This document shows, one piece after another, positions 1 to 44,776 of a stretch of DNA of 44,776 nucleotides (position 1 is the stretch's first letter; every line of letters starts with the position of its first letter). Location: NCBI GenBank assembly GCA_947302185.1, contig CAMYVI010000001.1:1-44776 (forward strand), given 5' to 3'. The stretch is from an uncultured Lachnospiraceae bacterium. GTDB lineage: Bacteria > Bacillota_A > Clostridia > Lachnospirales > Lachnospiraceae. The position numbers were made by a program, and so were the translations under genes. Under the pieces are notes generated by a model. That model saw only the letters and a list, made by a program, of their open reading frames with translations. It had not been told where the DNA came from and searched no databases.

Positions 1-819
1 GTCGCAAGAAACAATACAATCAAGCAGACATATCAGACTTTCCTGACCAGGGCCAGAAGAGCCGAGAGCATTGAGTCCGGAAAGGATGATTATCAGCAGG
101 CGATTTCCATGAGACCTTCTGAAAGCGACGGATATAAGGCTATGTTAAAGACCATTGTTCAGGACGGAAGCTTTACTCAGGATGAGCGAAAAATACTTAA
201 CAGTATTCTGGAAGCGAAACCGATGACCGTGAGCGGCGAACGTAATTCGGAGGTTTTCGAGAGCCGGAATCCTCAGGGATTTGCGGAGTTCCAGTTTGAA
301 CTCGGAAAAGATTATTTCTCCTATTACAATTCGGGATATCAGTATGCTTCCCAGGTACTGGATGGCCTCGAGGAGAGCGAGTATCTTGATGACTATACGA
401 AGAAGAAAACGGCCAGTTACTATTTTATATCCAATGCATTTGCATCGAAGGCAGACGGCAGTAAGACCACTTTGGCATGGACGGAAGATGGTACGGATTG
501 GCACGCCGTATGGAATGAATTGAAGAAGTTCGTCGGGAATCCTTCCAAGGCAATAGAAGTCTGCGGAGATAAGAGGCATGCGATTGCAGTGTACAGGAGC
601 GTTGCAAATATGATTATTGCCGACGTTACGGATTTTCAAAACGGCGGAGTAACGGAGGAAGAAATGCAGGCCATGATCGAATCAGGTAAAACATTTATGA
701 GCAGGGTGACTGCAGATAGCCAGGTTGAAGAGGAACTTGTGTCGCAGTCAAACGGTGCGATCGAGGCAGCTGAAAAGACGGTTCGTGGTGCCTATCATAC
801 AGTGGGTTCAGAATGGTGA
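1..819 (+). CDS. C-terminal part of a cytoplasmic TPR-like protein (possible Ser/Thr kinase tail), 5' truncated
   Basis: The frame is open from the first base of the window, so the gene starts upstream; an internal ATG at 109 is not preceded by a convincing ribosome binding site. The visible 272 residues are soluble and mostly helical. The start (YQTFLTRARRAESIESGKDDYQQAISMRPSESDGYKAM, given here only as residues 11-48 in outline) has the A..A....DY.QAI...P....Y spacing of a tetratricopeptide repeat, and further aromatic-rich helices follow. In Clostridia such tails often sit behind an N-terminal Ser/Thr kinase domain, but no kinase motif is inside the window, so that is inference. It ends 149 bases before a small membrane protein on the same strand. 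It could equally be a stand-alone TPR scaffold protein. Confidence 0.5.
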   Translation, partial: VARNNTIKQTYQTFLTRARRAESIESGKDDYQQAISMRPSESDGYKAMLKTIVQDGSFTQDERKILNSILEAKPMTVSGERNSEVFESRNPQGFAEFQFELGKDYFSYYNSGYQYASQVLDGLEESEYLDDYTKKKTASYYFISNAFASKADGSKTTLAWTEDGTDWHAVWNELKKFVGNPSKAIEVCGDKRHAIAVYRSVANMIIADVTDFQNGGVTEEEMQAMIESGKTFMSRVTADSQVEEELVSQSNGAIEAAEKTVRGAYHTVGSEW

Positions 820-968
820 GACCTTGTGTCTGCGACCGGCTGAAGCATATTTTCAATGTAAATCATACAGCGGCTTCAGAATTGTAATGCATTGTGAAGC
901 GTTCAAAGGACGGCGGAACTGAGAAAAAGCAGCGGACGAAAGGGAAAGCGTAATAGAAGGGGACAAAT

Positions 969-1469
969 ATGGGAAATATGGAAACAGCCGAACTGGTCAA
1001 CTTATACCAGACAGGGTTCTACTGCTGCATGGCACTTTCTATTGTATCGGCAATCACCACGATTTATATCTTTATCAAGAAAGATATTAAGACGCTCTTT
1101 ATTAAAAAGACCGGTATAGCCAGAAGGCAGACTGCAAGGCAGATGCAGATGAAAAATGAAAGAACGGATCAGCTTAACGATGCGGGTGTGGATCTTGAAT
1201 TTGAGAAGACAGACGAGACAAGGCCTACTGCGGAACTGCACAGGGAAACGCATTCGACCGGTAAGACCAGGGAATACATGGGTCCCACAATAATACAGGG
1301 ACTGTTTAAGAGTAAAACGAAAACCGGGGAAATCAGCGGTAACCAGAAGAGGGGCGAACCGACTAAAAGCACGGCAGAAACGGTTGGCGCAACGGGTGCT
1401 ACAGGCTTTACTGTAAGTGAGAGAATTGTTGTTACTCACACAAACGAGATGATAGATATAGAAGTGTAA
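969..1469 (+). CDS. Small single-pass membrane protein, unknown function
   Basis: I do not recognise this 166-residue protein. A good Shine-Dalgarno (AGAAGGGG) lies just before the ATG at 969. Residues about 15-36 form one hydrophobic segment (FYCCMALSIVSAITTIYIFI) followed at once by a basic stretch (KKDIKTLFIKK), so the N-terminus should face out and the tail should be cytoplasmic. The remaining ~125 residues are polar, low in aromatic residues and rich in Thr, Glu, Lys and Arg, so probably disordered, ending in a short beta-like segment (ERIVVTHTNEMIDIEV). Thr-rich tails of this kind could be kinase substrates, which would fit if the upstream gene is a kinase, but that is speculation. Only 17 bases separate it from the giant surface protein, so the two are probably co-transcribed. 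Confidence 0.75.
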   Translation: MGNMETAELVNLYQTGFYCCMALSIVSAITTIYIFIKKDIKTLFIKKTGIARRQTARQMQMKNERTDQLNDAGVDLEFEKTDETRPTAELHRETHSTGKTREYMGPTIIQGLFKSKTKTGEISGNQKRGEPTKSTAETVGATGATGFTVSERIVVTHTNEMIDIEV

Positions 1470-1486
1470 TAGCGAAGGCGATGAGT

Positions 1487-4400
1487 ATGAAGACTGTGAT
1501 TGATAAATTTAAAAGAATGCTTTCAGTTATCTGCATCATAACTCTGCTGACGGAGAATGTATTGCCTGTGACTGCGTATGCCGTAGAACAGGACGCCATA
1601 CAGTTAGATGAGATTTCGGAAGAAGAGACCGCTGTCGGAGATGCGGTCTTAAATGATGACAGCCTAGAAGACACGGAAGTGCAGACGGAATATCCGGAGG
1701 AAGAAATCTATCAGGAATCTGAAAGTCCTGAGGCTGATATCGCGCAGGGCTCTGAAAGTCCTGAGGCTGATATCGCGCAGGGCTCTGAAAGCAGTGAGGA
1801 TGAATACCTGACAGAGAATGCCGGGACAGATGAAGAGGAATTCGTTCAGTCTGAAACGCCGGACGACCTGTATGATACATATAACGATGAAGATATCATC
1901 GAAACAGAACCTCCGGAGCAGGAATATCTTCTGGGTGTACCGGATGAGGAGCCTTTGCCGGATAATCCTGACGGGGATGGGGAGAGTGCGCCTGAAATCG
2001 GAGATGTTACGGCATCTGTTTGCGAACTCACGATAGATGACGACGGAAACGAGATTTACACGGAAATTGATAGGGGGGATACGGGCACGAGCTACTACCT
2101 CGTGGCCGATTATGCAATAGATGAAAGCGCCGGTCTGGATGTTCAAGTAAATTGGACGGTCTTTAAAAGCGGAGGAAGTACCTCCGGTTCAGGAAGCGGA
2201 GCCAAATACGAGTGGTCTTTTCCTGAAAACGGAGTTTATGAAATACTGTGTGAAGTGATTGTTACAGACCAGTACGGAAATACCAACCAGGCGAGTGACA
2301 CGACAAGCATTGTGATCGATTCCTTTTCGTATGATTTTAGAATTGTCAATTCGAATGACAGAAATACTCCCGGACAGGTTATGTACGGGGATACTGTAGA
2401 GTTTGCGCTTTCCCGTGCAGCTGAGGATGAGGCGGAAGTATCCATGTATGTGGAACGAATCGAAGAGGAAGGAATCTATAAGGAGCCTCTTTCCGGAGAC
2501 GGAAATGTCTTCGAATATACTTTCAGCGAAAGCTGCATGGAATATGTTTTCTATGCGGAGTGCACCTATGTATACGGAGATTATACATTTACCCAGGAAA
2601 TTGTAAGGATAACGCCGGATGTTTACGAAGTAAAGGATATTACCCTCTCTGTCTTTGACGATCTTAACGATAAAGCGGTCCGGGTAGATGAGGCAGGTGT
2701 GATCGGAAGACTGAACACGGCGGAGAACCGTGCGAAATATGCGGTAATTGCTGCCGATATTCCGTCCCTGACAGTTTCGGAGCGGAATGCAATCCTCAAC
2801 GGAACGTATGCCAACCAGGAAGATGCATATGATATGCTGCAGGTTGACGAGAACGGAGATGTCACGTTTCCGACAGACAAGTCCGGAATATACGAGTACA
2901 CGGTCTGTATTCTGAAATGTGATGATGAGAATGTTGATTATGAATCAGTCCTGAAGGATATTACTCTTCATGTACGGTATGAAGTTCTGATCGGAGTGGA
3001 TGTGGAGCTCAGCAGGGATGGAGACGGAAATCCTGTCAAGATATCAAAAGTCAGCGACGGAGGAAAAGAGGCATTTTTCCCGGACGGGTATTTTTTCCTC
3101 AGGGGAGTACAGAGCGAATACGGTAACGTCAGTCTGGAAATTTCAGGAAATTTTGAATATGCTGTTTCTGACATGGGTAATGATATTCCGGTCGGCAGAG
3201 CCGCCGGGGAGACGGGATGCCCCTTTATCTTAACGGGAGATGATGCGATACATTACTATATAAATCATTATCCTGATTTTTCCGTTGAGGAAATTAAGGG
3301 GGATATTCTTCCGAACGGGATTGATGACGGTGAGGAGTGCATACTTGATCTTACGGGATCTGACAAAACTGTTGTTGCAGATGACGGAAACCTTAATACC
3401 GAGTATACTCTGACAAACCTTCCCGGTATTAAGCTGGTGCTCGGTCCGGACGTGCAATGCTCCAAAAATCCGGAAACGGAAGCATTTTATCTTGCTCCCG
3501 GCGATGATAATAAACTGATCGGTATAGAGGCAACAGAAGGTACTGAAGAAGTGCGCCTTCTCACTTATAAAGAAGGCGATGACGGAACCAGCGTCCTGGA
3601 TGAGCCGGAGTTTGTTTTCCAAGACGGAGAAAACATTGCAGGGAATCTGTATATCCAGAAAGGTGCAAAATACTACGGACCGTTCAGTGTGAAATATCTG
3701 CACGATTCAGAGGCACCGGTGCTTAGAGAAGGCGGCCTGTCCGTTGAAGTCACAAACGGTTCGGAGAGCCGGAGCTTTCTTGACTTCCTGAGGGAAAAGC
3801 TTGGGAATTCTTCGATAATAGATGACGATATCAAGATTGAACCTGACGGATCCGTTGTGATCAAAAAGAACAGGGTCGTCACAATTTCCGTTGATATGTT
3901 TGATGATCTCAGCGGTGTGTCCGGCGATTCGGGAATCTGCATGACGACGCAGAAAGCAGAAACATGGTCCGATCTGGAGAATATGACGTATGACACGACA
4001 GTATCGGCCGAGAACGGAACCGACGGAGTTAGCCTAAACTATTATGTTTATCTGAGGCTGCGTGACAATGCCGGAAACACGGAATACAGATATATTTATG
4101 CCCAGCTTCTGTTCGATGAAATTGCTCCGGAACTTGATGACGGGTCAGGAATAACATTTAATCCTCAAAAACCACAGGCTACTGTGAATCTTGGCATTAC
4201 GGAAGCTCACAGCGGTCTTTTCAAAACGGAAGTATATCTCTATGACTGTGTGGAGAATGAAGACGGAACAGTCGCCGACGCAATACTTTGTGAAGACGGA
4301 GTATACGGAACGGAGCGAAAGAGAAGAGTATGGCTGTCCGGGACAATGAACGGATATGAAACGGACAGCGGAATCGTGTATGAGGAAGCCGAAGACCCGG

Positions 4401-7400
4401 GAGAAAGCTCCGGCCACTATGAAGAACAGTATGTCCTTAAGGATCAGTACGGAAGCTATCTGCGCCTTTTCGTAAAGGTTGAAGACTGTGCGGGCAATGT
4501 CTCCTATTATATCTCCGACGGAACCGATTTTGAAAAACTAGAGACGGAAGAGGATACGTTCATCAACACGGACGAAGAACGTGTTGAGCAGATCAAGAAG
4601 AGCACGGGGAAATCCTTTGCCGTTTTATTCGGAAAACCCAGACTTGTCATTTGCCGGGAAGGCGTCTCGGATGCCATCGTGCGTACCAATGAAACGGATC
4701 CGGAGAAAAACGATTATATTTATAATTCGTTCTGTGAGATCACGGTAAAGGCGGAGAATATTCCTGTACCCGATATGACAGTAAGTCTTGAGAGGACAGA
4801 CGGCGGAGAGTTATTCAGCGTTTTTGAATCCGTGGCGTATGACGCGGAAAATCATTGCTTTACCTACAAATTCTGCAAGGATGACATTGTACTGCCGCAT
4901 ACCGGATGGACAATCGGATCCGACGGCGATTATGTACTGAAAGCGTATGTACCGGATATAAAGGACGAAAAGGGAAATGTCCATAAGCGTATAGCCATTG
5001 ACATGGATATCATGGATAAAGAATCTCCTGAGGATGACGGCGTGAGCGTGAAGGAGCGTGTTCTGAAAGAGGAGGAAACGTACACGGACAGCTTTATCAT
5101 AGATACGACCAGTCCGAAAGTTCGCTATGACCTTAATACAGACGATGCGGCAAGTACATTCACCGATGCAGAAGGAAAGTCCTTTTACTACGGACTTGAG
5201 AACGGAAACGGAGACCCGGTGCCGGCGGTACTTTCCGTAACGGTCGATGAGAAGAACTGGTATACATGTGATAAGCCGGAAATTGTCATCTATAAAGACG
5301 GTACGGATGATGCTTCTGTAATAAATGTTAAGGACGCAGCATACAACGGATATATAACTGTAAGCGACTGGAGCAGTGAAAACGACGGAGAATATACTGC
5401 CACTGTCACCATAAATGCAAAAAATGGCGGACGTATCAATCATGATATAGACGGCTGCTACAGGATCGCGGTCATTAACAGCCGGAACACATATTACAAT
5501 TATAAGATCACGAAAGAGGATGCGAGCGGAAATCCGGAAGAAACCGGTATTCTGGAATTTGAATACGAAGATCCTGACACATCTTCGCGCATTGACCGGA
5601 CCAGTCAGATACTGATTGATTCGGTTCGTCCTGTTGCCGTTTATAATATTGATGTTGAGGGAAATGAGATCGACGGAGACAACGAGTATGCATATTATAA
5701 TAAGAATTTTGCTGAGTCCGTTGTCATAAGGGAGAAGAATTTTATAGTCGCAGGAGCGGATCAGGAGGATTATATAAATGTTCGGTCATCCAGAAAAGGG
5801 GACGTAACTGTTGCGGATGAGGATTCTTCGGAAGAAGTCCCTTCCTCATATGAAGTACGGGATGACGAACGCGAATTTGTATGGAACCGGACAGCCAGCG
5901 GTGTATACTGGATCACTGTTTCCGGTACGGATCTCGCGGGAAACAAACTAATCTATGAATATGATGAAGATAATTCCTGTTTACTTGCGACCGATGTAGC
6001 TAAAATCGCTGAAATCAATCAGAAGAATAACGGCGACGGCAAACATTCATTTGAAACAAAGCATAAAGTTCTGGATAAGGAGGCACCGGTTCTTTCATTC
6101 TCTGAAGCGGCGAACACGGGGCTGATCTTCAACGAAGATCATACAAAAGCACGATTGACACTTGGCGTTTATGACAAGTGTTATGACCTGTACGCTGTGG
6201 AGGCGGTACTTTTTGACGGGATAAACCAGGGCGGAGAGAATGACGCCATTAAATATTATGATTCAAAGATCGTGACCGGCTCCAGAGACGAATGGAAGAC
6301 GTACGAAGTAGATAATCATCCCGGATATTCTGTTATCGAGTGGGATCTTGACGATCATAAGGGCAGTTATCTGAGGCTTTTTATCAGTCTCACTGATTTT
6401 GCCGGCAATACTCAGAGTTACACGTATGATTTCGGACAAGCGATGCCTTTTGAGAACCTTAATCAGCCATACAGGTACAGTGAAGCTGAAAGGGAAAGAA
6501 TTATTGCTGCGATAAAGGATACAGAACCGTTTGCGCTCTATGGCAGTCCCGAATTGGACGTCAGATTCACACAGAATAAGGATGCTATCAGCCGTGCGGG
6601 GAAGGTGCAGCAGGACGGTGAAGAAAAGACTGTCATAGACTTCATCTTTACGGATCGGACCGGTGTAAGTGTCACTGTTAAAGACATACCGCGGTCGGAA
6701 ATGTATCTGAAATTCGCGAAAGAGGGAACGGATGATCCGCTTCTCCATATCGTATCGGAAGGATATGTCACTGATCGGCACTGCTTCGAGTACGGAGATT
6801 CGACTGCTGACGGTTCCGGAGAGGAGCCGGGGGATGACGGAGATGAAAACGATTCAGGAACATTCCGTTTCAGTGCGGCGATTCCTGCTGACAGAAGCGG
6901 AGACGGAGTCTATTCATTAGAAGCATTTGTTCCGACTCTTCCGTACAATGAGATAAAGGTCGCTATAAAGAGCGGAGCGGATGAGGGACATCTGAGCGAT
7001 GACAAGGATGTGCACGCTTATTCGGATGAAGGCGAAGTAAAGCTTCTGAAAGAAGAGCACACGGAACATGACGGAACAAGCGGCATCCTGTACAGCGAAA
7101 GCTTTATCAAGGATTTCACTGTTCCTGTCGCCATCTACAGTGTGCATGACGGTTTCAGCCCGTTCTATATTAATGATGGAATCGGAACATCTTCTTATTA
7201 TTATGGTCTGAGTGACGGCGTAAGTGAAGACTCTCCGATGGCAGCCGTTATCGACATAACGATCAAAGAGAAAAACTGGTATGAAGTGGATGCTCCGCAG
7301 GTCGTAGTCTACAAGGATGCGGACGGCGACGGCAATCCGGATGAAGAAATAACGAAGAAGGCCGGTGAAGATACAAATAACAACTATGTCAAGATAAAAA

Positions 7401-10400
7401 CGTGGTCAAAGGCTGCGCAGGGTTCCGAGTATCAGTGGGATACCTCTGTAATAATCCGCCCACCGAAGGGAACGACCGGTGAAGAGGCCAATGCTGCCGA
7501 CGGAAAATATACCATTTTCCTGGTAAACAGTGACGGAACTTATTACAACTATATCAAAAATGATTCAGCCGATAAGGCTAACATAAACAAAGAAAACGAG
7601 CTTCATTTTGAGTATTCGAACGACAGTATTCAGACGATGGACAGCACTGTGGAAATCGTGATTGATACAATCCGTCCGGTCGTAACGTACAGCGTGGGAA
7701 CCGGAGGGAAGGAGTTCGAAGACGATAATGAATATGCGTATTTCGGCGAAGACTTTACGGAGACGCTTCAGGTAAATGAAAAGAACTACAAAACCGCAAA
7801 AATCAATGAACAGGGAGACGAGTTGTCTCCGGTCAGCTTCATGGAAGTCCATTCCTTTAACAAGAGCACGGTCGCGGATCCGGATCCTTCAGACCCGGAT
7901 GATACCGGAGTCACTTGCGTAGAGGCGGACGACGTCATTAATTACAGCTGGGCACGCCTTGATGAGGGAATATACCGGGTCAGTGTATCCGGGACGGATC
8001 TTGCGGGAAACAGGCCTGTTTACAAAATCGGTCCGGCGGGGACGAATATCGATTCGGACAGACGGATCGCTGAGGACGTCAATAAGAAGAATCAGCAACA
8101 TAACTATGTACCGTTCAACACGAAGTATAAAGTGTTGGATAAATCTGCGCCGGAAATATTGGATTCCGATTTAGCAGCTTCGCATAAGGTCAATTCAGGA
8201 CTAACGTTCGACAGTATCCATTCTTCCGCTTCACTTGACCTGTTCGTCCGTGACAAGTATACCGGGCTTTACAGTGTGGAGACGGTTCTTTTCGACGGTG
8301 GCGGAAGCAAGTACGGAGACAGCTCCGGAGAGATAGAGTTTTATGATGTTTCGAAGAGAAGCGGATCCAGAGAAGAATGGGGGGCTGACCTGACAGAGAA
8401 TCCGATTACGTCCGAGTTTACGTGGGACATAACAGATACCGGCAGCTATCTCAGACTGTTCGTTATCCTGGAAGATTTTGCCGGTAATGTCAGATGTTAT
8501 AAATATGACGCGGATACGGATACATTTGAGGATCTTGATCAGGACGGATTCGGAGACCTTGAGGCTCCGTACAGCTATTCCGAAGAGACTGCAGAGGATA
8601 TTATTGCCGCGATAACGGATGCTTCTGCATTTGCATTATTTGGCACGCCTGAACTTGACGTACGCTTCGAACAGACGAATAACGCAATAAGCAGGGCGAA
8701 GAAGGCGGAAGACGGCAGTTCGGAAATAGATTTTATTTATACGGATCGCTCCGAAGTCAGCATAATGATTAAGGATATGCCTGTCTCTGAACTGGCTCTG
8801 AAATTGACAAGGGAAGGCAGTGAAGAGGAGCCTGTCATATCCGTCTCTTCCGATGGATACGATACCGCGAACCATTGCTTTAAGTATAAGTGCGTCGGAA
8901 CTCATGCGGAAACGCTGCCGGCAGAGGAAGCCGAAGGCGGTGAAGAAGAAGGCAGCATGGAGAAGAGGACGTACAGGTTCAGCGCGGAAATCGACGCGGA
9001 CGCAACATACGAATTTGAGGCGTATGTTCCGGAGCTCCCGGAAGAAGCTGAGATAGCTGTGTCCTTTAGCAGCGGGCAGAATGCGCGAGAGAAGGATCTT
9101 GAGTCCTTAACAAACGAAAGAGAGATTTATGCGTCCGTATCTGACGGAGGACAGCAAAAAAAGATTTATCTTGTTAACGAAGAGCCGATTCGGGCAGAGG
9201 ATGCGGCCGCTTCTGTCGTCGGCATCCGTTACAGTGAAATATTCATCAAGGACACGACGGTCCCTGTTGCCAGTTACAGTATGCGCGTAGGTTATGAACC
9301 GTACAGGATTATTGATAAAGGCTACGGAAATGCATACTATTACGGGCTGCTTGACGGCGCCAACCCGAACATACCGATGACGGCGATTTTCGACATCTAT
9401 ATTGCCGAAAAAAACTGGTATGAAGCGGATGTGCCTCAGGTTGTTGTGCATAAGGACGCGGACGGGGACGGGAACCCGGAGACCGAGATGACAGGGCAGG
9501 ATGATAATAATTATGTCAGAACGACATCCTGGGCAAAAGAGCAGCAGGACGAGGGCTCTGTGTGGAAGTCGACCGTCATTATTGAGCCGTCGAAAACGAC
9601 AGCAGGCGATGCGGATGGAGTTTACACGATTTCTCTGAGGAACAGCGATGGAACGTACTATAACTATATAGCAAACGAGGAGGATGATAAGGCAAATATA
9701 AATGACTCTAATGAACTGCTGTATGAATATGATAAAGACAGCATTCAGAAGATGGATAGCGATCTGGAAATCGTGATCGATACGATCCGTCCGGTCGTGA
9801 CATACAGCACGGGAGTAAAAGGCAGAGAAATCGACAATGATAACGAGTATGCCTACTACAATGAGAACTTCACGGAAACTCTTTCCATTAAGGAGAGGAA
9901 TTTTGAAATTCTGCCGGAAGGTGCGGATTATCCGATAGGCTATCTGGAAGTTAACTCTTACTATAAGGAGACAGTAGTGGATGAGGATCCCGGACTGCCG
10001 GAGGATTCTTCCGTTGACCACCGTGTTGTAGAAGGCGACACATACACTTACAGCTGGCCGAGATCCGATGAAGGCGTTTACTGGATCCGTGTGCAGGGGA
10101 CAGACCTGGCAGGCAATAAAGTGATTTATCAGACGGATCAATATGCGCTTGACGCCGATAAGACCATGATCGACGATCTGAACGGAAAGAACGGGAACGG
10201 CACATTTGAAGCAAGACATAAAGTACTTGATAAGACGCTGCCCGAGATTGTGCGTTCGGGAGATAATTATTCCGGCCTGTTCCTGAATGATGTGCACAGC
10301 GCCGCAGACCTTGACCTTTTCGTGCATGACAAGCATTCGGGATTATATAGCGCGGAGGCCGTCCTCTTTGACGGAGGAGGTGCAAAATACGGAAACATTT

Positions 10401-13400
10401 CCGGCAATATTGTGTTCTATGATAAAATCGACAAAACGGGTACAAGAGAGGAATGGGGTGCGGATTTAACTGAAAACCCTGTTACTTCCGAGTTCAAGTG
10501 GAACATCACGGATACGGGAAGCTACCTCAGACTGTTCATAGTTCTTGAGGACTTTGCCGGAAACACGAAGTTCTATAAATATGACGCCTATGCTGAAAAA
10601 TTCATAGAAATCGATAAGGATGCATTTGCGGATCCGAGCGCTCCTTACCGCTACTCGGATGAAACACGGGATGAGATTATTGCCGCGATTTCCGATGCGG
10701 AAGCATTTGCAATCTACGGATCGCCCAATCTGGATGTCCGATTTGAACAGACTAATGATGCGATCAGCCGTGCAAAGCAGGTGACAGAGGATAATCAGGA
10801 AAAGACGGTAATAGATTTTGTCTGCACGGATCGTTCGGCGCTAAGCGTGACGATAGAGGATATGCCTGTTCCCGAACTGGTTCTGAATCTTGAGAAGCAG
10901 GACGAGGAAGGTGCGAATATCTTCCTGTCGGTTTCGTCGGTCCAGTATGATACCGATGCGCATTGCTTCAGGTACGGTGCTGCCGGCACAAAACCCGTGA
11001 CCCGGGAAGCGGGAGAAGATGAGGAAAAGAAACGGTACAGCTTCGGCACGGTTGTTGACGAGGACGGCGTTTATAACTTTACGCTCTTTGTTCCGAGGCT
11101 GCAGGGTTCTGCTGAAATACCGGTATCCATTACTTCCGGGACGGACGCTGATAAACAGGATGTATCTTCTCTGAAGAAAGAGAGCGACGTCTATGCGGTA
11201 GATGCGGACGGGAAGCAGGTACATCTTCTGAAAACGGAACCGTCCGATTCCGGCGTTCCGGGTGTCTGGTACAGCGAGGCGTTTATCAAGGATACCGTTG
11301 TCCCGGTGGCGAACTGCATTATCCCGGAGGATTATATGCCCAGCTTCCCTGCTGATGTACAGGGCGAAAGCGTGTTCTACTACGGACTTAAGGACGGTGT
11401 TGACGCAAATGCTCCGAAAGCAGCAAGGATGGAAGTTACGATCACCGAGGAGAACTGGTATGACTATGACGCTCCGAAGTTTATTATCAAAAGAAACGGT
11501 GAGGATGTAACGCAGAGCGGATATATAACTGTGAGCGGGTGGAAACTCGGACGAAACGGAAAGCAGAAAGCGCATACCGCTACAATTACGATCGATCCTA
11601 AGAAAGCGTCGGGACATTCTGCGGACGGCCGTTATACGATGCTGCTGTATAATTATGAGGATGGGACTTATTATAATTACAGAATCGGAGACGGCAAGTC
11701 CAACATTAATGATGCCAATGAATATGAATACATATATGAGGATAACGGGAATACCCTTCGGGTGAATGAATCGATCGAGTTCGTTATAGACACGATTCGT
11801 CCGAAAGCGGTCTACTCGGTATCTTCCGGCGATGTCAGAGAATATGCCGATGATGCATATGCATATTATAAGAACAACTTTGTGGAGAAGCTCACGGTAT
11901 ATGATACGAATATTTCAACACGTTTCGTAACCGCAATATCCGGGCAGAAGCCGAGGACGGACAGCAGCACGCAGCCGGTGACGAAGACACTGAAGCCTCA
12001 GATCGATGAGGCCGGTACGACTTACACATACAGCTGCGACCGGAGGGAAGAAGGAGTTTACTGGATCACGTCCCGGGGAACAGACCTGGCGATGAACAGA
12101 ATTGAGTTTACAGGAGGTACTAACGCAAGAAACAGAGATAAGGAAAAAGCGGCGCAGGCAAGCGCTGCCGGCTCGAGGACGAATTATGTATTCGAGTCTC
12201 TGCCGAAAGTAATAGACAAGACGGCCCCTGTCGCCGAATACCGGATAACCGGGACAAAAGATAAGTGCCACTATGATAAATATGATTTCTACAACAAGGA
12301 TATTGAAGCGATATTCGATCTGACCGAGGTCAATTTCAGAGTGGGAAATATGTCATTTACAGGCACATTCGGAAATGATAGTCTGACGGGACCGACCGCG
12401 AACGTCGGCAAAAAAGATTCTTACAGATACCGGGCATATGTCAAAGCGGATTCCGGGCATGAAGGACACCACAGATTTACAATCAGCGGGACGGATAAGG
12501 CAGGAAACGCGATTATCGTAACAAGAGGAACCGGTGCGACGGATAACGATCCTGCGAAGCAGACAGGTTCGTACACGACAGGCATAAAAGTAATGGATGT
12601 AACGGCTCCCGTTTATGTTGTGTCGGAAATGACAAAGCCGAAAAGTTCGGAAAATATTGAAGGAACGACTGCATATTACAATACGGATGTTAACATGGCA
12701 TTTACGGTGACCGATACGAATCTGGACCGTGATAAGATCAGGACAGCCGTGACTTCCGCAGCACCGGATGATTACTCATCAGCGGAACCGCCGTGGAAGA
12801 AGATGCAGATCGGAAAGTCAACGGTTAATTTCAATTCCTCGACGAGATATCCGCTTTCCGCTTCGGCGTCGAATAACGGCGTTTACCGGTTCGAGATACA
12901 GGGCGAGGACGCGGCAGGCAACCTGCTTGTTCCGTCATCGGCCGAGAGGAACAAGAAGTCTTATCAGGCGACTGTGCGGCACGGCAACGGTGAATTCTGG
13001 ACGTATAACAAAGTCATAGATACGATTGCACCTTCCGGACATATCGATATCGGTAATTATTACAGTGCCGATTTGAGTTTGAGAGGCGGACTCGGAGTTA
13101 CAAAATCCGCGCCTTACAGGGAGGAGACGAGCGCATCCGGAAATATCAGGGTGACGCTTGACCATTCACCGGTCAAAATAGAGTATCCGGTCATATCTTC
13201 AATAGGAAGTCTGTCGCAGAACGATAATGTGACGGGGTATGCGTATATGGCTTCCCGGGACTTCCGGACAGACGGTCAGCAGGTGTTCAGACTGGAAATC
13301 ACCCTGACGGACAGGGCGGGTAACACGACGAATACAATCAGAACCAATTCGATTTATCTGGATGTTGAGGCTCCGGTAGAAGATGAAAATGCACCTGCCA

Positions 13401-15670
13401 TCAGTATAGTTGCACAGGCAAACTCTGCTTCGCACGGACCTCTTGACCAGCCGCTCTTTAACGGCGACGTACCGTTCAACATCATAGTATCCGATCCGAA
13501 TCAACCTTCGGACAGCGGAGGAACAAACGGCAGAAGTTCGGGACTGGATCAGGTGTATTACACGATAACAGTAGACGATGTTGTGATTCTTACAGAGTCG
13601 CTGAGAGAAGACGGCAGAATGGATCCGGACCAGAAAGAGTGGGATGGCAATTATGACGATCCGTCACTGTTTTACGCCATCAACACGGTCAGGACAGCGG
13701 CAAGCTCATTGAACAACAACAACATTGTTCTGACTGTATACGCGACAGATCATTCGGGAAATAAGAGTCAGCGTGAATACTATTTCGGTATCGACATTGT
13801 GAATCCGACGATCAGCGTTACGTATGATAATAATGACGCTCAGAACGATAAGTATTTCAAAGCCGATCGCACTGCTATAATTACGGTGACAGAACGGAAT
13901 TTCGACCCGTCGAAGATCACGATCGTGACGAACGGAGGAAGCCAGTCTGACTGGGAGTACATCAATAATGGCGGCAACGGCGATAATGACATGTGGATCA
14001 AGCGTATAACATATTCTGAGGACGGTGATTTTACATTCGAGATTTCCGGAGCGGATCTTCTGGATAATCCGGCAAATGATATAAGCTATGACGGTGTTGC
14101 GACGAAGGAGTTCACAATAGACAAGACTGCTCCGGTTCTTACCCTGACATTCGATCTTGAAAAAGGATATCGGGACAGCTTGTACTTTAACCAGACGCGC
14201 ACGGCTGTTGTCAAAATAGTAGAGCATAATTTCAACTCATCGGATGCAAAAGTCGAGTACCCCGGAACAATTGCGCGAGGCACAGCGGGCGTTGCGAAAG
14301 CCGGCAGCTGGAGTGACAGCGGGGACGAACACAGTATGCAGATTGTTTTTGATGAGGATGCAGACTATGTTGTAACGGCGGAGTATACGGATCTCGCGGG
14401 CAATTTTGCCGAGAAAGTGATCTCAGATAAGTTCACGATTGATAAAACAGTGCCGGAGATTGACTACAACCATGATACTGTTGAAAACGGGCATGCATAC
14501 AGCGCTGATATCGCACCGCAGATATTCTTCAGTGATACGAACTATAATCCCGACAGCGTAACGTTTGTGTTGAACGGAATTAAATTGAAGGACGGGAAGA
14601 CTCTGGAGCTGGCTCCGATCATAAATAACGAAGACGGTTTCGGAGGTTCACTCAGTTACCTAAATATTGCACCGCTTGCAGATAATGATGATATTTATCA
14701 TGCTGTAGGAACGATCGTTGACCGGGCGGGCAATGAGAAGACCGTAGACTTTACTTTCTCGGTCAATCGTTTCGGATCAACATGGGATTACAATGACGAT
14801 GCGAAGACGGAAAGCCTGACAGGGTGGTATACGAATGAGGAAAATGATGTTTATTTAAGGGAGGTGAATGTCAACACAGTAGCGGAGCAAACGGTAGATA
14901 TGATCCATGACACCGATTACAGAGCTCTTGTAAAAGGCGAAGACTATTCGGTGAAGGATGTAAGTACTGATTCCGGCTGGAAGGCTTATGTATACAAGTT
15001 CCATGCCAAGAATTTCTCCGCCGAAGGAAAATATACTATAGTAGTACACTCTAAGGATTCGTCCGGTAACGAGAACAGTAATGCAAGTATAAAGAGCCGG
15101 GACGGAGCTAAGGAAGTGCCTCTTTCATTCACGGTGGATAAAACGTCGCCGTATGCCGATCTGAGGGATGTGGATAAGAGCATTACGAGGTACAATGCGG
15201 CTTCTATTAAGGCGTATGCGGTCGTAGATGATAATCTCAGCGGCGTCAGCAAGGTAGAGATATATGTCTATCCTGAGAATGCTTCGGCATCTGACGCACA
15301 TGTTACTACTCCGATCATCTCATATTCAAACGAGTGGAAAGATGATGTTTACAATGATGAACTGGATCAGGTGCTCGCGGCAAACGACGGAAAGATACCG
15401 TTTGAAATAAAGGAACACGTAAGTCCGCAGACAGTGCGGATCGCATCCTATGATAACGCCGGAAATGTTTCCGGGCTGCTGCGTTCTGACGGAGAAACCG
15501 AGAAGGGTGAAATAGTCTGGAAGAATGTTCTTGTTACGAGAAACGTCGTATCTCAGGTGTTCTACAACAGGACTGCACTCATCGCTCTTCTTGGGGCAGG
15601 CTTGTTGCTTGCTCTTATCCTGTTCCTGGTCCGAAGGCGGAAAGAAAGGGAGAACGAGCAGAATTTGTAA
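1487..15670 (+). CDS. Giant secreted, membrane-anchored Ig-like repeat surface protein (~4.7k residues)
   Basis: This single open frame of about 14.2 kb encodes a surface protein. Two in-frame ATGs (1481, 1487) exist; GAAGG at 1474-1478 is 8 bases from 1487 but only 2 from 1481, so 1487 is preferred. Residues 1-31 are a signal peptide (basic start, hydrophobic core, cleavage likely after VTAYA). An acidic low-complexity region follows (about residues 35-165), then Ig-like domains. Four long similar modules occupy about residues 876-3575, each with a GSYLRLF...DFAGN segment, a YY.GL...KNWY segment, a V.VIDTIRPV.TYS segment and a GTDLAGN segment. The rest is shorter Ig-like domains, many starting with DKTAP-like linkers. 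The C-terminus has one transmembrane helix (ALIALLGAGLLLALILFLV) and a basic tail; there is no LPXTG sorting motif. Likely an adhesin or envelope-spanning scaffold; the target is unknown. Confidence 0.9.
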   Translation: MKTVIDKFKRMLSVICIITLLTENVLPVTAYAVEQDAIQLDEISEEETAVGDAVLNDDSLEDTEVQTEYPEEEIYQESESPEADIAQGSESPEADIAQGSESSEDEYLTENAGTDEEEFVQSETPDDLYDTYNDEDIIETEPPEQEYLLGVPDEEPLPDNPDGDGESAPEIGDVTASVCELTIDDDGNEIYTEIDRGDTGTSYYLVADYAIDESAGLDVQVNWTVFKSGGSTSGSGSGAKYEWSFPENGVYEILCEVIVTDQYGNTNQASDTTSIVIDSFSYDFRIVNSNDRNTPGQVMYGDTVEFALSRAAEDEAEVSMYVERIEEEGIYKEPLSGDGNVFEYTFSESCMEYVFYAECTYVYGDYTFTQEIVRITPDVYEVKDITLSVFDDLNDKAVRVDEAGVIGRLNTAENRAKYAVIAADIPSLTVSERNAILNGTYANQEDAYDMLQVDENGDVTFPTDKSGIYEYTVCILKCDDENVDYESVLKDITLHVRYEVLIGVDVELSRDGDGNPVKISKVSDGGKEAFFPDGYFFLRGVQSEYGNVSLEISGNFEYAVSDMGNDIPVGRAAGETGCPFILTGDDAIHYYINHYPDFSVEEIKGDILPNGIDDGEECILDLTGSDKTVVADDGNLNTEYTLTNLPGIKLVLGPDVQCSKNPETEAFYLAPGDDNKLIGIEATEGTEEVRLLTYKEGDDGTSVLDEPEFVFQDGENIAGNLYIQKGAKYYGPFSVKYLHDSEAPVLREGGLSVEVTNGSESRSFLDFLREKLGNSSIIDDDIKIEPDGSVVIKKNRVVTISVDMFDDLSGVSGDSGICMTTQKAETWSDLENMTYDTTVSAENGTDGVSLNYYVYLRLRDNAGNTEYRYIYAQLLFDEIAPELDDGSGITFNPQKPQATVNLGITEAHSGLFKTEVYLYDCVENEDGTVADAILCEDGVYGTERKRRVWLSGTMNGYETDSGIVYEEAEDPGESSGHYEEQYVLKDQYGSYLRLFVKVEDCAGNVSYYISDGTDFEKLETEEDTFINTDEERVEQIKKSTGKSFAVLFGKPRLVICREGVSDAIVRTNETDPEKNDYIYNSFCEITVKAENIPVPDMTVSLERTDGGELFSVFESVAYDAENHCFTYKFCKDDIVLPHTGWTIGSDGDYVLKAYVPDIKDEKGNVHKRIAIDMDIMDKESPEDDGVSVKERVLKEEETYTDSFIIDTTSPKVRYDLNTDDAASTFTDAEGKSFYYGLENGNGDPVPAVLSVTVDEKNWYTCDKPEIVIYKDGTDDASVINVKDAAYNGYITVSDWSSENDGEYTATVTINAKNGGRINHDIDGCYRIAVINSRNTYYNYKITKEDASGNPEETGILEFEYEDPDTSSRIDRTSQILIDSVRPVAVYNIDVEGNEIDGDNEYAYYNKNFAESVVIREKNFIVAGADQEDYINVRSSRKGDVTVADEDSSEEVPSSYEVRDDEREFVWNRTASGVYWITVSGTDLAGNKLIYEYDEDNSCLLATDVAKIAEINQKNNGDGKHSFETKHKVLDKEAPVLSFSEAANTGLIFNEDHTKARLTLGVYDKCYDLYAVEAVLFDGINQGGENDAIKYYDSKIVTGSRDEWKTYEVDNHPGYSVIEWDLDDHKGSYLRLFISLTDFAGNTQSYTYDFGQAMPFENLNQPYRYSEAERERIIAAIKDTEPFALYGSPELDVRFTQNKDAISRAGKVQQDGEEKTVIDFIFTDRTGVSVTVKDIPRSEMYLKFAKEGTDDPLLHIVSEGYVTDRHCFEYGDSTADGSGEEPGDDGDENDSGTFRFSAAIPADRSGDGVYSLEAFVPTLPYNEIKVAIKSGADEGHLSDDKDVHAYSDEGEVKLLKEEHTEHDGTSGILYSESFIKDFTVPVAIYSVHDGFSPFYINDGIGTSSYYYGLSDGVSEDSPMAAVIDITIKEKNWYEVDAPQVVVYKDADGDGNPDEEITKKAGEDTNNNYVKIKTWSKAAQGSEYQWDTSVIIRPPKGTTGEEANAADGKYTIFLVNSDGTYYNYIKNDSADKANINKENELHFEYSNDSIQTMDSTVEIVIDTIRPVVTYSVGTGGKEFEDDNEYAYFGEDFTETLQVNEKNYKTAKINEQGDELSPVSFMEVHSFNKSTVADPDPSDPDDTGVTCVEADDVINYSWARLDEGIYRVSVSGTDLAGNRPVYKIGPAGTNIDSDRRIAEDVNKKNQQHNYVPFNTKYKVLDKSAPEILDSDLAASHKVNSGLTFDSIHSSASLDLFVRDKYTGLYSVETVLFDGGGSKYGDSSGEIEFYDVSKRSGSREEWGADLTENPITSEFTWDITDTGSYLRLFVILEDFAGNVRCYKYDADTDTFEDLDQDGFGDLEAPYSYSEETAEDIIAAITDASAFALFGTPELDVRFEQTNNAISRAKKAEDGSSEIDFIYTDRSEVSIMIKDMPVSELALKLTREGSEEEPVISVSSDGYDTANHCFKYKCVGTHAETLPAEEAEGGEEEGSMEKRTYRFSAEIDADATYEFEAYVPELPEEAEIAVSFSSGQNAREKDLESLTNEREIYASVSDGGQQKKIYLVNEEPIRAEDAAASVVGIRYSEIFIKDTTVPVASYSMRVGYEPYRIIDKGYGNAYYYGLLDGANPNIPMTAIFDIYIAEKNWYEADVPQVVVHKDADGDGNPETEMTGQDDNNYVRTTSWAKEQQDEGSVWKSTVIIEPSKTTAGDADGVYTISLRNSDGTYYNYIANEEDDKANINDSNELLYEYDKDSIQKMDSDLEIVIDTIRPVVTYSTGVKGREIDNDNEYAYYNENFTETLSIKERNFEILPEGADYPIGYLEVNSYYKETVVDEDPGLPEDSSVDHRVVEGDTYTYSWPRSDEGVYWIRVQGTDLAGNKVIYQTDQYALDADKTMIDDLNGKNGNGTFEARHKVLDKTLPEIVRSGDNYSGLFLNDVHSAADLDLFVHDKHSGLYSAEAVLFDGGGAKYGNISGNIVFYDKIDKTGTREEWGADLTENPVTSEFKWNITDTGSYLRLFIVLEDFAGNTKFYKYDAYAEKFIEIDKDAFADPSAPYRYSDETRDEIIAAISDAEAFAIYGSPNLDVRFEQTNDAISRAKQVTEDNQEKTVIDFVCTDRSALSVTIEDMPVPELVLNLEKQDEEGANIFLSVSSVQYDTDAHCFRYGAAGTKPVTREAGEDEEKKRYSFGTVVDEDGVYNFTLFVPRLQGSAEIPVSITSGTDADKQDVSSLKKESDVYAVDADGKQVHLLKTEPSDSGVPGVWYSEAFIKDTVVPVANCIIPEDYMPSFPADVQGESVFYYGLKDGVDANAPKAARMEVTITEENWYDYDAPKFIIKRNGEDVTQSGYITVSGWKLGRNGKQKAHTATITIDPKKASGHSADGRYTMLLYNYEDGTYYNYRIGDGKSNINDANEYEYIYEDNGNTLRVNESIEFVIDTIRPKAVYSVSSGDVREYADDAYAYYKNNFVEKLTVYDTNISTRFVTAISGQKPRTDSSTQPVTKTLKPQIDEAGTTYTYSCDRREEGVYWITSRGTDLAMNRIEFTGGTNARNRDKEKAAQASAAGSRTNYVFESLPKVIDKTAPVAEYRITGTKDKCHYDKYDFYNKDIEAIFDLTEVNFRVGNMSFTGTFGNDSLTGPTANVGKKDSYRYRAYVKADSGHEGHHRFTISGTDKAGNAIIVTRGTGATDNDPAKQTGSYTTGIKVMDVTAPVYVVSEMTKPKSSENIEGTTAYYNTDVNMAFTVTDTNLDRDKIRTAVTSAAPDDYSSAEPPWKKMQIGKSTVNFNSSTRYPLSASASNNGVYRFEIQGEDAAGNLLVPSSAERNKKSYQATVRHGNGEFWTYNKVIDTIAPSGHIDIGNYYSADLSLRGGLGVTKSAPYREETSASGNIRVTLDHSPVKIEYPVISSIGSLSQNDNVTGYAYMASRDFRTDGQQVFRLEITLTDRAGNTTNTIRTNSIYLDVEAPVEDENAPAISIVAQANSASHGPLDQPLFNGDVPFNIIVSDPNQPSDSGGTNGRSSGLDQVYYTITVDDVVILTESLREDGRMDPDQKEWDGNYDDPSLFYAINTVRTAASSLNNNNIVLTVYATDHSGNKSQREYYFGIDIVNPTISVTYDNNDAQNDKYFKADRTAIITVTERNFDPSKITIVTNGGSQSDWEYINNGGNGDNDMWIKRITYSEDGDFTFEISGADLLDNPANDISYDGVATKEFTIDKTAPVLTLTFDLEKGYRDSLYFNQTRTAVVKIVEHNFNSSDAKVEYPGTIARGTAGVAKAGSWSDSGDEHSMQIVFDEDADYVVTAEYTDLAGNFAEKVISDKFTIDKTVPEIDYNHDTVENGHAYSADIAPQIFFSDTNYNPDSVTFVLNGIKLKDGKTLELAPIINNEDGFGGSLSYLNIAPLADNDDIYHAVGTIVDRAGNEKTVDFTFSVNRFGSTWDYNDDAKTESLTGWYTNEENDVYLREVNVNTVAEQTVDMIHDTDYRALVKGEDYSVKDVSTDSGWKAYVYKFHAKNFSAEGKYTIVVHSKDSSGNENSNASIKSRDGAKEVPLSFTVDKTSPYADLRDVDKSITRYNAASIKAYAVVDDNLSGVSKVEIYVYPENASASDAHVTTPIISYSNEWKDDVYNDELDQVLAANDGKIPFEIKEHVSPQTVRIASYDNAGNVSGLLRSDGETEKGEIVWKNVLVTRNVVSQVFYNRTALIALLGAGLLLALILFLVRRRKERENEQNL
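1718..1792 (+). repeat. 33-bp tandem repeat in the acidic N-terminal region
   Basis: Two perfect 33-base copies (1718-1750 and 1751-1783) followed by a 9-base partial copy. Each encodes SESPEADIAQG in frame. Identity at DNA level points to recent duplication; copy-number change would keep the reading frame and only lengthen the disordered acidic segment after the signal peptide. Confidence 0.95.
4112..12206 (+). repeat. Four ~2-kb long coding repeats in the giant surface protein
   Basis: Approximate units are 4112-6063, 6064-8128, 8129-10218 and 10219-12206, delimited by the recurring KVLDK.AP linker (a variant, LFDEIAPE, opens unit 1). Markers recur in the same order in each: GSYLRLF...D.AGN, PY.YSE....IIAAI.D, a sentence-like DVRF.Q..DAISRA, the YY.GL...KNWY block, then IDTIRPV. 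Units 3 and 4 are the closest pair (both have EEWGADLTENP.TSEF); unit 1 is the most divergent. The DNA around the IDTIRPV motif is nearly identical in units 2 and 3, mostly differing at third positions. Confidence 0.85.
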
Positions 15671-15679
15671 AAATGTACC

Positions 15680-15698
15680 ATATGCATTTGCATATAAT
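15680..15698 (+). promoter_or_regulatory. Palindrome overlapping a TATAAT box upstream of the sheath gene
   Basis: A perfect inverted repeat (ATATGCA-TT-TGCATAT, 15680-15695) overlaps a consensus -10 hexamer TATAAT at 15693-15698. No good -35 is found at the usual distance (15670-15675 reads AAAATG), so an activator may be needed or the site may be an operator. The surrounding 170 bases are strikingly AT-rich compared with the genes on both sides. Confidence 0.4.
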
Positions 15699-15769
15699 GA
15701 ATATATTAAAAAATGTGGACGTATGCACAAATATATGGTAAATTTTATGATAGATGTACAAAGATGTGC

Positions 15770-15816
15770 TTGTATCTTTATAGAAAATGTATATATTTAC
15801 TGATATAAATCAGTAA
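15770..15816 (+). promoter_or_regulatory. Candidate promoter with a downstream palindrome for the sheath/tube operon
   Basis: TTGTAT (15770-15775), a 16-base spacer and TATATT (15792-15797) make a plausible sigma-A-type promoter. It is followed by a perfect 8-base inverted repeat with a 4-base loop (TTACTGAT-ATAA-ATCAGTAA, 15797-15816), which would sit at the transcription start and may be an operator or a 5' mRNA stem. A Shine-Dalgarno AAAGGAG (15826-15832) follows. Confidence 0.4.
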
Positions 15817-15840
15817 GAATAAATGAAAGGAGTATGCATT

Positions 15841-17565
15841 ATGGCGGAGTATTTGTCACCAGGCGTGTACGTAGAGGAGTTTGAATCCGGTTCCAAACCT
15901 ATGGAGGGAGTCGGAACCAGTACAGCCGGCTTTATCGGCCTTGCGGAAAGGGGCCCGGTGGGCGGTATACCACAGCTTGTAACCAGCGCAGCTGAGTTCA
16001 AGCGTATTTACGGCGGTTATTTATCGGAGAATGCTTTCGGTGAATATCGTTTCCTCGCGTATGCTGTAGATCAGTTTTTCATCAACGGAGGTTCGCGCGC
16101 ATTTATTGTTCGTGTAGCCCCGTCAGACGGTGTCTGTGCCGCCGGTAACAGCAAGGTTCTCGCAATTACAGCGAAAAATCCGGGAGCCTGGGGCGATGAT
16201 ATTCGCATTAATGCGGCACCGGCCAGCAAAGCGAAGACACAGATCCTTGAGGTTCTTGACACGGATGCAGGCAAACGTTACATCGTAAAGAACGGTGATG
16301 GCTTCAATACCGGCGATGTAGTTGCATTTAATGACGGTGAGACAATCACTTATAACAAAATCGTTAAGAGCCAGGGAAATATCCTGACACTCGAGAATGA
16401 TCTGGACGATACATGCGTTGATAAAGAACTTCTTCCTACAAAGGTTCTCTCAACCTGCGAATTCAGCCTGGATGTAAGATATGGCGATGTAGTAGAAGTC
16501 TATGATAACCTCAGCTTCAATATCGAGGCATCGAATTATGTTGATAAGAAGCTGTCCAAATCTGATTTGGTCAACGTTTCCTATATCGGAGAAGAAGGCG
16601 ACACAATCGTTTCTCCGTTTGAGATGATTGCAGGATCAGACAAGGCAGTTGCTACGCTTGTCCTTTCAGGCGGCAAGGACGGCAGCGTTAAGGGCATCAG
16701 CGCTGCTGATTTCATCGGAGAGGATGGCGGAGCAGGCCACAGAACAGGTATCCAGTCATTCCTTGACAATGATTCTGTTGCAATTATGGCAGTACCGGGT
16801 ATTACAGATCCTAACGTACAGCTCACACTGGTTGCACATTGCGAAAACCTTGGCAGCCGTTTCGCAGTTCTGGATATGCCGAGAGAAGCAAGAAAGGTCG
16901 AAGATCTTATCAGCCATCGCGACATCTTTGATACTGCATATGCTGCAATGTATCATCCGTGGCTCAGTGTATTCGATCCGCTTGACAAGAAGAACATTGC
17001 TGTACCGCCGTCAGGTTCCGTACTTGGTATTTATGCAAGAACCGACGCCACAAGAGGTGTTCATAAGGCTCCGGCGAACGAAGTGGTACGCGGCTGCGTA
17101 GGTCTTGACAGCCAGTTCACAACAGGTGAGCAGGATATTCTGAATCCGAAGGGCGTCAACCTGATCCGTGCATTCCCGGGACAGGGAATCCGTGTATGGG
17201 GCGCAAGAACAGCAACCAGCAACTCTTCCTGGAGATATGTCAACGTAAGACGTCTCTTTATCTTTATCGAAGAGTCTATCCGTGCAAATACGAACTGGGC
17301 AGTATTTGAACCCAATGATGAAGTTCTTTGGATCAGAGTTCAGAGAACGATCAGTGTCTTCCTGGATGGCCTCTGGAGAGGCGGCTCCCTGTCCGGTACA
17401 TCACCGGAGGAAGCTTTCTTTGTTAATATCGGCCGTGACACCATGACTCAGGATGATATTGACAACGGAAGACTTGTATGCGTAATCGGTGTCGCTCCTG
17501 TGAAGCCTGCTGAATTCGTAATCTTCAGGATTTCTCAGAAGACAGCTGATTCTGATGCTGGCTGA
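15841..17565 (+). CDS. Contractile sheath protein of the injection system (Afp2-4/phage tail sheath family)
   Basis: The 574-residue product is the sheath that contracts to drive the inner tube. It opens with MAEYLSPGVYVEEFESGSKP, the classic sheath start, followed by STAGFIGLAERGP. The C-terminal third holds the conserved sheath core: NPKGVNLIRAFPGQGIRVWG, then the WRYVNVRRLFIFIEESI stretch, and a final region ending with PAEFVIFRISQKT. An in-frame ATG at 15823 is rejected as start because the AAAGGAG ribosome site at 15826-15832 lies inside it and is ideally placed for 15841. Length and motifs fit a full-length family member. It is the first gene of the CIS structural block, after its own AT-rich promoter region, and is followed by RNA hairpins before the tube gene. 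Only one sheath gene is seen, whereas Afp has three. Confidence 0.97.
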   Translation: MAEYLSPGVYVEEFESGSKPMEGVGTSTAGFIGLAERGPVGGIPQLVTSAAEFKRIYGGYLSENAFGEYRFLAYAVDQFFINGGSRAFIVRVAPSDGVCAAGNSKVLAITAKNPGAWGDDIRINAAPASKAKTQILEVLDTDAGKRYIVKNGDGFNTGDVVAFNDGETITYNKIVKSQGNILTLENDLDDTCVDKELLPTKVLSTCEFSLDVRYGDVVEVYDNLSFNIEASNYVDKKLSKSDLVNVSYIGEEGDTIVSPFEMIAGSDKAVATLVLSGGKDGSVKGISAADFIGEDGGAGHRTGIQSFLDNDSVAIMAVPGITDPNVQLTLVAHCENLGSRFAVLDMPREARKVEDLISHRDIFDTAYAAMYHPWLSVFDPLDKKNIAVPPSGSVLGIYARTDATRGVHKAPANEVVRGCVGLDSQFTTGEQDILNPKGVNLIRAFPGQGIRVWGARTATSNSSWRYVNVRRLFIFIEESIRANTNWAVFEPNDEVLWIRVQRTISVFLDGLWRGGSLSGTSPEEAFFVNIGRDTMTQDDIDNGRLVCVIGVAPVKPAEFVIFRISQKTADSDAG

Positions 17566-17586
17566 TTGATCTGATTGAAACTGTTA

Positions 17587-17625
17587 CCGGTTTCTGAGTT
17601 TCCGTAAGGAGGCTCAGAAAACCGG
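17587..17625 (+). promoter_or_regulatory. Long RNA hairpin after the sheath gene
   Basis: CCGGTTTCTGAG (17587-17598) can pair with CTCAGAAAACCGG (17613-17625), about 12 base pairs with a single bulged A. The 14-base loop contains a Shine-Dalgarno-like TAAGGAGG. No U-tract follows (ATTTGTGTAAG), so it is more likely an mRNA-stabilising or processing element than a terminator; partial termination is possible. Confidence 0.6.
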
Positions 17626-17677
17626 ATTTGTGTAAGAATGCTTAGCACCGGACATCGCGTAAGGCTGAGCAATAAGA

Positions 17678-17705
17678 ACAGTATGACGGATTACTTCGAT
17701 ACTGT
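17678..17705 (+). promoter_or_regulatory. Second hairpin just upstream of the tube ribosome site
   Basis: ACAGTAT (17678-17684) and ATACTGT (17699-17705) are perfect inverted repeats with a 14-base loop, ending 6 bases before the AGGAGG site of the tube gene. It could protect the 5' end of a processed tube mRNA. Confidence 0.4.
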
Positions 17706-17723
17706 GAGCAAAGGAGGAATATT

Positions 17724-18152
17724 ATGGCAGAGTACCCAAAAGCCAAATTTAGGTACAAGGTAGAGATAGATGGGCTTGAAGCAGGTGGCTTCAGCGAAGT
17801 GACAGGCGGAGACATCACAATCGAGCCGATAGAGTACAGGGAAGGCGATATGGCACAGGAGACGCCGATGAAGGTTCCCGGTCTCAAGAAATACGGTAAC
17901 ATTACTTTGAAACAGGGCATGACAGATTCCAAGGTGCTTTATGACTGGCTCGAGCCCGGTCTCACCGGCGAACTGGAGCGCAAGACGGTTACCATCACAT
18001 TGTTGGATGCCGACGAATCACCGGCTGCATCCTGGCAGGCAATTAACGCATGGCCGACAAAGTATACGGTTCCGGATTTCAATGCGACAGCATCCGAGAT
18101 TGCAGTTGAGACATTGGAGATTACCCACGAGGGAATAACCAGAGTTTCCTGA
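17724..18152 (+). CDS. Inner tube protein (T4 gp19-like; Afp1/Afp5 family)
   Basis: This 142-residue protein is the main building block of the inner tube that carries cargo through the sheath. The start MAEYPKAKFRYKVEIDGLEAG and the following GGFSEVTGGDITIEPIEYREG are typical of the phage T4 gp19-like tube family, as are the KYGNITLKQG and the closing VETLEITHEGITRV strands. Length fits the family. The Shine-Dalgarno AGGAGG (17712-17717), 6 bases before the ATG, is one of the strongest in the window, as expected for a protein needed in many copies. It lies 158 bases after the sheath gene and is directly followed by an intrinsic terminator, so sheath and tube form a high-output unit apart from the baseplate genes. 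Confidence 0.95.
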   Translation: MAEYPKAKFRYKVEIDGLEAGGFSEVTGGDITIEPIEYREGDMAQETPMKVPGLKKYGNITLKQGMTDSKVLYDWLEPGLTGELERKTVTITLLDADESPAASWQAINAWPTKYTVPDFNATASEIAVETLEITHEGITRVS

Positions 18153-18166
18153 TTAGTCGAGTTTCG

Positions 18167-18209
18167 AAGCGGGTATTCATCTCAGATGCATACCCGCTTT
18201 ATATTATTT
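18167..18209 (+). terminator. Intrinsic terminator after the tube gene
   Basis: AAGCGGGTAT (18167-18176) pairs with ATACCCGCTT (18190-18199) around a 13-base loop, followed by TATATTATTT. This is a standard rho-independent terminator 14 bases after the tube stop codon. Confidence 0.88.
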
Positions 18210-18424
18210 AACAGCTGCTTCCTGCCTCGCCGATTGCAAGTGGCCCAAAGTCACATCTTCTGTGTAATCGGGTGAATTATTCTATAGTAAACGCATTTAT
18301 GATTTCACTGCATAAGCCTTTTCCACAGCAAGACTACCTGCCCGCGGGAAACAGGCTTTATTGTATGATAAACGTTTACTAAATGCGCTTCCTATAATAA
18401 TTTATATAGAAAGGAATAGAAATA
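18210..18424 (+). promoter_or_regulatory. Structured intergenic region, probable promoter for the baseplate operon
   Basis: This 215-base gap holds no ORF. A consensus TATAAT lies at 18393-18398, though with no clear -35. Upstream, TAGTAAACG (18285-18293) is an inverted repeat of CGTTTACTA (18373-18381), and the adjoining CGCATTTA (18292-18299) is an inverted repeat of TAAATGCG (18380-18387), so two mutually exclusive or pseudoknotted pairings are possible. Between them, AAGCCT (18314-18319) can pair with AGGCTT (18353-18358), followed by TATTGTAT. The arrangement could be a leader or operator region; its function is unknown. Confidence 0.4.
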
Positions 18425-18793
18425 ATGTTCCAAACTGAATTTCCGTTTACGCTACCAAAAGGCTATGTTGACCGGGATGGAAATCTTCACAGGGAGGGAA
18501 CCATGCGGCTTGCTAACGCAGCCGATGAGATACTTCCGTTAAAAGACTCCAGAGTACAGCAGAATCCGGGATATCTCACTATTATTATTCTGGCAAGAGT
18601 GATAACAAGGCTGGGCTCGTTGCCGGCCGTGGATACCAGGATTGTTGAAGGGCTGTTTACCCCCGATCTGGCATATCTGCAAGATCTTTATCAGCGTATC
18701 AATGCGATGGAGATCCCTGTTTATAAGGGAATCTGTCCTCATTGCGGCAAGGAAATTGATATCCCGGTAAATTTTACAGAAGCCGGGGTATAA
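18425..18793 (+). CDS. Tail assembly chaperone-like protein (Mu gp41-like), zero-frame product
   Basis: The 122-residue product resembles the phage tail assembly proteins (Mu gp41-like) found in CIS loci: MFQTEFPFTLPKGYVDRDGN, then HREGTMRLANAADEI, and a helical middle with PGYLTIIILARVITRLG. In phages such proteins keep the tape measure soluble while the tube is built around it; here the same role is inferred. The C-terminus has a CPHC motif (CPHCGKEIDIP) that may bind metal, although only one such pair is present. A ribosome site (AAGGA, 18411-18415) lies 9 bases before the ATG. Its last codons overlap a second reading frame in -1 register and contain a slippery heptamer, so a longer fused product of about 183 residues is predicted too. 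Confidence 0.85.
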   Translation: MFQTEFPFTLPKGYVDRDGNLHREGTMRLANAADEILPLKDSRVQQNPGYLTIIILARVITRLGSLPAVDTRIVEGLFTPDLAYLQDLYQRINAMEIPVYKGICPHCGKEIDIPVNFTEAGV

Positions 18794-18807
18794 ATCTTTA
18801 TCCGGCT
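18769..18807 (+). promoter_or_regulatory. Predicted programmed -1 ribosomal frameshift signal
   Basis: In the chaperone reading frame, bases 18769-18775 read A AAT TTT, a canonical X XXY YYZ slippery heptamer. After a 5-base spacer (ACAGA), AGCCGG (18781-18786) pairs with CCGGCT (18802-18807) around a 15-base loop that contains the zero-frame stop (18791-18793). Slippage by -1 enters the DUF6760-like frame exactly. Confidence 0.8.
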
Positions 18808-18975
18808 GATAAAATCTATGAGGAAACGAGTTTTATAGCTTATTATATGCACTGGAGTCGCGAGGAGATTTTCGGCTTAAATCATATGGAACGTGTTCGC
18901 TGGTGCAGTGAAATTTCCAAGATAAACAGAAAACTGAATGATGAGCCGGAGCCGTCGCTCCTGCTTCCAACTTAA
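18775..18975 (+). CDS. DUF6760-like CIS protein, expressed as -1 frameshift extension of the chaperone
   Basis: This -1 frame encodes about 66 residues beginning YRSRGINLYPADKIYEETSF and continuing IAYYMHWSREEIFGLNHMER, with WCSEISKINRKLNDE near the end. The pattern YPAD.IYEE..FIAY..HW...EI..L.H.ER..W..EIS.IN..L matches, as I recall it, the small DUF6760 proteins found next to CIS tube genes. The frame is open from 18760 (after a TGA at 18757), but contains no ATG, GTG or TTG before the conserved start of the family; the first ATG (18847) lies inside the conserved core. The frame is exactly -1 to the upstream gene and a full frameshift signal lies in the overlap, so it is best read as the T-like half of a G/GT-type chaperone pair. 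A rare ATA start at 18790 is the main alternative. Confidence 0.75.
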   Translation, partial: YRSRGINLYPADKIYEETSFIAYYMHWSREEIFGLNHMERVRWCSEISKINRKLNDEPEPSLLLPT

Positions 18976-19017
18976 ATGAAGAATGTACGATAAGCCGGAG
19001 TTTCGCTCCGGCTTCCA
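18940..19017 (+). repeat. Pair of imperfectly duplicated hairpins before the second tube gene
   Basis: Copy 1 (18940-18969, in the last codons of the DUF6760-like frame) and copy 2 (18989-19017) share most of their ~30 bases (GAT[G/A]AGCCGGAG...GCTCC[T/G]GCTTCCA). Both fold: copy 1 as a 9-pair stem with one mismatch (18944-18952 with 18957-18965), copy 2 as a perfect 9-pair stem AAGCCGGAG/CTCCGGCTT (18992-19014) with loop TTTCG. Neither has a U-tract. The second ends 6 bases before the AAGGGA ribosome site of the next gene, so an effect on translation or on mRNA processing is possible. Confidence 0.65.
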
Positions 19018-19030
19018 TGAAAGGGATTCC

Positions 19031-19453
19031 ATGTCGACTATTTCAAGATATCCGGTGCTGAATGCGGCGTTCAAGGTGAATATCGGTACACAGACATACA
19101 GTTTTACCAAAATCAGGAATATATCCGAAGTTGTCGAAACAGAAACTGTTCAGGAGGGCGGTAATAATTGGACTGTTCATAATCTGGCAAAGCCTACAAG
19201 CTCTTCACATAAGCTGATTCTGGAACGTGGATTTCTGGTAACCGGAAATGATCCCGGCTTAACTGCCGGGTCGCGTGTTTATGATGTGACAATCATGGTT
19301 ATGGAGCACGGTTCTGTTAAAAAGTCTTATTCATTTGAAGAAGGGATCGTTACCAACTGGGAAATCTCCGACTTCGATGCTCTTCAGGGTCAGGTTGTTT
19401 ATAATACGGTCGAAATCCTTCATAGCGGCCTTCGAGAGGGTAAGGTAAATTAA
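19031..19453 (+). CDS. Second tube-like protein (baseplate-proximal tube initiator, Afp5-like)
   Basis: The 140-residue product starting at ATG 19031 (MSTISRYPVLNAAFKVNIGT) resembles the gp19-like tube family: the middle has HKLILERGFLVTGNDPGL and the end has WEISDFDALQGQVVYNTVEILHSGL, the same closing beta-strand layout as the main tube protein. CIS loci commonly have a second tube paralogue that starts the tube on the baseplate, and the place between the tube and LysM genes fits that. An upstream in-frame ATG at 18983 would add 16 residues but would run through a stable hairpin (18992-19014) and has no ribosome site, while AAGGGA sits 4 bases before 19031. The next gene starts 2 bases after the stop, suggesting translational coupling. 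Confidence 0.85.
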   Translation: MSTISRYPVLNAAFKVNIGTQTYSFTKIRNISEVVETETVQEGGNNWTVHNLAKPTSSSHKLILERGFLVTGNDPGLTAGSRVYDVTIMVMEHGSVKKSYSFEEGIVTNWEISDFDALQGQVVYNTVEILHSGLREGKVN

Positions 19454-19455
19454 CT

Positions 19456-22400
19456 GTGATTACCGGGTTAAAAACGCAGGCTGTGCGGCTTGGTTCAAGT
19501 TATCGGCTGCCAGTTCACATATTACAGTGGTCAATTCCGGCCAGACTGGGAGGAGATGCTTCATTTGCAGAGGACATAATGGCAAAGTACTTAACCTCGC
19601 ATGAGAGGCGGTCTTCGTCAGTCGATTTTGTGCATCCGAAATTCGGGGAGCGTGACGCAGGAAATGTACTGAGCGAGCTGTCCAGGCAGCTTGTTCAGTT
19701 GAACCGTATAAGGATACAGATGAACATGCATAATTATCGGATTATGCAGAGATATTCTTTGAGTGTCAGCACCAGATGCGAACAGCTCCTCAATTTTCTT
19801 GAGATGAATACAAATGTTTACAGCGGCGTCTCACAGGAGGCTGTTCGTGAACTTGTACAAATTCATCAGAAACTGAAAGAACAGATAGCGAGTGCGGGAA
19901 CTTCGGGAAAAACGGCAGATAGCCCGTCTTTCGGAAAATCATCCGCTCCGGATGAGGATGAAAGTTCCCTGATATTGAAGATTTTGACAGCAGCGTCGAA
20001 AGGCAACGGAACAAGAGAGCGGTATATCCGCAATCTTGTCAGACGCATGCAGAGTGCAGGGGGAAGTGCGAGCGGTGATTCTCATTCTTCGCAGGCAAGA
20101 GTATTTCTCAGGCAGGCGGAGTCAGAATTATTTCTGGTTTCAGACAGAGAACGTGGCGGGTCCATGACTATCTGGATGTCTGAAGATGCAAAAAAGTTTT
20201 TTTGGAAGATTCAGCGGGCTCCGGAACAGATCCGGAACATTTTTCTGAATGCCGGAGGTTTTTCTTCTCTGATAGCTCTGGAAAAAACATTAAAGACTAT
20301 GGATACACGCTCATTTCATACATTTGCCGAAGCGCTTATGGAGCGTGTTTCGATGATTATTTACGAGACGGCAGGTTCCGGTAGGAACGGTAATCCGGAC
20401 ACAGAATACGGGGACGAGGAATGGTTGAACCTCCGCCGCAGAATGGAGAGCATCGAAGAGTCATCTCCCGGGTCTGTTTTACAGACCGAAAACGATGCGT
20501 TTCACTTTATCGAAACGATTACAGACGAAGAGTGGAATAGATTCCGCACGGAGTTGATCCATTCGGATCGAGAGGAATCACTCAAAAAACACCTGCCTGA
20601 ATTATACACAGCCCTTACGGGAACGGTATTAGTGACGGCAGGAAAGAGATTAACGGATTCTGAGACAAGCCCGGTGATGTCGGAACTTACAGCGTCAGAT
20701 GATGGTATGAGGGAAGAACCGGGATTAATGAACGATGGCTCTGTCTCCCGCGATGCTGCCATCAGTATCTTGCGGAATATGGATAGTGAAACATTCCGCA
20801 CGGTTATCCGTCCTGTGCTTGAACGCATGACGACCTCCGTATCAGAGACCGTACAAAACGGGGAAGCACCCGAAGGAGACCGTGAGACCGTTTACACAAG
20901 GCATTATAATACGGCGGAAATGCTGATAAAGGCATTTGCCGAAAGAGATACGGAATATGTTTATGAATCTGAAAGACTGAACACACAGCGTATATCGGAA
21001 ACAAATTATGTACAACGGATGCTGTCAGCATCGGAGAAGGTATGGGAATCATTTTGCACGGAAATGATATATGCTGACAGAAACGGAGAACTCAGGAAAC
21101 AGGCACCTGAATTGTATCAGGCTCTCGTGAAAGTAATTGAAGGTTCAGAGATTTTGCCGGAACAGTCCGGCGCCATCAATAGACGCACATCTGAAGGAAG
21201 CCGTGCTGCTGAATCGGAAGGAAGCCGTGCTGCCGAATCGGAAGGGAGCCGCGTTGCCGAATCGGAAGGGAGCCGCGCTGCTGAATCAGAAGGAAGCCGT
21301 GCTGCTGAATATGAAGTAATCGAGACCATCATAAATACGATGGATCATGAAACATTCAGGAAAGTTGTTTTACCTCTTTTTAATGATATCTCAGAGATGA
21401 ATACCATTGAAATGACGGAAAGGGAAGAGTATGTGAACGGAAGCCCCGGAGCTTCGGAACTGTCTGTCCGGCAGTTCGCTATGGAAAAGGTGTTCAATGT
21501 TCTTGCCGAAAAGAGCGGTGTCGTTCCTTGGAAGGATTCTTTTTCAGAGTATCTGATGCAGTTCTTCGAACAGCACTCCGATGAGGACTGGGAGATTTTC
21601 CGCTCCGAACTGATTTATGCGGACGATAAAGGGGAATTAAGAAAAGAACTCCCTGAATTGTATGAGGCCTTTACGGATGCATATTTGAATGCTTCGACCC
21701 GGCAAAATAAGGAGACCGGTGAAGAAAGCGCGGAGCAGGCCGGGTTACTTGCGGAAGAATATGAAAAGCGAAAGGAAGCTTTGGATTCAACCGAAGGGGG
21801 TCAGGACGCAGAAGAAACGGGGGCAGCTTCCCAGACCCGGGACGAACGCGGTAACGAAGACAGGGAAACGGAGATAATCCATCAAAAGGAATTGCTGTTT
21901 AAGGTTCTGCGCGAGGAGCGGGGAACTATGCGGATCCTGCGCACACTGATCATTGAGGCTATACGAAATATCGCGATAATCCGGGAAAATCAGCGGGAAT
22001 TCATGACGCTTGCAGATTCTGTTATGAATCTGACTAATGAACAGTGGAATGAATTTAAACGCGATGTACGTGTACTTCGCAAAGAAGATCTGGATATCAG
22101 ACAGCTCATTCCGGAAACGGTCTTTCGGGAGGCTGTCAGCAAGTCTAAATACAGGACACTGGAGGAGGACGTACATCGGACAGAGGAAAATCTTGAACGA
22201 CAGGAAAGCCGGCAGGAGATCCTGATGTCGGGAATCCGTATGTCAGCCGAGAAGATGGAACTCCTCAGGATCCTTCGGGAAGAGACGGAAAGGCGTGATA
22301 CTGTATTTACGGATATCGGCAGAAAGTTGTTTGTGAATACGATCCTTCGAAATTCGGAAGCCGGACATCTTATACGGCCTTCGATCCGGGAAATGACCAG

Positions 22401-23088
22401 CGAAGGGCGGGAAAGCTGGCGGAGTTTTGTGACGGAACTACTGCACATTGACAGGAATGCTTCCGGTGACGGCGCACATGCCGGCACAGGGTACTTCGGC
22501 AAACTGGCTGACCAGTACGGGCTTTCCTTCAGAAATGAGACTTCCGGAACAGGCACCGATTCTAATCGTGAAGCAGCCCTTCATGTTATGGAACAGAGAC
22601 GCCAGGAACGAATTCTTGACAGAGAGACCATAATCAGAAGAGAACGCGAAATAGAGAGGGAACTGGCAGAGAATGCGCAAACTCAGGTGTTTCGACTGCT
22701 GCCGTCCGAGTCCGCTGCAATGTATCCCGAGAGTATTTCCAATATACCCGGACAGACTACTGTTGATATAACCGTTCAGAGACCCGGACCGAATCGTGAT
22801 ACCGCAGCTCAGATCAGAAGCGCACAGGAGGAGCTGCGAAGAGCAGAAAGAAGAAATCAGACAGAAGCCGTTCATGATATTGAATTTGAGACAGTGAGGC
22901 GTACTGTTTCCGATCAGAATAACAGTACGGAGCTTAAGAGAGTTTCGGAAGTTGTTGAACGTCATGAGAGAGTGATTTCCGGCTTGTTGAAGGCGCACAA
23001 AGCGGATGCGGATCGTGATCTGCCGCGGGAAGTCATAAGGAAGATAAACGACAGGATGCGGATGGAGCGGCTTCGCGGCGGATTCTGA
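19456..23088 (+). CDS. Large repeat-rich helical CIS protein, candidate tape measure
   Basis: This 1210-residue protein starts with GTG at 19456, 2 bases after the preceding stop. I do not recognise a named family. It is charged and mainly helical, with no signal peptide or membrane helix. A module of about 150-185 residues recurs: a MD..TF......LER segment (near residues 285, 440, 630) and an E.W..F..ELIY.D..GELRK..PELY.A segment (near 356, 525, 708, weaker near 858 and 980). Residues 579-618 hold five SEGSRAAE repeats. The last third (from about 900) looks like coiled coil with many ERRE/RERE runs. Its place between tube initiator and LysM protein, its length and its helical repeats make a length-setting role possible; the adjacent chaperone/frameshift pair supports that. 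It could instead be an accessory baseplate or regulatory protein. Confidence 0.7.
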   Translation: MITGLKTQAVRLGSSYRLPVHILQWSIPARLGGDASFAEDIMAKYLTSHERRSSSVDFVHPKFGERDAGNVLSELSRQLVQLNRIRIQMNMHNYRIMQRYSLSVSTRCEQLLNFLEMNTNVYSGVSQEAVRELVQIHQKLKEQIASAGTSGKTADSPSFGKSSAPDEDESSLILKILTAASKGNGTRERYIRNLVRRMQSAGGSASGDSHSSQARVFLRQAESELFLVSDRERGGSMTIWMSEDAKKFFWKIQRAPEQIRNIFLNAGGFSSLIALEKTLKTMDTRSFHTFAEALMERVSMIIYETAGSGRNGNPDTEYGDEEWLNLRRRMESIEESSPGSVLQTENDAFHFIETITDEEWNRFRTELIHSDREESLKKHLPELYTALTGTVLVTAGKRLTDSETSPVMSELTASDDGMREEPGLMNDGSVSRDAAISILRNMDSETFRTVIRPVLERMTTSVSETVQNGEAPEGDRETVYTRHYNTAEMLIKAFAERDTEYVYESERLNTQRISETNYVQRMLSASEKVWESFCTEMIYADRNGELRKQAPELYQALVKVIEGSEILPEQSGAINRRTSEGSRAAESEGSRAAESEGSRVAESEGSRAAESEGSRAAEYEVIETIINTMDHETFRKVVLPLFNDISEMNTIEMTEREEYVNGSPGASELSVRQFAMEKVFNVLAEKSGVVPWKDSFSEYLMQFFEQHSDEDWEIFRSELIYADDKGELRKELPELYEAFTDAYLNASTRQNKETGEESAEQAGLLAEEYEKRKEALDSTEGGQDAEETGAASQTRDERGNEDRETEIIHQKELLFKVLREERGTMRILRTLIIEAIRNIAIIRENQREFMTLADSVMNLTNEQWNEFKRDVRVLRKEDLDIRQLIPETVFREAVSKSKYRTLEEDVHRTEENLERQESRQEILMSGIRMSAEKMELLRILREETERRDTVFTDIGRKLFVNTILRNSEAGHLIRPSIREMTSEGRESWRSFVTELLHIDRNASGDGAHAGTGYFGKLADQYGLSFRNETSGTGTDSNREAALHVMEQRRQERILDRETIIRREREIERELAENAQTQVFRLLPSESAAMYPESISNIPGQTTVDITVQRPGPNRDTAAQIRSAQEELRRAERRNQTEAVHDIEFETVRRTVSDQNNSTELKRVSEVVERHERVISGLLKAHKADADRDLPREVIRKINDRMRMERLRGGF
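21190..21309 (+). repeat. 24-bp coding minisatellite, five copies
   Basis: Five tandem 24-base units each encode SEGSRAAE (one unit has SRVAE). Units differ only at a few, mostly third, positions. Copy-number changes would stay in frame and lengthen or shorten a flexible linker between two helical modules of the large repeat protein. Confidence 0.95.
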
Positions 23089-23140
23089 AAATGACATTGA
23101 ACGAGAAAATGCAGGATGTTAAGAGAGGGAGGTATGGAAT

Positions 23141-23848
23141 ATGAGTACTGTTTCCCTGAAAAAAGGCAAATTGATTATCTGTGATGATAATGGCAATCAA
23201 TCGGATAGTGTGAGTTTTACATTCAATCCGTCTTCTTACCGTATCACTTCCACACCTCATTATAAGGACGTACGTCATCTTGCGGATGATACGCTCAAGA
23301 AAGAGTTTCTCGGAGGCGTTTCGAGGACGCTGTCGGTGGAATTGCTTTTTGATTCCTTTAGTGACAGAGATCTGTTTTCCGAGTCGCAGGCCAAAGGCGT
23401 ATCTAATATAACGATGGGCGTAGAGAATCAGCTCCGCCCTATTACGGATAAGATCAAGAAACTGGAGATGGCAGCACATGTAGCGGGAGAACAGCACAAA
23501 CCGCCGCAAGTCATTTTTTCATGGGGCAATCTTAACTTTCGAGGCGTTATATCAGATATGAGTGTAGAGTACACCATGTTCTCGATGGAAGGAAAACCGA
23601 TTCGTGCAAAAGCCAGCCTGACGATATCGGAGATAAAAGATCCGAAGGTGGCCTCCAAGCAGAGCCCCTTTGAGTCTCCTGACAGGACAAAGACCAGAGT
23701 GGTCGTCATGGGCATGAGTCTCTGGAGCATTGCCTGGGATGAGTATAATGACTGTGAAAAGTGGAGAGTTATTGCCAAGGCAAACAATATCATGAATCCG
23801 ATGGATATCCATCCGGGACAGGTTATCCGAATCCCGGCGTTGGACTAG
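23141..23848 (+). CDS. LysM-domain tail/baseplate protein (Afp7-like)
   Basis: The 235-residue protein joins tube initiator and hub in related particles. The N-terminal domain starts with KGKLIICDDNGNQSDSVSFT and FNPSSYRITSTPHYKD, the usual beginning of Afp7/Pvc7-type proteins (a short strand, then F.FNP..Y). The C-terminal 50 residues are a LysM-like domain: VVVMGMSLWSIAWDEYND, then W..IAKANNI..P..I.PGQVIRIP. The LysM here is thought to bind within the baseplate rather than to peptidoglycan. The ribosome site GAGGGAGG (23125-23132) is 8 bases before the ATG. The hub gene begins 9 bases downstream. Length and order agree with the family. Confidence 0.93.
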   Translation: MSTVSLKKGKLIICDDNGNQSDSVSFTFNPSSYRITSTPHYKDVRHLADDTLKKEFLGGVSRTLSVELLFDSFSDRDLFSESQAKGVSNITMGVENQLRPITDKIKKLEMAAHVAGEQHKPPQVIFSWGNLNFRGVISDMSVEYTMFSMEGKPIRAKASLTISEIKDPKVASKQSPFESPDRTKTRVVVMGMSLWSIAWDEYNDCEKWRVIAKANNIMNPMDIHPGQVIRIPALD

Positions 23849-23857
23849 GAGTGATTT

Positions 23858-24943
23858 ATGGCTGACTTAATGAGCGCAACATGGGATTTTGAACAGCTTG
23901 AGAAGCAGTACAAGGGCTTTCACGCACCTGCACTGTCTATCACGGTCGGTGGGACGGATCTCGTAAAAAAAGGGATTCCGATTCAGTCTGTGGAGGCGGT
24001 GCTGTCTCTTGACGGCGCTTCCAGTGTGAGCGTTGTGTTTACGGACTGCTACGACGTTAAAAACGGAAGTTTTAATAATGCCCTGAAGGGAACTGCCGTA
24101 CTCGGAAAGACGGTAGAACTGTGTCTTGGCTATCAATCCGTAAAACAGAAAGTTTTTAAAGGCTTCCTGTCCAATATTCGCGTGACCGCATCTGCCGAGA
24201 ACGGATATGTCGTGGAGTTTGTTGCATTGGATGCACGCCGACTGATGATGGCGGGGAATAACCATACACGGCAATTCAAAATCCGTAATTATACCGATGC
24301 TGTTTCGGAAATCCTGAAAACATATTCAAAATTATGCAGTGCCAGTGTGGATGCGACGTCTGAAAATATGGACGACGGATTGATCTGGCAAAACGGGTCC
24401 GATTACGATTTTATAACAAGGGAACTGATCGGAACGGGAAGAACTGACCGGGAGTTCTTTATAGCCGTCGATAAAGCTTATTTCAGAAGGATTAAAAGCG
24501 TTAAATCTCCGGTAATCACTTTGAGACCGGGAAGAGGTCTTATAAGTTTTGAACGGGATGCGGCTTATCTTAATCATACTTATGAAATAAACGGGTTTGA
24601 TCCGAAGAGCGATAAAGCGGTTTCCGGAAAAACGAAGGCAGCCAGTACCGACGAGATGGTATCTGCGTTGTCCGGACCAGGAGAATGGTTCATAACGGAT
24701 CCTGCCTGTACGAGCGCGTCTGCAGCATCGGGCAGGACGGCGGTCCTTGCCAGACACGCACTTGACGGAAGCCAGAAAGCGGAAATCGAATGTATAGGCC
24801 TGCCGGAACTGATCCCCGGACGATATATCAGTATTGACCGTGTGGACAGCATGGTCAATAAGAAATACTATATTATTCGGGTGACGCACAAGTTTGACAA
24901 CAGCGGGTTTACGACCCAGCTGGAGACCGAGGGCTGGGAATAA
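23858..24943 (+). CDS. Spike hub protein (phage late control gpD / VgrG N-terminal-like)
   Basis: The 361-residue protein corresponds to the hub part of VgrG/Afp8 (phage P2 gpD, T4 gp27), which forms a trimeric ring between tube and spike. Visible signatures are the early VEAVLSLDGASSVSVVFTDC strand pair, GKTVELCLGYQSVKQKVFKG, the YVVEFVALDARRLMMAGN strand, and a late Y.I..VTHKFDNSGFTTQLET segment, which is typical of gpD ends. Here hub and needle are encoded by two separate genes, while Afp8 carries both in one protein. RBS AGGAG lies 8 bases ahead of the ATG. It is 9 bases after the LysM gene and 53 bases before the spike gene. Confidence 0.92.
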   Translation: MADLMSATWDFEQLEKQYKGFHAPALSITVGGTDLVKKGIPIQSVEAVLSLDGASSVSVVFTDCYDVKNGSFNNALKGTAVLGKTVELCLGYQSVKQKVFKGFLSNIRVTASAENGYVVEFVALDARRLMMAGNNHTRQFKIRNYTDAVSEILKTYSKLCSASVDATSENMDDGLIWQNGSDYDFITRELIGTGRTDREFFIAVDKAYFRRIKSVKSPVITLRPGRGLISFERDAAYLNHTYEINGFDPKSDKAVSGKTKAASTDEMVSALSGPGEWFITDPACTSASAASGRTAVLARHALDGSQKAEIECIGLPELIPGRYISIDRVDSMVNKKYYIIRVTHKFDNSGFTTQLETEGWE

Positions 24944-24996
24944 AACGCTGACAGAGAGGTAAATGCCTATTTTCCCGGATAATAAGGAGGAAAAGG

Positions 24997-25764
24997 ATGT
25001 TCGAGGATATGATGTATTCTTTAAGGACGCAGCCGGAAGTGTCCTCAAATCCGGGGCTTGTTATCGGTACAGTCAGAAAGAACTATGACAAAAAGGAACC
25101 CGGCAAGGTGATGGTCGAGTACAGTCTCGGTGAGTCCGGAAAAATGCTGACCGGATGGATTTCGGTGATGACGCCCTATACGGCGGACAAGGCCGGAATG
25201 TACCTGTTGCCTGAAGTCGGTGACGAAGTCATAATAGGATTCCTCAGCGGGAGGACAGACTGTCCGATCGTTCTCGGCTCAATATGGAGCAAGAATGTGA
25301 CCCGGCCGTCCAATGCGGTAAATGAAAAAAATTCCATGAAAATGTTCCGGACGAAAGGAGGGCATGAGGTGTGCTTCTCGGAAGAAAAAGACAAGGAGTA
25401 CGTAAAAGTCACGACTCCCGGAGGCATGAATCTCAGCCTTTCCGATGATAAAAAGACAGCCCAGATCCGTGATAAGGATAATAAGAATTCCATCACTATC
25501 AACGGGAGCGGCGGTGAGATTAAAATTGACGCGGCAAAAAAGCTCACCCTGTCTATCGGAGGCACTGCCGCTATTACGATCGAAAGCAATAAGGTTACGA
25601 TCAAGAGCGGAACAGTAAATGCAGATGCGATGCAGACTATGAAGATACACGGACAAAGCACTGCTGTTCAGGGAACGCAGGTCAGTGTGAAAGCGGATGG
25701 AAGCCTTGGGCTTGAATCGAGCGGTATTACCCAGGTTAAAGGCAGCATGGTGAAAATAAACTGA
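24997..25764 (+). CDS. Central spike protein (gpV / gp5 OB-fold plus beta-helix)
   Basis: This 255-residue protein forms the needle under the hub. Residues about 18-105 have the gp5/gpV OB-fold pattern: GLVIGTVRKNYDKKEPGKVM, WISVMTPYT, GMYLLPEVGDEVIIGFLSGR and PIVLGSIWS. After MFRTKGGHEVCFSEEKDKEY the chain becomes a series of short alternating strands (NSITINGSG, GEIKIDAAKKLTLSI, AAITIESNKVTIKSG), as in a trimeric beta-helix needle. No toxin domain follows; the protein stops right after the helix. The separate PAAR-like tip gene (37416) would cap it. A strong AAGGAGG ribosome site precedes the ATG. Confidence 0.93.
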   Translation: MFEDMMYSLRTQPEVSSNPGLVIGTVRKNYDKKEPGKVMVEYSLGESGKMLTGWISVMTPYTADKAGMYLLPEVGDEVIIGFLSGRTDCPIVLGSIWSKNVTRPSNAVNEKNSMKMFRTKGGHEVCFSEEKDKEYVKVTTPGGMNLSLSDDKKTAQIRDKDNKNSITINGSGGEIKIDAAKKLTLSIGGTAAITIESNKVTIKSGTVNADAMQTMKIHGQSTAVQGTQVSVKADGSLGLESSGITQVKGSMVKIN

Positions 25765-25793
25765 ACGGAAGATTGTTGCACAGGAGGTAGTTT

Positions 25794-26204
25794 ATGGCAT
25801 TTAACAGTGATTTTCTGGGCCGCGGCTTTTCGTTCCCGTTGCGCGTGGATCCCATGACAGGCCGTATGGAGATGGCTGATTATGAGGAGAGTATTAGACA
25901 GTCGATTCTCATTATCCTGATGACACGGAAGGGAGAACGTGTAATGCGTCCTGAGTTCGGATGCGACATTCACGAAGAATCTTTCGGAAGACCTGATTTT
26001 GAAACACTGTCCAGGATAGAAAGTGCAGTAGAGGAAGCTCTTATCCTGTGGGAGCCGAGAATCAGAGATATCAGGGCGGAAGCACAGCTGGCCAAACGCG
26101 GCAGAGTCAATGTGAATATCCACTATACCGTACGGGAAACGAATAACCCGTATAATCTCGTTTATCCATTCTATATAAATGAAGGAATGTCTGTTGAAGA
26201 GTAA
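25794..26204 (+). CDS. Baseplate wedge protein, gp25-like (Afp9)
   Basis: The 136-residue product is the gp25-like protein that connects baseplate wedge to the first sheath ring. It begins MAFNSDFLGRGFSFPLRVDP, has SIRQSILIILMTRKGERVMRPEFGC in the middle, and the family's conserved EPR motif in LILWEPRIRDI, which in T4 links to the sheath. Length is normal. AGGAGG precedes the start by 6 bases. The gene lies directly before the two gpJ-like baseplate genes, as in most contractile systems. Confidence 0.95.
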   Translation: MAFNSDFLGRGFSFPLRVDPMTGRMEMADYEESIRQSILIILMTRKGERVMRPEFGCDIHEESFGRPDFETLSRIESAVEEALILWEPRIRDIRAEAQLAKRGRVNVNIHYTVRETNNPYNLVYPFYINEGMSVEE

Positions 26205-26253
26205 GATAAGAAGTGAAGCATAGTGAAGATAATTATCCGACGGGGGGAATTGC

Positions 26254-29253
26254 ATGAAAGAATTTAAATACAGGTCTGTGGAAGAAATTATGGAAGAAAT
26301 CCGCAGCCGTGCGGCAGCATACACTCCCGAATGGCATTTCAACAGTGCAAATCCGGACATAGGAACTGCTCTTGCTGAGATTTATGCCGGTATACAAAAT
26401 GGTCTTGACAGGAAATTCATGCTCATGCCGGAGAAGCTGAAGATAGACTATTTTAACTGCCTGAATACATCAATGAGAACAGCCGAAGCTGCGGAAGGCT
26501 ATGTCGTATTCGAACTTGGCAGCGAGGATACGGAAGGCGAGATGTTACCGTCCGGAACATTACTGAGATCCAGAGTAACAGATCAGAACGGCGAGATGGT
26601 ACCCGTTGAACTTTCGGAGGATATCTGTATTGTACCGGATACTCTGGAAGTGGTTTATGAAACGAACGGGCGGAGAGATTATATCGGCCTGATCTATGAG
26701 CAGAGTGACGGGAAATTCTCTCCGTTCCCATTGTATGGAATGTCTGCAAAGAACCTTGAAAGACATGTGTTTTATCTGAGCCATCCCTGGATGTTTCAAT
26801 TTAACCATCACGGGAATATAATCCTGAAGTTTTTAGATGAAGACGGGCATCCGCTTTCCGATGATCAGCTTGCGCGATTCAGCGATTCTGCCTCGGTGAG
26901 ATTTTTCTATGAGAGCGGGTCGGATACAGTTAATATCCTGACGGATGTAACAGTCAGAGACGGATGCATCGTAGTTAAGATACCCGCTGATACGGGTGTG
27001 TGTGCTTTGAGGGAGCATGGCGGTATCAGCAGTTATTGGCTGGGCTGTGAAGTCCTTGACCTTAGGGGGCTGGAGAATTTTGCACCGTTCCGCGTGCTCC
27101 TCGGAGCAGAGTGCCCGGCCGCAAGGGCTGACAACATATTTGCTGCCGGATCGGATCAGCTTGTTGAAGATCCTATATTCGCTTTCGGAGAACAGTTTTC
27201 TCTCTATGACGAAATCTATTTCGGATCGGGAGACGCCCTGTCAAAAAAGAATGCGGAGATTGAACTGAGCTTCGAAGAGGAATTTGCCAAAGTCCCGATC
27301 GTGCTGGACAGCTCTGCCGATTTCAACTGGAAGCTGATTATGCCGAAAGATCAGTTCCGGCAGGAAAAGGATTTTGATATTACCATAGAGGAAGTCATCT
27401 GGGAGTATTTTAACGGAATCGGATGGAGCAGGCTTTTTAAGACCAATGAGTACCGTGATATTTTCACGCCGACCCGCGGAATTACGAGGCAGGTGAAAAA
27501 ACTCCGGTTTATCTGTCCCGACGACCTGGAACCGGTTATGGCCGGCTCCGGCATAAACTATTATATCAGGGCAAGAATACTTAAGATCAACAATGCGTTC
27601 AAGACCAGGGGGCAGTATCTTTCTCCGGTGCTTTCAGATATACGCATCTCCTGCAAACTGGATCCACGGAATGATGAACCGGAGTATTTCGGAGCGGTCA
27701 ACCATCTCGAAGAGAAGTACGGTTCTTTGCGGGCGGAGAGAGAAGCCGGACATCGGCTGAATCTGATTGACGCAGGAGGGGAATCCAGTCCTGCGATGTA
27801 TTTCGGATTCGGAAGACCGCCGGTACGCGGACCGGTTCGTATGCTCTGGGAGACAGCCAGGATACTGGAGAAGAACAGCTCCGCAATTATATGGGAATAT
27901 TATAAGGACGGCGCATGGAATCCGCTTCATCCCGCTGACGAGACGGAGGGATTCCGAAAGACCGGAACAGTTACTTTTTCGGGAATTCCCGATGCCGAAC
28001 CGAAAAAGCTTTTCGGAAGAGAACTGTACTGGATTAGGGCCGTGAAAGGTACGGGAAATAAGAATATCCGTGAAATCCCCGAGATTCGTGGCGGATATCT
28101 GAACGCGGCCAGAGTGGTTACCATCCGTCACGGGCTGGAAGAGTACCTGACAATGGAAGGTTATCAGGAGAACGCTGAATTTCATCTGTTGAATTCAAAT
28201 ATTCATGATCTGGAACTCTGGGTCAGAGAGGACGAAAGACTCGATCCGACAGAACTTGAAGTATTAAGATCGGAAGGAAACTACCGTGAGGTACTGAATG
28301 ACAACGGTGAGAGGAATACCTCATGGATTCGCTGGAAACGGACGGATAACCTTCGCAGGCACCGGCCCACCGAAAGGGTTTATCAGCTGGATGAAATACA
28401 CGGGATTATTACTTTCGGAGGCGGAACATCCGGAAGGCTTCCTGCTCCGGGAATAAACGAAGGAATATACGTCAATTACAGTATAGGCGGAGGCAAGATT
28501 GATTGCCTGCCGGAAAACGCAATCACCGGACTTGACCTTACAGGAGGAGTTATCAGTTCCGTGAGCAACCCTCTGCCCCTCTACGGAGCATATGACCGCG
28601 AATCGGTGCAAACGGCTACGCGGCGTGCCGCTGCCGAATACAGAACACAGATGCGAGCCGTTACGGAACGTGACTTCGAGGAGCTGGCGCTGGGTATAAT
28701 GGGAAATCTTCGAAAGGCGCGCTGCTATTCCGGCATAGATGACAAAGGTCGTAAGACGCCCGGAGCAGTTACACTTGTGCTGATAACAGATGATTTCATT
28801 GATCGCGGCGCCGGATTCGAAAAGGTCAGACGAAATCTTTACGAGTGGTTCGAAGATAAGATTTCCGCCGGCCTCAGCTGCGGGGGAAATTTCAGGATCC
28901 GTGAGGCTGAACTTGTAGCGGTTTCCGTACAGGTCGAGGCGGTCATAGATGACTATCAGAACCTGTACAGGATTCAAAAGGCTCTGGAGGAGAGTCTGGA
29001 ACAATTCCTGCATCCGATCTACGGAAATCTGGATGGGGATGGATGGGATATCGGTTCCCTGCCTGAGAGATTCCAGATAGAAACGCTCATCAGGTCTGTT
29101 GAGGGTATCAGGGAATTGAGAAGGTGTCTCATTCTCGCAAGTATGCCAAAACAGACGGGCTCCCCTACTGTGGATTTCGATGAAGCCCATTCCGCGTCCT
29201 TTGTGGTTCCGATCAATGGTAAACACAGATTTCGTCTTACTCTGAACGATTGA
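26254..29253 (+). CDS. Large baseplate protein, gpJ/gp6-like (Afp11-type)
   Basis: The 999-residue protein is the larger of two baseplate wedge proteins. It starts MKEFKYRSVEEIMEEIRSRA, then has WHFNSANPDIGTALAEIYAG, the typical opening of the putative baseplate assembly proteins of CIS. The C-terminal third carries the gpJ core: GIITFGGGTSGRLPAPG, a GGVISSVSNPLPLYGAYDRES stretch and RAVTERDFEELALGI, with EQFLHPIYGNLDGDGWDIG near the end. A purine-rich GGGGGGAA ribosome site is 4 bases before the ATG. It sits between gp25 and the shorter gpJ gene, and is expected to form the baseplate wedge heterodimer with that gene's product. Full length, no truncation seen. Confidence 0.93.
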   Translation: MKEFKYRSVEEIMEEIRSRAAAYTPEWHFNSANPDIGTALAEIYAGIQNGLDRKFMLMPEKLKIDYFNCLNTSMRTAEAAEGYVVFELGSEDTEGEMLPSGTLLRSRVTDQNGEMVPVELSEDICIVPDTLEVVYETNGRRDYIGLIYEQSDGKFSPFPLYGMSAKNLERHVFYLSHPWMFQFNHHGNIILKFLDEDGHPLSDDQLARFSDSASVRFFYESGSDTVNILTDVTVRDGCIVVKIPADTGVCALREHGGISSYWLGCEVLDLRGLENFAPFRVLLGAECPAARADNIFAAGSDQLVEDPIFAFGEQFSLYDEIYFGSGDALSKKNAEIELSFEEEFAKVPIVLDSSADFNWKLIMPKDQFRQEKDFDITIEEVIWEYFNGIGWSRLFKTNEYRDIFTPTRGITRQVKKLRFICPDDLEPVMAGSGINYYIRARILKINNAFKTRGQYLSPVLSDIRISCKLDPRNDEPEYFGAVNHLEEKYGSLRAEREAGHRLNLIDAGGESSPAMYFGFGRPPVRGPVRMLWETARILEKNSSAIIWEYYKDGAWNPLHPADETEGFRKTGTVTFSGIPDAEPKKLFGRELYWIRAVKGTGNKNIREIPEIRGGYLNAARVVTIRHGLEEYLTMEGYQENAEFHLLNSNIHDLELWVREDERLDPTELEVLRSEGNYREVLNDNGERNTSWIRWKRTDNLRRHRPTERVYQLDEIHGIITFGGGTSGRLPAPGINEGIYVNYSIGGGKIDCLPENAITGLDLTGGVISSVSNPLPLYGAYDRESVQTATRRAAAEYRTQMRAVTERDFEELALGIMGNLRKARCYSGIDDKGRKTPGAVTLVLITDDFIDRGAGFEKVRRNLYEWFEDKISAGLSCGGNFRIREAELVAVSVQVEAVIDDYQNLYRIQKALEESLEQFLHPIYGNLDGDGWDIGSLPERFQIETLIRSVEGIRELRRCLILASMPKQTGSPTVDFDEAHSASFVVPINGKHRFRLTLND

Positions 29254-29295
29254 ACCTGCTGTTAATGATTACAATATGTGAAATAGGGAATAAAA

Positions 29296-31131
29296 ATGCT
29301 TTCTCCGCTGTCTTTGGATAATGACTCTTTTAGTGAGTTAATAGAGAAATATCGCAGCCGTATAGCAGGAGTCTTTCCTGATTGGACGAACTTCAATCCC
29401 AGTGACCCGGGAATAACTTTTCTGGATCTTTTTGTCTGGCTGCGGGAAAACCAGCAATACTATATGGAACAACTGGGAGACGATCACTTCAGAGAGTTCT
29501 TCCGCCTTGCCGGCTTTATACCTTACGGAAGGCAATGCGCCAGAGTACTTGCAGAAGCGGTTTTCGAAAAAAGTCGTCAGGCAGTTTCGATTCCTGCGGG
29601 AACCAGGTTTCTTTCAGGAGGCCTTTCTTTTGAAACGACTGAAGACGAGTTCGTGCCCGATGCCGTCATAACAGGCGCAAAACAGATGGATAAAGACGGA
29701 AACACAGGCTTTTCCATCGGAAGAGGTCAGCTTGTTTATCAGGGGGCTTACAGTTTTTCTCCGTTCGGGAGGGATGCGGAAACCGGCGCATGTATGGTGA
29801 TTGATGTGAGTGGAAGTATTCCCGCACGGCAAGATTTTCGCCTGTCCGTCCGGCTGCAGTCTAACGGAAGGAATCCTCAGATGGATGGGGTGTCGGAAAA
29901 ACTCACAGATATCTTCTGGGAGTATATTATTGACGGCGTGGCTCTTCCGCTGACAGTTGTGGAAGACGAAACCTGCGGGCTTCTCTATTCCGGAAGAATC
30001 AAGTTTTGTATTGATAATGATATTCCGAATAAGTACGGGTCACTGCAGCTTCGTGCGACTCTCCGGTCCGGTGCGTATGATGTCATGCCGGTCATCAACG
30101 GTATGAGCCTGTCCCATATCGTACTTTCCCAGATTCGGAGTTATGACTTCGAAGAGGGGCTCGTGTTGGCTGAAGGAAACGGATTTCCCGATCAGGTCTT
30201 CCGGATTCCTCAGAAAGGCTTTCTGGCTGAAAGCATCAGAATTGAAGGAGAGGATATCTGGAATCCCGGAAAGAGGGTTACCTGGACGGCGACGGATGAC
30301 CTCTTCTCCTGCGGTCCGGAAGATATGTGCTTTGTGCCGGATGAAAGCGAGGGAGTTATTCGCTTTGGAAACGGATGGCACGGAATGCCACCCGAGGGAA
30401 GAATTGTTTTAAAAGCGGTGACCGAGACAGCCGGACAGGAAGGAAACATTAAGACAGGCTCAGCATTTAAACCGGAGATACCGTTGGAAAACGACATAGA
30501 ATTTTCCATGACGGAATTAATCTCTCCCGGCAGGGAACCGGAGACCCGCGACGAAACGATGCTTCGGATTGCCAGGGAAAAGGAAAAGGTATTAAGAGCT
30601 GTCACGCTTAACGACTATGAGCAGTTGGTCATGGAAACGCCGGGACTGTGTATACATTCGTGTCATGCCTGGACGGAAGAGATTGACAGTAATACAGTTC
30701 ATGTGGTGGTCCGTCCCGGAGACGGTACCGGTCCGACAGTTCTTACCGAACAGGAAAAGATCATCATCAGTCGTTATCTTGAAGACAAGCGTCTTATCGG
30801 GATGCGTATAAAGCTTCATTCGCCCAGTTATATTCGCGTGAATGTCACGGTTGATGCGTTTCCGTCTCCGTCTTACAGGGATGCGTCTGATATTCTTGAA
30901 AAAGAAATCAGACAATGGTTCGAGGAACGGAAGGATATTTACGGAAAGCCGATGCCTTATGATCAGCTCCTTTACAGGCTGGTAATGTCGCCCTGCATCA
31001 GGAAACTGGTCGGTCTTTCCATGGAACCTCTCAATGCCGGGATTACACGCAATAAGAACAGGGCTTTGGTGCCGCCGGTTAACGGCGTGTTCCTTCCGGG
31101 AAGGATAGAAATAATCCTTAATCAGTATTAG
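29296..31131 (+). CDS. Baseplate J-like protein (Afp12-type)
   Basis: The 611-residue protein shares the baseplate opening motif DWTNFNPSDPGITFLDLFVW and LGDDHFREFFRLAGF, and contains the gpJ-like core with GVIRFGNGWHGMPPEGR and AVTLNDYEQLVMETPGL, followed by a C-terminal segment with YGKPMPYDQLLYRLVMSPCI. It should pair with the upstream 999-residue protein in the wedge. A weak AGGGAA site precedes the ATG. The downstream gpI gene starts 13 bases after its stop. Size and motif order fit the second gpJ paralogue of CIS clusters. Confidence 0.93.
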   Translation: MLSPLSLDNDSFSELIEKYRSRIAGVFPDWTNFNPSDPGITFLDLFVWLRENQQYYMEQLGDDHFREFFRLAGFIPYGRQCARVLAEAVFEKSRQAVSIPAGTRFLSGGLSFETTEDEFVPDAVITGAKQMDKDGNTGFSIGRGQLVYQGAYSFSPFGRDAETGACMVIDVSGSIPARQDFRLSVRLQSNGRNPQMDGVSEKLTDIFWEYIIDGVALPLTVVEDETCGLLYSGRIKFCIDNDIPNKYGSLQLRATLRSGAYDVMPVINGMSLSHIVLSQIRSYDFEEGLVLAEGNGFPDQVFRIPQKGFLAESIRIEGEDIWNPGKRVTWTATDDLFSCGPEDMCFVPDESEGVIRFGNGWHGMPPEGRIVLKAVTETAGQEGNIKTGSAFKPEIPLENDIEFSMTELISPGREPETRDETMLRIAREKEKVLRAVTLNDYEQLVMETPGLCIHSCHAWTEEIDSNTVHVVVRPGDGTGPTVLTEQEKIIISRYLEDKRLIGMRIKLHSPSYIRVNVTVDAFPSPSYRDASDILEKEIRQWFEERKDIYGKPMPYDQLLYRLVMSPCIRKLVGLSMEPLNAGITRNKNRALVPPVNGVFLPGRIEIILNQY

Positions 31132-31144
31132 GCGGTATGGTGGA

Positions 31145-32215
31145 ATGAGTTATTTTGTAGTCAATAAACAACATGATTATGACTGCGGCTGTCTTTACAA
31201 CGGTGAATACCGTGAAGGCAGACTGTCGGTATGCGGAGACGGAGAAAACAGTGCCTGTTTTATTTCCCGCTTGTACGACAGCCGGACGGAGAACACCGAA
31301 TGGGGACGGTTTCTTGTAGATGCCGGAGATAACGTGGGCGCAGGGCTTCAGATTTCGTTTTATACTTCTGAATCGCCGGAGATCGTGTACCATGATAAAA
31401 ATATTCTGATACAGGATCTTATTTCCGACAAAAAGATAACCGTTGATGAAAAAAAGGAGGCTTTCGAGTCGCTTTTTCAGAAGCGGTTCGTAGGCTTTAA
31501 AGATATACTGCTGTATGGAATACGGGGCCGGTATCTGTTTTATCTATTGGAGCTGTATCAGCAGGAAAATGAGAATACCTGCGGAGATATGTGCATTTTC
31601 TTTCCTAAAACAAGCTGGCTTCAGTATTTGCCCGCAGTTTACAGACAAGATCCGAAAGAAGCTGATTTTTCGGAAAGATTTCTCGGAGTTTTTCAAAGTT
31701 TCTTCGAGGACAGACAGCGGGAGATTCAAAACAGTGCGGAGCTGCTGCACCCTGTCTCATGCGGAAGAAATATGCTGGAAGAATTGGGGAAATGGCATGA
31801 TATTTCAGGCATCTATCTGTGGCCGGACGGAAAGCTGAACGAACTGATACGACGTGCTCCGTACCTGCGGGCAAAGCACGGAACAGTCGGAGGTATGAAG
31901 GAGTATCTGACACTTTATACCGGAACGGTGCCGGAGATCAGAGAAGATGAGAATGATACGAATCAGGTCACTATAGCTGTTCCCGAACGATATCTTACAG
32001 ATATAGGTGAATACCGTCTGCTGCTGCGGGTTATCACGCAGATGCTGCCGGCGGGAATGGAGGTTCAGGTTATTCCTCAGACACAGCCCGGCAAAACCGT
32101 GAAAAACGTGTCGATAGGGGTAAACAGTTTTATTGGAGACTCGGAAAGCGGGGCGTTAGACAGAACATTTGCTCCGGGGATTGTTCTGGGAGATGACAGA
32201 GAGGCGAAGGAATGA
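31145..32215 (+). CDS. Baseplate tail protein I (P2 gpI-like)
   Basis: This 356-residue protein has the gpI signature in its middle: SWLQYLPAVYRQD, FSERFLGVFQSFFEDRQREI, LHPVSCGRNMLEELGKWHDI and RAPYLRAKHGTVGGMKEYL followed by LYTGTVPEI. gpI bridges the gpJ wedge and outer baseplate or fibres. The N-terminal ~155 residues are an extra beta-rich region (starts MSYFVVNKQHDYDCGCLYNG), longer than phage gpI but common in CIS forms. The stop overlaps the next start as ATGA, so translation of the next gene is coupled. Confidence 0.88.
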   Translation: MSYFVVNKQHDYDCGCLYNGEYREGRLSVCGDGENSACFISRLYDSRTENTEWGRFLVDAGDNVGAGLQISFYTSESPEIVYHDKNILIQDLISDKKITVDEKKEAFESLFQKRFVGFKDILLYGIRGRYLFYLLELYQQENENTCGDMCIFFPKTSWLQYLPAVYRQDPKEADFSERFLGVFQSFFEDRQREIQNSAELLHPVSCGRNMLEELGKWHDISGIYLWPDGKLNELIRRAPYLRAKHGTVGGMKEYLTLYTGTVPEIREDENDTNQVTIAVPERYLTDIGEYRLLLRVITQMLPAGMEVQVIPQTQPGKTVKNVSIGVNSFIGDSESGALDRTFAPGIVLGDDREAKE

Positions 32216-33930
32216 AAAATCTTCAATATTTTCCGTTTGAAAGAAATAACTACTACCATGGGAAACTGATTACGCAGCAGGATTTTGTATCCGAACAGAG
32301 ATACATGAATGACAAGAGAAGACTGATCAACCGATTCATGCATGGTGCAGGTATCGCAGCAGGTCTTCAGGTCATCCGCATGGATGAGAGAAGCTTTACG
32401 CTTGAAGCCGGTCTGGCTCTCGATGAAAGCGGAAGAGAGATTGTCGTCGATAAATCCATAATCAGGCAGCTGAACCGCATAGACGGTTATGAGGCGCTGG
32501 TGGAGAGAGCAGAGTCTGACGTGGTGTATCTCTGCATTTCCTTTGCGGAGGAGGACGTTTATCCTTCGCGCTCTTTGATAGATACCGAACGTAAACAGGG
32601 ACAGGTATACGAAAAAAGCAAAGAAGGCTTTCGGCTTTGGCTGACTTCTGCGCCTTTTGAGGAAGAAGGCGATACTATTCGTAGCCTCAGCGAAAGAAGG
32701 ACAGTCCTGTTCGAAAATGAGGACCTTCTGATAACGCAGTATGTACCCGCGTTCGCGCAGAGCGGAGAGCATTTTGAAATACGTGTAAGAATTAAGGCAA
32801 AGAATCCGGTAATCGGGGCGGATATTACATTTGAAGAGCAGCTGACATGCCTGATGTATCACGGGGAAGAGAAGCTTGAAGGAAGCTGGTCAGGTTCACT
32901 GAAAGATAAAGGCGACAGCGTAGAACTTGTTTTTCCGCTGGATGCATATTCTATTGAGCAGGGAACCGGCGTGATGCTTCTGGAACCTTATAAGCTGAAG
33001 GTGGATGTGGGAGAACAGTCATTGTTCACCAGAACCGCGATAAAGTCTGAAATCCGGATCAGTAACAGAGACACCTGGCAGGTAATGATGGATGACTATT
33101 ACAACAACACCATGAATCGTGTACTGTCCAACGCAACGCCCAGGGGGATTTATCTGGCAGCCATTTATCTGAAACAGGCAGGTCGGGATTTTTTGATTGA
33201 AAAAATCGAAAATGTTCCGTTCCAGCAGAGGGTATACAATGCATTCCTGAATCAGAGTCTCATTACCCTGCTCAGGAAGAAGCTTATAATGTGCGAGACA
33301 GAGCTGAACAACCTTGACATCAGAAACAGATCGGAGAATAAAGAGACTCCTGCTGTGAGGGAGAGGTCGTCAGGAGTATGTATTATCCCTGTCGGTTTCG
33401 GTGGCAAAGCAGGCGAGAGCTTTTTCTCGGATGAAATACTTCACAGGCTGGGACTTGGCGATATTGATGTCAGAATCAGTCTTGAGCAGGACGAATATCA
33501 GTATTCCGGATCCTCGGAGATTTTCCAGAATATGACTTACAGGGTTGAGACTGCGGTTATGCTTAACCGTGAAAAGGGCAGCTTTGTTGTCGGCATACGT
33601 TTCCTTGAAGCGTCTCCGGTCCAGGAGATCTGCGTACACTGGGTCGCTGAGAAGATTCCGGATACTTACGAGAAACAGGAGGAAGCGCATATCCGTATAC
33701 TTCCGGATAAACCGGAACTGAAGGTTATGCAGAGCAGATATTTCCGTACTCAGACGGAGAGCCTTGATAATATGACTATCCTTTGGGAGGTAACAACCCC
33801 GAACGGAGGTATTATCACACGTGACGGTCACTATACGGCGCCCGATACGGCAGGAATTTATGAGATTACTGCTTTCTGCCAGGAATTTCCGAAAATTCGC
33901 AATTCTGTTTTTGTTATCGTGCGTGAATAA
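32212..33930 (+). CDS. Conserved CIS-associated protein with C-terminal Ig-like domain, function unknown
   Basis: The 572-residue protein opens with MKNLQYFPFERNNYYHGKLI and TQQDFVSEQRYMNDKRRLIN, a start that recurs, as I recall, in proteins of unknown function next to CIS baseplate genes. Then comes GIAAGLQVIRMDERSFTLEA and LALDESGREIVVDKS. The middle (about 170-330) is beta-rich. The last ~70 residues look like an Ig-like domain (ILWEVTTPNGGIITRDGHY, then GIYEITAFC), a type often found at bacterial surfaces. No signal peptide or membrane helix. ATGA overlap with gpI implies a stoichiometric partner; an outer baseplate, fibre-substitute or membrane-docking role would fit, but this is inference. 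Confidence 0.8.
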   Translation: MKNLQYFPFERNNYYHGKLITQQDFVSEQRYMNDKRRLINRFMHGAGIAAGLQVIRMDERSFTLEAGLALDESGREIVVDKSIIRQLNRIDGYEALVERAESDVVYLCISFAEEDVYPSRSLIDTERKQGQVYEKSKEGFRLWLTSAPFEEEGDTIRSLSERRTVLFENEDLLITQYVPAFAQSGEHFEIRVRIKAKNPVIGADITFEEQLTCLMYHGEEKLEGSWSGSLKDKGDSVELVFPLDAYSIEQGTGVMLLEPYKLKVDVGEQSLFTRTAIKSEIRISNRDTWQVMMDDYYNNTMNRVLSNATPRGIYLAAIYLKQAGRDFLIEKIENVPFQQRVYNAFLNQSLITLLRKKLIMCETELNNLDIRNRSENKETPAVRERSSGVCIIPVGFGGKAGESFFSDEILHRLGLGDIDVRISLEQDEYQYSGSSEIFQNMTYRVETAVMLNREKGSFVVGIRFLEASPVQEICVHWVAEKIPDTYEKQEEAHIRILPDKPELKVMQSRYFRTQTESLDNMTILWEVTTPNGGIITRDGHYTAPDTAGIYEITAFCQEFPKIRNSVFVIVRE

Positions 33931-33988
33931 TTGCCGAATCGATGTATCGGTATACTTGTAAAAGAATAGATTTCAGGAGCATAAGCCC

Positions 33989-34972
33989 ATGATCATCCGA
34001 ATCCTTGACAAGAATTATTTTGTGCAGCAGACAATCCCTTCAGAGAAGGGACTGGTTCAGTATGTCTGTCTTAATGTTTCCGAGGATGACGGCAGAATCT
34101 ACAGGATCGTCAGGATTCCTGTGCGTGAGGTAAAGCAGGAACTGGTTCGTTATCTGGCCGATCTTTATAAGGCCGATCAGTTTCACGAACTCGTCCAGTA
34201 CGGAAATGAAAAGGATCAGTTCCATGTGGTCGTTGACTGCGGCCCTGTTAAAGGGCGGAGTCTGGCTGACCGCCTTCAGACAGATGTCCTTTCTCTTGCT
34301 GAAAGGCTGTCCATGGGAGAAAACTTCCTTAAATACCTGATTGTATCCAGTATCCCGCTGTGGTTCGCAGAAAGTTCGATGGATACGGAACATATTTCCT
34401 TCACCGATGCACTGGAACCGGCGCTGAACTTCGAGCTTGAATATCTGGACCGTTTCCAGGATGCCGGCTTCAGAAACTTAGAGAGTAAACTTCGGGATGT
34501 TCTGTATGAAATCTTTCGGAAGGAGCTTGATAAGGATAAACTTCCGGAGATGCTGTCCCTGTTAAATAAAATCACACAGGGAGAATACTCCGATTTGATG
34601 GGAATTTATCAGGATTACCGGAAGATTCAGCTTATGCTGGCTGATGTCGATGAGGCATCGCTTGAGCCTCAAAATGTGCTCTGGAGGATATGGGGCAGGC
34701 TTAAGTCCATACTCAGTCATTCCGGAAGGCTGCTCGGCTACGTTGTGTATGCTGTAGCTATAGGCTATCTGATCTGGTCCATATGGCATCTTTTGCAGCC
34801 TACAAAGCCCAAAGATGTTTACCCTGCAATAGGCGATGAAACAATAATCAGTTCAGGGGAAAACGGATCGAATACGGATTCGTCTGCTTCGGATGATTCT
34901 TCATTGGAGGAAATGATATCGGATGAAGAGTTCTTCAGTCAACAGGTAACAAATCCGTCGGAGGAAAGATGA
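33989..34972 (+). CDS. Single-pass membrane protein with pseudokinase-like cytoplasmic domain (EssB/YukC-like layout)
   Basis: The 327-residue product has a soluble N-terminal domain (about 1-215), a basic linker, one transmembrane helix (about 249-270, LGYVVYAVAIGYLIWSIWHL) and a short acidic Ser-rich outside tail. The N-terminal domain reads like a kinase fold with lost catalysis: a small beta lobe (YFVQQTIPSEKGLVQYVCLN, YRIVRIPV), a hinge-like VVVDCGPVKGRSLADRL, and at the catalytic-loop place MDTEHISFTDALEPALNF, with no HRD, catalytic Asp or DFG. The pseudokinase-TM-short tail layout recalls EssB/YukC of type VII secretion. It may anchor the particle to the membrane or read a signal. RBS CAGGAG is 9 bases before the ATG. 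Pseudokinase assignment is by pattern only. Confidence 0.65.
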   Translation: MIIRILDKNYFVQQTIPSEKGLVQYVCLNVSEDDGRIYRIVRIPVREVKQELVRYLADLYKADQFHELVQYGNEKDQFHVVVDCGPVKGRSLADRLQTDVLSLAERLSMGENFLKYLIVSSIPLWFAESSMDTEHISFTDALEPALNFELEYLDRFQDAGFRNLESKLRDVLYEIFRKELDKDKLPEMLSLLNKITQGEYSDLMGIYQDYRKIQLMLADVDEASLEPQNVLWRIWGRLKSILSHSGRLLGYVVYAVAIGYLIWSIWHLLQPTKPKDVYPAIGDETIISSGENGSNTDSSASDDSSLEEMISDEEFFSQQVTNPSEER

Positions 34973-35012
34973 ATATGTTTGATGACAACGTGTAGTATAC
35001 GGAGGCAGAAAA

Positions 35013-37364
35013 ATGAGTAAATTTAATGATCCCGGTTTTTTTCCGAAAATGTTCAGAACGTTTATTATGCAGACGTTTCGGGTCATAACGGTTCCGATTA
35101 AATCATTCATTCGTTCTATCCGTGCTTTCACTTCCGGACAGACCGTAGCGCGAAAAGCCGCTCGCGATGTAACAAAAAAGCTGAGAAGTCTTTCCAGACC
35201 GCCTGAAAGCATCGACGGTTATGTCGATACCGGAAGCCATTATGTGGCTAAAACTCTGATCTTTTTAATTGGACTTCTTCTTATCCTACTTCCGTCACTC
35301 CTGATTAATTATGCATGGCCGCCGCTTCAGGCCAGATTTTTCACAAAAACGATGCCGGTAGATTCTGCAGAGATTGAAGGCTATTCGGGCAAAGTACGCC
35401 TGACAGACAGGATCACGGGCACGACACTGTTTACAGGAAAACTGGATAACGGTCGAATTAACGGATTTGGCCATCTTTATGACTACCACGGCAATAAACA
35501 CTATGAAGGAAACTTCCAGATGGAAGCGTATCAGGGTTACGGGGTACTGTATAAAGCGGATGGCGGAGTGCAGTATCAGGGCGATTTCGCACAGAATCAG
35601 TACGACGGGGAAGGTATTCTTTATTATCCGGAAGGTTCTGTAAAGTACGAAGGCAGCTTCAAACAGGGTCTCTACGAAGGAAGCGGCGTTCTATACGATG
35701 AGAAAGGGTCGGAAAAATACCGCGGCAGCTTTAAAAGCGGACTGTATGACGGCAGGGGCGTGCTCTATGATGAAAAAGGAAATGTGATTTACCGCGGGTA
35801 TTTTACCGAAGGATTGTATAACGGCTACGGAATGCTCTACGAGGACGGAAAACTGCTCTACGAAGGTAATTTTGTTACCGGAGACCCGGAAGGGACCGGT
35901 AAACGTTACGACGATGACGGAAGCCTTGTTGAGGACGGAGAATTCAAGAGCAGTGAATTTAAAGAAGGCTATATTACCATACGTGATGAAAAGGGAACTC
36001 TTGTTTATCAGGGCGGCATAGTCGACGGCATTTATGAGGGAAAAGGAACCGTTTACAATGCGAAAGGCCAGAAGATTTATCAGGGTGAGCTGAAGAAGGG
36101 GCTTTACGACGGCAAAGGAACTCTGTATAAGACAGACGGCAGCGTTGTTTATGACGGAGATTTCAAAGACGGGCTGTACGATGGATACGGCCAGATTTAT
36201 GACAAAGACGGAAAGCTCCGGTACAAGGGAGATTTCGCCAAAGGCGCATACGAAGGAAGCGGTACGCTGTACTATCCGGACGGAAAGGTACGATATAAAG
36301 GCGATTTTGCCAAAGGCGTGTATGAGGGCACGGGAACGCTGAAAAAAAATGACGGCACCGTAATTTATAAAGGTGATTTTGCCAAAGGAAAGTATGAGGG
36401 AAAAGGAGTTCTCTACACGGCTGACGGTAAAGTGGTCTACGAAGGAGAGTTCAAAGACGGAGCCAAAGACGGTGCGGGCAAGAGCTACAGCACAAAGAAC
36501 GGAAATCTGATTTATGAAGGCGACTGCAAAAACGGACAGAAGGACGGAAACGGCAAAGAATATGACGAGTCGACCGGAAAGCTTACGTATGAAGGAGAAT
36601 TTAAGAACGGTAAAAGAGAGGGGAACGGACGGTTATATAACCTGACAACCGAAAAGGTACTCTATGAAGGAGAGTTCAAGAACGGTAAAATCTCAGGAAA
36701 CGGCACTACATATGACGAGACAACGGGCGAGATCCTGTATGAGGGTGAATACAAGAACGGAAAGAAGGAAGGCAGCGGCAGAGACTATAATCCGAATACC
36801 GGTCAGTTGATCTTCGAGGGTGAATACAAGAACGGGAAAAAAGAAGGCAGCGGAAAGACATACAGTGAGTCCAACGGAAACCTGCTGTATGAAGGCGACT
36901 ACAAAAACGGAGAGAAAGACGGAAGCGGCAAGGAGTACGATGAATCGACCGGCTTCCTGCTCTACGACGGAGAATTCTCCCGCGGCCAATATCAGGGGGA
37001 AGGCGCTCAGTACGAAGCCGGTACCCAGATCGTGATGTATGAGGGCAGCTTCCGGAACGGTCTCTATGACGGCACGGGAACGCTGTATGATACCGCGACC
37101 GGCGGAAAAGTCTATGAAGGAGAATTCAGCTTTAACACATATAACGGCGAGGGCACTATATTCGATCCTGCATCAGGGAAAGCTTTACTGAAAGGCATCT
37201 TCCGCAACGGAGCCCTGGTGACGAGCGAAGCTGATATGGCCGCATCTGAGGAAAATGCGGCGGGAGAGGCCGGCGGCGACGGCGGCGGAGGAGACGGCGG
37301 CGGCTCCGGCGGAGGAGATGCGGGGGGCGGAGAATCCCCTTCAGACAAACCCGGGCTTGGATGA
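35013..37364 (+). CDS. Membrane-anchored MORN-repeat protein, about 24 repeats
   Basis: The 783-residue protein has a very basic N-terminal segment (about 1-75, many R/K), one transmembrane helix (about 79-100, AKTLIFLIGLLLILLPSLLI), then about 24 consecutive MORN repeats of ~23 residues (about 125-745; consensus YEG.F..G.Y.G.G.LY...G). By the positive-inside rule the repeats lie outside the cytoplasm. The C-terminus is a Gly-rich tail (AGGDGGGGDGGGSGGG) ending SPSDKPGLG. Repeats 15-21 are more alike (NGKKEGSGK.Y...TG.L), suggesting later expansion. MORN proteins bind lipids or act as extended scaffolds in other systems. Within a CIS operon it could be an envelope scaffold, a target-contact protein or a cargo. 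RBS ACGGAGGC lies 8 bases before the ATG. Confidence 0.88.
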   Translation: MSKFNDPGFFPKMFRTFIMQTFRVITVPIKSFIRSIRAFTSGQTVARKAARDVTKKLRSLSRPPESIDGYVDTGSHYVAKTLIFLIGLLLILLPSLLINYAWPPLQARFFTKTMPVDSAEIEGYSGKVRLTDRITGTTLFTGKLDNGRINGFGHLYDYHGNKHYEGNFQMEAYQGYGVLYKADGGVQYQGDFAQNQYDGEGILYYPEGSVKYEGSFKQGLYEGSGVLYDEKGSEKYRGSFKSGLYDGRGVLYDEKGNVIYRGYFTEGLYNGYGMLYEDGKLLYEGNFVTGDPEGTGKRYDDDGSLVEDGEFKSSEFKEGYITIRDEKGTLVYQGGIVDGIYEGKGTVYNAKGQKIYQGELKKGLYDGKGTLYKTDGSVVYDGDFKDGLYDGYGQIYDKDGKLRYKGDFAKGAYEGSGTLYYPDGKVRYKGDFAKGVYEGTGTLKKNDGTVIYKGDFAKGKYEGKGVLYTADGKVVYEGEFKDGAKDGAGKSYSTKNGNLIYEGDCKNGQKDGNGKEYDESTGKLTYEGEFKNGKREGNGRLYNLTTEKVLYEGEFKNGKISGNGTTYDETTGEILYEGEYKNGKKEGSGRDYNPNTGQLIFEGEYKNGKKEGSGKTYSESNGNLLYEGDYKNGEKDGSGKEYDESTGFLLYDGEFSRGQYQGEGAQYEAGTQIVMYEGSFRNGLYDGTGTLYDTATGGKVYEGEFSFNTYNGEGTIFDPASGKALLKGIFRNGALVTSEADMAASEENAAGEAGGDGGGGDGGGSGGGDAGGGESPSDKPGLG

Positions 37365-37415
37365 CGTGCAGCGGTACATGAAGTATCCTTAACGAGTATT
37401 TAAAGGAGAATGATA

Positions 37416-37802
37416 ATGGGTTTTTGTGTATGTGGAGGTGCAATGCTCACCTGTACTTTTGGCATGACACCGGCGACTCTGAACGTTCTGCCGGTCGCAA
37501 GGGTCGTTTCTTCGATGCCTGTTGCGACAATTATGGATAACGCCCCGATGGTCAATGTTATGCCTTTTGGTATGTGCAGAAATCCGGCTAATCCCGCAGT
37601 GGCGGCTGCCACTGCGGCGGCAATGGGCGTGCTGACGCCAATGCCTTGCATACCGGTGACTGCCGCTCCCTGGATGCCGGGATCTCCGACCGTTCTTATC
37701 GGAGGAAAACCGGCTCTGAATAATACCAGTAAATTAATGTGCAGCTACGGCGGAGTGATTCAGATAACGAATCCTGCAACAACGAACATAATGGTGAAGT
37801 AA
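37416..37802 (+). CDS. PAAR-like spike tip protein (DUF4280)
   Basis: The 128-residue protein begins MGFCVCGGAMLTCTFGMTPA and contains MPFGMC, ANPAVAAATAAAMGVLTPMPC, PWMPGSPTVLIGGKPAL and LMCSYGGVIQI. This is the DUF4280 (PAAR-like) pattern, with five conserved-looking Cys residues that may hold a metal. Such proteins cap the spike as a sharp tip and may attach effectors (Afp10 role). Two ATGs are in frame (37410, 37416); AAAGGAGA (37403-37410) touches the first and is 5-7 bases from the second, so 37416 is chosen. No toxin domain is fused. The next gene starts 2 bases after the stop, so tip and receptor are translated together, an unusual neighbourhood. Confidence 0.92.
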   Translation: MGFCVCGGAMLTCTFGMTPATLNVLPVARVVSSMPVATIMDNAPMVNVMPFGMCRNPANPAVAAATAAAMGVLTPMPCIPVTAAPWMPGSPTVLIGGKPALNNTSKLMCSYGGVIQITNPATTNIMVK

Positions 37803-37804
37803 GT

Positions 37805-40165
37805 ATGAGAAATCGAAGATCAGTATACCTCTGGTTAAATTCCGTTTTGGTAGTTCTTCTGTTTCTGACACTGACACTACGGGTTATTCTGGAGTATCGT
37901 TTTAATTTCACGTCTATTGACAGTGCGGTTGTCAGCGGGAATACGGTATGGGGAATTAATTCGGACAGTGAAGAAATGACGGTATTTCACGTTTCGGCTG
38001 ATACCGGAATCGGCGATTATCTGAAAATCCCGATGTTTGAGAAAGAACGAATCGTCACTGTTTCTGATCCGTTTGTTTCGGATGGACGTGTTTATTTTCA
38101 CAAAACTCTTTGTGATGCGGATGGTTCATACACTGAGCAGCTGGTCAGTTGGAATCTGGATAAAAACAGGCTCGTGGTTGTAAAAAATCCGGATTCTGTC
38201 CTGAAAAAAGAAAAAAGCGGAAATGATAAAGATAAAGATTCCGATATTTCAGGAGGATCTGATGAGGAAGAATATACTCTTTCCGAAGTTGAGCCGGAAG
38301 ATTACGAAGACGAGGTGACCAATGCTTCCGCGCTTCTCTGTATAGGAAAGGACGGAGAAGACACGCTGCTTAAGGGCGTGCAGAGAGAATTCGGAAAGAG
38401 CCTTCGTAAAGTCATTTTCTATCTGCTTGGCTCACTGCTTATCTTTGCGGTCCTGACGATCGTCTGCAGTCTGATAGTCTATTATCGTATCTATCTCGGC
38501 ACATGGCTCAGGATGGGCATTATTGTTCTGATGCTGGGAACTATCTGTCTCCTTGTCTTTTCGAAATATTTTAATTCACAGATGTATGAGTTTTCCATAG
38601 ACCATGCTATGTATCATTGCGATGATTTCGGTTACATACGAGCGTTCTCCCTTAACGAGGATGTGATTGAAAAATGCATCGCAAAGGGCGGAAAAGGCGA
38701 CGCTGTATCAGTGAAGGGCTTATGGAAGTATGATATCGATGATGCTTTCTCAGACAAAGAAATATTTGATGAGGGGCAGAGGCTGTCAGTTTTCGGAAAT
38801 AAGAGTAATCGTAGAGCCTGGGATCTGTATGATGATTATGTGGTCGATGAGGAAAGCTGCATAATATACATACAGAACGGAGCGTATCGGATTCTCCGCG
38901 ATGAAAACGGCTCAGATGATCCATGGCTTCTGGAAAACCGTCTTGCAGAGCAGAACCGGGTGGAACGGGCTTTTTCGGCAGGAAAAAGCGTGAGTCTTAA
39001 TACATCGGCAGGCAAGCGGCGGTATGCAGAGTCTTTTGTACCTGTTGTATTGGACTCCGGTACGAAAGTGCTTGTCGCAACACGAATTCCTCTGATTAAT
39101 GCATTGCGGAGCTGTCGTAATGCATTATCGGGAGCTATCAGAATCGGTCTGTTTCTGGCCGTATGTTCGGGAATTCTGTTCCTGGCGGTGATTATATACT
39201 CGCTGTGGCCGATAAGAAGCCTGATGCACGCAGTGAAAAGTATCACTGCCGGTGATTTATCAGTCAGGGCAAAAACCACCGGCAACGGAGAGCTGGATTA
39301 TCTCTCAAGACTGTTCAATTCAATGGCGGACCGACTCTCGAAACAGGGAGAGGGCGCCGACACCTATCGTTTCTTTTATGAAGCGTTCATACCGGCATCC
39401 CTTCTTCAGAGCATGAGTTCAAGATCTGTAGCAGGTGCGCTTCGTCCGGAGGCGGTCTATCGGGCGGATGCCTGCTGTATGGTAATGGATGTCACGGAAG
39501 AGGATGACTCCGCAGAAGAAAAAAACAGATTGTTAGAGACAGAGGTCAGGATCGCAGAACGATATGGCGGACATCCGATAGAATTCGATGATGAGCGGGT
39601 CAAGATAATCTGCACGGAGGGTTCGGAGGCTGCGCTGCGTACGGTAACGAGCATAGAGCAGAATCTGGTGGAGAATCACAGGAATTTTGCATGGATCGGA
39701 ATGACTTCCTGCGAGGTCAGCCTCAGCGTAATCGGAACAGACAGAAGGAAGAATGTAGTAGAGCATGATTCACACGAGGCGGAGCTTCTTTCCGAAATCG
39801 CTGCGGATCTGAATATACCTGTTATTTTAACAGAGGCTCTCTATTTGGATGTGATGCATAAAACAGCTAAGTTCCAATTCCGTTGTCTTGGGCGCATCGG
39901 AAGGAACGGATACGAGCCGGAAGCACCGCTATATGAGCTCCTTGATGCGAATACGGCTTCACGGAAAGCAATCAGAAAATACACCACTTCTGTTTTTGAG
40001 CAGGGTGTGAGTGCATACGCCTCCGGTAACTATTTTAAAGCACGAAATGATATGGTCAGGGCTTTGGAACTGGATCCGGAAGATCTGGCAGCCAGATGTT
40101 ATATTCTGAATTGTGACAGAAAGGAGCCTCCGAAAGTATGTCAGGCAATGAAGCAGGCGGACTGA
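37805..40165 (+). CDS. Multi-pass HAMP receptor with degenerate class III cyclase-like domain and TPR-like tail
   Basis: The 786-residue product has a transmembrane helix at about 8-31, an outside region, two more helices (about 202-224, 232-253), a second outside region that resembles a sensing domain (about 260-445), a fourth helix (about 447-470), then a HAMP domain (WPIRSLMHAVKSITAGDLSV, up to about 520). The output (about 540-715) has the order of a class III nucleotide cyclase: VMDVTEED (first metal Asp place), GGHPIEFDDERVKII (second), WIGMTSCEVSLSVIG and LGRIGRNGYEP. The N..R pair needed for catalysis in the VN.AARL segment is replaced (HEAELLSEI), so activity is doubtful. The last ~50 residues fit a TPR. 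Start 37805 is chosen over an in-frame ATG at 37739 inside the tip gene. Expected role: signal input to the machine. Confidence 0.8.
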   Translation: MRNRRSVYLWLNSVLVVLLFLTLTLRVILEYRFNFTSIDSAVVSGNTVWGINSDSEEMTVFHVSADTGIGDYLKIPMFEKERIVTVSDPFVSDGRVYFHKTLCDADGSYTEQLVSWNLDKNRLVVVKNPDSVLKKEKSGNDKDKDSDISGGSDEEEYTLSEVEPEDYEDEVTNASALLCIGKDGEDTLLKGVQREFGKSLRKVIFYLLGSLLIFAVLTIVCSLIVYYRIYLGTWLRMGIIVLMLGTICLLVFSKYFNSQMYEFSIDHAMYHCDDFGYIRAFSLNEDVIEKCIAKGGKGDAVSVKGLWKYDIDDAFSDKEIFDEGQRLSVFGNKSNRRAWDLYDDYVVDEESCIIYIQNGAYRILRDENGSDDPWLLENRLAEQNRVERAFSAGKSVSLNTSAGKRRYAESFVPVVLDSGTKVLVATRIPLINALRSCRNALSGAIRIGLFLAVCSGILFLAVIIYSLWPIRSLMHAVKSITAGDLSVRAKTTGNGELDYLSRLFNSMADRLSKQGEGADTYRFFYEAFIPASLLQSMSSRSVAGALRPEAVYRADACCMVMDVTEEDDSAEEKNRLLETEVRIAERYGGHPIEFDDERVKIICTEGSEAALRTVTSIEQNLVENHRNFAWIGMTSCEVSLSVIGTDRRKNVVEHDSHEAELLSEIAADLNIPVILTEALYLDVMHKTAKFQFRCLGRIGRNGYEPEAPLYELLDANTASRKAIRKYTTSVFEQGVSAYASGNYFKARNDMVRALELDPEDLAARCYILNCDRKEPPKVCQAMKQAD

Positions 40166-41556
40166 AAAAAGACCGGTCGCGGTTTTTATATGTTCCATTG
40201 ACGCTGAGGGTGATCTTAAGTTCCATCCCTTTCCTGGTTCTGGGAATATGGTATATCAGCTGGATCATAAGTGAGATGTCTTATTATGACGCAGGACTGA
40301 TTTGGATTGAAACTGTTCAGACGGTGGAAAAGGAAGTTTTTCGGTTTAATGAGAGACTGGAAGATGAAGAACTTCAGAAACTGGATCTCAGAGCAGATTA
40401 TCAGGAAAAAGCCCTGCCGGAGTATGAGCAGGACGCATATGCTGAATTTTCCAACAGGATAGCGATCGCAGATCCGGAAGAAGACTCGGGCGATATTCAG
40501 ATCCAGTATGTGTATTACGGAAATGACGGATCTCTGATGTCATTGGATGCTGAACAACGGGAGCAGTCTGTTGTTCCGGAGGATACCGATTTCTATAAAT
40601 ACGCAGTGCAGGCTCTTGAGGAAAAAACTACGCAGAAGACACTGATGAAATGCTTCTACCGGTCGGAGGGCAGGGACTATTATGTGTGCATTGCGAGGAT
40701 TAATCCTGCAAAACCGGTATGCTGCGGAAACGTGCTGCTCAGTGACGGAACGAAAGGCTCAAACATGCTTATCACCGGTCGTTTCTGCTATGCTTTGACG
40801 GAACGCCGCGCCGGTGCTGCCAGGTGGAAACAGTATTTTGCTTTTACGTTTGTTTTCATTTTGATAATCGGATTCATCTGTATTGTTATCAAGCGGTCGC
40901 TGGCCAGACTGATGAAATTCATCGGAATTATGCAGAACGCCGTTGATGAGGAACTGGATTTTACAGATATCGATCTGAGCCGAGTGAACAAGGGAGCTTC
41001 GGATGAGATACGCGAGCTTCTGGAGAATTTCCAGCTTATGATCCTGAGTATCCGCGAGTACCGGAAAACTAAATTGAATATCCGGGAACTGTATGATTCT
41101 TTATTACCGGCCGCGCTCCTCGCACTGTTTGACCATGAAGACATAAGGTCGATAAAACCGGGCGATTCGGCTACGGCAAGAGGTACGGTCCTGTCAATTC
41201 GGCTTATATCGTCAAAGAATGATGTCAGGGCTGATATTGAGGGTAGAAACAGGCTGATAGTACAGATTCTGAATATTTTCGAATCTATGAATATGATTGT
41301 CACCGAGCTGGAATATGATCGCATAACCGCGCTTTTGATTCAGGAAGACGGAAAAAATAAAAAGGACAACTTTGATGAAGAAATCAAAACAATCCGGTCA
41401 TTGTACAGAGAAGGCAGCGGCGTCAATAGAATCGTTGTGTCAAAACAGAAGGGTGAGTTCAGATTCACGGTAACCGGAATTACCGGATATATGAAGATTC
41501 GTATGGAACAGATATCTGATAAACAGTCCGACAATATTAATGTGGAGGAAATATGA
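40138..41556 (+). CDS. Second HAMP-type receptor with reduced cyclase-like output domain
   Basis: This 472-residue protein overlaps the previous gene by 28 bases. It has a transmembrane helix at about 21-46, an outside domain (about 47-230) with several Cys, a second helix (about 233-252, FAFTFVFILIIGFICIVI), a HAMP-like linker (RSLARLMKFIGIMQNAVDEE) with a coiled-coil exit, and an output region (about 320-460). The output mirrors that of the upstream protein: YDSLLPAALLALF matches FYEAFIPASLLQSM, and a beta-alpha pattern follows (GTVLSIRLISS, MIVTELEYDRITALLI), but the metal Asp and substrate residues are not recognisable. It is therefore probably a non-catalytic partner, perhaps forming a heterodimer with the upstream receptor. 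RBS AAGGAG (40120-40125) is a bit far (12 bases). The stop overlaps the ATPase start (ATGA). Confidence 0.78.
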   Translation: MSGNEAGGLKKDRSRFLYVPLTLRVILSSIPFLVLGIWYISWIISEMSYYDAGLIWIETVQTVEKEVFRFNERLEDEELQKLDLRADYQEKALPEYEQDAYAEFSNRIAIADPEEDSGDIQIQYVYYGNDGSLMSLDAEQREQSVVPEDTDFYKYAVQALEEKTTQKTLMKCFYRSEGRDYYVCIARINPAKPVCCGNVLLSDGTKGSNMLITGRFCYALTERRAGAARWKQYFAFTFVFILIIGFICIVIKRSLARLMKFIGIMQNAVDEELDFTDIDLSRVNKGASDEIRELLENFQLMILSIREYRKTKLNIRELYDSLLPAALLALFDHEDIRSIKPGDSATARGTVLSIRLISSKNDVRADIEGRNRLIVQILNIFESMNMIVTELEYDRITALLIQEDGKNKKDNFDEEIKTIRSLYREGSGVNRIVVSKQKGEFRFTVTGITGYMKIRMEQISDKQSDNINVEEI

Positions 41557-43757
41557 AAAAAGCTCCGAATAAAGATACGGATAATGATTTGAAGCCGTTT
41601 CTGAATAATGATGATTATCTGGAATACCTCTTTGTACTACTGGATCTGCTGCTCTTTGCCGAACCGGACAGCCGTATGGAACAGTACGGACTTTCCGGAG
41701 GGCAGAGCGCCGTCGATTGGAATCAGAAAGTGCTTGAGCGTTTGTCGCTAAGCGAGGAGACCGGCTTTACGCCTGCTTTGGAAGATGTCATCGCACTTGC
41801 CGGTCTGCCGGGATTTATGAGGATCATCATAGCTTATCTTCTGCGTGTTGCGCTGGATCCCGGCTACGAGAGAGAAGCTGCCGGAGAATTCTGGCAGGAT
41901 AGCCTTAATCTGTCTGACCTCCTGCGCATAACGGTATCTGCCGGTCTGACGGATGCTTCGGGAGATGCAGACTATCATATTTTTGATCTCCTCAGCGATG
42001 CGGAAGCAGGGCTCTCGCTTCTTTTCCCGCAACTTGCCCGAAAAGATATGATCGGAAGCATTACTCCGGTCATGGATCGGCGTCTTGCCGCAATCTGTAT
42101 GGGAAGAGAAGAAAAGACTGCTCTCCCATGCGGAATATATTATCTGGATACGGATTCCACCGAAATGACATCTGCCGAAGAACCGGCTGAGTCAGACAAT
42201 AGCGGGACGGTTCCGGAAGACGGAAATTACGAAACGGGTAATGCCGCTCAGGATACGTTAAAGAAAATATCCGGAACACGCGAAGAGCTTGCCTCTGACC
42301 TTGTCAGGAGGGCAGATCTGATGCCGCCTGAAATTGTAATACTCTGGGGACAGGAGGGATCCGGAAAAAAGTCTGTAATGAAGCGTGTTGCGAAATATAC
42401 CGGACGCAGCGCGGCTGTTCTGCCTCTGAAATCACTGTTGCCTGATGAAAATGAACCGGATTATCCGATCTATCCCGATGCTGCGCTCCTTGTCAGGGAA
42501 TGTGTGCTGACGGGAAGCATCCCGGTAATAGACGGACTTGCAAATATTCCGCGTGAGAAGGCAGTCAGGCTGCTTGACATGCTTCGGACGGATTCCATGA
42601 ATTTCTTTCCCGCAGTTTATCTGCTGATGGAAACCGAAGAGATACCGGATGAATTCCGCGACGTATACTGTCTGGAGATGCCTTCTATTCGTACGGCGGA
42701 TCGCATAAGATTATGGGAAAAAGCAATCGGGAAAGATACGATTTCAAGAGAAAATCTGGTGGCGCTTGCAAACACTTTTGCGCTGACCCCCGGTCAGCTG
42801 TACAGATCAGCCGCACAGGCTATTCGCTTAGCCGGACCTGACAGGAAGGTCACGGAGGACATACTGTATCAGGTGTGTTATGCATCGCTCGGCCATCCGC
42901 TTAAGCAGTATTCCCAGCGGGTAAAGAGCAGTTTTACCTGGGATGACCTGAAGATGGCGCCGGAAGACAAAGTGGTGCTGAGGGACCTTTGCAGGTCGGT
43001 CCGCAATCGTCATATTGTAATGCAGGAATGGGAATTTGAGAGGAAAGTCCCCTACGGAGCCGGTATCACAGCACTGTTTTCGGGACCGCCCGGCACAGGA
43101 AAGACTATGGCAGCACAGGTAATTGCCAATGACCTGCATATGGAGTTATACAAAATTGATGTTTCACAGCTGATCGATAAGTATGTCGGTGAGACTGAGA
43201 AAAATATCAGGCGGGTATTCGAACAGGCGAAAAAAAGTAACAGTGTCCTGTTCTTTGATGAGGCTGACGCCATTTTCAATAAGCGTATGGAGGCTAAGAA
43301 CTCTAACGAGCGTTTTGCGAATATTGAGTCTTCTCTTCTTCTGCAATGCATAGAAGAGTATGACGGAGTGGCTCTCCTTGCCACAAATAACATGGCAAAT
43401 ATTGACGCTGCGTTCATAAGGCGGTTCCGGTTTTATCTGACATTTAAGGAGCCGAACGAGAAGATCCGTCGGGAGATATGGGAATCGGTTTTTCCGGATG
43501 CTGTACCGCTCTCGGATGAAATTGATTTCAAAGAACTGGCGCATATCTTTAGCTTTAATGGCGCCGTTATTAAGAATGTCGCACTGCAGTCGGCATACCT
43601 TGCGGCTCAGGAGAAGAAACCCATCGGACTTCTGGAAATCCTGGTTGCTGTTCGTCGTGAGATGGAAAAGAATCAGCGTGTTTTGGCTCAGGAGAAGATG
43701 GGTCGACTGGGGTATCTGCTTCCGCAGGTCTTAAAGTGGGGAAAGAATTCCGATTGA
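41553..43757 (+). CDS. CIS AAA+ ATPase (Afp15-like), tandem ATPase domains
   Basis: The 734-residue protein has a helical N-terminal region (about 1-200), a first, degenerate P-loop domain (about 255-420; VILWGQEGSGKKSVMKRVAK, no clear Walker B acidic pair), and a second, canonical AAA+ domain (about 480-690). The second has Walker A GPPGTGKT (about 511-518), Walker B SVLFFDEAD (about 564-572), sensor 1 LLATNN and an arginine finger in FIRRFRF. It matches Afp15/Pvc15-type ATPases of CIS clusters, thought to help assembly or cargo loading. It is translationally coupled to the second receptor, so signal receptor and ATPase are made together. The next gene follows after 49 bases. Confidence 0.94.
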   Translation: MKKAPNKDTDNDLKPFLNNDDYLEYLFVLLDLLLFAEPDSRMEQYGLSGGQSAVDWNQKVLERLSLSEETGFTPALEDVIALAGLPGFMRIIIAYLLRVALDPGYEREAAGEFWQDSLNLSDLLRITVSAGLTDASGDADYHIFDLLSDAEAGLSLLFPQLARKDMIGSITPVMDRRLAAICMGREEKTALPCGIYYLDTDSTEMTSAEEPAESDNSGTVPEDGNYETGNAAQDTLKKISGTREELASDLVRRADLMPPEIVILWGQEGSGKKSVMKRVAKYTGRSAAVLPLKSLLPDENEPDYPIYPDAALLVRECVLTGSIPVIDGLANIPREKAVRLLDMLRTDSMNFFPAVYLLMETEEIPDEFRDVYCLEMPSIRTADRIRLWEKAIGKDTISRENLVALANTFALTPGQLYRSAAQAIRLAGPDRKVTEDILYQVCYASLGHPLKQYSQRVKSSFTWDDLKMAPEDKVVLRDLCRSVRNRHIVMQEWEFERKVPYGAGITALFSGPPGTGKTMAAQVIANDLHMELYKIDVSQLIDKYVGETEKNIRRVFEQAKKSNSVLFFDEADAIFNKRMEAKNSNERFANIESSLLLQCIEEYDGVALLATNNMANIDAAFIRRFRFYLTFKEPNEKIRREIWESVFPDAVPLSDEIDFKELAHIFSFNGAVIKNVALQSAYLAAQEKKPIGLLEILVAVRREMEKNQRVLAQEKMGRLGYLLPQVLKWGKNSD

Positions 43758-43806
43758 CCGCGGTAACAGCTTTCGTATGCAGTGAACAGGAAGAGAGGTA
43801 GCTGAA

Positions 43807-44703
43807 ATGGGATTCAGTTCGATCAGTGAGGTCGGAAATAATATTGTATCGATTCTCAGGCGGGAATTGGTGCCGGATGTCGTTCTGCATGGCGGCACCA
43901 TCGGTATGTGCAGTCCGGAAGACCACGGCGATTTTACTATAGGCGTATATCTCTATGATATTTCACCGAACAATCATCTGATAGAGAACCGCATGGCTAC
44001 GGTTGACAGGAGAACGCAGGTCTATCCTTCAACATTTCTCACGCTCCGTTACATAATCACCGCGTATTCGATGGGTGACATCAAGTTCCGGACGGAGGAG
44101 GAGCATCGTATTCTCGGCCGCATTGTACAGGCACTTTCCGATAATTCGACAATAGGTCGGACCAGCAGTTTGTACGGGAAACCCATGGACACCCGTATAG
44201 AACTGGACCATGTCGAACCGGGAGAGAAGCTCAGGCTCTGGAACTTTCCGAACAAAGCGTACCGGCTGTCTTTGTTTTACAGGGTACAGCCGGTGGAGAT
44301 CACATCCACGAAGACACGTCTTATTGCTTCACGTGTCAGGGATGTCAATGTATTTCTCCGGGATTCTTTCAATGCGGATCTGGATGTCCTTTCCTTCGGA
44401 CGAACACTGGTGGTCATCTGTACGGACGCTAAGACAGGGAGGCCGGTGGAAGGCAGCAATGTCCGCCTCGTGATGGACCACGCCAAACCTCCGATCCTGA
44501 AAGAAAACTGTTACAGAGTATTTACGAGAATAGAACAACCTAAAACGGTAATTCATTGTCAGAGCAGTATGTTTAAGCCCGCCGATATCGAAGTAGATCT
44601 CGATATGCTGGATAATTCAGACGCTTTGGAAATCGTGCTTGAGCCCGGACCGGGTTACCCGGAAGATCCGGAGCCCCTTTCTTTTGATGAATGGTATTAC
44701 TAA
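43807..44703 (+). CDS. DUF4255 protein, CIS tail terminator/cap (Afp16-like)
   Basis: The 298-residue product starts MGFSSISEVGNNIVSILRRE with GTIGMCSPEDHGDFTIGVYL and YDISPNNHLIENRM, and continues with YPSTFLTLRYIITAYSMGDI and EEHRILGRIVQALSDN. These are hallmarks of DUF4255, the family of Afp16/Pvc16 that caps tube and sheath at the far end. The C-terminal ~110 residues form an added beta-domain (RTLVVICTDAKTGRPVEGSN), longer than the shortest family members and possibly an envelope- or sheath-binding extension. RBS AGAGAGG is 8-9 bases before ATG. Its stop overlaps the next start as TAATG. Confidence 0.92.
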   Translation: MGFSSISEVGNNIVSILRRELVPDVVLHGGTIGMCSPEDHGDFTIGVYLYDISPNNHLIENRMATVDRRTQVYPSTFLTLRYIITAYSMGDIKFRTEEEHRILGRIVQALSDNSTIGRTSSLYGKPMDTRIELDHVEPGEKLRLWNFPNKAYRLSLFYRVQPVEITSTKTRLIASRVRDVNVFLRDSFNADLDVLSFGRTLVVICTDAKTGRPVEGSNVRLVMDHAKPPILKENCYRVFTRIEQPKTVIHCQSSMFKPADIEVDLDMLDNSDALEIVLEPGPGYPEDPEPLSFDEWYY

Positions 44704-44776
44704 TGGGAACGGATCTGATCAGAGAACTGAAAAGGGATTTAAGAAGAAACGATACCGCTGATAAGAGGCTCGAAAA
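44703..44776 (+). CDS. Start of a further CIS operon gene, truncated by the window end
   Basis: An ATG overlapping the DUF4255 stop (TAATG) opens a frame of 24 visible codons (MGTDLIRELKRDLRRNDTAD, then KRLE). The start is charged and helical. Too little is present to name it. The coupling shows that the operon continues. Confidence 0.6.
   Translation, partial: MGTDLIRELKRDLRRNDTADKRLE

What the first reader, a model, noticed from the sequence alone, without database searches (positions are those of the whole stretch)
18769..18975. Complete -1 programmed frameshift signal links the CIS tail chaperone to a start-less DUF6760-like frame
Seen: the slippery heptamer A AAT TTT is in the correct phase of the chaperone gene; a 5-base spacer and a 6-pair GC-rich stem-loop (18781-18807) follow; the downstream conserved frame is exactly -1, overlaps the upstream gene and has no ATG/GTG/TTG before its conserved core. 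Known: tail assembly chaperones of many phages (lambda G/GT and, in Mu, gp41/42) are made as short and frameshifted forms. Inference: the DUF6760-like segment is the T-like part of a ~183-residue fusion, and CIS keep this phage mechanism. I am not aware of a description for injection systems.
Basis: partly seen in the sequence, partly recalled or inferred. Interest (0 to 1): 0.87.

Follow-up and report, generated by a model that had tools for sequence, protein, structure and literature searches.

The report
Frameshifted tail chaperone in injection machine
A bacterial injection machine related to phage tails appears to make one of its assembly chaperones in a short and a long form by letting some ribosomes slip back one base, as phages such as P2 do, and the slip site is preserved in many related machines.

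Summary
A AAT TTT (18769-18775) is in phase with the 122-aa chaperone gene. The -1 frame after it encodes DUF6760 (PF20546, E 1.5e-17) with no ATG/GTG/TTG before its core. In 79 of 80 relatives fetched by chaperone similarity the heptamer is in phase and DUF6760 follows in the -1 frame; the exception, L068, lacks both. Synonymous sites at the heptamer are frozen (codon identity 1.00 against 0.30/0.57/0.74 expected), while the overlapping stop codon and any start codon vary. Of 132 distinct junctions, 117 of 117 with a -1 DUF6760 carry an in-phase slippery run (at least 96 by the strict rule); 0 of 15 others do. The chaperone fold resembles T4-like hub-assembly proteins and Mu gp41. DUF6760 is remotely similar to P2 GpE, which P2 makes by -1 frameshifting, and the sheath-tube-chaperone order matches P2. 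The stem-loop exists but is unproven. Outside gut Clostridia the run is mostly G-rich, and start-codon initiation remains a real rival there. No frameshift product has been observed.

The parts
18425..18793 (+). Tail assembly chaperone (TAC-N-like), 122 aa, ending in a Cys2 zinc-ribbon-like CPHC and NFTEAGV-stop
   Evidence: PHROG 508 tail assembly chaperone E 8.1e-6; fold like T4-like hub-assembly proteins and Mu gp41
18769..18775 (+). Slippery heptamer A AAT TTT, in phase with the chaperone
   Evidence: in phase in 79 of 80 relatives; synonymous sites frozen
18776..18780 (+). 5-nt spacer
18781..18807 (+). Possible stem-loop AGCCGG/CCGGCT with the chaperone stop in its 15-nt loop
   Evidence: core five pairs mostly kept but no covariation; RNAalifold predicts no pairs
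18791..18793 (+). Stop TAA of the short form; the overlapping -1 codon is ATA (18790-18792)
18775..18975 (+). -1 frame after the slip: 66 codons plus TAA; DUF6760 (TAC-C-like)
   Evidence: 3-helix model with pLDDT 88.7 for 18790-18972; remote match to P2 GpE
15823..17565 (+). Tail sheath
   Evidence: Pfam PF04984, PF17482
17724..18152 (+). Tail tube protein
   Evidence: Pfam PF06841 E 8.4e-43
19031..19453 (+). Second tube-like protein
   Evidence: Pfam PF06841 E 7e-12
19456..23088 (+). 1210-aa Glu/Arg-rich repetitive protein just upstream of the baseplate genes; possible client of the chaperone (inference only)
   Evidence: no Pfam or PHROG match, no transmembrane-like window

Best explanation
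The two overlapping frames form one recoded gene. Most ribosomes translate the chaperone to TAA 18791-18793 and give a 122-aa protein. A fraction, with AAT and TTT in the P and A sites, slip back one base to AAA and TTT and continue in the -1 frame, giving a 183-aa fusion whose C-terminal 66 residues are DUF6760. By analogy with P2 E/E+E' and lambda G/GT, the short form coats an elongated luminal protein while the fusion recruits tube subunits, and their ratio matters for assembly. Shown: the signal, its phase, its selective conservation, the frame relation, and the family and fold relations. Inferred: that slippage happens, its rate, the role of the stem, the client, and the chaperone function.
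For: In-phase heptamer and -1 DUF6760 in 79 of 80 relatives; L068 has lost both. Over 81 genes chosen without regard to the heptamer, codons 115-117 have synonymous codon identity 1.00 (expected 0.30, 0.57, 0.74). Stop codon changed 18 times and start availability 13 times on the tree. 117 of 117 -1 junctions have an in-phase slippery run, against 0 of 15 others; background 57 of 14481 codon positions. A_AAU_UUU falls in H_HH.U_UU.Y, listed among the most efficient heptamers in E. coli (PMC4066793, passages seen). PHROG 508 matches 32 of 32 chaperones; fold matches to T4-like hub-assembly proteins, best named E 1.6e-6, and to Mu FS-gp41, E 0.011. P2 GpE: hhalign probability 83.6%; 5 of 33 members hit PF06528, best E 0.021. 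The gene order sheath, tube, chaperone/-1 frame is that of P2.
Against: No fusion peptide, reporter or ribosome-profiling data. The stem has no covariation (203 of 500 shuffles reach its score) and RNAalifold predicts no pairs. 28 of 83 AAATTTT junctions do offer an ATG/GTG/TTG before the core, and ATA is the overlap codon in 61 of 83. The relatives are related by descent, so counts are not independent. The GpE link is remote, single-sequence comparisons with Mu gp41 and P2 E gave nothing, and DUF6760 has no significant fold match.
Confidence: 0.88

Rival explanations
1. DUF6760 is a separate protein started by termination-reinitiation at the codon overlapping the chaperone stop (ATA here; ATG, GTG or CTG in some relatives).
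For: With a TGA stop the overlap gives ATG or GTG in some relatives (8 of 83 AAATTTT junctions, 8 of 26 G-run). RefSeq draws separate DUF6760 genes there, in Nostoc even from ATA. In the E. coli assay G runs were suspected of acting as Shine-Dalgarno sites for low-level initiation at AUA (PMC4066793, passage).
Against: In the AAATTTT class the overlap codon is GTA or TTA in 9 of 83, stop and start availability change often while the heptamer does not, and a Shine-Dalgarno-like string precedes the overlap in 10 of 83. Reinitiation does not explain the frozen AAATTTT.
Confidence: 0.07
2. Outside the gut Clostridia the GGGGG[AG] run is a Shine-Dalgarno site for DUF6760 rather than a slip site; frameshifting would then be a Clostridia and phage-contig feature only.
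For: 21 of 26 G runs are GGGGGA[AG], not strict heptamers. Nine of 26 offer a start codon before the core. G_GG.G_GG.U was the least shifty heptamer in E. coli without stimulator (PMC4066793, passage).
Against: 17 of 26 G-run junctions have no ATG/GTG/TTG before the core; the run is always in phase and inside the open -1 frame; the frame relation is the same.
Confidence: 0.45
3. The DUF6760 frame is not expressed, and the arrangement is a relic.
For: Some loci have lost it (L068, L107), so it can be dispensable.
Against: DUF6760 is conserved as protein in 117 -1 frames (HMM hits), with near-invariant E, HW, H, R residues across phyla.
Confidence: 0.02

Closest known systems
Phage P2 gpE / gpE+E' (PF06528 GpE)
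   Same: Sheath, tube, chaperone, -1 frame order; annotated -1 frameshift; C-terminal segment with the FHW...MS..E...W pattern similar to DUF6760
   Different: P2 slips on a T run; its tape measure gene T follows directly; N-terminal parts not alignable
Phage Mu gp41 / FS-gp41
   Same: Fold match of the N-terminal part; weak Pfam Gp41_Mu hits in 7 of 32
   Different: Recorded as a -2 frameshift
T4-like hub-assembly proteins (PHROG 150, T4 gp26/gp51 type)
   Same: Best fold matches of the chaperone; phage-like contigs L130, L131, L142 pair such a protein with a -1 DUF6760 and in two a tape measure gene follows
   Different: Larger (258-272 aa); T4 itself is said to use separate genes (title of PMID 34826709 seen in a reference list; content recalled)
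Lambda gpG/gpGT
   Same: Short and frameshift-extended chaperone; ratio about 30:1 (PMC5009743, passage)
   Different: Heptamer G GGA AAG (recalled); sequences were not compared here
DUF6760 (PF20546)
   Same: Full family match
   Different: Described as a family of unknown function, here read as the C-terminal part of a frameshift product

Membership tests
-1 programmed ribosomal frameshift | X XXY YYZ heptamer in phase with the upstream gene | tested here: met
   A AAT TTT in phase
-1 programmed ribosomal frameshift | Downstream coding frame is -1, overlaps and is open across the heptamer | tested here: met
-1 programmed ribosomal frameshift | Heptamer conserved at synonymous sites | tested here: met
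-1 programmed ribosomal frameshift | Stimulatory RNA structure downstream | tested here: inconclusive
   Stem present, Ala120 always GCC (77 of 77); z -1.14, no covariation, no RNAalifold pairs
-1 programmed ribosomal frameshift | Fusion product detected, dependent on the heptamer | not testable with these tools
   needs proteomics or reporter
Phage tail assembly chaperone pair (TAC-N / TAC-NC) | N-terminal part homologous to known TACs | tested here: met
   PHROG 508 in 32 of 32; fold matches
Phage tail assembly chaperone pair (TAC-N / TAC-NC) | C-terminal part homologous to a known TAC-C (P2 GpE) | tested here: inconclusive
   hhalign probability 83.6% over 30 columns; best Pfam E 0.021; no significant fold match
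Phage tail assembly chaperone pair (TAC-N / TAC-NC) | Lies between tube and tape measure genes | tested here: inconclusive
   Follows sheath and tube; then a second tube and a 1210-aa protein with no family match
Termination-reinitiation (ATGA-type) gene pair | Start codon ATG/GTG/TTG at or near the overlap | tested here: not met
   None before the core in the window
Contractile injection system locus | Sheath, tube, baseplate, AAA ATPase and Pvc16-type terminator | tested here: met

The most novel reading that the evidence does not exclude
A ratio-setting -1 frameshift of the tail chaperone is an ancestral and nearly general feature of contractile injection systems in several bacterial phyla, perhaps also in haloarchaea, with the slip site switching between A AAT TTT, T TTT TTY and G runs. 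DUF6760 is the T-like domain, and the chaperone pair handles a luminal tape-measure-like protein or cargo, so frameshift rate could influence particle length or loading.
Probability: 0.4. Interest if true: 0.82.

Novelty: new member of a known kind. Interest (0 to 1): 0.66.

Why it matters
It would give DUF6760 a function, show that a non-viral machine keeps a phage recoding switch under selection, and point to a gene that gene callers mostly split or miss. Particle length control in CIS is unsettled: one S. coelicolor study notes that a tape measure gene is absent from its cluster (PMC12237407, passage), and others report tape-measure-related effectors (PMC11126660, PMC13277306, passages). 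A conserved chaperone pair makes the client question directly testable.

Tried and rejected
Stem-loop as a proven element: core pairs are kept in 69-74 of 74 sequences, the outer pair in 27 of 74; 203 of 500 shuffles reach the covariation score, RNAalifold finds no pairs, and Rfam has no match in 18400-19100. For this I aligned 74 of 81 distinct sequences, leaving out L023, L024, L033, L049, L052, L101 and L102.

Direct relation of the chaperone to single sequences of Mu gp41 and P2 E by hhalign: nothing. Solved structures: no sequence match of use, no significant PDB fold match for the chaperone, one weak row for DUF6760. Tape measure identity of the 1210-aa protein: no family match, so it stays a guess. 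No GpE in 299 Bacillota-like genomes. No match of either protein in 50,697 phage records; the first viral-contig scan gave none, later ones 14 and 12 loci.

The tree count of zero third-base changes in the heptamer codons is by construction, since those 81 sequences were picked for having the heptamer; the unbiased figure is. The G-run class was defined after I had seen the junctions. The in-frame 158-aa chaperone-DUF6760 protein P0005 is one metagenomic sequence and was not used.

Full report
What is there. The 122-aa ORF 18425-18793 ends ...AAT TTT ACA GAA GCC GGG GTA TAA. AAATTTT (18769-18775) is in its phase. The -1 frame is open from 18760 to 18975; its 66 residues after the slip match DUF6760, PF20546, E 1.5e-17. 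No ATG/GTG/TTG precedes the core. The surroundings are a contractile injection system: sheath, tube, second tube-like protein, CIS tube/LysM protein, hub, spike, gp25, baseplate J, Tail_P2_I, AAA ATPase and Pvc16 domains. No whole genome is held for the window.

Relatives. In 79 of 80 the heptamer is in phase and DUF6760 follows in the -1 frame (HMM check on the 78 distinct ones, L070 being a copy of L069). L068 has TAAGCTTT instead and no DUF6760.

Selection on nucleotides. In the 81 genes (80 plus window) codon 115 is GTA 58 or ATA 23, codon 116 AAT in 80 (AGC in L068), codon 117 TTT in 81. Synonymous codon identity is 1.00 at each, against 0.30, 0.57 and 0.74 expected from codon use. Ala120, in the 5' arm of the possible stem, is GCC in 77 of 77 Ala codons (identity 1.00, expected 0.29). 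The next highest values in the gene are 0.95 at F2 and Q45. On a tree of 81 heptamer-bearing sequences the stop codon changed 18 times and the availability of a start 13 times, Ala120 had no third-base change, other Asn codons had 18-28 and other Phe codons 3-10, median 25.5 over well-conserved degenerate codons. The zeros at the heptamer codons in that tree are by construction.

Wider sample. Adding plasmid records, five further genomes from samples of 299 and IMG/VR contigs, an HMM search found 132 distinct chaperone junctions. In 117 DUF6760 is in the -1 frame, in 14 it is absent nearby, and in one (second copy in L103, a chaperone ORF that stops early) it is in frame 0. In-phase slippery runs inside the open -1 frame within the last 14 codons occur in 117 of 117, against 0 of 15 of the rest; background is 57 of 14481 codon positions, 0.05 expected per junction. 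Classes: AAATTTT 83, GGGGG[AG] 26, TTTTTTC 3, TTTTTTT 1, GGGTTTT 1, GGGAAAC 1 (Haloferax), CCCGGGG 1, and GGGAAAG at -40 in L142. Only 5 of the 26 G runs are strict heptamers, so at least 96 of 117 meet the strict rule. Junctions without ATG/GTG/TTG between the run and the core: 55 of 83, 17 of 26 and 2 of 8. The sequences share descent, so these counts are not independent events.

Start codon or slip. The overlap codon in the AAATTTT class is ATA 61, GTA 6, CTG 5, GTG 4, ATG 4, TTA 3. The ATA majority could be read as AUA initiation, but it also follows from TAA/TAG stops and keeps a hydrophobic residue in the fusion, and GTA and TTA are not starts. Shine-Dalgarno-like strings precede the overlap in 10 of 83 of this class and in 18 of 34 others. 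In the E. coli survey PMC4066793 (passages seen), H_HH.U_UU.Y, which includes A_AAU_UUU and U_UUU_UUC, is among the most efficient motifs; the same paper suspects G runs of acting as Shine-Dalgarno sites for AUA initiation. Hence high confidence for the AAATTTT class and an open verdict for the G class.

What the two halves are. All 32 chaperones tested match PHROG 508, tail assembly chaperone, best E 7.5e-10. The AlphaFold2 model (pLDDT 86.5) matches T4-like baseplate hub assembly proteins in BFVD (7 matches at E up to 0.001; best named E 1.6e-6) and Mu FS-gp41 at rank 15, E 0.011. DUF6760 models as three main helices (pLDDT 88.7), with no significant fold match; its weak top hit and the second-ranked chaperone hit come from the same phage, Myoviridae sp. 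ctgXL3. Profile comparison with P2 GpE gives probability 83.6%, E 8.2e-6 for that single pair, 30 columns. In P2 this segment is annotated as made by -1 frameshift, in the same order after sheath and tube. In phage-like contigs L128, L131 and L142 the gene after the DUF6760 frame matches tape measure proteins (E 3.3e-82, 9.1e-37, 5.1e-11).

Prior knowledge. Searches of the open-access library found no report of frameshifting in CIS chaperones: DUF6760 in no paper; CIS with ribosomal frameshift in 2 papers, with programmed frameshift in 0, with tail assembly chaperone in 9, with frameshift and tape measure in 7. I saw passages of one of the two and of one of the nine; the rest only as listings. 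Word finds for frameshift in three CIS papers gave none (PMC8894135, PMC8894136, PMC12237407), none in PMC11126660 and PMC13277306, and in PMC10020575 a find for words beginning with frame gave only reading-frame and in-frame. Subscription papers are mostly not held, so absence from print is not shown.

Mechanism. Most likely tandem slippage of tRNA-Asn and tRNA-Phe on A AAT TTT, giving minor 183-aa fusion beside the 122-aa chaperone. The rate, the stem's role and the client are inferred. The 1210-aa protein 19456-23088 sits just upstream of the baseplate genes, the position described for the S. davawensis tapemeasure-related effector (PMC11126660), but has no family match.

Noticed in passing
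window 1481-15670 +: A 4729-aa ORF upstream of the sheath; the only Pfam match is an Ig-like Big_13 repeat near its C-terminus.
   Followed up: no
window 19456-23088 +: 1210-aa Glu/Arg-rich repetitive protein without Pfam or PHROG match, in the slot just upstream of the baseplate genes.
   Followed up: partly
window 37410-37802 and 37739-40165 +: DUF4280 protein overlapping by 64 bases the start listed for a HAMP plus TPR protein; an MORN-repeat protein lies just upstream at 35013-37364.
   Followed up: no
L087, L088, L103: Cyanobacterial plasmids carry a chaperone copy that lacks both DUF6760 and a slippery run; in L088 and L103 a second copy follows.
   Followed up: partly
L107: Streptomyces plasmid with GGGCGA instead of the G run and no recognisable DUF6760 in the -1 frame.
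   Followed up: no
L114-L117: Deinococcus plasmids: chaperone without DUF6760; in L114 and L116 a different small gene is annotated across a TGA overlap.
   Followed up: no
L130, L131, L142: Phage-like contigs pairing a larger T4-type hub-assembly protein with a -1 DUF6760-like frame and A AAT TTT or G GGA AAG.
   Followed up: partly
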